This document shows positions 1 through 47,311 of a stretch of DNA of 47,311 nt, piece after piece. The DNA comes from Nitrososphaerota archaeon (GTDB lineage: Archaea; Thermoproteota; Bathyarchaeia; Bathyarchaeales; Bathycorpusculaceae). The notes below the pieces were generated by a model that saw only the letters and a list, made by a program, of their open reading frames with translations, did no database searches and was not told the DNA's origin. Within the stretch, counting starts at the first letter, position 1; every line of letters begins with the position of its first letter. The translations under genes and the position numbers were made by a program. Where the stretch lies: positions 1 through 47,311 of the forward strand of contig JAISPR010000127.1 in the NCBI GenBank assembly GCA_031274765.1, in the 5' to 3' direction.

Positions 1-271
1 TGTAATTTTGGGTTGGTTCGGTTGGGGGTTCATAGTGATGTGGGGGCTTGGAATAAGTTGTTTGTGGGGTTTGTGGCGCTTATTTTTTGTTCTTGTGTGT
101 ATAATGTTTTGTGGGAGAGGGGGTTTTATGGGGAGTTTAGTTTTGTTGGTGTGTTTTTGGTTTGTTGTGGTTGAAGTTGGTTTGTATTGGGGACAGTATA
201 TTTTGGGTTCTTTGTCTTGTGTGCAGTGGGTTTTGTTTGAAGCGTTTGGTTTATCGGTTCCTGTAGGTTAA
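1..271. other. G/T-rich strand-asymmetric segment, no convincing gene
   Basis: The + strand is extremely rich in G and T and poor in C and A. A long open frame on the + strand is a by-product of this skew and has no recognisable motif. The same type of skew occurs beside the ~105-bp repeats and inside the decayed transposases of this window, so this is probably transposon-derived debris read from the opposite strand. No start signal or domain was seen. Confidence 0.4.
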
Positions 272-490
272 AATTTTTTCGGGAATTCAGGATATAAAGC
301 AACACAAAATGAATTTAGAAATAACAACAAAGAATCAGAGAAGAACATTAATTTACTAGGTTTAGATGCGCTTAGATATTTTTCAGTTACCTTTGATGGC
401 CAAAAACAGCAGTTCACCATATTGAAAAGAAGAAAAACATACAAGAACAAAATATGTCACAGAAAAACCAGGGAGTATCGTATAAAATGA
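272..490 (+). pseudogene. 3' remnant of a retropepsin-like aspartyl protease gene
   Basis: The frame opens just after a stop at the edge of the G/T-rich segment, lacks a start codon, and ends in TGA. It encodes a C-terminal tail containing LLGLDALRYFSVTFDG followed by a basic end. This matches the last conserved block of small archaeal/bacterial retropepsin-type aspartyl proteases (pattern ILGLDxLxxFxVxFDG). The catalytic DTGA part is absent, so it cannot be functional. The break coincides with the composition change near 271, suggesting truncation by transposon debris. The match is by motif memory only. Confidence 0.5.
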
Positions 491-773
491 GACCGACAAA
501 TTTTATTTTATCTCTTTTTTCTTCCATAGTTTTTTGGAAATAAAAGTAGTGCGACCCCTATCTAGTTCTCTCATCCCACCATCTGGCAGGCATCATTGTT
601 TCGAATAGGTTTACTCGCAAAGTTATAGTAGGCTAATATAACTATAAACCGTAACCCCACTGTTTTGGTAATCTAGTACAAAAATGGCAAGAATTCAAAT
701 TGCAAAAGAAAGCCAAACATATACTCACGGAATAATAACGGTATAAAGTAAAAGGCGCTCTAAAAACGAGCGT

Positions 774-1067
774 TTAGGAAACAGATAGCTTTCCAAATTT
801 GCCAACGTTGAGTTGCGTTTCGCCTTTGAAGCTGGTTACATAGCCATTTTCGATTTTAACATTGTCACCTACGTTTACCTGCTCAATCTGTTCATTCCAC
901 AACGTTAACTTTATGCTACCGGATTCATCTGCTATGATAGCATCAACTATTCGATAAGTTTCATCTTTATATCGGGATTTAACTTCTCGCGCGTCACCTT
1001 TATCAACGATTTTGCCTTCCACGTCAACCCGTTTCATTCCATCGACTAAATCTTTTATATCAACCAA
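774..1067 (-). CDS. OB-fold nucleic-acid-binding protein (archaeal SSB/RPA-like)
   Basis: 97-residue cytosolic protein starting at TTG. A single OB fold fills it: an N-terminal strand region (VDVEGKIVDKGDAREV), a central DAIIADESGSIKLTLWNEQ block, and a NVGDNVKIENGYV block, the usual order in archaeal single-stranded-DNA-binding OB proteins of the RPA/SSB type. It lacks the acidic C-terminal tail of crenarchaeal SSB, so a short accessory OB protein or an RNA-binding role is equally possible. A GGAG lies four bases before the TTG, and a TATA box lies about 50 bases upstream. It appears monocistronic. Confidence 0.8.
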   Translation of the reverse strand: MVDIKDLVDGMKRVDVEGKIVDKGDAREVKSRYKDETYRIVDAIIADESGSIKLTLWNEQIEQVNVGDNVKIENGYVTSFKGETQLNVGKFGKLSVS

Positions 1068-1115
1068 TTTACTCCACTTCTGAGCTGTTCACTCAACGCT
1101 TTTTCTTCTTTGTGT

Positions 1116-1123
1116 GATATAAA
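1116..1123 (-). promoter_or_regulatory. TATA box of the OB-fold gene
   Basis: On the minus strand this reads TTTATATC, about 50 bases upstream of the TTG start. Transcription would begin near 1095, giving a leader of about 25-30 bases that carries the GGAG. Confidence 0.4.
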
Positions 1124-1236
1124 TCTTGCCCAATAATTACAACACCAAAAGCCTAGTAATTAACACTAAATCATGAATTGCAAATCAACAGCCGACAAAT
1201 GTCAAAGATGGCAAGATAGAATAAAAGAGTAGGTGC

Positions 1237-2517
1237 TTAGACGACACCTATTAGAAGCCATAATAATAGAAGCGTGATGCATACACTTACAGCAGCAATG
1301 ACAGCACATTTTATGGTTGAGAATTCCGGTTTAAGTTCTTTTATAACAAAGGTTCCCAATGCTCCAAGCCACGCATAAGATACAGCAAACATGATTGTGA
1401 TGATTCCGCTAAATACTGACAACATCGCATCTATTGCGACTATGCTTACCTGTGATTGTGGGAGAAGCGACGAAACTGCCTCAGCAGGATAATATAACAT
1501 GGCAAGAGGATCAAAAATTGTGCCAAATGAGATGTCAAAAGGATAATAAATAACAGACAGGACAGCTGAAGCAGCTATACTGACCACCGCTCGTATAACC
1601 ATCACCACCATAGCAAAACCCATAGCAATGAAGAGAGGTTTCCAAAGAACCGTATTTTTTAGACCCCGACAAATCAAATAAATAAGACCGGTTAAAAACA
1701 ACCAAGTAAAGAGAAATTGCAAAGCATACACTTGCAAAAACCGCATAAGCAAACCCACACTGTCATATTGCATGGGGGTCATGTATAAACCACCGAAAAA
1801 CAACGCACCGATACGAATTGTTACATCTTGGCTGTTTGAATAGTCAAATTGAAGCGACAAAGAAGTTATATTGTTCCATTGGGGATTTCCTGTTTCGCTC
1901 CATCCTTTTACATCAGGACCCAGTGGGATAACCACCTCGCCCCATTGGTTAACGACTGAAGCATCAGCTAAAGCGCTTGTTAGATCATAGGTAAAATAGT
2001 TACTATCCGCAAGCGAATAAAGAGTTAAGGTAGTGTTTTGAGGCGCAGATTTAGGCTGAATCAACTTTAGACCCAGGGTGAGATTTTTAAATCCTTCTCC
2101 ACTACAATCCACATTAGAAGTGTTAAACAACGATACTGAGAAAGACTTTGTATCAGTAACATCCAACTGGAGACTGAAATTTCCAAAAAGTGAATAGTAA
2201 CCTAAGGGGTCATTTGGGGGTCGCTGCAGATTGGCTACAAAAACGGTGTTATTATAATAATCGGCTAAATTGTTAGTTATATTCACATCTGAAGTAGCCG
2301 TCCAACTAGTAGAGTTAGTAAATGTTTGAATTATACCGCCAACGGGATGGGTCTGTTCCAACTCGATTTTGCTGAATTGACCAAAAATATATCCTAGTTG
2401 TAGTCCTACAAAGAGGAGCAAAATAAGGATTACACCAAGATACTTTGGGTTCGCGACGATACGTTTGAATACTTTTTGGGGAGCATAAATGACTTCTAGG
2501 ATATCGGTGAGAATCAA
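1237..2517 (-). CDS. Yip1-like multi-pass membrane protein with large external domain
   Basis: 426 residues from a TTG at 2517. This start is chosen because a perfect AGGAGG (2528-2533) lies 10 bases upstream; the longer ATG frame begins upstream of that site. The N-terminus (DILEVIYAPQKVFKRIVANPKYLG) is the signature opening of archaeal Yip1-family proteins and is followed by a first membrane helix. Residues about 45-250 form a polar, probably extracytoplasmic, beta-rich segment with many Asn-X-Ser/Thr sites. The C-terminal half has about five membrane helices (LQFLFTWLFLTGLIYLI, FIAMGFAMVVMVIRAVVSIA and others). The role of archaeal Yip1 proteins is unknown; membrane trafficking or remodelling is only suggested by the eukaryotic name. 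Confidence 0.7.
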   Translation of the reverse strand: MILTDILEVIYAPQKVFKRIVANPKYLGVILILLLFVGLQLGYIFGQFSKIELEQTHPVGGIIQTFTNSTSWTATSDVNITNNLADYYNNTVFVANLQRPPNDPLGYYSLFGNFSLQLDVTDTKSFSVSLFNTSNVDCSGEGFKNLTLGLKLIQPKSAPQNTTLTLYSLADSNYFTYDLTSALADASVVNQWGEVVIPLGPDVKGWSETGNPQWNNITSLSLQFDYSNSQDVTIRIGALFFGGLYMTPMQYDSVGLLMRFLQVYALQFLFTWLFLTGLIYLICRGLKNTVLWKPLFIAMGFAMVVMVIRAVVSIAASAVLSVIYYPFDISFGTIFDPLAMLYYPAEAVSSLLPQSQVSIVAIDAMLSVFSGIITIMFAVSYAWLGALGTFVIKELKPEFSTIKCAVIAAVSVCITLLLLWLLIGVV

Positions 2518-2745
2518 TTTGTTGTTGCCTCCTATGTGGAAACTGCAGGGCATTTATTAAGTGTTATTCACATTACACTCAAAACCAGCAAAAGATTGAA
2601 TTTTGAGAACCGCCTTGCGATCCCTACGCCTATAATAGTTATTTAGGCCGATTTACAAACCCATAACAGATGATTTTGATACCAAAATTAGGTCAAAAGC
2701 CCATGTGCAAGTGCTCATCAAACTTGATTAAAATAGTAATTATGT

Positions 2746-3777
2746 TTAGGATGCACAATGTTTGTTGCTTTCTTCGAGTTCTTTTCGGGACAGGACACCA
2801 AGTTTTAGGGGAGCCTCAGACAAACCTGGAATATATTCCCATTTCCAGAGCCTATTGTTTGTGTCATGCTCGGCCATGGCATGATTTGAAGTGTTGATAA
2901 ACACCACAGGATGATTTTTGTTCATGAAGTAGTACTTAATGAAACGTTTAGGCGGAGGTGGGGGTGCCTTGTCACCGTGGATGTTATCTGCGTTGAGTTC
3001 ATGATTATTGCTATAGATACCCTCGAAGACAAAATGGTTGTCTTGGGGGTTTTTTGCTATATGTATTTTGAAGGATTCAATATCCATCACTCGGCCATAG
3101 ATGAGTCGGCGAATGCACTCGTAGAGAGAATTCAAGATACCGTGCTGACGGAGCTGTTCATTGTTGAAGAGAATTGAAACCTCCATTGTGTAAGAGTTAT
3201 CGGGGTTTGGAGGGCTTTTGGCACAGTGAACTTCACGTATAAAATTTTTTAAAGCATCAGCACTGGGCTGATATATGACAGGAACCACCTCAGAGGATAT
3301 ATCGACTTGTGCCTTGAGGATGTTGTCTTTGGGTATGGAGGGATGAGTGAATTCGTCAATTATTTCATTATATATGCGATATATTGTTGAGTTTGTGATA
3401 TCTTTATCTTTTTGGGCCCATTCCCAGATCCAATGTTTGTCGTCAAGTTGCAGAACCCAACGATTTTTTGAGGGCTCTCTTCTTTGAGGGATATTATTTC
3501 TAGCGATATAGGTCTCAGTTTGGGGTTTTGAGGGTATGGCTGAGATTTCAAAACCAAGCATGTATCGGAGCACTACATCTTTTTGCATAAAGTCATTGTA
3601 TTTGGTTTGACTGCTCCGAACCACAATTAAACATTTGTTCTTTAGGGTTCGTGCAATACTGATAGTACAGTTGTCTGAATCCCAGAGCTGTTCTTTTCCG
3701 GTCCAAAAAAACTTGCCAAAGAGACCGATTTTCCACCGTTGCTCTTTAACGGTAAACCAGACAATATCAGAAATCAC
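2746..3777 (-). CDS. protein of unknown function, soluble, 343 residues
   Basis: No family recognised. The start could be ATG at 3780 or the next codon, GTG at 3777; GTG is better spaced from a GGAGG just upstream. The protein has no signal or membrane segment and is rich in Trp, Asn and His. It has a predicted DNA/RNA-processing-like mixture of charged regions but no clear motif. A run of six prolines (APPPPPPKRF) lies about 70 residues before the end and separates two parts. The last part (KYYFMNKNHPVVFINTSNHAMAEHD, read in pieces) looks like a compact conserved domain. It stands alone between divergent or unrelated genes. Confidence 0.6.
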   Translation of the reverse strand: MISDIVWFTVKEQRWKIGLFGKFFWTGKEQLWDSDNCTISIARTLKNKCLIVVRSSQTKYNDFMQKDVVLRYMLGFEISAIPSKPQTETYIARNNIPQRREPSKNRWVLQLDDKHWIWEWAQKDKDITNSTIYRIYNEIIDEFTHPSIPKDNILKAQVDISSEVVPVIYQPSADALKNFIREVHCAKSPPNPDNSYTMEVSILFNNEQLRQHGILNSLYECIRRLIYGRVMDIESFKIHIAKNPQDNHFVFEGIYSNNHELNADNIHGDKAPPPPPKRFIKYYFMNKNHPVVFINTSNHAMAEHDTNNRLWKWEYIPGLSEAPLKLGVLSRKELEESNKHCAS

Positions 3778-3780
3778 CAT

Positions 3781-4100
3781 AACCCTCCAAGCGTACGTTG
3801 CGTAGCTTATTTGTTACGGCTTGATAAAAACCCTTGTAAGAATAATCATAAAAACACATGAAATATAGTCAAGTGGACTCGGTAGCGGAAAAAGCACTCA
3901 CTAGCCTCTAGCTTAAATTTCCCCGCCTTTGGCCTCAGCGTACCTCGATATCCTCATTGTCCAAAACTTATAGGAAAAAACAAGCTTATTTGGGTTTAGT
4001 TCTTAAGCTACGTTAGGCAATATTTTTTGCACTAAATTTCCCCACGGCGTAATGTTCATATCATATCTGTGCTAATTTTTGGGTTTAACGAGGACAAGGT
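3781..4100. other. intergenic region, no gene seen
   Basis: 320 bases between two divergent genes. No tRNA-like cloverleaf, long open frame or repeat shared with the rest of the window was recognised. It presumably carries both promoters; no strong TATA box can be singled out. Confidence 0.4.
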
Positions 4101-4790
4101 ATGAGCCGCGGTTGGATAATCTGCAAAAAAATCTTCAGCTTAGCACTAATATTTAATGCTCTTTTAACCATAGCTTGTGCAGTCAACATCTTATCAAGTG
4201 TCTACTGGATTTATCCTGGTTGGAAACCCTTTAGTCCATACCTTATAGATGGCACCATATTTTGGATCATCATCGCTGTAGCGGCTCTAAATATTTTTCC
4301 AAGTGCGCTTTTGGGCAGAAAACTTCACACTGGCAGATTTCTTTTCCATCACTACGTCTATGGCATATTTATCATGATAGCAACCGGCGTCTACATCACG
4401 GTTTTCATGTCTGAATCATTGAGTACAATTTTTTTGGCCAACAATACCACAATATCAGTGAATGCCGCAAGATTTTTTTTCTTAGGTGGCCTAACATTGC
4501 TACTTGATGATCTGCCAGATGTCTCCAAACATATAGAGACAGCACTTAACCGCATGAAAACGGGAGCTTTTCGTATTAGAAAGCTCATAGGGGCCATTCA
4601 AATTCTCACAGGAACCTTTGCGCTGTACTTATTTGTCGCAGTCTGTTTGGCCATGAGTCAGATATCAGAATGGGTGACGATAGCTAATTTTATTTTGGCA
4701 ACCACTGTGTTCATCACCGGAGTCACTGCATTTATTTTTGTGAAAAGAAAAACTTGGGATACTATAGATAAACAGGAAAAAATGCACTAA
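4101..4790 (+). CDS. multi-pass membrane protein of unknown function
   Basis: 229 residues, about six membrane helices: near residues 10-32, 50-68, 85-105, 120-138, 165-187 and 193-213. A short cytosolic loop around 135-165 carries DDLPDVSKHIETALNRMK. An FHHYVYG motif in the third helix region could bind a metal or haem, but no family is recognised. The upstream GAGGACAAGGT gives a weak ribosome site before ATG. It is convergent with the ABC transporter genes, with 22 bases between stop codons, so it is not part of that operon. Confidence 0.65.
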   Translation: MSRGWIICKKIFSLALIFNALLTIACAVNILSSVYWIYPGWKPFSPYLIDGTIFWIIIAVAALNIFPSALLGRKLHTGRFLFHHYVYGIFIMIATGVYITVFMSESLSTIFLANNTTISVNAARFFFLGGLTLLLDDLPDVSKHIETALNRMKTGAFRIRKLIGAIQILTGTFALYLFVAVCLAMSQISEWVTIANFILATTVFITGVTAFIFVKRKTWDTIDKQEKMH

Positions 4791-4812
4791 CCGTGTTGTC
4801 TACAAAGAGCGG

Positions 4813-5712
4813 CTAGGGCGGGATAACACCCATGCGGCTGCATTCTTCTTTTAGACTATCACGTATCTGTTTAAGACTGGAACGTTTCTGCACATATTCA
4901 TCACCATTAATTTTTTCAGTACGTATATCACTGTCTAGTTGGAGCATCTGTGCATTAATTTCCATAATACGAGCCTTGATTTGATCCACATATGAAACCG
5001 CTTTTTCTTGTCCAATAGCCTCAGAAGGCGTTAGAGCAGTTTTTATAATACCGTCTTCTATGCGTAAAATACGCGAAGAAACCCGAGCAACACTGGGATC
5101 ATGGGTAACCATTATGATAGTTTTGCCAAACTCTTGATTGATTTTGACAAGATACTCTGCGATAATTCGTGCATTTGCAGTGTCTAGCTCACCGGTGGGC
5201 TCATCAGCTAAGAGAACAGGGGCGTCATTAGCAAGGGCTGAGGCTATGGCAATACGTTGCTGTTCACCACCACTGAGTTCTTCGGGTTTGTGTCCTGCGC
5301 GATCTTTTAAACCAACAATATTTAAGAGCTCCTGCACACGTTGTTTGCGTTTATCACGTTTAACACCTGAAGCAACCATAGAAAATTCAATATTTTCCTG
5401 AGCCGTGAGGGTTGGAATTAAATTGAGATTTTGGAATATATGTCCAACCATTTTACGCCGATAATCAACAAGTTGGCGCACCGAAAGAGCAGTGACAGTC
5501 TTTTCACCAACCGTTACAGTGCCAGCGGTTGCTTTGTCAAGTCCACCAATGATATTTAAAAGGGTGGATTTACCGCTACCGCTGGGGCCAATGATGGAAA
5601 CAAGTTCGCCAGAGGATATGTCAAGGTTTAGGCCCCTTAGGGCTTGCACTTCAATTTTTCCAGTGTTGTGTATTTTTACGAGATCTCGTACTTTTATATT
5701 TAGTCCGTTCAT
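4813..5712 (-). CDS. ABC transporter ATPase of the LolD/MacB type
   Basis: 299 residues. Walker A GPSGSGKST at 42-50, Q-loop near FQNLNLIP (93-100), signature LSGGEQQR at 146-153, Walker B VLLADE at 166-171 and switch His204 are all intact. This class works with FtsX-type permeases in mechanotransmission rather than classic transport. A C-terminal extension (about 236-293) is predicted coiled coil and is longer than usual for the family. The ATG overlaps the stop of the permease gene (ATGA), so the two are translationally coupled. Confidence 0.93.
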   Translation of the reverse strand: MNGLNIKVRDLVKIHNTGKIEVQALRGLNLDISSGELVSIIGPSGSGKSTLLNIIGGLDKATAGTVTVGEKTVTALSVRQLVDYRRKMVGHIFQNLNLIPTLTAQENIEFSMVASGVKRDKRKQRVQELLNIVGLKDRAGHKPEELSGGEQQRIAIASALANDAPVLLADEPTGELDTANARIIAEYLVKINQEFGKTIIMVTHDPSVARVSSRILRIEDGIIKTALTPSEAIGQEKAVSYVDQIKARIMEINAQMLQLDSDIRTEKINGDEYVQKRSSLKQIRDSLKEECSRMGVIPP

Positions 5713-8540
5713 CTTGTTCTAATCATCCTTTCTAGTTTAGTAACATACTGGCTGGTCATGACCAAAACTGCTCCTATCGTAGATGCATATATGAGGCCTA
5801 CATAGGTACCTATAATGGTTAGAGCGTTGGGCGGGAAAACTAGGTGTTGCGTTACAAGACTGTAGTAGCTGAGGCTCGTGTTGGTTGCAGCTATATTGCC
5901 ATATGCAACAATGACCCCGATAACTACCCCTAGAATTACTGCAAAGGTTATGATGGCTATGCTTTCTGTGAGAAACATCCACACGAGTTGTCGATAGGAT
6001 AAGCCCCGGACACTCATCAAGGTTGCTTCACGACTCCGTTCTTTTAGGCTGACTATGGCTATTAGAGCGGTACCGACTGAGGCAGAGAGCACCGCAAATA
6101 TGAGGCCAAAATTTTGCATTTCTAAAACTTGGAGGGAGCTGTAGGTGTTAAGGTCTTCCATTTCGATGGAACGTTGCCACTGTGCATCAAACGATTCGAT
6201 GCCATACACATCTAATTTTAGACTTCGGATTTTATTTACAACTTCGGTGCTATTAACACCAGGGTTGAGACTGATGAGGATGTTGTTTGTGAACCAGTTT
6301 TCTAGTGTGTAGATGTCGCTGCCAGCAGTCATGTTGAATAGATTTCTTGGCACAAACGAATAAAGGTTGGCAGAGAAATAAGAGTTAAAAGATGCGTAGG
6401 GGGTTATACCGATGCCGTTTGTGTCTGGGGGTTCGGGACCAAAGAACCCAACGATTTTTAGCCGGCGGGCACAGGACGTGAAATCAATTGTTATTTCGTC
6501 ATAGAGTTGGAGATCGAGTTGTTTAGCAACGCCTCGATCAATGATTATGGTGTTGTTGTTTGCTTGCAAGTCGCGAAGCATTTGAGCGACACTTGGACCA
6601 CCAGTGAACCAACCGTCTTCATAGTAAGCTGAAAGTGCCCATGTGGAGGGGTCTATGGTTTTTACATTCATGTAGCTGTTTCTGCCGCCTATGGAATAGG
6701 CAGGAAGCATTTGTTCTATGCTTGCGTTGCGGATACCGGGCACATTTTGAGTGATGTTGTAGAGAATTTCTTGACTTCTTGAGGCGTTAGCGACAAGTAC
6801 GGTTATATCAGCGCCGACAGTGGTGCGGACATCACGTACGATATAGTCTTCTTGGCTAGCTATTTGGCCAGTGACTTGAACGCTAAGGCCAACGATTAGG
6901 GCAATCAAAAATGCCATGGCGGCTAAGCGTCCGGGGTTTCGTCTAACATTTTTTGCGGCTAATGCTCCTAGTTCACCCATGACTGAGGAAATCTTTGTTG
7001 CCACAGCTTGGAATTTAGCTGAGTCACGGATAAGTAGTTTTGTGAAGCCCCAAAAGAACAGTAAAGGACCAATAAATGTCATGGAACCGTCAAATAAAAT
7101 CAACACACTGGCAAACCCAGAGAGAAACATGTTGCCATAGAAAAAGCCCGATTGTGCAATGAGCTCTGAAATGTTTACGCCTAAGAGAAATATAACAATC
7201 TTGTAGCCGCCCAATATAAGGGCAATTATGGGAAATATTTTGCGTGAAGGCTTGCTTGAGGGGACATAATTGCGAAGGGCATCAACTGCGGCTATCCGTG
7301 AGGCTTTACGAGCTGACCAAAACACTGCAACAACTGCCAAGATGACAGCAAAAAGAAGAGTGGCAACTGCAACTATGGGGTTCAATATCTCAGAACTAAA
7401 AAGACGGCTCACATTAATAGCATCCGCATAATACTGGTTTAAAATTAAACCCCCAACGATACCCAATAAGCCACCAATAACCCCTATCACCAAGGCTTCG
7501 GTTAAAAACATCCATTGAATTTGCCCGCTTGAAAGCCCCTTAGTTGAGAGCAAACCAATTTCTCGTCTACGAATGTTAAAAGATACATCAGAAACTGTGT
7601 AACCCAAATACCAGGCAACAAAAATAATAGGAATCGAAACTAGGATGAAGTTGAAGTACATGTTTTGATATCTATACTCATAATTACCAAGGACATCGCC
7701 AAGCAGATTTTGGACATATCCCCAGGAGAGATAATTCCCAAGGACACGGTTTTGGATGTTATTGGACACTTGGTATATTTTACCAATTGAATTATCGATG
7801 TCATAGGGGTTTAGGAGATCTTGACGATCTACATCGATGAAATATGTCAGGCCAACTGTGCTGCTGTCCAATGTGGAACTCCACAGTTTCATGAGCGTGT
7901 TATCCCAGTCAATAATCAGTATATCGCTTCGATACGCACTAGCATAGGGAGAGATATTAAAATCACCAGCACTGTATGCATAGCCATCATCAGTTAATTC
8001 TGCAAATCCAGCCACAGTCAAGTTAACATCAAACTGGGAGTAATTGTAGTATTTTACCTCTCTGAAATCTAGCTGGGCAGTGATTATATCTCCAACAGCA
8101 ACCCGTTCTGCGAGCTGGGTTCCCGTGACGACATAGGTATAGTTTTCAGGTATGCCTCCTTGGGGTTTGTTTATCCATTCATTATAAATTCGTGAGGTGT
8201 TGGGGAAACTGATAATTGGGGTATAGGCAAAATATGTATAGTTATCAGCGGGGAACCCGAGATTCGAGAAAAACCGCGCTATCATATCAACAGATTTAAC
8301 ACCAGATATACCATATGTGTCTTTTATAACCATCGGGGCCTGTGTTTGGTTGAGATCAGCATAAAACAGTATATCAGTTCTAATTGAGTTGAGCTGTTTG
8401 TTAAAACTTTGTTCTGCAGCCACATCTGATTTTACCCACATACCGGCAAAAAATGTTGCGGCTAAAGTTATGCCGATTAAAAGTGCAGCAAAAAGTTTCC
8501 AATTACGAAATACATGTTTTAGAGGATACATAAACGGCAT
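5709..8540 (-). CDS. FtsX-type ABC transporter permease (two FtsX modules)
   Basis: 943 residues from ATG 8540; GTG 8549 and ATG 8531 are alternatives. An N-terminal membrane helix (FAALLIGITLAATFFAGMWV) is followed by a large external domain to about residue 290. Then come three helices typical of FtsX (RRREIGLLSTKGLSSGQIQW between them), a further hydrophobic middle section, a second external domain (about 590-790), and a final three-helix FtsX module with SREATLMSVRGLSYRQLVW. This is the MacB/LolC-like duplicated layout. Together with the adjoining ATPase it probably releases or rearranges lipids, lipoproteins or peptides at the cell surface; the substrate cannot be told. Confidence 0.9.
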   Translation of the reverse strand: MPFMYPLKHVFRNWKLFAALLIGITLAATFFAGMWVKSDVAAEQSFNKQLNSIRTDILFYADLNQTQAPMVIKDTYGISGVKSVDMIARFFSNLGFPADNYTYFAYTPIISFPNTSRIYNEWINKPQGGIPENYTYVVTGTQLAERVAVGDIITAQLDFREVKYYNYSQFDVNLTVAGFAELTDDGYAYSAGDFNISPYASAYRSDILIIDWDNTLMKLWSSTLDSSTVGLTYFIDVDRQDLLNPYDIDNSIGKIYQVSNNIQNRVLGNYLSWGYVQNLLGDVLGNYEYRYQNMYFNFILVSIPIIFVAWYLGYTVSDVSFNIRRREIGLLSTKGLSSGQIQWMFLTEALVIGVIGGLLGIVGGLILNQYYADAINVSRLFSSEILNPIVAVATLLFAVILAVVAVFWSARKASRIAAVDALRNYVPSSKPSRKIFPIIALILGGYKIVIFLLGVNISELIAQSGFFYGNMFLSGFASVLILFDGSMTFIGPLLFFWGFTKLLIRDSAKFQAVATKISSVMGELGALAAKNVRRNPGRLAAMAFLIALIVGLSVQVTGQIASQEDYIVRDVRTTVGADITVLVANASRSQEILYNITQNVPGIRNASIEQMLPAYSIGGRNSYMNVKTIDPSTWALSAYYEDGWFTGGPSVAQMLRDLQANNNTIIIDRGVAKQLDLQLYDEITIDFTSCARRLKIVGFFGPEPPDTNGIGITPYASFNSYFSANLYSFVPRNLFNMTAGSDIYTLENWFTNNILISLNPGVNSTEVVNKIRSLKLDVYGIESFDAQWQRSIEMEDLNTYSSLQVLEMQNFGLIFAVLSASVGTALIAIVSLKERSREATLMSVRGLSYRQLVWMFLTESIAIITFAVILGVVIGVIVAYGNIAATNTSLSYYSLVTQHLVFPPNALTIIGTYVGLIYASTIGAVLVMTSQYVTKLERMIRTR

Positions 8541-8571
8541 TGAACTCACTCACTAACCAGCCACGCAACTT

Positions 8572-8580
8572 GCTTATAAG
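8572..8580 (-). promoter_or_regulatory. TATA box of the permease-ATPase operon
   Basis: CTTATAAGC on the minus strand, centred about 36 bases before ATG 8540. A start of transcription near 8550 would make the mRNA almost leaderless. Confidence 0.5.
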
Positions 8581-9078
8581 CCTACATATAGAACACCAAC
8601 CAAACAGCCCAAACAAACATCAACCAGCACAACAATACAGCACCCAATAGAGAACATCAACAACTCAAACTACTCAAAAAGTCAAAACAATATACCAAAT
8701 GCTACCTGCAGTGTGTTCTCTTCATTTGTTGCTATATGTTGTGGGCTTGGCGAATTTTATAGGAGTTTTGCGCAGTCTGAACTTATCAATCACACCAAAC
8801 CACAACTATCAACTGAATGCTCATTGTTTTCGTACTATACACACATATTAGTTTTAACTTGACTTTGTAAATAGTGATTCAACTAAAATATCGGCTGCAA
8901 CTGACACTATTTTTTACAATCTACATTTTATTGCAAAACATAACTATCCACATTGAATAAAAATTACAATACAACCAACATATAAAAAACAAGAGTTATC
9001 ATATAAAAACAAACAAAATAAAATATAATAAACAACATGTAACGAAAAATGATAAATAACTTTCAACCGCACATATTA
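8581..9078. other. AT-rich intergenic region, no gene seen
   Basis: About 500 bases with strong A and C bias on the + strand and no credible coding frame. It contains one copy of a 50-bp dispersed repeat (8729-8778) and is followed directly by a ~159-bp inverted-repeat element. Nothing else was recognised. Confidence 0.4.
8729..8778. repeat. 50-bp dispersed repeat, copy 1
   Basis: Matches 15745-15794 in the same orientation at 43 of 50 positions without gaps. Both begin TTGCTATATGT and end AGTTTTGCGCAGTCT. Similarity stops at both edges. The function is unknown. Confidence 0.7.
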
Positions 9079-9237
9079 CTTACATTCGGCAGTTTGACCC
9101 AACACAGCCAAAAATTAAATCACACTCAAAAAATATTCAAAAAAATAAGAAAACCATTGTAAAAATAACCAAAAACACGCAACAACCAGTAATATAAACA
9201 ATTCAAAATATTTTTTTCCCAAACTGCCAAATATAAG
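9079..9237. repeat. MITE-like element with ~18-bp inverted ends, copy 1 of 3
   Basis: Left end CTTACATTCGGCAGTTTG and right end, on the opposite strand, CTTATATTTGGCAGTTTG are near-perfect inverted repeats. The AT-rich interior shares ACAGCCAAAA, an AAAATATT motif and ATTGTAAAAATAAC with the copies at 43497 and 43784. It has no coding capacity and lies immediately upstream of the nicotinate phosphoribosyltransferase gene, where it may contribute promoter sequence. Confidence 0.75.
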
Positions 9238-9377
9238 ACATTACAATTTTGACGAGAATTAAAGCATCAACAAACCACCACCAAAAATACATAAACCAAC
9301 AGTCAGAAAGCATTAAATCAACCCAACTCCTAACCTTTGGCATGAAAACTTTTCTGGACCATCTAAAGGAGAAAAAC

Positions 9378-10727
9378 ATGAGCCTCTTCACCGATTACTA
9401 TGAACTCACCATGTGCGCCGCCTACTATGATAACAATAACTTTGAACCTGCAACCTTTGATCTCTTTATTCGTCGCCTGCCTGAAAACAGAAACTATTTT
9501 CTCTTCGCAGGTCTAGAAGAGGCCCTGCAGTATTTACAGTCCATCAAATTCACCACTAAACACCTAGTTTATCTAAAAAAACAGGGGTTCCAAGCAGATT
9601 TTTTGGATTACCTCAGAAATTTTAGGTTCACAGGCGAGGTGTGGGCCGTTCCCGAAGGCACCATAGTGTTTCCCAATGAGCCGCTTTTACGCATAACCGC
9701 ACCCATTATCGAGGCCCAGCTTATTGAAACTTTTTTGTTAAATACCATCAATCTGCAAACAATGATTGCCACCAAGGCCAGCCGGGTTGTAGAAGCGGCT
9801 CAAGGGAAAGGCGTCATAGAGTTTGGTTTACGAAGAGAACCCGGAATTGATGCAGGTGTAAAGGTCGCACGCTCCAGTTACATCGCGGGTTGCGTGGGAA
9901 CTAGTAATGTTCTTGCTGGCCTGATTTTTGGTATTCCTGTGTTTGGTACCATGGCGCATAGTTTTATCATGGCCTATCCCAGAGAAATTGATGCATTTCG
10001 AGCCTTCTCTAAAACTTTTCCAGACAAATCGACTCTGCTCATTGATACCTATGATGATGTGTCAGGAGCAGAGAAAGCAGCGGTGGTTGCTAAAGAGTTA
10101 GCTGGAGAGGGGTTTTGTTTGGGTGGAGTGCGGTTAGATAGTGGTGATTTAGCGGTGTCAAGTTGGAAAATTCGGGAAATTTTAGATAAGCATGGATTGC
10201 AGGGGGTCAAAATTTTTGTTAGCGGGGATCTTGATGAGTATAGAGTTGCTGAGCTTTTGGAGAAAAATGTACCTGTTGATTTGTTTGGTGTGGGTACTAA
10301 AATGGGAACTAGCGCAGATAGGCCCTATCTTGATGGTATCTATAAGCTTTGTGAAACTCAAAATGTGGATGGAAGTTTTTCGGCTATTATGAAGCTTAGC
10401 AGGGATAAAAATACTTTGCCTGGGCGCAAGCAGGTTTATCGTTTCCAAAACAGAGAGGGTTTTTTTGAAAAAGATGTGATTGCTCTTGTTGATGAGCCCT
10501 CAGATGGAGAGGCTATGCTCATTAAGGTTGTGGATAGGGGTGAATTGGTGTATAGATTGCCGTCTCTTGAGGAGATTCGGGGGTTCGCGGCTAAAAGTTT
10601 AGCTCAACTGCCACGGAAATATAGGGTGTTAGTAGATGCTCCGCTCTATCCTGTTGAGTTGAGTTTAAAGTTACAAAATTTAATTGAGGTGTTAAAGCGG
10701 CAGATAGCTGAGAAGGAAAGTATATGA
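9378..10727 (+). CDS. pncB: nicotinate phosphoribosyltransferase
   Basis: 449 residues. The ATG at 9378 is chosen because AAAGGAG lies six bases upstream and the family begins with LFTDYYELTM; a longer in-frame start at 9249 lies too close to the repeat element. The enzyme joins nicotinate to PRPP, with ATP hydrolysis, giving nicotinate mononucleotide for NAD salvage. Visible motifs are EFGLRREPGIDAG, GTMAHSFIMAY with the His that is phosphorylated in the family, GVRLDSGDL and VSGDLDEY for phosphoribosyl binding, and FGVGTKMGTS. It seems monocistronic. Confidence 0.95.
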   Translation: MSLFTDYYELTMCAAYYDNNNFEPATFDLFIRRLPENRNYFLFAGLEEALQYLQSIKFTTKHLVYLKKQGFQADFLDYLRNFRFTGEVWAVPEGTIVFPNEPLLRITAPIIEAQLIETFLLNTINLQTMIATKASRVVEAAQGKGVIEFGLRREPGIDAGVKVARSSYIAGCVGTSNVLAGLIFGIPVFGTMAHSFIMAYPREIDAFRAFSKTFPDKSTLLIDTYDDVSGAEKAAVVAKELAGEGFCLGGVRLDSGDLAVSSWKIREILDKHGLQGVKIFVSGDLDEYRVAELLEKNVPVDLFGVGTKMGTSADRPYLDGIYKLCETQNVDGSFSAIMKLSRDKNTLPGRKQVYRFQNREGFFEKDVIALVDEPSDGEAMLIKVVDRGELVYRLPSLEEIRGFAAKSLAQLPRKYRVLVDAPLYPVELSLKLQNLIEVLKRQIAEKESI

Positions 10728-11505
10728 TTAGTTGTTGTTTGTTTTGGCGGTGGTTTTTGTATATGCTGCAGTAGTGTTTGTATATGTTGCAAAGTGTTAT
10801 TGTTGGGTTTTAGGGTTCGCAGTAATAAAGTTGAGTGTTGTTGATGGTTTGGATTTGTTGTTGTGTTTCATAGATTTGTTAGAGATGTTTGTTCCATCAT
10901 ATGGATAATCAAGCTGGTGTGATGTATCTTTTCTGGAAATTATTTTTCCTTTTTGACTTATTTTATTAATCGTTACTTGGCCATTCAAAAACTTAGTCAC
11001 ACTGCCACAACTAAGAGCAGGGTCAAAATCAAAAGCAACAAAAACTAAAAGGTGCCTAAAAAACACACCGAAAAAAACAACCCCAAAATACATCACAAAC
11101 TACCAAAAAATAATCCCAAAAGATTCCAACACTCTACACACTACAAAAAACAAACTAGCCTCAAGTAGGCCAACATAGACCGACACAGAAAACAAACAAC
11201 CCAAACATAGACAAGCTAAAACAAGCCTGTCAAAAAGACAACTAAGCACCAACCCTCAAAAAAAATATCGCCACCCGACAAAAAATAAACATACCCAGGA
11301 AAAATACACAGGGTCCTACTACAATTGGGAACCCTATCCACCAGTAAACAAAACGCAGAAAACCCCAGATATGAATGCAAACATTGCTTATCGTTGGTAC
11401 ACCGGATGGTCATCATTGTGTATGTAGGTATCTTTGTACCTTGCTAGATGATGTTTCGCGAAAGGTTTTTGCGGTAGGTGAATGTGATGTAGAATCAACA
11501 AAAAT
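10728..11505. other. intergenic region with sharp strand-composition switch, no gene seen
   Basis: The first ~150 bases are G/T-rich on the + strand, and from about 10970 to 11360 the + strand is strongly A/C-rich. Open frames here follow the skew and carry no motif. This arrangement resembles the flanks of the small repeats elsewhere in the window. Confidence 0.35.
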
Positions 11506-11733
11506 GTGCACATAGTTTTGGAGTATTCCCGTCAAAATTGTATGGAATTCTACTCAATTAGGACGATTTTAACTGATAATGAAACGTATTTTTGTGCTAA
11601 TAAACGATGCACAGGGAGATGTATAGGCGGCCTCCGAAAACCCATATTTTTCCAAAGATCGTCTGCTGGAAACCGTGTAATTGTGTTGTTTAGTTTTCTG
11701 AAATGGAGTTTTTGGATTTTGCCTATAACATGA
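11506..11733 (+). pseudogene. possible remnant of a DDE integrase-type transposase
   Basis: A 75-codon frame contains YSIRTILTDNETYFCANKR. This resembles the (R/A)xILTDNGTQFxS block around the second catalytic Asp of IS3/IS481-type transposases. Sequence before and after has no matching blocks, so at most a short fragment survives. The alternative is a chance resemblance. Confidence 0.3.
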
Positions 11734-11895
11734 ATTTGAACAACACTTCAAATAGCATCATATTAAACATATTATTCGCACTATTAATCATAATTAGACT
11801 AATGCGAAGATAGAAAAGTTTCATCATCCCCATAATGCGCATAGGTTTGGGTTTGAGGGTTGGAGGAATTTGTTGTGTGATATAATAATAGCCGC

Positions 11896-12081
11896 ATGAC
11901 GCGTTTAATTTGGGAAGACGGAGTCGCCGTAGGGCATTTGTTCACAAGTTGTGACCTAAGATCTGCTCAGGCATAGTTGTTAGGCAGTTTGGATGGTGAT
12001 GTCGTTATTAATAAGATAATCCCAAAAGAGAGAGTGATTTCTGGAAAAGACAAACGGGTTGAATATGGCAAACACTTATAG
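11896..12081 (+). pseudogene. short decayed frame with internal TAG, unknown
   Basis: From ATG 11896 the frame encodes 26 residues, reaches TAG at 11974, and continues in the same frame for 34 more residues that look protein-like (NKIIPKERVISGKDKRVEYG) before a second TAG. No family is assigned. A decayed gene or a coincidental frame are both possible. Confidence 0.25.
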
Positions 12082-12126
12082 TCTTCTTAGAGGGATTTTA
12101 TGGCTAATTAAAGAGGACGAGCGTAT

Positions 12127-13329
12127 ATGCAAAATCGCCCAGCCATTGTTGCTGTCGGCAGAACCAAGTTTGGTGAGCATTACGGTAAAGAACCCGAAAA
12201 GCTCATCGAGGAAGCTTGGCTTGCCGCATCTATGGAGTGTAGCATGGAACGCAAAGATCTTGAAGCCTGCTACATGTCGGATTGTTTTTTACCCATAACC
12301 AACAAGTTAGGGCTCGAAGAGGGCTTTCTCTCAGAGCTAACAGAACTACATGTGCCCATGGAGGTCACTCGAAGCTTTAGTGCTGCACTACGGGCAGCCT
12401 GCCATGCAATCCAAGCAGGAGTCTACAGTACAGTATTGGTGGGCGGCATCGAAAAGATGACTGACCGCTGGGATAAAATCCGCGACGACCTCATGCTCCT
12501 TGATGACCCCTGGAGCTATTTTGCAGGCGGAACCCCTGAATCTAACCATGAACTCATGCTTCGCGCCTACATTAAAAAACACGGCATAACAAATAAAGAG
12601 CAAGAGCAATTAGAAATTGCCCTTGCACAGGTAGCTGTTAAAAATCACGCCAATGGGGCCAAAAACAAGTATGCCCAATTCCAGCGTAAAATCACCATCG
12701 ACCAAGTGCTAAGTGCCCGAAAAGTTGCACATAAACCACTTGGACTCTACGATTTCGCACCAATCTCAGATGGCGCCAGCGCATTAATCCTCACAAGCGA
12801 AACCATTGCCAACAAAATAACCAAGCGCCCCATTTTTATCTTAGCAATTGGTGCCGCAACAGATTACCTCAACTACCCCACCCGTGCAGACCTCTCACGC
12901 TTTATCGCTGCAGAACTCGCAATGAAAAGCGCATGCCAAACCGCCAAACTCTCAAAATCAGATCTACAACTCATTGAAATAAACGACCAATCCACCATGA
13001 TGGAGATGGTAAGCCTCGAAGACCTCGGCTTTGCCAAACCCGGCACCGCATGGAAAAACATCTATGAAAGTAGCCAAAACGGACAACTCAGCTATGAATT
13101 AGACAACAAACCAGTCTATGTGAACACTAATGGCGGGTTAAAAGCCGACGGTAACCCCTTAGGCGCAACGGGTGGAGCACAACTTTTTGAGATCTATCGC
13201 CAACTCCAAGGCGAAGCAGCTGAGCGGCAAGTAAATATTCCAAACGGTCTCCGACACGGGGCAACTGTAGAATATGAAGGATTTGGAACTAAGGCTTATG
13301 TAACAATTTTAGGAGAAAAAACACAATGA
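12127..13329 (+). CDS. thiolase-family protein, catalytic residues apparently lost
   Basis: 400 residues with the fold and length of archaeal SCP-x-like thiolases, which make acetoacetyl-CoA for the mevalonate pathway. Family landmarks are visible: AIVAVGRTKFGEH at the start, AALRAACHAIQAG, LYDFAPISDGASALIL and GGLKADGNPLGATGGAQ. The nucleophilic Cys position reads Thr81 (VTRSFSAAL). The His of the usual HDAF block is Asn286 (INDQST), and the His of GHPxGATG is Asn343 (GNPLGATG). An ordinary Claisen condensation therefore looks impossible. The frame is intact and overlaps the next gene (ATGA), so the protein is probably made, perhaps as a scaffold or with altered chemistry. Weak GAGG ribosome site. 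Confidence 0.88.
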   Translation: MQNRPAIVAVGRTKFGEHYGKEPEKLIEEAWLAASMECSMERKDLEACYMSDCFLPITNKLGLEEGFLSELTELHVPMEVTRSFSAALRAACHAIQAGVYSTVLVGGIEKMTDRWDKIRDDLMLLDDPWSYFAGGTPESNHELMLRAYIKKHGITNKEQEQLEIALAQVAVKNHANGAKNKYAQFQRKITIDQVLSARKVAHKPLGLYDFAPISDGASALILTSETIANKITKRPIFILAIGAATDYLNYPTRADLSRFIAAELAMKSACQTAKLSKSDLQLIEINDQSTMMEMVSLEDLGFAKPGTAWKNIYESSQNGQLSYELDNKPVYVNTNGGLKADGNPLGATGGAQLFEIYRQLQGEAAERQVNIPNGLRHGATVEYEGFGTKAYVTILGEKTQ

Positions 13330-14834
13330 GCAGTGAACCCATAGAACGACGTGTATCATACTTAGGCGACAGATTAAGAGCCTGCAGATGCCAATGTTGT
13401 GGCAAAGAATACTTTGAAGTCCGCGACTACTGCAGTAATTGTGGGCGTAAAAGCTATGGCAAAATGGACAACATCGACCTCTTCTACGACAAAGGCACCC
13501 TTGAACTCTGCACCTACATCAACGAACCCACAAATAAATTCACCAAACTCTCCAGCTACGTCTATGGCATCGTATCATTTCACAACGGCAAAATCCGCAT
13601 CCCCGCTAGACTGACTGACCAACTCATTTCCGACGGCAACCCCCTTGACTTAACCAGCTTAGAAGGCCGAGGAGTCATCCCCCGCTTCCGCAGACGCTAC
13701 GCCGTAGACAAAAAAGACATTGTTCCCACAATATCACTAACGTTTACCTTAGCCGATGAATACTATCCCCATCAAGAATACAAAATAATTCAGCCCAACA
13801 AAGACTATGAATTACCAGGCATCGTAGGCTATGGAGTTTATTCATCAAAGTTTCGCATAAAAGAAGAAGGCATAGAAAGAGCAGTACCTTTCATCGACGA
13901 AGATTCCATTACCGCAGCAGTTGAAGCAGGAAAACTAGCACTTATCCACTCAAGCCTTGACAGCATGTTAATTGGGAAAGTCTATGCAGGATCGGAATCC
14001 AACCCCTATGCAGTCAAACCGATTGCCGCCAAAGTCGCACAGGTTCTCAAGCTAGGCAAAGAAGACGGAGACGTGCAAGCAGTCGATGCAGTAGACACAG
14101 AATTTGCCTGCAAAGCAGCCACAAGCATGTTCAAAGATGCCTGCACATTAGTCAGCTACCCCAGATCAGGTATAGATTACGCAATGGTTATCGGCACAGA
14201 CAACAGCCAAGCAGCACCCCGCGGATACCCCGGAGGCGAACTTGACTCATTTGTTGGCTACGGCGGTGCCGCCTACATCTTTGGTAAAAAAGATGTCATC
14301 GCCGAAGTTGAAGCCTGGTACAGTTGCACCTCAGATACACCAGATTTTTGGCGACGTGACGGTGAACCATATCCCATGCATGGAGGCAGATTCACAGGCG
14401 ACCCCGCATACCACAAACATGTCCGCAACGCAGCCTCCAAACTCATGGAACAATATAATCTCAAAGCCTCAGACCTCAACTATTTTGTACCCCACCAACC
14501 TAACCCCAGCTTCCCAGCACGCATCGCTAAAGAACTGGGCTTTAAAGAAGAGCAATTCATGCCAGCTATCCAAATGACCAAGTTTGGTAATACCTACAGC
14601 GGTGCTTCCCTAGTCGGCTTAGCAGCAATTTTGGACATCGCTAAACCTGACGAACGCATCTTGGTCACTAGTTATGGTTCAGGCGCAGGAAGTGACAGCT
14701 ATCTTTTACGTACCACCAGTCAATTACCCGATAAACGCAATCGACAAAAAATCAGTGTTCGATTCCTTGCTGAAAATCCGTTTGTGGAATACGTTGATTA
14801 CACGACATACCGCCGACTAAAATCAGGCATGTAA
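13326..14834 (+). CDS. DUF35 (zinc ribbon + OB fold) - HMG-CoA synthase fusion
   Basis: 502 residues. Residues 1-160 are a DUF35 protein: a rubredoxin-like zinc ribbon with C22-x2-C25 and C36-x2-C39, then an OB-fold acyl-CoA-binding region (SYVYGIVSFHNGKIRIPARL). From about 163 (PGIVGYGVYSSKFRI) an archaeal HMG-CoA synthase runs to the end. Catalytic Glu224 (AGSESNPYAVKP), Cys262 (TEFACKAAT) and His390 (FVPHQPNPSFP) are all present. HMG-CoA synthase condenses acetyl-CoA with acetoacetyl-CoA for isoprenoid lipid synthesis. In other archaea DUF35 is a separate gene whose product bridges thiolase and synthase in a channelling complex. Translationally coupled to the thiolase homologue. Confidence 0.92.
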   Translation: MSSEPIERRVSYLGDRLRACRCQCCGKEYFEVRDYCSNCGRKSYGKMDNIDLFYDKGTLELCTYINEPTNKFTKLSSYVYGIVSFHNGKIRIPARLTDQLISDGNPLDLTSLEGRGVIPRFRRRYAVDKKDIVPTISLTFTLADEYYPHQEYKIIQPNKDYELPGIVGYGVYSSKFRIKEEGIERAVPFIDEDSITAAVEAGKLALIHSSLDSMLIGKVYAGSESNPYAVKPIAAKVAQVLKLGKEDGDVQAVDAVDTEFACKAATSMFKDACTLVSYPRSGIDYAMVIGTDNSQAAPRGYPGGELDSFVGYGGAAYIFGKKDVIAEVEAWYSCTSDTPDFWRRDGEPYPMHGGRFTGDPAYHKHVRNAASKLMEQYNLKASDLNYFVPHQPNPSFPARIAKELGFKEEQFMPAIQMTKFGNTYSGASLVGLAAILDIAKPDERILVTSYGSGAGSDSYLLRTTSQLPDKRNRQKISVRFLAENPFVEYVDYTTYRRLKSGM

Positions 14835-14855
14835 GCATCAAGGAGGTTTGTTTGT

Positions 14856-14927
14856 ATGGAAATTAAATCTGGACATATCAAACGGTTCAAAGAAGTAGGG
14901 TTCAAGCTGAGTTTTATACTATGTTGA
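14856..14927 (+). CDS. possible 23-residue leader or truncated peptide
   Basis: A consensus AGGAGG at 14841-14846 sits ahead of ATG 14856, which opens 23 codons (MEIKSGHIKRFKEVG...) ending in TGA. The strong ribosome site 21 bases after the HMG-CoA synthase stop suggests a third cistron was once, or still is, translated in this operon. It may be the stump of a lost gene. No family is recognised. Confidence 0.35.
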   Translation: MEIKSGHIKRFKEVGFKLSFILC

Positions 14928-14936
14928 GCCCATCAA

Positions 14937-14946
14937 TTTTTATATG
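14937..14946 (+). promoter_or_regulatory. TATA box for the RNase H-like gene
   Basis: TTTTTATATG, about 48 bases before the TTG start at 14990. Transcription would begin near 14968, separate from the mevalonate operon. Confidence 0.45.
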
Positions 14947-14989
14947 ACACTGTCATAATTGACTAAAGCAAAGAGAGTGACGTTTCCAG

Positions 14990-15670
14990 TTGACCCTTAT
15001 CGTTGATGATGCCGGTAGCGGCGACTTGCTTTTCGGCGTTGTAATCGGTGCCTATCGGAAAGAAACAGGTGAATTCAAATATGATTTAGTCGACGTGAGG
15101 TTCTATCAAGATATATTTCGTGAAAAAGAGTATCTACAGGAAGCCGCACGTGTTGTAACAAAACTTGTTGCTAAGTTCAATTTAGAATCCGATGAGAATA
15201 TACACATTTGTCAAGGCTGCATTTTTGATGTTGCCGCAGAGGAACTCCAAAAAGTCTATGGTGCGGATCGTGTCAAACGGGTTCACGTCGAAGGCGAAGC
15301 ACAACGCCTCGTCGAAATTGCTTATCTTGACGAAATCCGCAATTTAGGCTATGAGCCTCTTGCAGAACGGGATGAAAAAAGAGGTAAAAATTTTTTCCAC
15401 ATGATGCGCTGGCTCAGAGACAACCCGGGGATGCTCCGTTATGCCAAAACCGGTTGGCCACGACTTAAAAACTATCAACTTTTTAAACCGTTCCACGCAA
15501 AACCAATCTTTAATGCAGTATGCAGTAAATGTGGTACTAAATGTGAAGTTCCCTTTCAACCCAAAGCGGATAAAACTGTTTACTGCAAAAAATGCTGGGG
15601 AACCCACAGATCTGTTCGCTCCCAGCGTTCCCGTAAACTTCACAACAAACGCAAACCAATAAAACGCTAA
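14990..15670 (+). CDS. RNase H-like fold protein with C-terminal zinc ribbon, unknown role
   Basis: 226 residues from TTG; a stop codon lies four codons upstream in frame, so no longer start exists. The N-terminus (TLIVDDAGSGDLLFGVVIGAYR) looks like the first strand and acidic Asp of an RNase H-like domain, followed by a conserved middle section (FFHMMRWLRDNPGMLRYAKTGWPR). Near the end, CSKCGTKCEVPFQPKADK followed by YCKKCW is the archaeal CxxC...PFxP...CxxC zinc ribbon, and the tail is very basic. The combination points to nucleic-acid binding, perhaps nuclease activity. The family is known to me only as uncharacterised archaeal proteins. Confidence 0.75.
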   Translation: MTLIVDDAGSGDLLFGVVIGAYRKETGEFKYDLVDVRFYQDIFREKEYLQEAARVVTKLVAKFNLESDENIHICQGCIFDVAAEELQKVYGADRVKRVHVEGEAQRLVEIAYLDEIRNLGYEPLAERDEKRGKNFFHMMRWLRDNPGMLRYAKTGWPRLKNYQLFKPFHAKPIFNAVCSKCGTKCEVPFQPKADKTVYCKKCWGTHRSVRSQRSRKLHNKRKPIKR

Positions 15671-15744
15671 AATAACCATCAGACTGTACAAAAAATCAAA
15701 AAACAATAACACTAAACACTACAGACAGCATACCCCTTTATCTA

Positions 15745-15794
15745 TTGCTATATGTAGTGACCTTGGTGAATTTTATCAAAGTTTTGCGCAGTCT
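15745..15794. repeat. 50-bp dispersed repeat, copy 2
   Basis: Second copy of the repeat at 8729-8778, with 43 of 50 identities. It overlaps the last codons of a short minus-strand frame ending at 15776. Flanks are unrelated between the two copies. Confidence 0.7.
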
Positions 15795-15964
15795 ACATTA
15801 TAAAATTTTTTATCGTTCATGTAGTCTAAAAGATAGCTCCGCGCAATATCATCAGGATAGGGCGGTTTAAATTTTATGTTATGTTCTAACAATAAAAACA
15901 ACAGATATAGTTCAGTCATTGGTGAAATGACACTCTGTACCTTAACAGTCTGAGCATGTCGCAA
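15776..15964 (-). CDS. short hypothetical protein, possibly a fragment
   Basis: 62 codons from a TTG. The sequence has a normal amino-acid mix (TELYLLFLLLEHNIKFKPPY, then an acidic end), so it may be a real small protein or the tail of a longer lost one. Its last codons lie inside the 50-bp dispersed repeat, which suggests the end has been replaced. No family is recognised. Confidence 0.3.
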   Translation of the reverse strand: MRHAQTVKVQSVISPMTELYLLFLLLEHNIKFKPPYPDDIARSYLLDYMNDKKFYNVDCAKL

Positions 15965-15987
15965 GTATACACAAGCATATTACATAG

Positions 15988-15997
15988 CCTTATAAGC
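15988..15997 (+). promoter_or_regulatory. TATA box of small cysteine-rich protein gene A
   Basis: CCTTATAAGC, centred about 46 bases before GTG 16039. Transcription near 16019 gives a ~20-base leader carrying the AGGAGG. Confidence 0.5.
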
Positions 15998-16038
15998 AAT
16001 CAACTCACGCAAAAAGTATTAACAGGAGGCGAAAACAA

Positions 16039-16164
16039 GTGTTGAGCAGAGATTGCGACGGATGCGAAATGCTCCATATGTGCAGTGAAAGATATCGAAA
16101 AGTCAGTAAAAACGAAAAAGTCTACTGTCCAGATGGTACCGCACACTTAGTCGACCAAAACTAA
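16039..16164 (+). CDS. 41-residue cysteine-rich protein, paralogue A
   Basis: Starts at GTG nine bases after a perfect AGGAGG (16024-16029). Four cysteines at 6, 9, 15 and 30 give C-x2-C-x5-C-x14-C, enough to hold one zinc ion or a small Fe-S cluster. The block VYCPDGTAHLVD follows. It aligns without gaps for 39 residues with the protein at 26496-26660, sharing SRDCDGC, RYRK and VYCPDGTAHL. Codon differences between the two are mostly synonymous, which shows selection on the protein. No known family comes to mind. It is soluble and has its own promoter. The gene stands alone between decayed elements. Confidence 0.7.
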   Translation: MLSRDCDGCEMLHMCSERYRKVSKNEKVYCPDGTAHLVDQN

Positions 16165-16365
16165 TCACCATTTCCCAATAACTTTTATTTCATTATCCGT
16201 AATTCCCGGAAAGTTTTTACCACCGCAAACTAACCCTTAGAGCTTAAGCGGAAACTCAAACCAAATGCCCCACAACCGCCCAACCCCGCTTCGAAGCCTC
16301 CCCAACCACAACACACCCATCAAAAACACTACAACGCAAATTAACCAACAAACAAAACACCCCCC

Positions 16366-16470
16366 AGACTGTCCAAAAACTAACAAAACCTCTTGAAAAA
16401 CAAGAAAAGAACCAAATTTCTCCGCCAGTTTACACTAAAAACACGGAAACACCTAGTTTTTAGACAGTCT
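16366..16470. repeat. ~105-bp MITE-like element, copy 1 of 5
   Basis: Ends are inverted repeats: AGACTGTCCAAAAACTA at the left and, on the opposite strand, AGACTGTCTAAAAACTAGG at the right. It is preceded by CCCCC and followed by CCC, as in other copies. The interior has no coding capacity. Confidence 0.85.
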
Positions 16471-16600
16471 CCCACCCTACAACCTAACCCTTAGTCCCAT
16501 ACAATATCCCAAGCCCCAGAATTCATCCCTGGCGCTGGAACAGTGAACTATTTGGATTGGATTGAAAAGCCATAAAAGGCCAAGTCCTAATGACAAACCT

Positions 16601-16816
16601 TTTCCTGAGGGTAAAGCTTTGATGTCTGTAGCAGGTAACTACGGCTTCTTTGACATAGCTGTGGGATAGACGCCGCCACAAAAACCGAAGAACTCAGCCT
16701 AAAAAGACGGCAACGACCCCTACGGCGTCATCATAGAAACCATACGACCACACGTTTTCCATCCTGAGGGCCGCCTAAAACTCACCGTCAGCTACCTAAA
16801 ATCTCGAAAAATATAA
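16601..16816 (+). pseudogene. decayed C-terminal end of a SAM hydrolase-like (DUF62) gene
   Basis: In one frame GKALMSVAGNYGFFDIAVG ends at a stop at 16667. In a neighbouring frame the next bases read DAATKTEELSLK, and a third frame carries a further protein-like stretch (DGNDPYGVIIETIRPHVF) to a TAA at 16814. The first two pieces together match the end of S-adenosylmethionine hydroxide adenosyltransferases (pattern LxxxGSxGFLEIAVNxGNAAxxLGLKVGD). Several frameshifts make it non-functional. The third stretch may belong to something else. Confidence 0.4.
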
Positions 16817-17153
16817 CTATGTTGATGTAGCATGGCATGTATAATCTTTGAAATTGAATTTGCACGTGAATTTACGATTATTTAACATTTTGGGTATAGT
16901 TATAATTGTATGTAATATAACTATGTTACAATTGTCTGATAACTGCTAATTTTTCTGTAAATCCAGTTTCAACTGTTTTGCACACCCCAATACTTTGGCA
17001 TAGTTACACTTTACTGGATTTTAGGCATCTAACCAACCTTTCTTCTCACACTCTCTATTTTTTGGCTCCATTTTTTGGCTATCTAATTACAGAACACTTT
17101 GTCCGTGCACTTAGCATTATAGCAACGTGAAGTCATATTAACGCAAAACACAT
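16817..17153. other. AT-rich intergenic region, no gene seen
   Basis: Contains the 11-base word ATATAACTATG twice (near 16812 and 16917) and a related GGTATAGTTATA. It probably includes the left flank of the IS630-type remnant that starts at 17154. Its inverted end could not be identified. Confidence 0.3.
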
Positions 17154-17586
17154 ATGGGAGTTAACGATTACTCCGTTATACGACCAATATCAAACGAAAA
17201 ACGCCAAATGATAATCGAAGCAAAAAAACGAGACAAACCCAAAAAAACAACCCTAACCAAAATAAAAAACATCAACCAAAAGCTCCACAACAAAAATCTA
17301 CAAACAACACCAAAAAACAGAAAACCACAAACCCAAACCCTACCCCAAAAACAAAAGCAAACTCACACCCAAACAAAACCAACAAATCAAAAAACAAATC
17401 AAACAAACCCCCAACATAACCATAAACGAACTAACAGACAAACTAAACCTAAACATAACTCAAAGCGGACTCTCCAAACATCTCAAACACATGGATTTGA
17501 CTTTTAAAACCCAAACAATAAAAATCATAGAACAATCCCATCAAAAAAACCAACTACACACCAAATATCTTGAGAAAATTATCTAG
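17154..17586 (+). pseudogene. IS630-type transposase, frameshifted and truncated
   Basis: The first 25 codons (ISNEKRQMIIEAKKR) are a typical helix-turn-helix opening. After a frameshift near 17240-17260 the correct sequence continues one frame over: PKQNQQIKKQIKQTPNITIN, then ELTDKLNLNITQSGLSKHLK. This matches the second helix-turn-helix of IS630/Tc1-type transposases (pattern ITLEELAxxLGxxxSxSTVSRxLKRLG). The DDE domain is missing; the frame ends at a TAG formed where the IS1-family element begins. The + strand is extremely A/C-rich. Confidence 0.7.
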
Positions 17587-18379
17587 GTCATGTTGTTAAA
17601 TAGTTTATAAGCAACATCTTATATGTTATCTTCTTAATGGTGATAACTATGGTGAAGATAACAATAAAATGTATACATTGCAATAGTGAAAAGGTAGTAA
17701 AAATGGGCAAACAATCAAACGGCGCCCCACGATGCAAATGCAATAACTGCAAAAAAACTTTTCAAAGCCAATACACAAATAAAGGAGCACTACCTCAAAC
17801 CAAACTATTAATAGTAAAAATGGCCACAAACGGCAGCGGCATACGATACACCGCACGCGTCTTAGACATTAGTCCAAATACCGTCCTAAAAGTTTTAAAA
17901 AAACAAAAAACCACCAAACAAACACAAATCCCAAATACACCAACCGCACCAAACCACTCACCACACATCTAGAAATGGATGAAATGTGGAGCAGCGTCTA
18001 TTGCAAAAAAACACCTTGTTGGTTGTGACATGCCATAGATCATGATACGGGTGATATTGTGGCGCATGTTTTTGGAACGCGTGAAAGTGAAATGTTAAAA
18101 GAGCTTTAGGCTTTATTAAACGGGTTGAATTTGAATATGGTGGGTGTATTTTTTGATGATAATTTTGCGTATCATGAAGTTATACCTACAGATATTTTGC
18201 GTACGGGTAAGCGGAATACGCAGCGTATTTGGCGTAAGCATTTGACTTTTGTGTGAGGTTGAAGCGTTTGGTTCGTATGTCTATTTGTTTTTCTAAGTTT
18301 TGGGTTATGCATGCTGTTGTTTTTGGTTTGGTTATAAATGTGTTGGAATTTGGGAATAAACTGATTTGAAACATGACCT
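17585..18379 (+). mobile_element. IS1-family insertion sequence, 795 bp, decayed
   Basis: The left end AGGTCATGTTGTTAAATAG and the right end, read on the opposite strand as AGGTCATGTTTCAAATCAG, are inverted repeats. Between them lie an InsA-type zinc-finger frame and a broken InsB frame. The flanking bases do not form a target duplication, and the left neighbour (an IS630 remnant) and right neighbour (yhcG) are unrelated. The element has therefore probably taken part in a deletion or recombination after insertion. Confidence 0.85.
17649..18364 (+). pseudogene. IS1-family transposase (InsA intact-looking, InsB broken)
   Basis: The InsA part (to 17972) has the zinc finger CIHCNSEKVVKMGKQSNG with CxxC...CxxC and a helix-turn-helix (GSGIRYTARVLDISPNTVLK). 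After its TAG the InsB part resumes as EMDEMWSSVYCKK. An in-frame TGA stands where Trp is expected before HAIDHDTGDIVAHVFGTRES, a TAG follows KEL, and a frameshift follows RTGKRNTQRIWRKHLTF. A catalytic-type Asp block (VFFDDNFAYHEVIP) is still readable. The transposase cannot be full-length. Confidence 0.8.
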
Positions 18380-19024
18380 GAATTTCCGCCCTTGCGCCGT
18401 TATGGCCATCTTTTTTGTGGCAAGTAGCAGCTCATAGTAGAATGATTTGATTTGTCGCTCTAATTGCCGCACACGCCACATAGCCTCAGCGTATTCCTGT
18501 GCATAAAATACACGACGAGACGTGTCATCAATTTTCATCAAAAGTCGGTAATGTGACAACTCAATTCGTGCCACTGTGTGGCACGATTCGGATATATAGC
18601 TGAATAGTTTAATAATTATGCTCTTAGATAGGTGGCGCCGCTTTTTTTACGAAAGTTCCTGTTTGGGAGTCAAATCAGGTTAGGTAACCATTTACCATCA
18701 ATTTTCAACACTCATTTCAGAAATCACATCTATACAACATAAACACTAAAACATAGAGTTAAAAATTAAGCTATTCAGCTATATCATAAAATTGACGCAA
18801 ACGACGCAAATTACTTTCGTCAAAGCTTTTCCCAAACTCCACTGTCAATTGCTCTACTAAATACCACAATAGACCTTCGTATTCTGCGCGTTCGCCAATA
18901 ACTTCCTCTATTTGTCGTCCAATATCCCAGTATACATTACCATAGCAGAGTTTATGGCGATGTACACTTTTGTTCGTGCTTCCGCGAGAGTATTTCTTAT
19001 GCTCTGATAAATATTTGTGTACAT
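18380..19024 (-). pseudogene. yhcG: yhcG-like (DUF1016) nuclease gene, broken three ways
   Basis: From ATG 19024 (minus strand) the frame reads MYTNIYQSIRNTLAEARTKV to NSAMV, then a frameshift near 18950. It continues YWDIGRQIEEVIGERAEYEG and FGKSFDESNLRRLRQFY, where a 191-bp MITE (18594-18784) intervenes. It resumes ELSHYRLLMKIDD, FYAQEYAEAMWRVRQLERQI and is cut at 18379 by the IS1-family element. These blocks match the DUF1016 N-terminal domain of YhcG in order. The C-terminal PDDEXK nuclease domain is lost. Removing the MITE with one TA restores the frame (RQFYDISESCHTVARIELSH). Confidence 0.8.
18594..18784. repeat. 191-bp MITE with TA target site, copy 1 of 2
   Basis: Ends TATAGCTGAATAGTTTAAT and, inverted at the right, TATAGCTGAATAGCTTAAT. 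An almost identical copy in opposite orientation lies at 45616-45806. It is flanked by TA on both sides, as for IS630/Tc1-type transposition. It sits inside the yhcG pseudogene. Confidence 0.88.
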
Positions 19025-19748
19025 CCTACCATTAGTTGTCGGCTGTATTGTGTTATTAGGCTTGTCTATGAAATAAAACTCCCACTCTTTAGTAATATTT
19101 TCGCTTAATATTATAGCGTTTATCCGACTGTTAAGAGATTGTCAATACGCCCTGTTTGGTAGTGTCATAAATTAAGTGGAGTGATAAATTTCTGTGGATG
19201 GTTCGAAAGATGGTTAATCTAACAATATTTGATACTACTCAGCAGGTTCCCACTGTATGTAACCTGAGTTCCCATTTTTAGGCATATGATTGATTTAAAA
19301 AAACTCTTTTTGGGTCATTTTTGTGATTTAAATCTTTTTGCGCGAAAAATTCATGCGAATACGCGCCTGATTTAGACACATTAGTGAAAAAGTTAAAAGT
19401 CGTTAAAAAGGTTTAAATGTAAAAAAAGAGTTCAAATCAGCCGTTAAAATTTTATGTTGTGCCTAAAAGCCGGGAACACGGGAAAAAGGTATGGTTTTAA
19501 ACGTTACTTAACAGTAATGTTTATTCTTATTTTCCTCATTTTACAGTCGTATTTTTGCAGAAAAACCATTACATAGCGGTTTACGAGTGAAAATAATGCT
19601 ACATACCCTGCTGAGTAGTAACAGCTGCACACTATTTTATTCAGCACTATTTTAACGGTTTAAATAACGCAGTTTTTTGTGCGAGGAGAAGTATTTGCTT
19701 TAGAGAAAAATAGAAATGGCTCAGTACACATTATCTTTAAGATAATTT
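19025..19748. other. AT-rich intergenic region, possible upstream part of broken gene
   Basis: The first ~100 bases on the minus strand stay open in the yhcG frame (EWEFYFIDKPNNTIQPTTN) but have no start codon, so the yhcG remnant may have had a longer N-terminus. From about 19130 to 19748 no protein-like frame, tRNA or known repeat was recognised. A copy of the word ACTACTCAGCAGG near 19234 has an imperfect inverted partner near 19609 (CCTGCTGAGTAGT). This pair could mark the ends of a ~390-bp non-coding element. Confidence 0.35.
19234..19621. repeat. possible ~388-bp non-coding inverted-repeat element
   Basis: The left end has TACTACTCAGCAGG and the right end has CCTGCTGAGTAGTA, exact complements of 14 bases about 390 bases apart. 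The interior is AT-rich, has no open frame and ends in no poly-T. A MITE-like element is the simplest reading. No second copy was found in the window. Confidence 0.5.
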
Positions 19749-20279
19749 ATGGATAAACCAGAGTATCTCATGTGGAGCCGCAAATATGATAAAGCCTACG
19801 GCTGGCAAGCGCAACGGGAACGTGAGTTAGGAACAAAATTTCGAAAAAATAAGGCGCTTATCGTGAAAGATCTCATAGCGGTGGTGGAATGGAGATTTAA
19901 AACCGAACCTGAAAAATTACAAAGGGCTCAAGAGCTTGTTACCCGCAATTCTGAAGAAAAAGTTCAACGCATAACCAGTCAGAGTCTAAGTCTGCCAAAC
20001 GCCGATGACCTCTATCGCATCAGTTGTTTGACAACATTGGAGGGCATCTCACCAGTGCTTGCCAGCATTATTTTAACTTTTTTTGATCCAGTCCACTATG
20101 GCACATTTGACCAAGCAACTTGGAAGGGGTTATTGGGCAACATCCCCCCAGGACTCTATACGCCCCAGAATTATTTGCGGCTTCTATTGGCGTTGCGCAG
20201 AACAGCCACCAAACACAACCTTGATGTTCGAATCATCGATAAAGCGCTCTACAAGAAAGCACAAGACAAAACAACGTAG
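19749..20279 (+). CDS. helix-hairpin-helix-containing protein, unknown function
   Basis: 176 soluble residues. The stretch LTTLEGISPVLASIILTFFD followed by PVHYGTFDQATWKGL (residues ~97-130) resembles the helix-hairpin-helix region of HhH-GPD-like base-excision proteins (LxxxxGIGxxxAxxILxxxxPxxYxxxDxxxW). The key catalytic Lys/Asp pattern of glycosylases is not clear, and there is no Fe-S cluster Cys set. The first 90 residues are helical and charged (YGWQAQRERELGTKFRKNKA). No convincing ribosome site; a start at ATG 19749 follows an AT-rich leader. It may bind DNA. Confidence 0.65.
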   Translation: MDKPEYLMWSRKYDKAYGWQAQRERELGTKFRKNKALIVKDLIAVVEWRFKTEPEKLQRAQELVTRNSEEKVQRITSQSLSLPNADDLYRISCLTTLEGISPVLASIILTFFDPVHYGTFDQATWKGLLGNIPPGLYTPQNYLRLLLALRRTATKHNLDVRIIDKALYKKAQDKTT

Positions 20280-20499
20280 CATTATATCTAAAAAGACACG
20301 TTTCGTTGTATAGGTGCTAAGGCTGCAAATTGTGTAACAGTTGCGTGGATAGGTTCAAGAATAGAAGCACCCCACTGTCTCAGGTCATAAAAACAAAAAG
20401 ACGTTAAAACAATAAGGTTTTTAGATACTGATTCTTAAAATTAAAATATTGCTGAACTTGTTTTAATGTTTTTTTTCACAAAAAAGAGAGAAAAAGAAT

Positions 20500-21339
20500 T
20501 TATTTGACAGCAACTTGCATCCGTTTAGCTAAAGCGTAGACAATTGGAACCAAAACGAGCGCCAGCGCGATTGCAAAGCCCCAGGCGATTGTTCCGATTA
20601 TACTAGTTACTCCGGTGAACGTGGAAAAGATTGCGCCTGTACCAATGAGCAGGAAGATGGTGTAGAGAATGAATTTTGCGTAGCCTGCAATGGGAAGGAA
20701 TTCTTCGTGTTCGGTTGTTATTGATTTAATCAGCCCGTCTGTTAGGATTATTCCTACACCGATTATGACAAAACCGATGATGAGTGAGTACACCAGGTCT
20801 CCGGCGGTGAACAATAACAGATCAAATGCGACGTTTAATATTATAGCAACAAGACCGATGAAGAGAAGGTTTTTGAGCATGTCAGCGATTTCGACTTTAC
20901 TGGGTCCAAACATAGGCCGGATTATGCGCCCCACAAGCTGGGCCAAGAAATCTACAAGCACAATACCTAAAACTATGACAAGGATGCCGCCTATTAGCCG
21001 GGGAAGGTATGCTGCGATTTGTGCTATGAAAGTACCTGCGGCGCCAGGGATGTCTAGCAATCCAACTGCTATAGTTATGGATAGTACGATGATGAATGCG
21101 TATAGCAGGCCGCCGACAAAGTTGGATAAATCGAATCCTGAGCCTTTTAGTGTTCTGCCTATTTCGCTTCGGTCAAAGTTTCGCTCCACGGTTCGGTCGA
21201 CTATTCGGTTAACTATTTTACCCACAAACCAGCCTACGATGACACCGATTGCAACTATGACGATTGCACCGATTATGCCAGGTAGTGCAGATGCGATTGT
21301 AGTAAAGAAGCCGTCAAATGTTTCCTGTAACGTCAACAT
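20500..21339 (-). CDS. membrane protein with conserved TM-helix repeats (MscS-related)
   Basis: 279 residues from ATG 21339. A longer frame from GTG 21411 is rejected because its codons contain the TATA box (21391-21400). Membrane helices come in two similar units: GIIGAIVIVAIGVIVGWFVGK with NRIVDRTVER, and LIGGILVIVLGIVLVDFLAQ with GRIIRP. This is the 'conserved TM helix' pattern of small mechanosensitive-channel-related proteins. Two to three further helices follow, but the MscS beta domain is absent. A role in osmotic or membrane-tension response is inferred from the family name only. Monocistronic. Confidence 0.8.
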   Translation of the reverse strand: MLTLQETFDGFFTTIASALPGIIGAIVIVAIGVIVGWFVGKIVNRIVDRTVERNFDRSEIGRTLKGSGFDLSNFVGGLLYAFIIVLSITIAVGLLDIPGAAGTFIAQIAAYLPRLIGGILVIVLGIVLVDFLAQLVGRIIRPMFGPSKVEIADMLKNLLFIGLVAIILNVAFDLLLFTAGDLVYSLIIGFVIIGVGIILTDGLIKSITTEHEEFLPIAGYAKFILYTIFLLIGTGAIFSTFTGVTSIIGTIAWGFAIALALVLVPIVYALAKRMQVAVK

Positions 21340-21390
21340 TGCTACGATTAAAGAGAGCAACAAAGACACCAAGTTATAGCTTGGTGATTG

Positions 21391-21400
21391 ACTTATAAAA
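21391..21400 (-). promoter_or_regulatory. TATA box of the TM-helix-repeat protein gene
   Basis: TTTTATAAGT on the minus strand, about 57 bases before ATG 21339. It decides the start codon because the alternative GTG lies upstream of it. Confidence 0.5.
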
Positions 21401-21411
21401 ACTTTTTTCAC

Positions 21412-22010
21412 GCCAGGAATCTTTATTGTGAAATTTCAACACGTTTATTGATTTGGTTTTAGAAATAAAACCATATTTTTTGTTTTAAAATATCGCATGA
21501 ACACTAAACAAATATTTTTCTTTGCATTGTTGTGATAGCTGACAATGTGATGAGGCTGAAAACAATAAAACAAAACCCAGAAGACCACACAACCACAACA
21601 AGCAATAGTTTTCATTATATACAATATAATGATTTTTTAGTCACAAAAACCACAATACAAAACAATTTTTGGATTTAAATCCATAAATGCGAGATTGATA
21701 TATTCGTAAACTTCAACGCAGAGTGTTTTTAGCTATATTTTTGTTTCCATGCCAAAATCAACACATGAACATCACCTCTAAACCATCACACATAACTAAA
21801 TAATCACACAATAAATAAATCTAATATAAAATATCAATAATTTATCATAATCACCCCCATAATTCATTTAACAGATGCATAAGTACCCCAATCTTGCTAT
21901 TCTGCCTCAGAATAAAGACGAATCCAGAATATTTGGACTAAAACAAAATACACACAACCAAAAAAACCACATAACCACCATAAAACCCAATTTAGGGTTA
22001 TCCTAAAACA
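21412..22010. other. AT-rich intergenic region, no gene seen
   Basis: About 600 bases between two minus-strand genes. Many stop codons occur in all frames. No hairpin followed by T-tract, tRNA-like fold or repeat family of this window was recognised. Confidence 0.4.
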
Positions 22011-22520
22011 TTAGACAGACAGCATTTTTATATAACTCCAGATTTTGTCACTGACATAATTTAGAACTTTAATAACCGGCCCCTTCTTGGTTTGCCGCGC
22101 AACATTTACATCCATGAGGCTTTCACCTATAGCCAACGCTTTCCCATGCTTCATATCAACAATCAAAACCAAATCCCCCGCAGAAAACTCGCCCTCTACC
22201 CGAACAATACCTGGCGCCATAACTGTTGCACCCTTACAAACATAGGGAACTGCACCCATATCCACGATGATTTTTGGAGCTTTATCAATGAACTCGGTAA
22301 AGAATAAAGTTGGAAGAATACGATCGCCATTTTTGTATAGCACGGGTCTTCCGGAGAGGAGATAAATTAAACCCACATCGGATTCGACAACCTCAACACT
22401 TGTTTTAGCGCCAAATAATTCTTCAAAATTGAGGTTGAGGACAGATTGAGCCGTCTCTATGATTTGTTTAGCATCTTTGGCCTTGAGGGGATATCGGCGT
22501 TGTTTTGTGGGCATAAACAT
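22011..22520 (-). CDS. archaeal PUA-domain RNA-binding protein
   Basis: 169 residues. The N-terminal half (RRYPLKAKDAKQIIETAQSV, ... VEVVESDVGLIYLLSGRP) is the pre-PUA domain of archaeal MCT-1-like proteins. The C-terminal half is a PUA domain with DMGAVPYVCKGATVMAPGIV and GDLVLIVDMKHGKALAIGES. Such proteins bind structured RNA; the eukaryotic relatives MCT-1 and eIF2D act with the small ribosomal subunit, but the archaeal role is not settled. The gene lies 26 bases after the VTT membrane protein gene in the same direction and is probably co-transcribed. Confidence 0.9.
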   Translation of the reverse strand: MFMPTKQRRYPLKAKDAKQIIETAQSVLNLNFEELFGAKTSVEVVESDVGLIYLLSGRPVLYKNGDRILPTLFFTEFIDKAPKIIVDMGAVPYVCKGATVMAPGIVRVEGEFSAGDLVLIVDMKHGKALAIGESLMDVNVARQTKKGPVIKVLNYVSDKIWSYIKMLSV

Positions 22521-22546
22521 CTGCTTATGCGTACATGTAGAGCTAT

Positions 22547-23146
22547 TTAGTTTTTTTCCTGCTCGGTTTTTGGTTTTCGGGGTAAGTACTTCTCGACAAG
22601 TTTGCCGATGTCGACCTTGAGCAGGATAATGGTGAGGATAATGGTTAGTATTATGGAAATAGCGATCATGATTTCGGGGCTTATAAATTTCCCAATGCTT
22701 TCTACGGCAAATTTACCCATGATTGCACCCATAATTCCAATTGAGAATTTTCCCAGGAAGTAGGCAACAAAAAATTTTGCGGGTTTGTATTTCATCAGTC
22801 CGAGGGATATAACAACGGGTTCGTCAGGGATTGGTGTTGCTGCGGCTATGAAAAGCAAAAAAAAGGCCCAGCGTTTGATTTTTGCGGCGTCTGCGGCTAT
22901 TTTTTGTCGTCTTTTTTCGGCGAGTTTTCCGCTGATAAAAAAGGTTACCATGTAGTGGGTGCTTTTTGCTAGCGTGGATCCCAGAGCGACCATGCCGCCG
23001 ATAAATAGTATTGTTAGAGGGCTGGCGTTTCCTATGCCTATGGCGGCTGTGGAGGCAATTATCATATTTGATGGACCTGCAAACGGCACCAAGTTTAAGG
23101 CAAAAGACATTACAAGGAGTATTATAAAATCGATCGGTGTCGCCAT
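22547..23146 (-). CDS. VTT-domain (DedA/SNARE-associated-like) membrane protein
   Basis: 199 residues from ATG 23146; an upstream GTG would sit only 1 base after the TATA box. About five helices are present. The stretch FIGGMVALGSTLAKSTHYMV and FLLFIAAATPIPDEPVVISL with GLMKYKPAKFFVAYFLGK matches the re-entrant VTT core (family pattern F-x-x-R-x-x-P-x-x-P-D ... G), although the usual Arg is Ala here. DedA/VTT proteins include lipid scramblases and flippases for polyprenyl-phosphate carriers; the exact substrate is unknown. It heads a two-gene operon with the PUA gene. Confidence 0.8.
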   Translation of the reverse strand: MATPIDFIILLVMSFALNLVPFAGPSNMIIASTAAIGIGNASPLTILFIGGMVALGSTLAKSTHYMVTFFISGKLAEKRRQKIAADAAKIKRWAFFLLFIAAATPIPDEPVVISLGLMKYKPAKFFVAYFLGKFSIGIMGAIMGKFAVESIGKFISPEIMIAISIILTIILTIILLKVDIGKLVEKYLPRKPKTEQEKN

Positions 23147-23191
23147 TGGCCGTTCACCCGCAGGACATATGATGAAATGAAGTGTAAACAC

Positions 23192-23200
23192 GCTTATAAG
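23192..23200 (-). promoter_or_regulatory. TATA box of the VTT-PUA operon
   Basis: CTTATAAGC on the minus strand, about 50 bases before ATG 23146, with predicted transcription from about 23170. The same 9-mer serves the FtsX operon at 8572. Confidence 0.55.
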
Positions 23201-24111
23201 TAAGGCTATAGATTATCCCAAGACTGTCGGTTAATGAGCATGCCGGCGTGCTTTTAGTGCAAGCTGTTGTTAATAGACGGAGTTGATGTAATAGAGTTTA
23301 ACCGGCACCATATGATTTTGATGGGCCTTTCGCTATTTTAGGTGGGTACACCCATTCTTCCTCCTTCAAGCTTACCTATGTTCTCCCTCATGTCCCATAC
23401 AACATTATACTGCAACAAAACTTATTGACTCTACCCACCTGATTTGACGAATAACCTTTTGATGTATGTGAATTTATGCAACATAATCACGCACAACCCA
23501 GTTATTTAAAGCGATAATTTGATTCACACAATCAACAAATATTAAAAAATAATACAAAATACGTGTTTAAAAATATTTGTTTATGACATACTCACCATAA
23601 TTAGCACCACATAAAAAAGAGTGATAAAAGAAAACTTTACAAAAAGCCCACAATACAAAACACAACATTTAGAGTTAAACATAGTTACTATGAAATAACA
23701 AACAGCCCACACCACAAAAGACACACAGCATATTTGGCAAAATACGCGATTTCACATTTGCACAGATAGCCACTCACATAATTCAGCTATTTTTTTTTGT
23801 TTATGCATTTTCATAGTTAGAACATTTGGAGCTGTATTGTTTTTAGTACCGAATGCATTAATTAAAATTGAACTTTCAAAAAAGTCACAATTATACTTAA
23901 GGGCGCATATATAAACTACACCGCACAACGGGAATACAACGCTTATGTTCTAGACAGAGTTTGGGGCTTAATTTTAGTTCTTCGCTATCAGCAAAAAGAT
24001 TTGGAATAACTCATACATGTTCAAACAGTTAATCTACCCCAAGACTATGAGATAGGTTTAAATGTTGAGAGATAAAGTATAGAAGAGATAAAGTTACAAG
24101 AGGATCTCAAA
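23201..24111. other. long intergenic region upstream of lsm, possible small RNA locus
   Basis: No protein gene is supported. Two things stand out. AGGTGGGTA near 23340 has an exact inverted partner TACCCACCT near 23434, able to form a long hairpin around a pyrimidine-rich stretch. A good TATA box (CATATATAAAC, 23906-23916) lies about 200 bases before lsm. Transcription from there would give either a long lsm leader or a separate non-coding RNA of up to ~150 bases. The rest is AT-rich without recognisable content. Confidence 0.35.
23906..23916 (+). promoter_or_regulatory. TATA box far upstream of lsm
   Basis: CATATATAAAC predicts a transcription start near 23938, leaving about 175 bases before the lsm start codon. 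A nearer weak box (GGTTTAAATG, about 24056) could supply the mRNA proper. Confidence 0.4.
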
Positions 24112-24339
24112 ATGAGCGAAATGACAACCGAAATCCTTGAACAGAACCTCAGCAAAATTGTGCTAGTCCGTCTAAAAGGCGGCAAAAGCCTCAGAGGCAG
24201 ACTCAAAGGATTCGATCAGCATCTAAATTTGGTTTTAGAAGAAACCGAAGATACCACTGCCGTTGAAGACCAAAAGAAGTTAGGACTGATAATCGTACGT
24301 GGAGATAACGTAGTCCTTATTTCGCCCCCGCCTAGGTGA
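24112..24339 (+). CDS. Sm-like archaeal protein (Lsm)
   Basis: 75 residues forming one Sm fold. The Sm1 motif is visible as VLVRLKGGKSLRGRLKGFDQ followed by HLNLVLEE, and Sm2 as GLIIVRGDNVVLISP. Archaeal Lsm proteins form seven-membered rings that bind U-rich RNA. AGAGGA lies eight bases before ATG. It immediately precedes rpl37e, an arrangement conserved in many archaea, linking Lsm to translation. Confidence 0.97.
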   Translation: MSEMTTEILEQNLSKIVLVRLKGGKSLRGRLKGFDQHLNLVLEETEDTTAVEDQKKLGLIIVRGDNVVLISPPPR

Positions 24340-24344
24340 GTAAA

Positions 24345-24542
24345 ATGGGCAAGGGCACCCCTTCAATGGGCAAACGCATGGGGCGTGTTGTCCACATAAA
24401 ATGTCGACGTTGTGGCAGGCGTGCATATCATGTGCGCAATAAGCGTTGTGGTGCATGCGGATATGGAGCACAAACCACCCTGAGGCGCTATAACTGGCGG
24501 ACTAAAACTTTGCAACGTGCAAGAGTTGCTACTATCCGCTAA
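24345..24542 (+). CDS. rpl37e: 50S ribosomal protein L37e
   Basis: 65 residues. The ATG at 24345 matches the family N-terminus (KGTPSMGKR); a GTG three codons earlier, overlapping the lsm stop, is possible. The zinc ribbon is CRRCGRRAYHVRNKRCGACG (two CxxC pairs), followed by the very basic RRYNWRTKTLQRARV tail. It binds 23S rRNA near the exit tunnel in archaeal/eukaryotic large subunits. Translationally coupled to lsm. Confidence 0.97.
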   Translation: MGKGTPSMGKRMGRVVHIKCRRCGRRAYHVRNKRCGACGYGAQTTLRRYNWRTKTLQRARVATIR

Positions 24543-24716
24543 ACAACATTTTTTTATCCAATTTTAATTTTAACAAATAAACACCATATAAAACATATTA
24601 GACTTGATTTAATCAATTTCACCACTTAAGAACAATGAAATAAACAATACAAATAAGCGAACATACCAGATTTGAGCTGAACTGAAAACTGCAACCATAA
24701 CTTTCATTGAAATTGG

Positions 24717-25358
24717 TTACTCAACTATATCATAGTAGCCTTTGTCAACCTTTACAAAAATCAACGGCCCACGACTCTGTGCCATCCCGCGCGCTTTACG
24801 CAACGTATTGTTTAGAGCAACAAATATTTGTTGGGTTTCATTTAGATTTTGAAGATACGGTTTACCCAACTCTAATTTAAGAAGATTTTCAGCAATAATC
24901 TCAGTTCCACAAATTTCACCGTTTTTAATAAGGGTTGCAACAATTAATTCACCCAATTCTTGTTTGCACTCGATATCCTGCCAAAGGGGTTCAACAACAC
25001 GATCAGGGTTAGCCAGCAAAGTTGATCTATCAGCACTTTGATTGCCTATGAGCAATTTTACACGTTCTTTCCATTTCTTAAACCAAGTGTTACACCAAAT
25101 CGCCAGAAACACATCTAATTCCTCAGAATTTTCTTTGCTAAATGACTCAAGCATCGCATCGATTTCTAAGTGATTTACGTTTTGGCCCATCAAATTCCAT
25201 CGGAATTTAAGATAATTTGTAAAATCTTGGCAGGCTATCTGCAACACCTTATAGTCAGAGCCCATTATGTCCAGAGCTGGATCAACATCGGTTAGTTTCT
25301 TTCCTATCATGATTTCAACAAAGACCATACGATTCCCGCCTAACCCTTCCACAATCAT
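24717..25358 (-). CDS. soluble protein of unknown function
   Basis: 213 residues with no recognised family. ATG 25358 is used; ATG 25328 is an alternative because an AT-rich promoter-like stretch lies close upstream. The sequence is mostly helical, with several conserved-looking Trp residues (FLAIWCNTWFKKWKERVKLL) and a C-terminal basic patch (NNTLRKARGMAQSRGPLIFV). There is no signal peptide or membrane segment. It stands alone between rpl37e (convergent) and the HAD gene. Confidence 0.6.
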   Translation of the reverse strand: MIVEGLGGNRMVFVEIMIGKKLTDVDPALDIMGSDYKVLQIACQDFTNYLKFRWNLMGQNVNHLEIDAMLESFSKENSEELDVFLAIWCNTWFKKWKERVKLLIGNQSADRSTLLANPDRVVEPLWQDIECKQELGELIVATLIKNGEICGTEIIAENLLKLELGKPYLQNLNETQQIFVALNNTLRKARGMAQSRGPLIFVKVDKGYYDIVE

Positions 25359-25449
25359 GCAGACGGTTTTTAATTAACATATTTAGACGTCCCTATAACT
25401 GCTAGGCCAAAAGTCGCAATATATCAATTCGTATGCAGGTGCAAAATAG

Positions 25450-26106
25450 TTATTCTATGTATTTAGGTAGCAGGGTAATATCGGGTAACATTAAGTCTGG
25501 TTGTTCATTGGCTAGTTCTTCGCGTCCATATAACCCTGAGAGCACTGCTACTGTGCAGGAACCTGCGGCTTTTCCTGCGCGCATATCGTTAACTGAGTCA
25601 CCTACGATGATACAGTCGCGCATTTCTAAGTTTAAGGTTTTGACACACCAGATTAGGGCTTCAGGAGAGGGTTTGGGTTTTGTTGTGTCTAGAGCAGTCA
25701 CAATCAAGTTGAAATATTGGGAAATACCTAGGTAGTCGAGTTCTTTTCGGATAGCTTGGTTGGGAACGTGGCGCATGGTGATTAAGGTTAGTTTGGCTTT
25801 TTTTGCAAGATGTTCAAGTGTTGGAGCCACATTGGGTAAAAGTTTGACGTGTTTTTTTGTGGCGGCGTAGAAGGCTTTTAGGTATATGGGCATAAATTGT
25901 TCTGTGCAGTTTCCGGTTAGGTCGTTGATGCTTTGGTGCTGTTCGATACGGCGAGGAATTTCTAGTATTGTTTGGGTTGGTGGGGTTTCTTTGTGGAGGT
26001 TGTGGAAGCTGATTTTGGCGGCTTCTATGTATGCAGCTGTGGAGTCTACAAGTGTGCCGTCTAGGTCTAGGAATATGCCTTTTGCGGTCAGTTTGTTTGG
26101 GTGCAT
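25450..26106 (-). CDS. HAD-superfamily phosphatase (phosphoglycolate phosphatase-like)
   Basis: 218 residues. Motif I is DLDGTLVDS with nucleophile Asp14 and acid Asp16. A helical cap (about 25-95) is followed by motif II (LTLITMRH), the motif III Lys in TKPKPSPEAL, and motif IV (IVGDSVNDMRAGKAAG). The cap type matches phosphoglycolate phosphatase/beta-phosphoglucomutase relatives. Substrate could be 2-phosphoglycolate or another small phosphoester. Monocistronic, followed in the genome by debris of the ~105-bp repeat type. Confidence 0.9.
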   Translation of the reverse strand: MHPNKLTAKGIFLDLDGTLVDSTAAYIEAAKISFHNLHKETPPTQTILEIPRRIEQHQSINDLTGNCTEQFMPIYLKAFYAATKKHVKLLPNVAPTLEHLAKKAKLTLITMRHVPNQAIRKELDYLGISQYFNLIVTALDTTKPKPSPEALIWCVKTLNLEMRDCIIVGDSVNDMRAGKAAGSCTVAVLSGLYGREELANEQPDLMLPDITLLPKYIE

Positions 26107-26220
26107 CGGGTTGTTTTGGGGTTCTTGTTTTTTAAATGTTCCTTAGAGGTTTGTGGTTTGCGTTAAAGTTGCAAGTTTGAGATGGTTGTAGATGTTTGAG
26201 TAAGAGTTATTTGTAGGGGG

Positions 26221-26325
26221 AGACTGTCTAAAAACTAGAATTTTTTGTGTTTTTGGTGTGAACGGGCGGAGAAAAGTAGTTCTTTTTTTGTTTTTCTGGG
26301 ATTTGTGTTAGTTTTCGGACAGTCT
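26221..26325. repeat. ~105-bp MITE-like element, copy 2 of 5 (inverted)
   Basis: Runs from AGACTGTCTAAAAACTAG to CGGACAGTCT in the opposite orientation to copy 1, with GGGG before and GGGGGG after. The interior is nearly identical to copy 5 (45309-45413) after reversal. Confidence 0.85.
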
Positions 26326-26440
26326 GGGGGGTTTGATTTTTTGTCGTGTTTGCGATGTTGGTTTTTTCTTTTTGAGCTTGAGGATTGGTGGTTGTGGGTG
26401 ATGGTTCACATATATATTGTCTATATATATTATTAAGGTC

Positions 26441-26450
26441 ATATATATAG
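26441..26450 (+). promoter_or_regulatory. TATA box of small cysteine-rich protein gene B
   Basis: ATATATATAG, about 50 bases before GTG 26496, in a stretch with a second ATATATAT block 18 bases earlier. The predicted leader is about 25 bases and includes the GGAG. Confidence 0.45.
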
Positions 26451-26495
26451 GCACCATTATAGTTGGGTATATTTGAATAAGTGGAGATGGATCAT

Positions 26496-26660
26496 GTGAT
26501 TTCAAGAGATTGTGATGGATGTTTCAACCTAAGAGAATGTCACATACGCTATCGCAAAGCTGTAGTAGGCGATAAAGTTTACTGTCCAGATGGCACGGCC
26601 CATTTGATTGATAGTTCAAGTGTTGCCCCAAGTAGAGAGATAATCTGCAATGTGCATTAG
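26496..26660 (+). CDS. 54-residue cysteine-rich protein, paralogue B
   Basis: Start GTG 26496 is chosen over ATG 26487 because GGAG (26483-26486) then has the same nine-base spacing as in paralogue A and the proteins align from their first residue. Cys 6, 9, 15 and 30 repeat the C-x2-C-x5-C-x14-C pattern of the protein at 16039. Shared blocks are SRDCDGC, RYRKAVV and KVYCPDGTAHL. It has an extra 14-residue tail with a fifth Cys. A hairpin terminator follows. The role is unknown; metal binding is inferred from the Cys spacing alone. Confidence 0.7.
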   Translation: MISRDCDGCFNLRECHIRYRKAVVGDKVYCPDGTAHLIDSSSVAPSREIICNVH

Positions 26661-26677
26661 TACAGGAAGCAAGAATA

Positions 26678-26711
26678 TGAATCCGCAATTTGTGGATTCA
26701 TTTTTTATTTT
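26678..26711 (+). terminator. hairpin plus T-tract terminator after paralogue B
   Basis: TGAATCC (26678-26684) pairs with GGATTCA (26694-26700), followed at once by TTTTTTATTTT. This is one of few clear stem-loop terminators in the window. Confidence 0.65.
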
Positions 26712-27014
26712 GTATTCAAAATTTTGTATATGTCAGATAGTTGTGGTTTTTGATAGTTAACGGTCTAATATCTGTTTTTCTTCAAGAAGATATTCAGGGA
26801 GATTTAAGACCTAAACATTCAAGTCTATTTTGCAGGTAAACAAATTTATCCATGAAATGGTCAAATCAAAGCAGGCTACATGCGCGGTATAAATCTCAAC
26901 CAATCACGACCACACAAAAATATATCATAAACAGATAGATGTTTTTTTGTTGCGCACAAAGACACCATAAAATCACAACATACAGCATAAATCAACAGAC
27001 ATAGCATACCCACC
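26712..27014. other. AT-rich intergenic region, no gene seen
   Basis: About 300 bases between the terminator and a repeat copy. No protein-like frame, RNA fold or additional repeat was recognised. Confidence 0.4.
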
Positions 27015-27116
27015 AGACTGCCCAAAACTATCAAAAATCTCAGAAAGACCAGAAAAGGGCTGTTTTTCTCTGTTCGTTTCCGTCAAAAACACGAAACTCT
27101 AGTTTTTAGACAGTCT
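27015..27116. repeat. ~105-bp MITE-like element, copy 3 of 5
   Basis: Begins AGACTGCCCAAAACTA and ends CTAGTTTTTAGACAGTCT, in the same orientation as copies 1 and 5. CCACC precedes it and CCC follows. Slightly more diverged than the others. Confidence 0.85.
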
Positions 27117-27344
27117 CCCACATCCCTCACATCATACACCCATAAGGCGCAACTTTACCCACTTTCTATGAGAAAATCATTCTAAAACTTGGGGGTTGTG
27201 TTTTTTACTATAATGGTTCAGGAGTTTTGGAATTTCCAATGCGTTCTTTTTCTTAGTGGCTGATATGATGGATTGGTTTTCTTATAGAGCGGTGTTGTAT
27301 TTTTTATTTATGAGTTGAATTGGGCGTTTGGGTCTGGGTGGGGG

Positions 27345-27447
27345 AGACTGCCCATAAACTATATTTTTGTGTTTTTGGCGGAAACGGACAGAGAAAATCA
27401 GTTCTTTTCTTGTTTTTCAAGAAATTTTGCTAGTTTTTGGACAGTCT
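27345..27447. repeat. ~105-bp MITE-like element, copy 4 of 5 (inverted)
   Basis: Begins AGACTGCCCATAAACTA and ends TTTTTGGACAGTCT, inverted relative to copy 3, which lies 228 bases away. The two could form a large palindrome. The ISAzo13-type transposase remnant runs directly into its G-rich right flank. Confidence 0.85.
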
Positions 27448-27927
27448 GGGGGGTTCTGTTGGGGTTATTTTTTGGTTTTGTTGTAATCTGTAGTTCATGT
27501 CGTTTAGTATGTTGCCGATGGTGTCGTGGCTTAGGTTTATGTTTTTTTCGTGGAGGATTTGTTGTATTTTTCTTAGGCTTTTGTTGGTCCACCAGACGGT
27601 TTTTGGGGGGTTTTCTGTGGTGTGGTGGTCTAGGATTTTTTGGATTTGGGTTTGTATGTCGGGGTATTTGTGTGTGGTTGATTTGCGTCCGGCGCCTTTT
27701 TTTCGGATGCGTTTGTCTTTGGGGTTTGGGTTTGTTTTTAGTTCTTTTTGGCCTTTAATGATGGTGGTTTTGGAGACGCCGGTTAGTTCGTGGATTGTTT
27801 TTAGTCCTCCGTGTCCGAGGCTGTTGGCTTCTTTGGCTAGGTAGAGTCTTTTTTGTTTTTCGTTTAGGTGTGGGAGTATGGTTTGTATTCTTTGTTTTGT
27901 TTGTGTGGTTTGTTTTGTGTTGTCCAT
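27430..27927 (-). pseudogene. ISAzo13-type transposase, N-terminal part only
   Basis: The first ~145 codons match the family opening: EKQKRLYLAKEANSLGHGGL, TGVSKTTIIKGQKEL, KKGAGRKST and WTNKSLRKIQQILHE. It then reaches MNYRLQQNQK, where normal proteins continue for another 200-250 residues with the catalytic domain. Here the frame runs into the copy-4 repeat and stops within it. Codons on its own strand are extremely A/C-rich. The piece is a non-functional remnant. Confidence 0.75.
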
Positions 27928-27993
27928 TTTGTTTCTGTGTATTGTAACGCGTTACACCTTATTAAACATTACAGTTTATTTTATTACAGTTTC

Positions 27994-29094
27994 TTAACTA
28001 AGTACGGATTCAACGTTTAAATTAAGCACCACCTCAGAGATATCACTTGCATACTCTGCAGTGCGCCTGACACTTTCGATAAGCAACCGCAAATTAACGA
28101 CTTCTTCAACCTTTACGTTTTGAGAACAAAGAACTGCTTCTTTCTCAAGCCAATGCACCTGCCCAAGTTTTTCAATTACGGATTCAGCCATATGAAAATC
28201 ATGCTTAAATAAAGCCTCCATAGAACGCTCAAACATTGCATTCGCTAACTCGCTTAGTTGGACAATCTTATTTAGCAATTCCTCGTTAACAATTTCTTTT
28301 AAGAGCAAAGTGTTTTCAGCAATTTTTGTAGCGTGATCGGCACTACGTTCTACAGATTTAGCAATAAGTCTATAGCCTAAGCAGTCTCTTTGGCTGTTTA
28401 ACCCGATTTCTTTAACGATTCTTTGATTAGAAACCGCTAACTTTAGTAACCGCACTATATAGAGACTAAAACGATTAACTTCACGATCTGTTTCGATGAC
28501 TGCATTTGCACTAGAATGATCGAGTTTTTTGAGCGCTTGGATGGCTTCTTTGTGCATTGATGAGGCGATTATCGACATACGACTCAACGCATTCTGTACA
28601 GTTAATTCAGGATAGTTTAACAGTACCTGTAAGGTTAGATCTGTAGCAGTGTCTGTGACAATTTCTGTGCCGACAAGATAGTGCCTTGCAAAAGTTTTGA
28701 GATGATTTCTGAGTTTTAAAGAAAGGGGTTTTTGGCTTTGCGCTCTGACATGTAGAAGGTTGTATCCACTCAGGTATGCTGAAATTGTCGTTCTCATAAC
28801 TGCATCAGGATTGTCGTTTTGGATAACTTTGATGAATGCTTCATCTTGTTTTCCTTTTTGGGGGAAACTATTGGGTGATATGGATAATGAGCCGTCATCT
28901 TCTTCACGAACAATCATGGAACTGCCGCGTTTGAGTTCGTTTTTGGTTGCCCAATCTTTGGGCAAAGAGAGGATAAAGGTTGATCCACCTGTAACTTGTA
29001 GTTTACGTTGTTCTTCGTTTAGTTTTTCTGCTTCTTTGGTTGTCAAAGTTGATTCCAAGTTATTTTTTGATGTTTCATCATCATACCAGTTCAT
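27994..29094 (-). CDS. AbrB/SpoVT DNA-binding + PhoU-domain phosphate regulator
   Basis: 366 residues. Residues about 28-75 (RKLQVTGGSTFILSLPKDWA ... GSSMIVREEDDGSLSISP) are an AbrB/SpoVT swapped-hairpin DNA-binding domain. The remainder is helical with two PhoU-like units (for example MSIIASSMHKEAIQALKKLD and ESVRRTAEYASDISEVVLNL). This architecture is common in archaea and is thought to replace the bacterial PhoB response. It is transcribed divergently from pstS with only 75 bases between start codons, so it probably controls that operon and itself. Confidence 0.9.
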   Translation of the reverse strand: MNWYDDETSKNNLESTLTTKEAEKLNEEQRKLQVTGGSTFILSLPKDWATKNELKRGSSMIVREEDDGSLSISPNSFPQKGKQDEAFIKVIQNDNPDAVMRTTISAYLSGYNLLHVRAQSQKPLSLKLRNHLKTFARHYLVGTEIVTDTATDLTLQVLLNYPELTVQNALSRMSIIASSMHKEAIQALKKLDHSSANAVIETDREVNRFSLYIVRLLKLAVSNQRIVKEIGLNSQRDCLGYRLIAKSVERSADHATKIAENTLLLKEIVNEELLNKIVQLSELANAMFERSMEALFKHDFHMAESVIEKLGQVHWLEKEAVLCSQNVKVEEVVNLRLLIESVRRTAEYASDISEVVLNLNVESVLS

Positions 29095-29102
29095 CTATAT
29101 AG

Positions 29103-29150
29103 TCTATAAATTTTATGGCGGTTTACTATATAATAGCACCTGTATAAATA
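29103..29150. promoter_or_regulatory. shared promoter region between regulator and pstS
   Basis: For pstS, TACTATATAATAG (29124-29136) is a TATA-like box ~35-45 bases before ATG 29170. A second one, TGTATAAATA, lies at 29141-29150. For the regulator, TTTATAGAC on the minus strand lies about 15 bases before its ATG. The word CATCTATATAG at 29092 recurs at 30272 before pstC and may be an operator, though overlap with TATA sequence makes this weak. Confidence 0.4.
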
Positions 29151-29169
29151 AAAAACTAGATGAAAATCT

Positions 29170-30258
29170 ATGAAAACTACACACATACTAGCAATTGCAC
29201 TTATCGCAATAATAGGGACAGTAGTCACATACGCTTGTCTATCCACAGCTCCAAACACCATATCAATCAACGCTTTCGGCGCAACCTTCCCCCAACCTTT
29301 CCTAACCGCCACAATTATAGAATACTCCACAATAAAACCCAACATACAAATTAACTATCAAGGAGGCGGCAGCGGCAGAGGCGTTAGTGGCTTAACAAAC
29401 AAAGTCATTGACTTTGCATGCTCAGACGCACCCCTAACAAAGACACAAAGAGCCGCTGCCCCCGACGTACTTCACATCCCAGAAACCATCGGAGCAATCA
29501 CCATAGCCTACAACATTCCAGGCATCGATTCAGGCCTAAAACTCACAGGCCCGGTAATAGCTGACATCTTTTTTGGAACAATAAAAACATGGAATGATCC
29601 AGCCATAGTAGCACTTAACCCAGACTTGACACTACCAGCCCGTGATATAGTCGTTATCACCAGATCAGACGGCTCAGGAACTACCAATTGGTTCACAAAA
29701 TACCTCTCCCTGGTCAGCAACAACTGGAAGACACACATCGGAGCAAACACCACAGTTGAGTGGAAAGTTGGAATAAGTCAAAGCGGCAACTCAGCTGTAG
29801 CATCTACTATCACCACAACAGACTATGCAATTGGATACATCGAATTATCATATGCACTAGAGAACAAGGTTCCAGTTGTAGCAATCAAAAACCCTGCAGG
29901 CAACTTTATTAGCCCAACCCTTGAGTCCACAACTGCTGCGGCTCAATCCCTGCCGTCTCCGCTTCCTTTAGGAAGTGATAGCTGGGAAGACATAGCTATA
30001 CTCAACACTAATGGCGATCAAGCATACCCCATTGTTACCCCAACCTATATGCTTGTCTACAAAGATCTCAGCGTAATTCCCGGAATGACCATGGAAAAAG
30101 CAACCGCGATTGTTCAATATATCTGGTATGTTGTACATGATGGACAACAATTAGCATCTGCCCGACAATATGCAGCCCTGCCATCGAATTTGGTAGAAAT
30201 CAACGAAAGAACGCTTAGCACCATAACCTTTAACGGTGAAGCTGTACCGACGCATTAA
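29170..30258 (+). CDS. pstS: phosphate-binding protein of the Pst transporter
   Basis: 362 residues, exported. An N-terminal membrane anchor/signal (ILAIALIAIIGTVVTYACL) with a Cys that could be a lipobox-type site is followed by a mature domain. The phosphate-binding landmarks are present: NAFGATFPQPF, YQGGGSGRGVSGL, FACSDAPL, RSDGSGTTNWFTKYL and AIGYIELSYAL. It captures orthophosphate outside the cell and hands it to PstC/PstA. It starts the pstSCAB-phoU cluster. Confidence 0.96.
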   Translation: MKTTHILAIALIAIIGTVVTYACLSTAPNTISINAFGATFPQPFLTATIIEYSTIKPNIQINYQGGGSGRGVSGLTNKVIDFACSDAPLTKTQRAAAPDVLHIPETIGAITIAYNIPGIDSGLKLTGPVIADIFFGTIKTWNDPAIVALNPDLTLPARDIVVITRSDGSGTTNWFTKYLSLVSNNWKTHIGANTTVEWKVGISQSGNSAVASTITTTDYAIGYIELSYALENKVPVVAIKNPAGNFISPTLESTTAAAQSLPSPLPLGSDSWEDIAILNTNGDQAYPIVTPTYMLVYKDLSVIPGMTMEKATAIVQYIWYVVHDGQQLASARQYAALPSNLVEINERTLSTITFNGEAVPTH

Positions 30259-30274
30259 TCGTTTGTGAACGCAT

Positions 30275-30290
30275 CTATATAGATATATAC
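30275..30290 (+). promoter_or_regulatory. internal promoter before pstC
   Basis: CTATATAGATATATAC lies 17 bases after the pstS stop. It predicts transcription from about 30310, so pstCAB-phoU can be expressed separately from pstS. Confidence 0.45.
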
Positions 30291-30333
30291 AAAACCTTTT
30301 TTTTCTTTGTACCTCTACATCAAACAGATTCGC

Positions 30334-31266
30334 ATGACTAAGCTAACCGGCGATAATATCTTCAAATGCATAGTTGCAGTAATCGCCGCATTTGCCGCAA
30401 TTATATTAATAGTCAATGCTTATGTTCTTATTACGGGCTCAGTAAGAGTTTTTTCTGTATCGGGCTTTGGATTTATTTCTGGAAGAAGCTGGAATCCAGG
30501 CGCATCAACATTTGGTGTCCTACCCGCTATTCTTGGAACCCTCATAACCTCAGGGATTGCTCTACTAGTAGGTGTACCTCTGAGTTTGGGCATCGCCATA
30601 TTTATCGTTGAGATGGCTCCAAGAGCAGTACGGGTACCCTTTTCTTACCTTATTGAAATGTTAGCAGCGGTTCCCAGCGTAATCTATGGACTTTGGGGCA
30701 TGTTTGTGCTGCGTTTCTGGGTTCTAGACTATATCGAAACACCGCTAAACACCTATCTGGGCTGGTTTCCCCTATTTAGCGGAACCCCCACAGGCTATGG
30801 CTTTCTCACGGCGGGTCTCATTTTAGCCATCATGATTATTCCAACCATAGCATCAGTCTCAAGAGAAGTTATCAGCGCAGTTCCAAACTCCATTAAAGAA
30901 GCCGCCTATGGCATTGGAGCTACAAAGGGGGAAGTTATTCATCACTGGGTTCTTAGCTATGGTCGCTCAGGCATATTTGGCGCCATAATTTTAGGGCTAG
31001 GTAGAGCGATAGGCGAAACTATGGCAGTCACGATGGTTATAGGTAACGCGGCTGGAGCCAAAGGTATGCCGGTCTCGCTTTTTCAGCCGGGTCAAACTTT
31101 GCCTTCACTTATTGCAGGAGGTTTTTTTGATTCGCAAACACCCCTACAGAGTTCTGCCTACATAGGTGCAGGATTGGTTTTGCTTGTAATCAGTTTACTC
31201 ATAAACATAGCAGCACATGTTATGGTGACACGTGTTCTAAAAGTTAAAGGAGGCGCCATTGAGTGA
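30334..31266 (+). CDS. pstC: phosphate ABC transporter permease PstC
   Basis: 310 residues from ATG 30334; the upstream TTG at 30307 would lie before the predicted transcription start. Six membrane helices are typical of the family. The EAA-type cytosolic loop (SVSREVISAVPNSIKEAAYG ... IGATKGEVIHHWVL) contacts the ATPase. FLEMLAAVPS-like sequence (YLIEMLAAVPSVIYGLWGMF) is the canonical PstC block. It forms the channel with PstA. The stop overlaps the pstA start. Confidence 0.96.
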   Translation: MTKLTGDNIFKCIVAVIAAFAAIILIVNAYVLITGSVRVFSVSGFGFISGRSWNPGASTFGVLPAILGTLITSGIALLVGVPLSLGIAIFIVEMAPRAVRVPFSYLIEMLAAVPSVIYGLWGMFVLRFWVLDYIETPLNTYLGWFPLFSGTPTGYGFLTAGLILAIMIIPTIASVSREVISAVPNSIKEAAYGIGATKGEVIHHWVLSYGRSGIFGAIILGLGRAIGETMAVTMVIGNAAGAKGMPVSLFQPGQTLPSLIAGGFFDSQTPLQSSAYIGAGLVLLVISLLINIAAHVMVTRVLKVKGGAIE

Positions 31267-32132
31267 TGCGCACCAATATATTTAAAAAGTTGGACCTCCA
31301 CAGCTACAAACTACGCAAATTTAAAAATAAAATTTTCTATATCCTTTGCCTAAGCTGTATTATAGTAGCCATTGTTCCTCTGCTTAGCATCCTCTTTGAA
31401 GTCATATTACGGGGGGCCCCAGCGATAAATCTGCAATTTTTAACTGGAAACGGGTTACATGGAGGTATTGGACCAGCTATACAGGGAACAGTAATTCTAA
31501 TAGGTTTAACCGGCGCCATTGGCATTCCAATTGGCATATTAACCGGCGTGTACCTCTCTGAATATGGAACCAACAAGTATGCAACTTGGATTCGCTCCAT
31601 AAATGACATATTAACAGGGTTTCCCTCCATAATTGTAGGAATCACCGCATACAGTTTAATCGTTATAGGCTTGATAGGACGCTTTTCTCCAATGGCAGGA
31701 GCAGCAGCACTCTCATTTATGCTGATTCCCATCGTGGCAAGAACAACCGAGGAGTCCCTCAAACTTGTTCCAAACAGTGCCCGTGAAGCAGCCATGGCAT
31801 TGGGTATACACCGATGGCGAACAATCATCAGCATCATTTTACCCTCAGCAAAAGGCGGCTTAATCACAGGCACACTCCTTGCGGTAGCACGTATAGCAGG
31901 AGAAACCGCACCCATCCTGCTCACAATTATGGGAAGCAACTTTTTCTTCCAGGGATTTAGCGCACCAATGGATGCACTACCTTTGCGCATATACTTAAAT
32001 TCACAACTCCACACCCAAATAGCACAAACGCAAGCCTGGGGCGCAGCATTAGTGTTAATTTTAATAGTTTTAACCCTTAACATAGGCGTCAGATTAGCAA
32101 GCAACAATAGATACCGCAAAATTACAAGGTGA
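31266..32132 (+). CDS. pstA: phosphate ABC transporter permease PstA
   Basis: 288 residues; ATG 31266 overlaps the pstC stop (TGATG), and GTG 31263 is also possible. Six helices are visible. [34 protein letters not shown] and the EAA-type loop [20 protein letters not shown] with LGIHRWRTI are diagnostic. Partner of PstC in the phosphate channel. The stop overlaps the pstB start. Confidence 0.96.
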
Positions 32133-32899
32133 ACAGAATGGATAATATAAAAATGCAAAGTGTAGATTTGAACGCTTGGTTTGGCACCAAACAAGCATTA
32201 AGAGACATAAATCTCTCAATAAAAACAAACGCAGTCACCGCCATTATTGGACCTTCGGGATGCGGAAAATCCACATTTATCCGCACACTTAACAGAATGC
32301 ATGAATTAGCACCCACCGCCAAAATGACAGGACAAATACTGCTGGATAATCAAAACATCTATAACCCCACTGTGGATCCAGTAATGATCCGCCGCCGAGT
32401 TGGCATGGTTTTCCAAAAACCCAACCCCTTCCCCACCATGTCGATTTATGATAACGTAGCAGCAGGTTTGAAATTAACCGGGGCCCACAAAGACAAAAAC
32501 CTCGACGACGTGGTTAAACACAGTCTACAACAAGCAACACTTTGGGATGAAGTAAAAGACGACCTAAAAAAACCCGGCACAAGCATCTCGGGCGGGCAAC
32601 AACAAAGACTATGTATTGCCCGAGCTATTGCTCTACAACCCGAAGTCATTTTGATGGATGAACCCACCTCAGCACTAGACCCTATTGCATCAGCTAAAAT
32701 CGAGCGCCTTATTGTGGAGTTAAAGAAAAACTATACCGTAGCCATCGTCACCCACAACATGCAACAAGCATCCCGGGTCTCTGACTACACTGCATTTATG
32801 TATCTGGGCAGTCTGATTGAATTTGGAGCGACCAAAGACATCTTTGAGTCACCCAAAAACCAACTAACAGAGAAATATCTAACAGGAGAATTCGGATAG
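32129..32899 (+). CDS. pstB: phosphate ABC transporter ATPase PstB
   Basis: 256 residues from GTG 32129, which overlaps the pstA stop; ATG 32138 is possible. Walker [10 protein letters not shown] (41-49), the PstB-specific [20 protein letters not shown], the signature ISGGQQQR, Walker [14 protein letters not shown] and the switch His ([10 protein letters not shown]) are all intact. It drives phosphate import through PstCA. Confidence 0.97.
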
Positions 32900-32907
32900 G
32901 GAAAACT

Positions 32908-33552
32908 ATGAATAGAATAATCGATCATGGACTAGAAGAGCAAACCGTACTGTTAACCCGAATGGGTGAATTAACCTATGAAGCACTATCATTAGCTATA
33001 CGAGGTTACCTCGAAGGCCGAAACGTACAAACACAAGTAAAAGAGATGTCAGAGGTACTTGTTGCGATGGCAGGAAAAGTTGAAGACAAAACATTTGAGT
33101 TAATAGCCCGCTTCCAACCCGTTGCCTCAGACCTACGCACCATCAAATCCTATATGAAAATCGGCAATGGCTTTGCACGCTATGGTCGATACGCACTAGA
33201 CATATCGGTCATAAACGAACAGCTATGCAATGCAAGCCCGTGTGACACTTGGGCACAAGACTATCTAGCCGAGATGGGTGATAGAGTGCTCTTTATGGTC
33301 AAAACCAGCATCGCCGCACTGCGTAAACACGATGTAGGGCTTGCCAAAACTATTGTACCCATAGAACGAGAAGTCGACAAAATGTATCTTGACTTCCTTG
33401 ATAAACTGCTTAACCAAAAACAAACCAGCAACAAATATGTCATCTCAAACATATTAGCTACCCGATACTTTGAACGTATAGCTGACCACGCAGTCTATAT
33501 TTGTGAGGCTATAGTCTATATCGTAACTGGTGAAAACATCAGTTTAGACTAA
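32908..33552 (+). CDS. phoU: PhoU, phosphate uptake regulator
   Basis: 214 residues of helical PhoU repeats. The metal-cluster type acidic/Arg positions are visible in the first unit (VEDKTFELIARFQPVASDLR) and the second (LATRYFERIADHAVYICEAI). PhoU restrains Pst uptake when phosphate is ample. It is the last gene of the operon and starts nine bases after pstB. Its 3' end overlaps the convergent histidine kinase by nine bases. Unlike the 366-residue protein at 27994 it has no DNA-binding domain. Confidence 0.93.
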   Translation: MNRIIDHGLEEQTVLLTRMGELTYEALSLAIRGYLEGRNVQTQVKEMSEVLVAMAGKVEDKTFELIARFQPVASDLRTIKSYMKIGNGFARYGRYALDISVINEQLCNASPCDTWAQDYLAEMGDRVLFMVKTSIAALRKHDVGLAKTIVPIEREVDKMYLDFLDKLLNQKQTSNKYVISNILATRYFERIADHAVYICEAIVYIVTGENISLD

Positions 33553-35112
33553 ATTGTTTGGCCGCGTAGGGATCTCAACAATAAAAGTTGTCCCCTTATC
33601 GACCTGAGTTTCAAAACTAATGTTACCACCCAAAGCTTCAGTTAGTTTCTTTACTACAGCCAAACCAAAGCCTTGACCTTTTGATTTTGTGGTAAACAGC
33701 GGTTTAAAGATTTTATCTTGCACTTCTGCTGGGATACCTGTTCCTGTATCAGAGATGGTGACTATAACAAATTTACCGCGCAAAGAAGTATGCACCACTA
33801 ATTCGCCGCCTTTGGCTTCCATAGCTTGTATACCATTACGGATAAGATTGCCAAGTATACGTTTGATAAATAGGTGATCGGTTTTTAGCATTGGAAAGGG
33901 TTTAACCGACGAGTAATGGATATGGACATTTTTGGGCACCTCAAGAGTTAAACTGACCGCTCGGATGGTTTCTTCAAGACTGGTATCCGCTATACAAGGA
34001 GTTAGTGGTTTAGCAAAGTCTTGGAGGTCAGCAACAATTTTGTTGATATAGAGGGTCTGCTCCTCCACAGCATTGATACATTCCATAAGACGTTTTTTGA
34101 CAGATAAATCAGGCAAATCGGTTAGTTCATCTTTTGCTAAAAATAATTCACCAATGATACTTTGCAGGGGATTGCGAATATCGTGACCAATCATGCCAGC
34201 GGTTTCCCCAATTGCAGCTAGACGTTCGGCATTGTTTAGTTTTTCGGTGTGTATTCTAACTAGTTCTTCTAGGCGTTTAGTGTACTCGCCCATGGAAATT
34301 TGTGTTTTTTTACGTTCGGTTATGTCTTTGGCTAATACAGATATACCATTGCCGGTTGGATACACCTCTATTTCAAAGAAGGTACTGACGCTTGCTTTGG
34401 GTAATTTGCTGCTAAACGTTCGGGGGTTTTTTGTTCGCATCACATCGCGATAAATGTTTACGAATCTGCGTGAGATGCGGTTTTTTCCAAAAACATTAAA
34501 GAAATGTTTGCCCAATACGTCAGCGCATTTAATACCGGTGAATTTTTCGGTTGCCTTGTTCCAGTAGTTAAATTTTAGGTATGAATCTAGTGCGAAGAAG
34601 GGGTCAGCTATGCTGTTGGCGAGTTTTTTGTATTGTTTCTCGCTTACTCTTAGGGCTTGTTCGGTTTTTCTGCGGGCGGTGATGTCTTTGGTTATCATTG
34701 CTAGGTAGCCTTTTTCGGGGCAGTAGACGTTTAATGAAAACCATCGGTCCAGTGGTTTGCAGTAGCCCTCAAGGGTGAGGCTTTTTCCTTTACCGGTCTG
34801 TGCTAGTTTGCCGCAGAGTTTTATCCATTCTGTGCAGGTGTCTTTGAACCAGGGATATATCTCAGAAGCTCTCTTGCCAATTGCGGGTTCATCGCCTAAT
34901 TTGGTTAGGCGTTGGTAGGGTTTGTTTACATCGCAAAAGACATAATCTATTGCTTCTCCGGATTTGTCAAAGATCATTTTGAAGTAGGCAAAGCCGTCAT
35001 TCATTTGTGTGAATAGATCTTGGTAGATGATTTGACTGCGGGGTATGGGCTGTTCATCGGTGGTTTCGAGGTTGTTTTGTTTTTTTTGGGTGAGTAATGT
35101 TGTTTCTGCCAT
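33544..35112 (-). CDS. PAS-PAS sensor histidine kinase, cytosolic
   Basis: 522 residues without membrane helices. PAS domain 1 is about 35-150 and PAS domain 2 about 160-270. The dimerisation/phospho-acceptor box GMIGHDIRNPLQSI carries His310, followed by an N-box (LGNLIRNGIQAMEAKGG) and G-boxes DTGTGIP (455-461) and GQGFGLAVVKKL. No response regulator lies nearby. Position beside phoU suggests, but does not prove, a link to phosphate or energy sensing. The gene end overlaps the end of phoU by nine bases, so strong convergent transcription could interfere. Confidence 0.93.
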   Translation of the reverse strand: MAETTLLTQKKQNNLETTDEQPIPRSQIIYQDLFTQMNDGFAYFKMIFDKSGEAIDYVFCDVNKPYQRLTKLGDEPAIGKRASEIYPWFKDTCTEWIKLCGKLAQTGKGKSLTLEGYCKPLDRWFSLNVYCPEKGYLAMITKDITARRKTEQALRVSEKQYKKLANSIADPFFALDSYLKFNYWNKATEKFTGIKCADVLGKHFFNVFGKNRISRRFVNIYRDVMRTKNPRTFSSKLPKASVSTFFEIEVYPTGNGISVLAKDITERKKTQISMGEYTKRLEELVRIHTEKLNNAERLAAIGETAGMIGHDIRNPLQSIIGELFLAKDELTDLPDLSVKKRLMECINAVEEQTLYINKIVADLQDFAKPLTPCIADTSLEETIRAVSLTLEVPKNVHIHYSSVKPFPMLKTDHLFIKRILGNLIRNGIQAMEAKGGELVVHTSLRGKFVIVTISDTGTGIPAEVQDKIFKPLFTTKSKGQGFGLAVVKKLTEALGGNISFETQVDKGTTFIVEIPTRPNNLV

Positions 35113-35913
35113 GGATGTTTCTCTTCGTTCAACTTTACGGGTGATAAGTACAGTAACGTAACCCGTTTGCTGTTCTCTTAATTAATGTTTATGACGGCTT
35201 GGTGTTTTTTAGCTTTTCGATAGTATAAGTAGCTACATTAAATTTTACAAAGTGCAATAATGTCTATTATGACATACAGTAAAAGTTTCCAAAAGCCACA
35301 ACCCACAAACAAAAGCCACCCATGAAAAACTCAGATAATCAAACAGTTCCACGAACATGTTGAATGCTAAACAGCAAAATCTCATCATTTTCAAGTAGAC
35401 GATAATTTCTTATCGCACTTAGTATTTGATATCGATTTTGAACAATATCAATTAAATCTAATGTCACAAACGTTAATAGATGCATATCATTAAAATAAAG
35501 AGCAACAACAAGAGCTCAACATCAACTCGATTAGTTATCTTTGCCACAATTATCCCCGCACAAATAACATCATCAACACGCCGTGCAATCGGTTGATTGA
35601 TTTGTTGCATCCCTGCTACACGCCATTTGTGTTACAGCCGCTTTATCTCTCAGATATGTCACACATTTCCCCGCGGTTGATCGCTTATTTCTTCGAGCAT
35701 TGCCCAAAAATGCCTGAGATCATTAGAGTTCAGTGATTCAGAATAAAATCACTCAAGAGTTTACCCTCTTGCAAAATGTCTAAGAAACACGACATAGAAC
35801 AAACGACGTTTGTGAAATCAACTTTCTATTTCCACCTTACTCCCCCACCAGTATATTGATGAACACCTCCTTATTGAAAAAAGATACACAAACAACATAC
35901 CAGCGCCCAATGG
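35113..35913. other. 800-base intergenic region, no gene seen
   Basis: AT-rich and free of credible frames. A minus-strand stretch around 35580-35720 reads protein-like for short runs (LRHFWAMLEEISDQPRGNV) but with stops, so it may be a long-dead gene. No RNA or repeat shared with other places was recognised. Confidence 0.35.
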
Positions 35914-36012
35914 ACAAGCAAATTAAAAAGGGCATTATCCCGATTATATAAATTCGTTAACCACAAACAAATTAAAAAGGGCATTATCCCGATTATATAA
36001 ATTCGTTAACCA
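35914..36012. repeat. 49-bp tandem direct repeat (two units)
   Basis: Two nearly identical head-to-tail units, each running ATTAAAAAGGGCATTATCCC then GATTATATAAATTCGTTAAC. A third, slightly diverged copy lies alone at 45460-45501. Each unit contains TTATATAA, which is a strong archaeal TATA box. The tandem could therefore be a duplicated promoter or part of a mobile-element end. Confidence 0.85.
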
Positions 36013-36545
36013 AAATAAACGACAAAAAAACAACCAACCCCAATCCTATGACGCATCATAGACAAAGAAAACCACATATACAAAAACCAAAAACAAGACA
36101 CCACCCAAAAATTGAGATAGATTTTTGGTCCGGTGCATACCTGCCTTTGCCCCTCCCAAGGGGGCTTGAGGCTTACTTTCAACAGTTTTGCTTTGTCCTC
36201 ATGTTTGCTAACGTTGCGGTTTTGTCAAACGTTTAGGGCTACTTAACACTTTTCTGCCAGGATAGTTTGCGTGTTGGCGTTTTGCTTATCGGTTAAGCAG
36301 TTTGCTTCTTTGGTTATTTTTGGAGGCAGGCCTGTTCTGCGTCTTATTGATCCCTATCTGTGCGCACTGGTTGGTAGTTTTATTTGACAACAGCGTGATG
36401 ATGGACAGGGCTTTGTTTTCTAGTGCATTTTACATAATGTTTATGCAATTTGGATCAATACAAAATAGTTTTGCCCCAAAGCCCGCTAACTTTTAACCAC
36501 AGCTGTTATTAGGAACTGTTGTTTACCTTCAAGGGAGGCAGTTTT
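36013..36545. other. intergenic region before PPK2, no gene seen
   Basis: Includes a short open frame without motif after the tandem repeat (36048-36236). The region from 36240 to 36480 is T/G-rich. The end (36532-36545) carries the PPK2 ribosome site. No known structure was recognised. Confidence 0.35.
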
Positions 36546-37436
36546 GTGTCTGTTAATGCGCGAGATTTTAGAGTGTGTTCTGATAAGGGTATATGTCTTA
36601 AAAATTATGAATCAAACTGGTTACCAAAATGGATAGACCAAGAAAATCACAGGGGTCTAAAGCAACAAGCCTTGGTGGTTCTTGAGGAAAATCGGCAAAA
36701 ACTCATACATGAACAAGAACTGCTCTGGGCAAGTGATAGTTATGCTATGTTGATTATACTGCAGGGTATGGATGCGGCAGGTAAAGACAGTACTATTCGT
36801 CATGTTATGTCAGGAGTTAATCCGCAGGGATGTCGAGTTACTAGTTTTAAAACGCCCTCTGCAGAGGAGCTTAAGCATGATTTTTTGTGGCGTCACATAA
36901 AAATGCTTCCTGAACGGGGTAGTATTGGTATTTTTAATCGTTCCTATTATGAGGATGTGTTAATTGTTAAGGTCCGTTCGGATGTTTTTGCTAAACAAAA
37001 GTTGCCGCCAATAGAGAATAAGGAGCGGTTTTGGGAGCACCGCTATGAGGATATAAATTCTTTTGAGCGTCATCTCACTCGATGTGGAACTTTGGTTCTC
37101 AAATTTTATCTCCATATCTCAAAGAAGGAACAAAAAAAACGTCTGCTCAAACGGCTTGAAAATCCAGCTAAAGCTTGGAAGTTTTCGCTAACCGATATTG
37201 AGGAACGCACCAAATGGTCAGAGTATGAAAAGGCCTACGAGGAGATGTTAAACAAAACCAGTACAAAATGGGCACCGTGGTATGTTGTGCCAGCAGATAG
37301 GAAATGGGTTGCGCACGCTTTGGTTTCAGAGGTTATCACTACAGAAATTAAAAAACTTAACTTGGAATATCCAGCGTTAAGTGAAACCAAAAAAAGAGAG
37401 TTAGCAGCAGCCAAAGCAGAACTAGAAAAAGAATAA
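36546..37436 (+). CDS. ppk2: polyphosphate kinase 2 family protein
   Basis: 296 residues from GTG 36546, set by GGAGG seven bases upstream. Walker A GMDAAGKDS is at 74-82, the Walker B-like block GIFNRSYYEDVL at 128-139, and the lid KKRLLKRLENPAKAWKFSL around 198-214. PPK2 uses polyphosphate to phosphorylate nucleotides (NDP to NTP, or NMP to NDP by class). The single domain rules out the two-domain class II. Convergent with ppx, whose stop is directly adjacent. It provides the polyphosphate-spending arm of this island. Confidence 0.94.
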   Translation: MSVNARDFRVCSDKGICLKNYESNWLPKWIDQENHRGLKQQALVVLEENRQKLIHEQELLWASDSYAMLIILQGMDAAGKDSTIRHVMSGVNPQGCRVTSFKTPSAEELKHDFLWRHIKMLPERGSIGIFNRSYYEDVLIVKVRSDVFAKQKLPPIENKERFWEHRYEDINSFERHLTRCGTLVLKFYLHISKKEQKKRLLKRLENPAKAWKFSLTDIEERTKWSEYEKAYEEMLNKTSTKWAPWYVVPADRKWVAHALVSEVITTEIKKLNLEYPALSETKKRELAAAKAELEKE

Positions 37437-39011
37437 CTATGCGTTGGGTGTTACAATACATTGTGTGCTTAGATGTTTCTCAAACGCGCAGTAAAATGCT
37501 ATCTGATTCTGCGACACACTCCATTCCTCTAAACTGCAATCGCTATCTGAGTAGAACCGCAAAACAACATGGTCTTTACTTTCCTTAACAAACTCGGCCT
37601 TCTTAACTAGTCCACGATGGCTTCGGTCAAGTTTCTCTGCAAACCTCAAAAATGTCGAGAGCACCATAATGGCTTCTTTGCTTTTTTCATCCAACCCGGA
37701 GATGGTTTTTAGAATTTTTTTCGTGGGATACTTTTTCCGATGAAAACGGGCAATATTTGCCATCAGCTGAATTTCTGTTTTATCAAACCCTGGAAGCCCT
37801 GCATTGCTGATGATATAGTGAGAATGCAGATGGTGGTCATTAAAAGAAAGAAAGTCACCAACATCATGAAGAGCCGAAGCATGTCTTAGCAGATCCCGTG
37901 CGTTCATACCCAGATTGTGAAGTTCTATTTTTTTAGCACTATCAAAAAGCTCTAGAGCCAAACCCGCAACGGTTTCAGCATGTTTTTCATCAAAATTACA
38001 AGATCTGCCCAAATAGAGGACACTTTGGTTTCTCACCGGTTCTTTTTGGAGTGCCCGAAAACCAGCAAAAGTAGACAAGTATTCCACCAAAAGACCATCA
38101 CGGAGTTCTCTGGGACTTATATTGATCTCTTCTAACCCAAATTTTTCCATAATACCCTCTACAATTGCAGCACCCGCAATAATAATGTCTGCACGTTCAG
38201 GGTTTATAGCAGGTAATCGTTTGCGTTCCTTGAGAGGTAACCAACATAGGACCATTGCAAGTTTTTTGAGGTTTTTTCTAGTCAAAACCAAAATGCCATC
38301 ATTGTTATCAGCTTTTTTAAACAGTTTATTTGCAATTTCAGCCAAATTAATTATAGTGCCCGAAGAACCCCAGGCTATACGAACGCCATATTCTAAAACC
38401 TGAGGTGTTATCAAATTAATTTTATTGCAAGCATCGTGCCGTATCTGCTTGTAGAGCGCACTATCTATAGAACCTTCCCAGCCTTCCCCAATAAACTGAG
38501 CGGTTAAGCGAATTGCACCTAAACGAAGACTACTAATATAGAAGCATTCATGCTGGTTGCCAATGGCAATCTCGGTACTGCCACCACCTAAATCAATAAA
38601 GAGCGATTTCTTAACACCCATATCTATACCACTAGAGACCCCCAACCAAATAAGACGTGCCTCCTCCTCTCCGGAGATAACCCTGACACTTAAACCGGTT
38701 TTTGATTTGAGGTTTTTTAGAAACTCAGCTTGATTAGTAGCCTCACGAAGCGCTGAAGTTCCCACAGATATTATCTCTACAGCGCCATATGTTCGAGCTA
38801 AATCGGCAAATTTTTCGCAAACAAATATAGCACGCTCCATCGCTTCAGGTTTTAGGGTTTGATCCCTAAATTCGCCCTCGCCTAGTCGGACAACTTCTTT
38901 TTCTCGACTAAGGGTAGTGTAGGAAAAATTGGGATTAATTCTTGCCACTAAGAGACGGATGGCGTTTGTGCCAATATCAATAAATCCTACGACGTTTTCA
39001 GCGTTTTTCAC
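37437..39011 (-). CDS. ppx: exopolyphosphatase / Ppx-GppA phosphatase with C-terminal HD domain
   Basis: 524 residues. The ASKHA-fold N-terminus has FIDIGTNAIRLLV (phosphate-binding loop 1), SVGTSALREATN, SGEEEARLIWLGVSSG and the second loop FIDLGGGSTEIAIG. The C-terminal third has an HD-type helical domain (ASALHDVGDFLSF, then HHLHSHYIISNAGLPG). This layout and length match long-form PPX/GppA proteins, which release phosphate from polyphosphate ends or hydrolyse pppGpp. Last gene of the ppk1 operon, eight bases after the CHAD fusion gene. Confidence 0.95.
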   Translation of the reverse strand: MKNAENVVGFIDIGTNAIRLLVARINPNFSYTTLSREKEVVRLGEGEFRDQTLKPEAMERAIFVCEKFADLARTYGAVEIISVGTSALREATNQAEFLKNLKSKTGLSVRVISGEEEARLIWLGVSSGIDMGVKKSLFIDLGGGSTEIAIGNQHECFYISSLRLGAIRLTAQFIGEGWEGSIDSALYKQIRHDACNKINLITPQVLEYGVRIAWGSSGTIINLAEIANKLFKKADNNDGILVLTRKNLKKLAMVLCWLPLKERKRLPAINPERADIIIAGAAIVEGIMEKFGLEEINISPRELRDGLLVEYLSTFAGFRALQKEPVRNQSVLYLGRSCNFDEKHAETVAGLALELFDSAKKIELHNLGMNARDLLRHASALHDVGDFLSFNDHHLHSHYIISNAGLPGFDKTEIQLMANIARFHRKKYPTKKILKTISGLDEKSKEAIMVLSTFLRFAEKLDRSHRGLVKKAEFVKESKDHVVLRFYSDSDCSLEEWSVSQNQIAFYCAFEKHLSTQCIVTPNA

Positions 39012-39019
39012 TGTGGGGT

Positions 39020-41329
39020 CTATAGCAATATCACTTTCCTCTTAAAAATTTTTTCAAACAGAGCTTTCTTTTTATTAAATACGGATAGCTCCATCAGTAG
39101 ATTCATTTCAGTTAAGCAACTCACCACGACCTTTTTTGCGCTAACTTTGACACTTAGTGCTTTAACACAGTTTTTATGACGGCAGTCAAGACTGTCAGCT
39201 AAACGTAAAAGTGCAGCCAGCACGTAAATAGAATGTATTGATTTGGAATCAAGAGAATTAAGGTTGTAGTGTTTGGGTTTTGGTAATCCTCCACGGTGAT
39301 ATCTTGCAATACTAGCAATGATTCTTCGCTCCTTGGAGGAAAAAGGCAGCTGTGAGTCGTTTAGGATAAGGGTCATTGATTTTTTATGATGTGCCCCGCC
39401 GGGTTTTGATAATCCCACATCATGAAGCATTGCAGCACATTTAAGCCAGCATCGTTCCTGGTGACCTAACTTATGAAGCTCAGCTAACTCATCAAATAAA
39501 GTTAAAGCAAGACAAGTGACGTGCCGATGGTGTTTAGTATCTATTGAGAGGCGCTCAGAAAATTGCTCGCATGCCGCCACAGCAACATTGCAATCAGATA
39601 TCAGCAAGGCGCGTTTCGCTTTATCTTCTTTGGCAACAGTATTTATTGATACACCGCGCAGAAGCATCTGGGCAAAACTCTCAGGCAGGCCGTATTTGCG
39701 CATATTATGGGCGGCGGTTTCCACATCGTAGGGTAATCTAATTAGTTCAACATTTAGAGGGTTGAAACTCAAAAGAGCATAAGCAGTTTGGGGGTTTCCA
39801 TCGAGGGGGCATCCAACACTGCCTGGATTCACAAAAACAGTTCCGTTCACCTCACGTTGAAACGGCATGTGTGAATGACCAATCACTACAATATCAGGGG
39901 TTATCTGGGTTAATTTTTGCATTTGTTTGGGGGGCATATCAGCATAGAGGGGCTTAGTTATTGTCTGAGGACTGTCATGCATTACAAAAAGCTGTTTATC
40001 ACCTGCTTTTAAGCAAAGTTTTTGGGGCAACAAAGAGAGATATTTTTCAGATGACCCGGAGAGGGGGGATTTGGCAGGTTTAGATAGTTTTTTTTTCACA
40101 TCATCTTGGTTTTCTAGCATTTCTATGTCATAGTTGCCAGCGATGTTTAGCACATTTTTCTCACAGAGTAACGCGATGACTTTGTTTGGGCAAACGCCAA
40201 AGCCCACAGAATCTCCTGCATTAATATAAACTTCTGCTCCACGCATTTTAGCATCTTGAAAAACCTGTTGTAGTGCCGCTAAATTAGCGTGGATATTTGC
40301 CATCACTGCGATTTTACCAGAGTTAGATAATAGAATGGGATGGACTTTTTCTGTCAATGATGCAAGGGTTTGGCGGCTGAATTTATTGATCAGTTGTTCA
40401 AATGTATGTGTGGTTAGGGATTGATTCCAGAGGTCTACAAGCTGGCTATAGCATTTTTTTCTTTTGTCCAAGAGATAGGCTTCAAAGCTCTGCAGGGAAG
40501 GGTCTATAATTGGCCGGGATTGGTTTTTTGTAATGTTTCGAGGGGTTTTCTGTAGTTTTGTGCTAAACTTGGGAAGGTAGTCAAGCCAGACGTCGCAGTC
40601 ATGTAGTTCACCTAATATATCTTGAAAATCTTTAACCAGTTGGATTTCAGAGCAAAGTTTGTTCTCGTAGAGCAAAGCAAAACATTCCAGAGTGTAGCGA
40701 AGTTTTTTGGCGTAGATGCGCATCTGATGATGATGGTGTGATTCATTTTCGAGGTAAATATATTGTTTTAAGGAGAAAAAATCGTTTAGTCTAAGGTTTA
40801 TGTACCAACATGCGTTTTGGAACACTTGGGCAGGATCAGGGGGATTTTGGTGGGTTATTAAATTCTCGCAGTGACTTTGGAGGTTAGTTAGGGTTTGGGT
40901 TATTTTGAGTTTTTCTAAACTCTGGCTAATTGTGATTTGGATGTTTTTTCGACGGTTTTTATGATCTTCTAAGAGGGCATTTAGGCCTGTTTTGTCGGCA
41001 GCGAGTTCAGGTTTGGTTAGATAGTTTTCTACAAAGCGGATGTGTACATCTATGTCTCTTGCTTTGGAGAGTAGTTGGGTAACTTTTTTGATATCTCTGC
41101 GCCAAAGAGTGGATTTTTTTTTGGAAAAACAGTTCTCAAAGAGCAGTAAGCCGACCCTTAGCCGACGGGAACCTACCCGCGCTTTATGCACATATGCTAT
41201 GTCAGGGTTTGCTATGACACCTTTGATTAAGTCATCATAGCCCTCCAATAGTTTTAGCAGGGTTTGAGCTCCAAAGGTGCAGTAATCAGAGTTAACTGTA
41301 CACGGTTGAAATATAGGCTGCGTATTCAT
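39020..41329 (-). CDS. CHAD - metallophosphoesterase - HD three-domain fusion
   Basis: 769 residues. Residues ~15-310 are a CHAD domain, which binds polyphosphate: two basic helical halves with HKARVGSRRLRVGL (48-61) and HHHHQMRIYAKKLRYTLE (198-215). Residues ~338-535 are a YfcE-type metallophosphoesterase with AGDSVGFG, GNYD, HDSP, GHSHMPF and NPGSVG; the first metal Asp (usually DIHGN) is Asn345 (ANIHAN), so activity is uncertain. Residues ~590-769 are an HD domain (MLHDVGLSKPGG, ARYHRGG) resembling the PPX C-terminus. The start overlaps ppk1 by 38 bases and ppx follows after eight, so it is translationally tied to polyphosphate enzymes. Confidence 0.9.
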   Translation of the reverse strand: MNTQPIFQPCTVNSDYCTFGAQTLLKLLEGYDDLIKGVIANPDIAYVHKARVGSRRLRVGLLLFENCFSKKKSTLWRRDIKKVTQLLSKARDIDVHIRFVENYLTKPELAADKTGLNALLEDHKNRRKNIQITISQSLEKLKITQTLTNLQSHCENLITHQNPPDPAQVFQNACWYINLRLNDFFSLKQYIYLENESHHHHQMRIYAKKLRYTLECFALLYENKLCSEIQLVKDFQDILGELHDCDVWLDYLPKFSTKLQKTPRNITKNQSRPIIDPSLQSFEAYLLDKRKKCYSQLVDLWNQSLTTHTFEQLINKFSRQTLASLTEKVHPILLSNSGKIAVMANIHANLAALQQVFQDAKMRGAEVYINAGDSVGFGVCPNKVIALLCEKNVLNIAGNYDIEMLENQDDVKKKLSKPAKSPLSGSSEKYLSLLPQKLCLKAGDKQLFVMHDSPQTITKPLYADMPPKQMQKLTQITPDIVVIGHSHMPFQREVNGTVFVNPGSVGCPLDGNPQTAYALLSFNPLNVELIRLPYDVETAAHNMRKYGLPESFAQMLLRGVSINTVAKEDKAKRALLISDCNVAVAACEQFSERLSIDTKHHRHVTCLALTLFDELAELHKLGHQERCWLKCAAMLHDVGLSKPGGAHHKKSMTLILNDSQLPFSSKERRIIASIARYHRGGLPKPKHYNLNSLDSKSIHSIYVLAALLRLADSLDCRHKNCVKALSVKVSAKKVVVSCLTEMNLLMELSVFNKKKALFEKIFKRKVILL

Positions 41330-43421
41330 GCCATATACCTCGGTTTTGAATTAACCAAAACTGTGAATTAATGCTTGTCTCACCAGGTTTAGGGGTGATT
41401 CTTTGGTAAGTGCCATCGGAGAGGAGTTTTCGGGCTTTAACATTGTCTTTGAGGTGAATTTTGAGCATGTATTCAAAGATTCCGTGACGTATTTGGGGGT
41501 CAGGAACACTAAAGAGAACCTCTACCCGGTCTTTGAGGTTGCGAATCATCATATCAGAACTGCCAATTAAGAGCTCAGTTGCACCGCCATTTTCAAAGTA
41601 ATAGATACGTGCATGTTCTAAAAATCGTCCAACAATAGAGGTTACAGATATGTTTTCGCTTACCTGGGCTATACCAGGACATAGAACACACAGAGCCCGG
41701 ATATTGAGCTCCACTTTAACCCCTGCTATAGATGCACGGTAGAGAGCTTTTATTATGTCTTTGTCTTCTAAATTGTTGAGTTTAAATGCTAAATAGCCTT
41801 TTCCGGTTTGCTTGTGTGCATTGATTTCACGTTCAATTCTGGACAAAAGTTCATTTTTAAGTTTTTTGGGTGCCACCAGTAGATGTTTAAAGTCTCTTTC
41901 AGGCACACCATTAATTAGACTGTTAAATAACGCTTCAAGTTCTAGACCAACTTCGGGATTAGCGGTCAAGTAACCTATATCACCATATATTTTAGCAGTC
42001 ACAGCATTATAGTTACCTGAACCCACATGCGAATACCGTACTAAGCCTTCTTTTTCCCGCCGGACTATGAGACAGAGTTTAGCATGAACTTTAAAGTTGG
42101 GGAAATTATAAACAGTAGTGACACCTGCTTGTCGGAGTTTTGAAACTAACAAGATATTATTTTCTTCGTCGAATTTGGCTTTTAACTCGACGATAGCAGT
42201 TACTTTTTTACCGCTTTGTGCAGCCAGCATTAGGGCATTTACGATGGATGAATTTACATCCATACGATACAGTGTGATGCAAATGGTTTCGACCCAGGGG
42301 TCTTGTGAGGCTTCTTTTAGTAAATCTATGATTATTTCAAATCCGTCATAGGGGTGGTAGAGTACTATATCGCGTTTAGCAATTGTGGTAAACATGTTTT
42401 TCTCAGGGGTTAGCAAAGGTAAAATGGAGGGGAGAAATACGCGGTCTTTTAATCCGGGGTGAGGAATTTTGTATAGATGCCAAAGATCTACTAGACCAAG
42501 TGGGCCGTCAAAGGTATATGTTAGGGTGGAAGATAGATTAAAGTAATTTCGCAGGGTTTTTTTTAGGGCTTCAGGGGTCTGTTTATCGAATTCAAGTCGG
42601 CTTGGGAAACCGGTTTTTCTTTTGGTGAGACCTTTTTTTACTGACCCCAAAAAATCAGAGGTATTGGTTATGATTTCTATTTCACTGTTGCGGGTTAGTC
42701 TAAAGGGATAGGCAGTTAAGCCGTGGGTGTTTGGAAAAATTAGATCTAAACAGTTCAGAACAAGGTCTTCTATGAAGATGAAATTGTGTTCGATGAGTTC
42801 ACGGTAGGGGTTTTGGGGGACAGTTAGGAGGCGTCCGATTTTTTCTGTGGGAAACCCTACAATTGAGTGGAAGGTTTTGGTTGCTGATTCTACACATAGG
42901 TGAATATGTAGATTTTCGATTAGGGGTGCTTCAGAGGGTTCTTTAAATATTTTTATTTGGGATAAAAGGGTGGTTTTGAAGTAGTTGCGCAAGATGTCTT
43001 TGGATTTGTCTGTTAGGTCTAGGTATTTTTGGATGGTTATGTTTTCTTTGGCCAATGCAGGTAAGAGTTCGTTTTTCCAGCAGTTCGCATGTTTCTCAAG
43101 TAAGGGAGGCATCTTTTTGCTAACAGCCAAAACCTGCTCTAGAGAAGTTAGTCCATCTGCTGAACGTTCTTGGGATTCTTTGGTTATTTTTTTAATGAGG
43201 CGCGCAACGCGGGTCATAAAAAATTCATCAAGGTTGCTGCCACAGATTGCTAAAAATTTGACACGTTCAAGTAAGGGATGCCATTCGTCTTGGGCTTCTT
43301 CTAAAATACGTGCATTGAAGCTTAACCATCCGAGTTCTCTGTTGAGGTAGTAATTTTTGTTATCTAGATTTTTTTCTTTAATTTGGTTAGATTTCACGGT
43401 GTAATTTGTGAGGGTTGACAC
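41292..43421 (-). CDS. ppk1: polyphosphate kinase 1
   Basis: 709 residues from GTG. It makes long-chain polyphosphate from ATP, reversibly. NREL-type N-domain (YLNRELGWLSFNARILEEA) and a head domain precede two phospholipase-D-like catalytic domains. His446 (KVHAKL) matches the phospho-histidine of the E. coli enzyme (His435), His465 (YSHVGSGNYN) matches the neighbouring His, and His603 (LEHARIYYF) matches His592. All motifs are intact and the length is normal. First gene of the ppk1 - CHAD fusion - ppx operon. Confidence 0.96.
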   Translation of the reverse strand: MSTLTNYTVKSNQIKEKNLDNKNYYLNRELGWLSFNARILEEAQDEWHPLLERVKFLAICGSNLDEFFMTRVARLIKKITKESQERSADGLTSLEQVLAVSKKMPPLLEKHANCWKNELLPALAKENITIQKYLDLTDKSKDILRNYFKTTLLSQIKIFKEPSEAPLIENLHIHLCVESATKTFHSIVGFPTEKIGRLLTVPQNPYRELIEHNFIFIEDLVLNCLDLIFPNTHGLTAYPFRLTRNSEIEIITNTSDFLGSVKKGLTKRKTGFPSRLEFDKQTPEALKKTLRNYFNLSSTLTYTFDGPLGLVDLWHLYKIPHPGLKDRVFLPSILPLLTPEKNMFTTIAKRDIVLYHPYDGFEIIIDLLKEASQDPWVETICITLYRMDVNSSIVNALMLAAQSGKKVTAIVELKAKFDEENNILLVSKLRQAGVTTVYNFPNFKVHAKLCLIVRREKEGLVRYSHVGSGNYNAVTAKIYGDIGYLTANPEVGLELEALFNSLINGVPERDFKHLLVAPKKLKNELLSRIEREINAHKQTGKGYLAFKLNNLEDKDIIKALYRASIAGVKVELNIRALCVLCPGIAQVSENISVTSIVGRFLEHARIYYFENGGATELLIGSSDMMIRNLKDRVEVLFSVPDPQIRHGIFEYMLKIHLKDNVKARKLLSDGTYQRITPKPGETSINSQFWLIQNRGIWHEYAAYISTVYS

Positions 43422-43496
43422 GAGGATTTTTTCTTCCTGAGATTATATTTTTACAAGGGGTATAAATAATTAAATATTGGATACGTGGCCTATATA

Positions 43497-43649
43497 CTTA
43501 CATTTGGCAGTTTAGCTCACATAGCCAAAATTAAATTGTTGTCAAAAATATTTGTATAGTAATAGAATTATTGTAAAAATAACCAAAATATGTAATGGTC
43601 TGAATATAAACAATTTGACAGGTTTTCTTCTCAAACTGCCAAACGTGAG
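43497..43649. repeat. MITE-like element with ~18-bp inverted ends, copy 2 of 3
   Basis: Left end CTTACATTTGGCAGTTTAG, right end on the opposite strand CTCACGTTTGGCAGTTTG. The interior matches the 9079 copy around ACATAGCCAAAA and ATTGTAAAAATAACCAAAA. It lies in the promoter region of the ppk1 operon. Confidence 0.78.
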
Positions 43650-43783
43650 AAAGATTGAATGTTAATTATTTTTATAGTTTATAAGATTGTGTTTCAGTAT
43701 TTGTGTTTTTCCAGGAAAGCTTATGTACTGTGTTTGATTTTTATGTCATTTTTTGAATTTAAACTGCATTCTTTTTATTTATC

Positions 43784-43938
43784 ATCTGCATTTGGTAGTT
43801 TGATCTAAAACAGCCAAAAATAAATTGTCGCTCAAAAATATTTGAAAAATGAGAAAATTATTGTAAAAATAACTAAACCTTACAATAATATGTAATATAA
43901 ATAATTCGAAGTATTTTTTCTCAACTGTCAAGCGTGAG
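43784..43938. repeat. MITE-like element with ~18-bp inverted ends, copy 3 of 3
   Basis: Left end ATCTGCATTTGGTAGTTTG, right end on the opposite strand CTCACGCTTGACAGTTG. It is in direct orientation to copy 2, 134 bases away, and more diverged at the right end. Between the two copies the sequence is AT-rich with no gene. Confidence 0.75.
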
Positions 43939-44057
43939 TTATTAGAATGATTTTCAAATTATTAGTTGCATGAACGTAAGGTTTTGAAACTAAATTTTAT
44001 AGATGAGCATAAATATATAGAAAGTGTTAAATCAAGCACCTTTCTTAATAAGAGGCT

Positions 44058-44588
44058 ATGAACTCGTTTTCTCTAAAAGAAAAAGGCTTTCCCAATTTTC
44101 TTCCCCTAAAAGAACTCCAACTCAGTAGCCTCCCAGAAAACACAAATAGCGTCATAGTCATAGCAGACATAACATTAATAGACAAACCAGAATCAGACAT
44201 ACTCTACATTGGCAAAACCAAAAAACTTGCAAAAAAAATTTTTGGCGGTTATTTTGCAGGATATGGCAATAAAACCACTCAAAAAATCCACACAGCCCTC
44301 TTTGATGAAGGCTATATCGAAAAAACAGCCATAAGCTGGTTTCTAACTAACAACCCCAAAGCAACACAAAAAGAACTTTTAGAAAACTTTAAAAAAGAAC
44401 ATACCAGTTGCCCTCCGTGGAATGCTATAAAAAAGCTAGAAAATAAACCTCAAGCAGCCGCAAAAAAAGCAACACCACCGGTAGCTAAAGCGTTAAAAAA
44501 AGTCACTAAAAAGCAAAAACCACCCAATAAACAAACCGTTAAAAAAGACAAACAAAAAACAAAAGACACAGCACAAACAAACCATTAA
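44058..44588 (+). CDS. GIY-YIG-like fold protein with Lys-rich tail
   Basis: 176 residues. Residues ~50-110 (DILYIGKTKKLAKKIFGGYF, then GYGNKTTQKIHTALFDEGYI) resemble the GIY-YIG nuclease core: the YIG, the Lys/Arg after it, and an Ile-His helix. The first GIY strand (VIVIADITLI) is degenerate, so catalytic activity is uncertain. The last ~45 residues are Lys/Pro/Ala-rich and probably disordered, suited to binding DNA. GAGG before ATG, and a TATA-like AAATATATAG about 45 bases upstream. Monocistronic. Confidence 0.7.
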   Translation: MNSFSLKEKGFPNFLPLKELQLSSLPENTNSVIVIADITLIDKPESDILYIGKTKKLAKKIFGGYFAGYGNKTTQKIHTALFDEGYIEKTAISWFLTNNPKATQKELLENFKKEHTSCPPWNAIKKLENKPQAAAKKATPPVAKALKKVTKKQKPPNKQTVKKDKQKTKDTAQTNH

Positions 44589-45308
44589 AATCAATCAACA
44601 CCACCCTTTTTTAAATAATACCCAAAACACACACCTAACCAAGATTACATATCAACCAAAATAAAACAACCAACACCTGCAGCATAGAATAGCCACATAT
44701 ATTCCAAGATTGAGCACCAGAATTTTGACCTTTCACCATTTTAAACAGACGCATACACGCTTCTCCAAACCCTTCATGCCATCACCGACTTTGGAACAAA
44801 ACTATTTTGGGTTAACACGAATAGCATAAATATTATATAAAAACACAACAGAAAACAAAACAACCGCCCACCATCACCCCGCCACTGCCAAATAAAACCC
44901 CAAACCCCGCTTATCAAACAAAAACCCACCCTCGAGAGGCTACGATAAAAATATTGCGACAAAAAAACAACTACCAAAACCACCACCCGAGCAAGAATAC
45001 TAGCCCAAACACCAAACTTACAACCGTAACTATGCCTTTTTGCCCCTATATCAGCATTTAACACTCAATTCCAACCCCATTTAAACAAACAACCACAACC
45101 CTCAAATAAAATTGCCCCCATATTACCCCTATACAAAACACACCACAACCCACACAAACAACATTCAAAAAACTAAAACAACAACACCAAACCCCCCTCC
45201 AACTCCAACACACAAAAGAACACACCACGTAAACAAAAACCACACCAAATAGAACAAACAAAAAAACAACCCCAAAAACAACCCAAATCCCAGACAAAAT
45301 AACCCCCC
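44589..45308. other. A/C-rich strand-asymmetric segment, no convincing gene
   Basis: The + strand is very A/C-rich from about 44820 to 45308 and leads straight into the CCCCCC flank of a ~105-bp repeat, as at 16255-16365. Open frames on the opposite strand are skew artefacts. It looks like decayed transposase DNA similar in composition to the ISAzo13- and IS630-type remnants. Confidence 0.4.
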
Positions 45309-45413
45309 AGACTGTCCGAAAACTAACACAAATCCCAGAAAAACAAAAAAAGAACTACTTTTCTCCGCCCGTTCACACCAAAAACACAAAAAATTCTAGT
45401 GTTCAGACAGTCT
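45309..45413. repeat. ~105-bp MITE-like element, copy 5 of 5
   Basis: From AGACTGTCCGAAAACTAA to TTCAGACAGTCT, preceded by CCCCCC and followed by CCCC. It is close to an exact reverse complement of copy 2. Confidence 0.87.
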
Positions 45414-45417
45414 CCCC

Positions 45418-45450
45418 TGTAATTATGCAGAGAGTCTGTCCGTCACCTAA
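45418..45450. repeat. 33-bp direct repeat, left copy flanking the dinD region
   Basis: TGTAATTATGCAGAGAGTCT followed by GTCCGTCACCTAA; recurs at 47219-47251 in the same orientation with five mismatches. The pair bounds about 1.8 kb containing a MITE and the broken dinD. Confidence 0.6.
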
Positions 45451-45459
45451 GCATACATG

Positions 45460-45501
45460 ATTAAAAAGGACATTGCCCCGATTATATAAATTCGTTAATC
45501 A
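45460..45501. repeat. dispersed third copy of the 49-bp repeat
   Basis: ATTAAAAAGGACATTGCCCC then GATTATATAAATTCGTTAAT, matching the two tandem units at 35914-36012 with a few substitutions. It again carries the TTATATAA box. Confidence 0.8.
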
Positions 45502-45615
45502 TGAAAAACTCAAGTAAACTAGAGGTCTATAATTAATTCTCATCTATTGGCGTTTCTCTTTTTACATTTCTTTTTGAACACAACTTACCCAAGTTGACAG
45601 ATGCACATTCGAATG

Positions 45616-45806
45616 ATATAGTCGAATAGCTTAATTTTTAACCCTATGTTTTAGTGTTTATGTTGTGTAGATGTGATTTCTGAAAAGAGTGTTGAAAATT
45701 GATGGTAAATGGTTACCTAACCTGATTTGACCCCCAAACAGGAACTTTCGTAAAAAAAGCGGCGCCACCTATCTAAGAGCATAATTATTAAACTATTCAG
45801 CTATAT
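45616..45806. repeat. 191-bp MITE with TA target site, copy 2 of 2 (inverted)
   Basis: Near-identical reverse complement of 18594-18784, of exactly the same length. Ends TATAGTCGAATAGCTTAAT and, inverted at the right, TATAGCTGAATAGTTTAAT, flanked by TA on each side. Lies upstream of dinD. Confidence 0.88.
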
Positions 45807-45941
45807 TAACAAATTGTTACGTTCAAGACCTGCTACCCAGACAGCAAACCAAAAATAATCAGGATTGCAAAAGAGAAACTTTTCACTTGTCTAATTTTCT
45901 CAAAATTTACAGCATATGGTTAAATGTGTTGATGCAAAAAA

Positions 45942-45950
45942 TGTATAAGT
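45942..45950 (+). promoter_or_regulatory. TATA box of dinD, leaderless transcript predicted
   Basis: TGTATAAGT centred 23 bases before ATG 45969. With the normal archaeal spacing, transcription would start at or next to the A of ATG. No ribosome site is present, in agreement with a leaderless mRNA. Confidence 0.55.
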
Positions 45951-45968
45951 ACCAAAAGAACAGGTCAC

Positions 45969-47052
45969 ATGGACGACAAAAACATCCAATTATTTGAAAA
46001 TAAACGCATTCGTACAGTGTGGAGCGAAGAAAAACAAGAATGGTACTTTTCAATTATTGACGTTATTGAAGTGTTAACCAATACAGATAATCCACGACGC
46101 TATTGGAGTGATTTAAAGCGAAAGATGAAATCCGAAGGCAGCCAACTGTACGAAAAAATCGTACAGTTAAAAATGCCTGCACCAGACGGCAAAATGCGAC
46201 AAACAGATGTTGCAGATACAGAACAGATTTTACACATTATACAGTCCATACCTTCACCCAAAGCAGAGCCGTTTAAGATGTGGCTTGCAGCCGTTGGAAA
46301 AGATAGGATTGATGAAACAATAGACCCTGAAATGGCTATTGAACGCGCGTTTGCTACGTATCTACGGAAAGGTTACTCAAAAGACTGGATAAACCAGCGT
46401 ATTTTGACTCTTCGGGTACGAAATGAGTTAACTTCGGAGTGGGATGAACGGGGAGTTAAAGAGGGCAAAGAATACGCAATCCTAACGGATGAAATCTCCA
46501 AAGCTTGGAGTGGAATGACCACAAGGCAATATAAGAGTTTTAAAGGCTTAAAGAAGGAAAATTTGAGGGACAACATGACAACACTTGAACTTGTGTTAAA
46601 TATGCTTGGCGAGGCAACTACAACGGAAATCTCAAAAAAAGAAAGTAACTATTCAGTCGCTATGGCACTCTGATGTTTCAAGGGGGTTAACGAATGGTGA
46701 TTGTTATAAAATTTATCAATAACTAACTATTAAAAATGAAAAATGGTGTGGCGTTACCGTGTATCCCCCAAAACCGTCCAAAAATCGCGAATTTTTCAAC
46801 GTTTTTCCTTGATTTATAAAGGTTTTAGTGATGAAAAAATGTCTTGAAAGGGGCGACTGAATAGTTACAAAAGAAAAACCAAATACTTTTGAGGCAAATC
46901 GAGAGGTTGCAAAGCGTGGTGGTAGTGCTACTGGAGTTGCACGAAAAGCAGTTGAAGCGCAAACAGGTAAACCTGTTATAACTTCCAAGAAGGCTGTTGA
47001 TTTTGCGCGGCTCCTTACGGACGCAATTGAAGATAATAAGGGTGCGGAGTAA
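45969..47052 (+). pseudogene. dinD: dinD-like (BRO-N family) gene interrupted by a 224-bp MITE
   Basis: The first part encodes a BRO-N domain (IRTVWSEEKQEWYFSIIDVI, then LTNTDNPRRYWSDLK) and the DinD middle region (FKMWLAAVGKDRIDETIDPE). After codon 225 a MITE adds nine foreign residues and a stop at 46672. The missing end (KPNTFEANREVAKRGGSATG to TDAIEDNKGAE) lies after the MITE. Excising the MITE plus one 8-bp target copy rejoins both halves in frame as a 283-residue protein, the usual DinD length. DinD-type proteins are DNA-damage-inducible or phage antirepressor relatives. Part one (234 codons) may still be expressed. Confidence 0.9.
46645..46868. repeat. 224-bp MITE with perfect 8-bp target duplication
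   Basis: Inverted ends GTAACTATTCAGTCGC (46645-46660 and inverted at 46853-46868). The direct target repeat AAAAGAAA is at 46637-46644 and 46869-46876. The interior lacks a gene. The ends share ACTATTCAG with the 191-bp MITE but the 8-bp target site points to a different transposase family. Confidence 0.93.
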
Positions 47053-47218
47053 AGCTCTTCTTACAGGAGCACCTAAATTTTTTAGTTCTGTTTAATCACG
47101 GAATTTGCCTGTTCTGTTGAGTACCGGTTTTTACGTAAAAAGAAAGGGGAAATTAGCGAAGAGGAGCGAGTGGTTATGGCGATATCGTCATAAACGGAGA
47201 GATTCGAATCAACATACA

Positions 47219-47251
47219 CTGTAATTATACAGGGAGTTTGTCTGGCACCTA
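47219..47251. repeat. 33-bp direct repeat, right copy flanking the dinD region
   Basis: TGTAATTATACAGGGAGTTT followed by GTCTGGCACCTAA, matching 45418-45450. The remaining 60 bases of the window show no further feature. Confidence 0.6.
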
Positions 47252-47311
47252 ACGTATATGCAAGAAATATTTGCCCAATTCATCAACCACATACTATACT
47301 ACTTACGGCAT

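Follow-up and report, generated by a model that had tools for sequence, protein, structure and literature searches.

What are the two adjacent 49-bp repeats that sit between a histidine kinase gene and a PPK2 gene on this Nitrososphaerota contig? An earlier note on this DNA had read them, together with a lone relative farther along, as a duplicated promoter that might belong to a mobile or regulatory cassette. We examined the repeat in the window (the whole stretch of 47,311 nucleotides that was analysed), in the rest of the home genome and in 60 related genomes.

Repeat units in the window and in the home genome

The tandem repeat is real. Its two units (35914-36011) are 98% identical, and Tandem Repeats Finder reports a period of 49 with 2.2 copies over 35914-36019; the diverged third copy has 78% identity to the first 49-bp unit. 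The sequence GATTATATAAATTCGTTAA is found exactly at 35942-35960, 35991-36009 and 45480-45498, and a search of the window with up to three mismatches returns three matches, against a mean of 0.01 in 100 shuffles. The window period of 49 bp is made up of a 41-bp unit, TTAAAAAGGGCATTATCCCGATTATATAAATTCGTTAACCA, here called the tip unit after the reading given below, and 8 bp (CAAGCAAA or CAAACAAA). At gathering thresholds, Rfam has one match in the window and none at the tip repeat; a DUF3800-X RNA (RF02984, 45.2 bits) lies at 549-620 on the minus strand, near the contig start.

Table 1. Positions in the window of the tip units, their flanks, the dinD-region motif and the copies of a second repeat family, MITE-B
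Feature	Position	Strand	Remark
Tip unit 1 (41 bp)	35923..35963	+	transposase sense on minus strand: TGGTTAACGAATTTATATAATCGGGATAATGCCCTTTTTAA
Tip unit 2 (41 bp)	35972..36012	+	
8-bp left flank CAAGCAAA	35915..35922	+	recurs as CAAACAAA at 35964-35971
TATA-like TTTATATAA of tip	35944..35952	-	identical in unit 2 and the 45.5 kb copy
Target AAATAAA adjoining unit 2	36013..36019	+	fits NAANAAA
Lone diverged tip unit	45461..45501	+	
Flank of lone tip unit, TGAAAAA	45502-45508		no exact fit to NAANAAA
MITE-B, no tip inside	16360..16473	+	target GAAAAA^CAAGAAAAG intact
MITE-B, no tip inside	26217..26333	-	
MITE-B (partial), no tip inside	27364..27455	-	target intact
MITE-B, no tip inside	45303..45417	+	paralogous empty site
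dinD-region motif GGTTAACGAAT	46685-46695		

Within the home genome, 59 matches with up to three mismatches are found, 27 of them exact, versus one for a reversed-pattern control. Two of the 59 (L045 and L049) were left out of the counts because both are within predicted genes and have no CCA flank. There are at least 57 tip units at 47 loci, namely 38 single units and nine arrays of two or three; a sequence-only model, R1, gives 63 matches at E<=0.1. The commonest unit is 41 bp long and reads TTAAAAAGGGCATTGTCCCGATTATATAAATTCGTTAACCA, followed by an A-rich flank, while some copies retain the right part only. Clusters lie between predicted genes except for two of 49, which were judged to be chance matches since the flanking consensus is missing; one more overlaps a gene end by a few bases. 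The window copies are ordinary members of the family. At L050 (G000:C5), a variant of the tip repeats in tandem with a period of 88 bp, and the repeated stretch takes in another potential hairpin (GGGTCTTTTAAAAGTCC); it may represent a second subfamily.

The parent element and its transposase

The 49-bp repeat very probably represents one end, the tip that abuts the target, of an IS91-family insertion sequence (HUH/Y2, rolling-circle; 1.2 kb) found in Bathycorpusculum, a genus placed within Bathyarchaeia in the available text of PMC10684969. Many tip matches in relatives lie near contig ends and run left into a subterminal hairpin and an opposite-strand coding region, with the tip 76-82 bp before the transposase match. 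In the home genome, contig C127 has a tip at 17192-17240 and a transposase match from 17302, and an open transposase frame of 283 aa adjoins this tip; further transposase fragments are present on C91, C102 and C169, and a weak one on C167. Aligned copies have about 1.2 kb in common with sharp ends. Both ends are present in five copies, with which the tip side of two home-genome contigs could also be aligned, and eight complete elements of 1195-1211 bp are available from five genomes. In transposase sense, the order is [about TTTNTTN]|TTGTTAACG..TTTATATAA-hairpin-tnp-GCGCC.GAA.GGCGC-TTTGTTC|. Hairpins at the full ends have folding z values of -2.6 and -2.2, which support them; the 41-bp unit has no significant hairpin (z +0.8 and +0.9), and a de novo terminator hairpin in it was rejected on these values.

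The protein assigns the element to its family. Transposase pieces at L124 match Zn_Tnp_IS91 (7.6e-26) and Y2_Tnp (9.9e-20), and L140 scores 254.8 bits against the NCBIfam IS91 equivalog, whose cut-off is 125. PHVH is present in frames of L169, L115 and L124, and Y.GRY in L173, L176, L115, L106, L124 and L146; the HUH motif and the two tyrosines four residues apart are therefore found across the set of elements, not within one intact copy. Indeed, none of the eight complete elements has an intact single-frame transposase, which counts against our main reading. The longest frame (382 aa, L168/L140) has PPVH in place of PHVH and lacks Y.GRY, and the other elements are broken. Assembly errors in these metagenome-assembled genomes may contribute to the broken transposases.

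Model R1 matches 13 of 61 genomes (the home genome and 60 relatives), all in the window's genus, although the scan above 40 genomes used stricter filters under which weak matches can be lost. A transposase match at E<=1e-10 is found in nine of the 32 genus genomes, all nine tip-positive, and in none of the 19 tip-negative ones; four tip-positive genomes (G008, G010, G021, G028) also have no match at 1e-10, which counts against a link between tip and transposase. A protein-pattern scan of named genomes gave 17 loci, titled Candidatus Bathycorpusculum or Nitrososphaerota archaeon; among them L168 is the same element as L140 of G001, a genome from the genus of the window, and the window is therefore placed in Bathycorpusculum.

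The majority of home-genome copies are short and retain the tip, and these would be truncations of the element. The mobile half of the earlier proposal is borne out: each unit is an end of an IS91-family element, and the copies behave like inserted DNA. The note had also held that copies confined to decayed IS elements and giving no transcripts would speak against its reading; truncated or decayed IS ends are indeed what the copies are, but many of them are solitary and intergenic.

The promoter half finds no support, as the TATA-like sequence is part of the element's tip. The distance from the tip to the first base of TTTATATAA is 11 bp in five complete elements, which leaves 65-71 bp to the beginning of the transposase match, and the TATA-like box faces inwards; judged from its position, it may be the transposase's own promoter in the parent element. 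Since it faces into the element, it points left in the window, away from the PPK2 gene (36519-37436), whose predicted start is about 500 bp to the right of the tandem tip. It is very unlikely that the repeat is a dispersed promoter or regulatory cassette, kept and duplicated for driving neighbouring genes. TTTATATAA is conserved, the copies lie between predicted genes, and the hairpin is retained beside the unit at no fewer than 8 of 47 loci (by eye, among 12 pattern matches); however, conservation tracks the transposon tip and not gene context, the neighbouring genes are in all orientations at distances of -7 to 1368 nt, and the copies are insertions, several of them within another mobile repeat. 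No consistent arrangement was seen among the neighbours at 49 clusters. By a hand recount without a control, 27 of the 42 clusters with a right-hand gene have it on the opposite strand; seven of the 49 clusters have none, and both L023 clusters share one gene. A binding site common to the tip and a MITE in the dinD region, which had also been suggested, is equally unsupported: TTCGTTAACC has seven matches with up to one mismatch, three of them tip units, versus a shuffle mean of 3.4, with 4 of 100 shuffles reaching seven, and the TATATAA part is missing in the dinD region. As for the wider neighbourhood, phosphate and polyphosphate genes occupy 27994-43421 (PhoU, a phosphate-binding-type protein, an ABC ATPase, the histidine kinase, PPK2, Ppx/GppA and PPK1).

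Target sites and the orientation of the element ends

Tips lie immediately 5' of NAANAAA at 31 of 47 loci, compared with 243 of 30,954 intergenic window positions, and the third base after the outer unit is A at all 47; nevertheless, the 16 targets outside NAANAAA count against our main reading. TAAA is found at 17 loci, CAAG at seven and GAAC at six, and the last two are among the targets listed for IS801 in the available text of PMC3189936. No duplicated target was seen at the tip junctions, including those in MITE-B. As expected of IS91, no target duplication is seen and GAAC/CAAG-type sites are used (13 of 47), with other A-rich sites elsewhere.

MITE-B is a second, MITE-like family of about 115-120 bp with similar ends (AGACTGTC/GACAGTCT) and four copies in the window. 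Eight tip loci are flanked by it (L009, L024, L025, L036, L046, L051, L052 and L053), mostly by one half only, and the flanks break at one internal CAAG site, GAAAAA^CAAGAAAAG: five left flanks end at position 49-52 and four right flanks start at 52-54. L024 has both MITE-B halves by BLAST, with a 41-bp unit and a partial unit of about 24 bp between them; at L053 the left half was found by BLAST and the right half by eye, and the tip at L036 is the longer form with the hairpin. The shared breakpoint thus indicates insertion without target duplication.

Which end is origin-like was judged from the flanks. Available text on IS801 describes fragments that begin with a target-like tetranucleotide and keep the right (3', ori) end (PMC3189936), and oriIS of ISCR1 is likewise described downstream of the gene (PMC13023784). 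From the sequences at hand, the target-abutting, origin-like end of the Bathycorpusculum element seems to be upstream of the transposase, whereas these published IS801 and ISCR layouts have it downstream; the IS91 arrangement with ori downstream and ter upstream of the transposase, as given in the sources available, is not what we find. By these flank and end criteria, the Bathycorpusculum gene is inverted relative to the element ends. We call the element a variant of IS91 because its end layout differs, while its protein keeps it in the family.

It is conceivable, if rather doubtful, that the tip is ter-like instead and that the transposase is oriented as is usual in IS91. Available text on ISCR places the terIS region and the transposase promoter upstream of the gene (PMC13393415), and the tip is upstream here as well. 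Yet it is the tip side that is variable, with six different heptamers before the tip in the eight complete elements, in transposase sense (TTTTTTA three times, TTTTTTG, TTTTTCA, GTCCTTG, TTTATTT and TTTGTCC), whereas the far end after the GC-rich hairpin is nearly constant (TTTGTTC in seven of the eight, TTTCTTG in one). Furthermore, one-ended IS801 fragments begin at the target-like tetranucleotide and retain the ori end, as the accessible part of PMC3189936 has it, and what the short copies retain here is the tip. An IS91 element of Piscirickettsia (n=7) served as a control: CAAG stands at the 5' end in 5/5 copies reaching that end, and TAAA (four) or GAAC (one) follows the 3' end in the five copies, out of seven, that extend to it. 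Because four copies share TAAA, this control is suggestive and not decisive. In Cetobacterium two copies can be compared, and their A/T-rich flanks are identical; the IS91-like genes G109 and G012:C51 are single copies, whose ends are therefore not definable.

Tandem arrays and a possible mechanism

With slightly better than even confidence, we propose that in this Bathycorpusculum IS91 lineage the transposase is inverted relative to ori and ter, so that the element's coding strand is mobilised 5' end first, as in Helitrons, and that a stuttering ori stacks nested partial self-copies and sheds 41-bp minimal elements. With the tip as ori, the HUH transposase would nick the boundary of T-rich target and tip on the transposase-sense strand, which replication would then peel off. 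If this stopped too early, within or close to the T-run of the hairpin, short one-ended products could result, which might insert at T-rich targets. Arrays could arise if the target beside an existing tip were used again, or by abortive extension and re-joining at the tip. Copying of unit 1 in the window may have run on to a CAAG farther upstream, a target-like stopping point, and so have given unit 2 and its 8-bp prefix.

The available text on IS801 reports that one-ended fragments make up 26.3% of insertions; its authors hold that most fragments in sequenced genomes come from rearrangement and not from one-ended transposition (PMC3189936), a view that counts against our main reading of the short copies. 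Also against it, the short units begin with TTAA, TCAA, TTCA, ACAA, CCTT and others, none of them a clean target tetranucleotide.

Most other home-genome arrays have a unit-to-unit step of 41 bp, with 39, 40 and 88 also seen. Among relatives, arrays are present at 14 of 40 loci from four genomes (13 in G002 and one in G031), with tip-to-tip spacings of 15, 18, 19, 24, 31, 40, 41, 42 and 44 bp; nested tip arrays spaced 15-44 bp are unusual. Adjacent home-genome units differ at a mean of 3.8 of 41 positions (10 pairs), versus 9.6 for all pairs, and none of 20,000 random draws of pairs was as low. Neighbouring units resemble each other more than randomly drawn pairs do, which suggests that arrays grow locally, although two of the 10 adjacent pairs, whose first unit retains the right part only, differ at 14 and 16 positions.

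Local growth could also come from replication slippage alone after one insertion, with the transposase uninvolved, which we think unlikely. Array units have private variants in common, A/T-rich ends favour slippage, and tandem units of equal length are explicable by it. Unit lengths nevertheless vary within one array (24, 24, 24, 19 and 31 at L089; 24, 15 and 24 at L090), and the A/T-run is absent from the 24-bp units. The sequence between successive tips is, moreover, a terminal piece of the same end, though counting from tip to tip makes this common end partly definitional. A CRISPR-like or integron-like direct repeat is hardly conceivable, because a transposase is linked to these short, near-identical, tandem units: the parent element bears it, and the home-genome arrays have two or three units and no spacers (8 bp in the window).

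Relation to known systems

Judged by the available text of PMC3189936, IS801 resembles the Bathycorpusculum element in its IS91-family transposase, its GAAC/CAAG-type targets, the target-like tetranucleotide at the far end and the short one-ended derivatives keeping one end. It differs in that its target-abutting end is 3' of the transposase and not 5'; the targets here are also looser and A/T-rich (TAAA at 17/47), the short derivatives are about 41 bp versus 229-679 bp, and tandem tip arrays are formed. ISCR elements, as described in the accessible parts of PMC13023784 and PMC13393415, have an IS91-related transposase, two distinct structured ends and a proposed single-end mobilisation, but their oriIS is downstream of the gene; the NCBIfam ISCR clade Ia model gives 53 bits here, with a cut-off of 925. 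The likeness to Helitrons and Helraiser, as far as PMC4778049 is available, concerns layout only (a 5'-side start, a hairpin near the 3' end and a short 3' tetranucleotide) and truncations with new 3' ends, CTTG being among those of Helraiser; Helitrons target AT and not NAANAAA-type sites, and the protein here is an IS91 transposase. A Helitron was ruled out, as no helicase was seen in the 1195-1211 bp element, only the IS91-type transposase region.

Like prokaryotic MITEs, the tips are tiny, non-autonomous and intergenic, with copies far outnumbering transposase genes; unlike them, they derive from one end. A classical MITE was ruled out, as neither terminal inverted repeats nor target duplication was seen in the 41-bp unit or at its junctions. 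An IS200/IS605 end, considered because of the subterminal hairpin, was rejected since the linked transposase is IS91-type and not a Y1 TnpA.

What looked like a regulatory repeat reads instead as a trace left by rolling-circle transposition, in an archaeal genus that has been little studied. The literature searched, in its accessible text, describes neither this repeat nor an inverted IS91 layout, which is not proof of absence. If the inverted layout is true, transposase gene orientation does not fix the direction of HUH transposition within the IS91 family, which bears on the relation between IS91 and Helitron layouts; the nested-tip arrays may record abortive initiation in sequence.

The window holds other repeats as well. 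A stretch reading TGTAATTAT.CAG.GAGT.TGTC... occurs at 45419-45460, directly left of the lone tip unit, and at 47220-47265, where the tip is missing and ATATG is followed by CAAGAAAT; the second place may be another empty site. By eye, the frames of 117 and 111 aa at 17154-18360, which are short and followed by stops, resemble a decayed insertion sequence. A 205-bp dispersed repeat is present at 18583-18787 and 45613-45817; the two copies are mutually inverted and 95% complementary, and the ends of the first, 18594-18618 and 18760-18784, are partly complementary.
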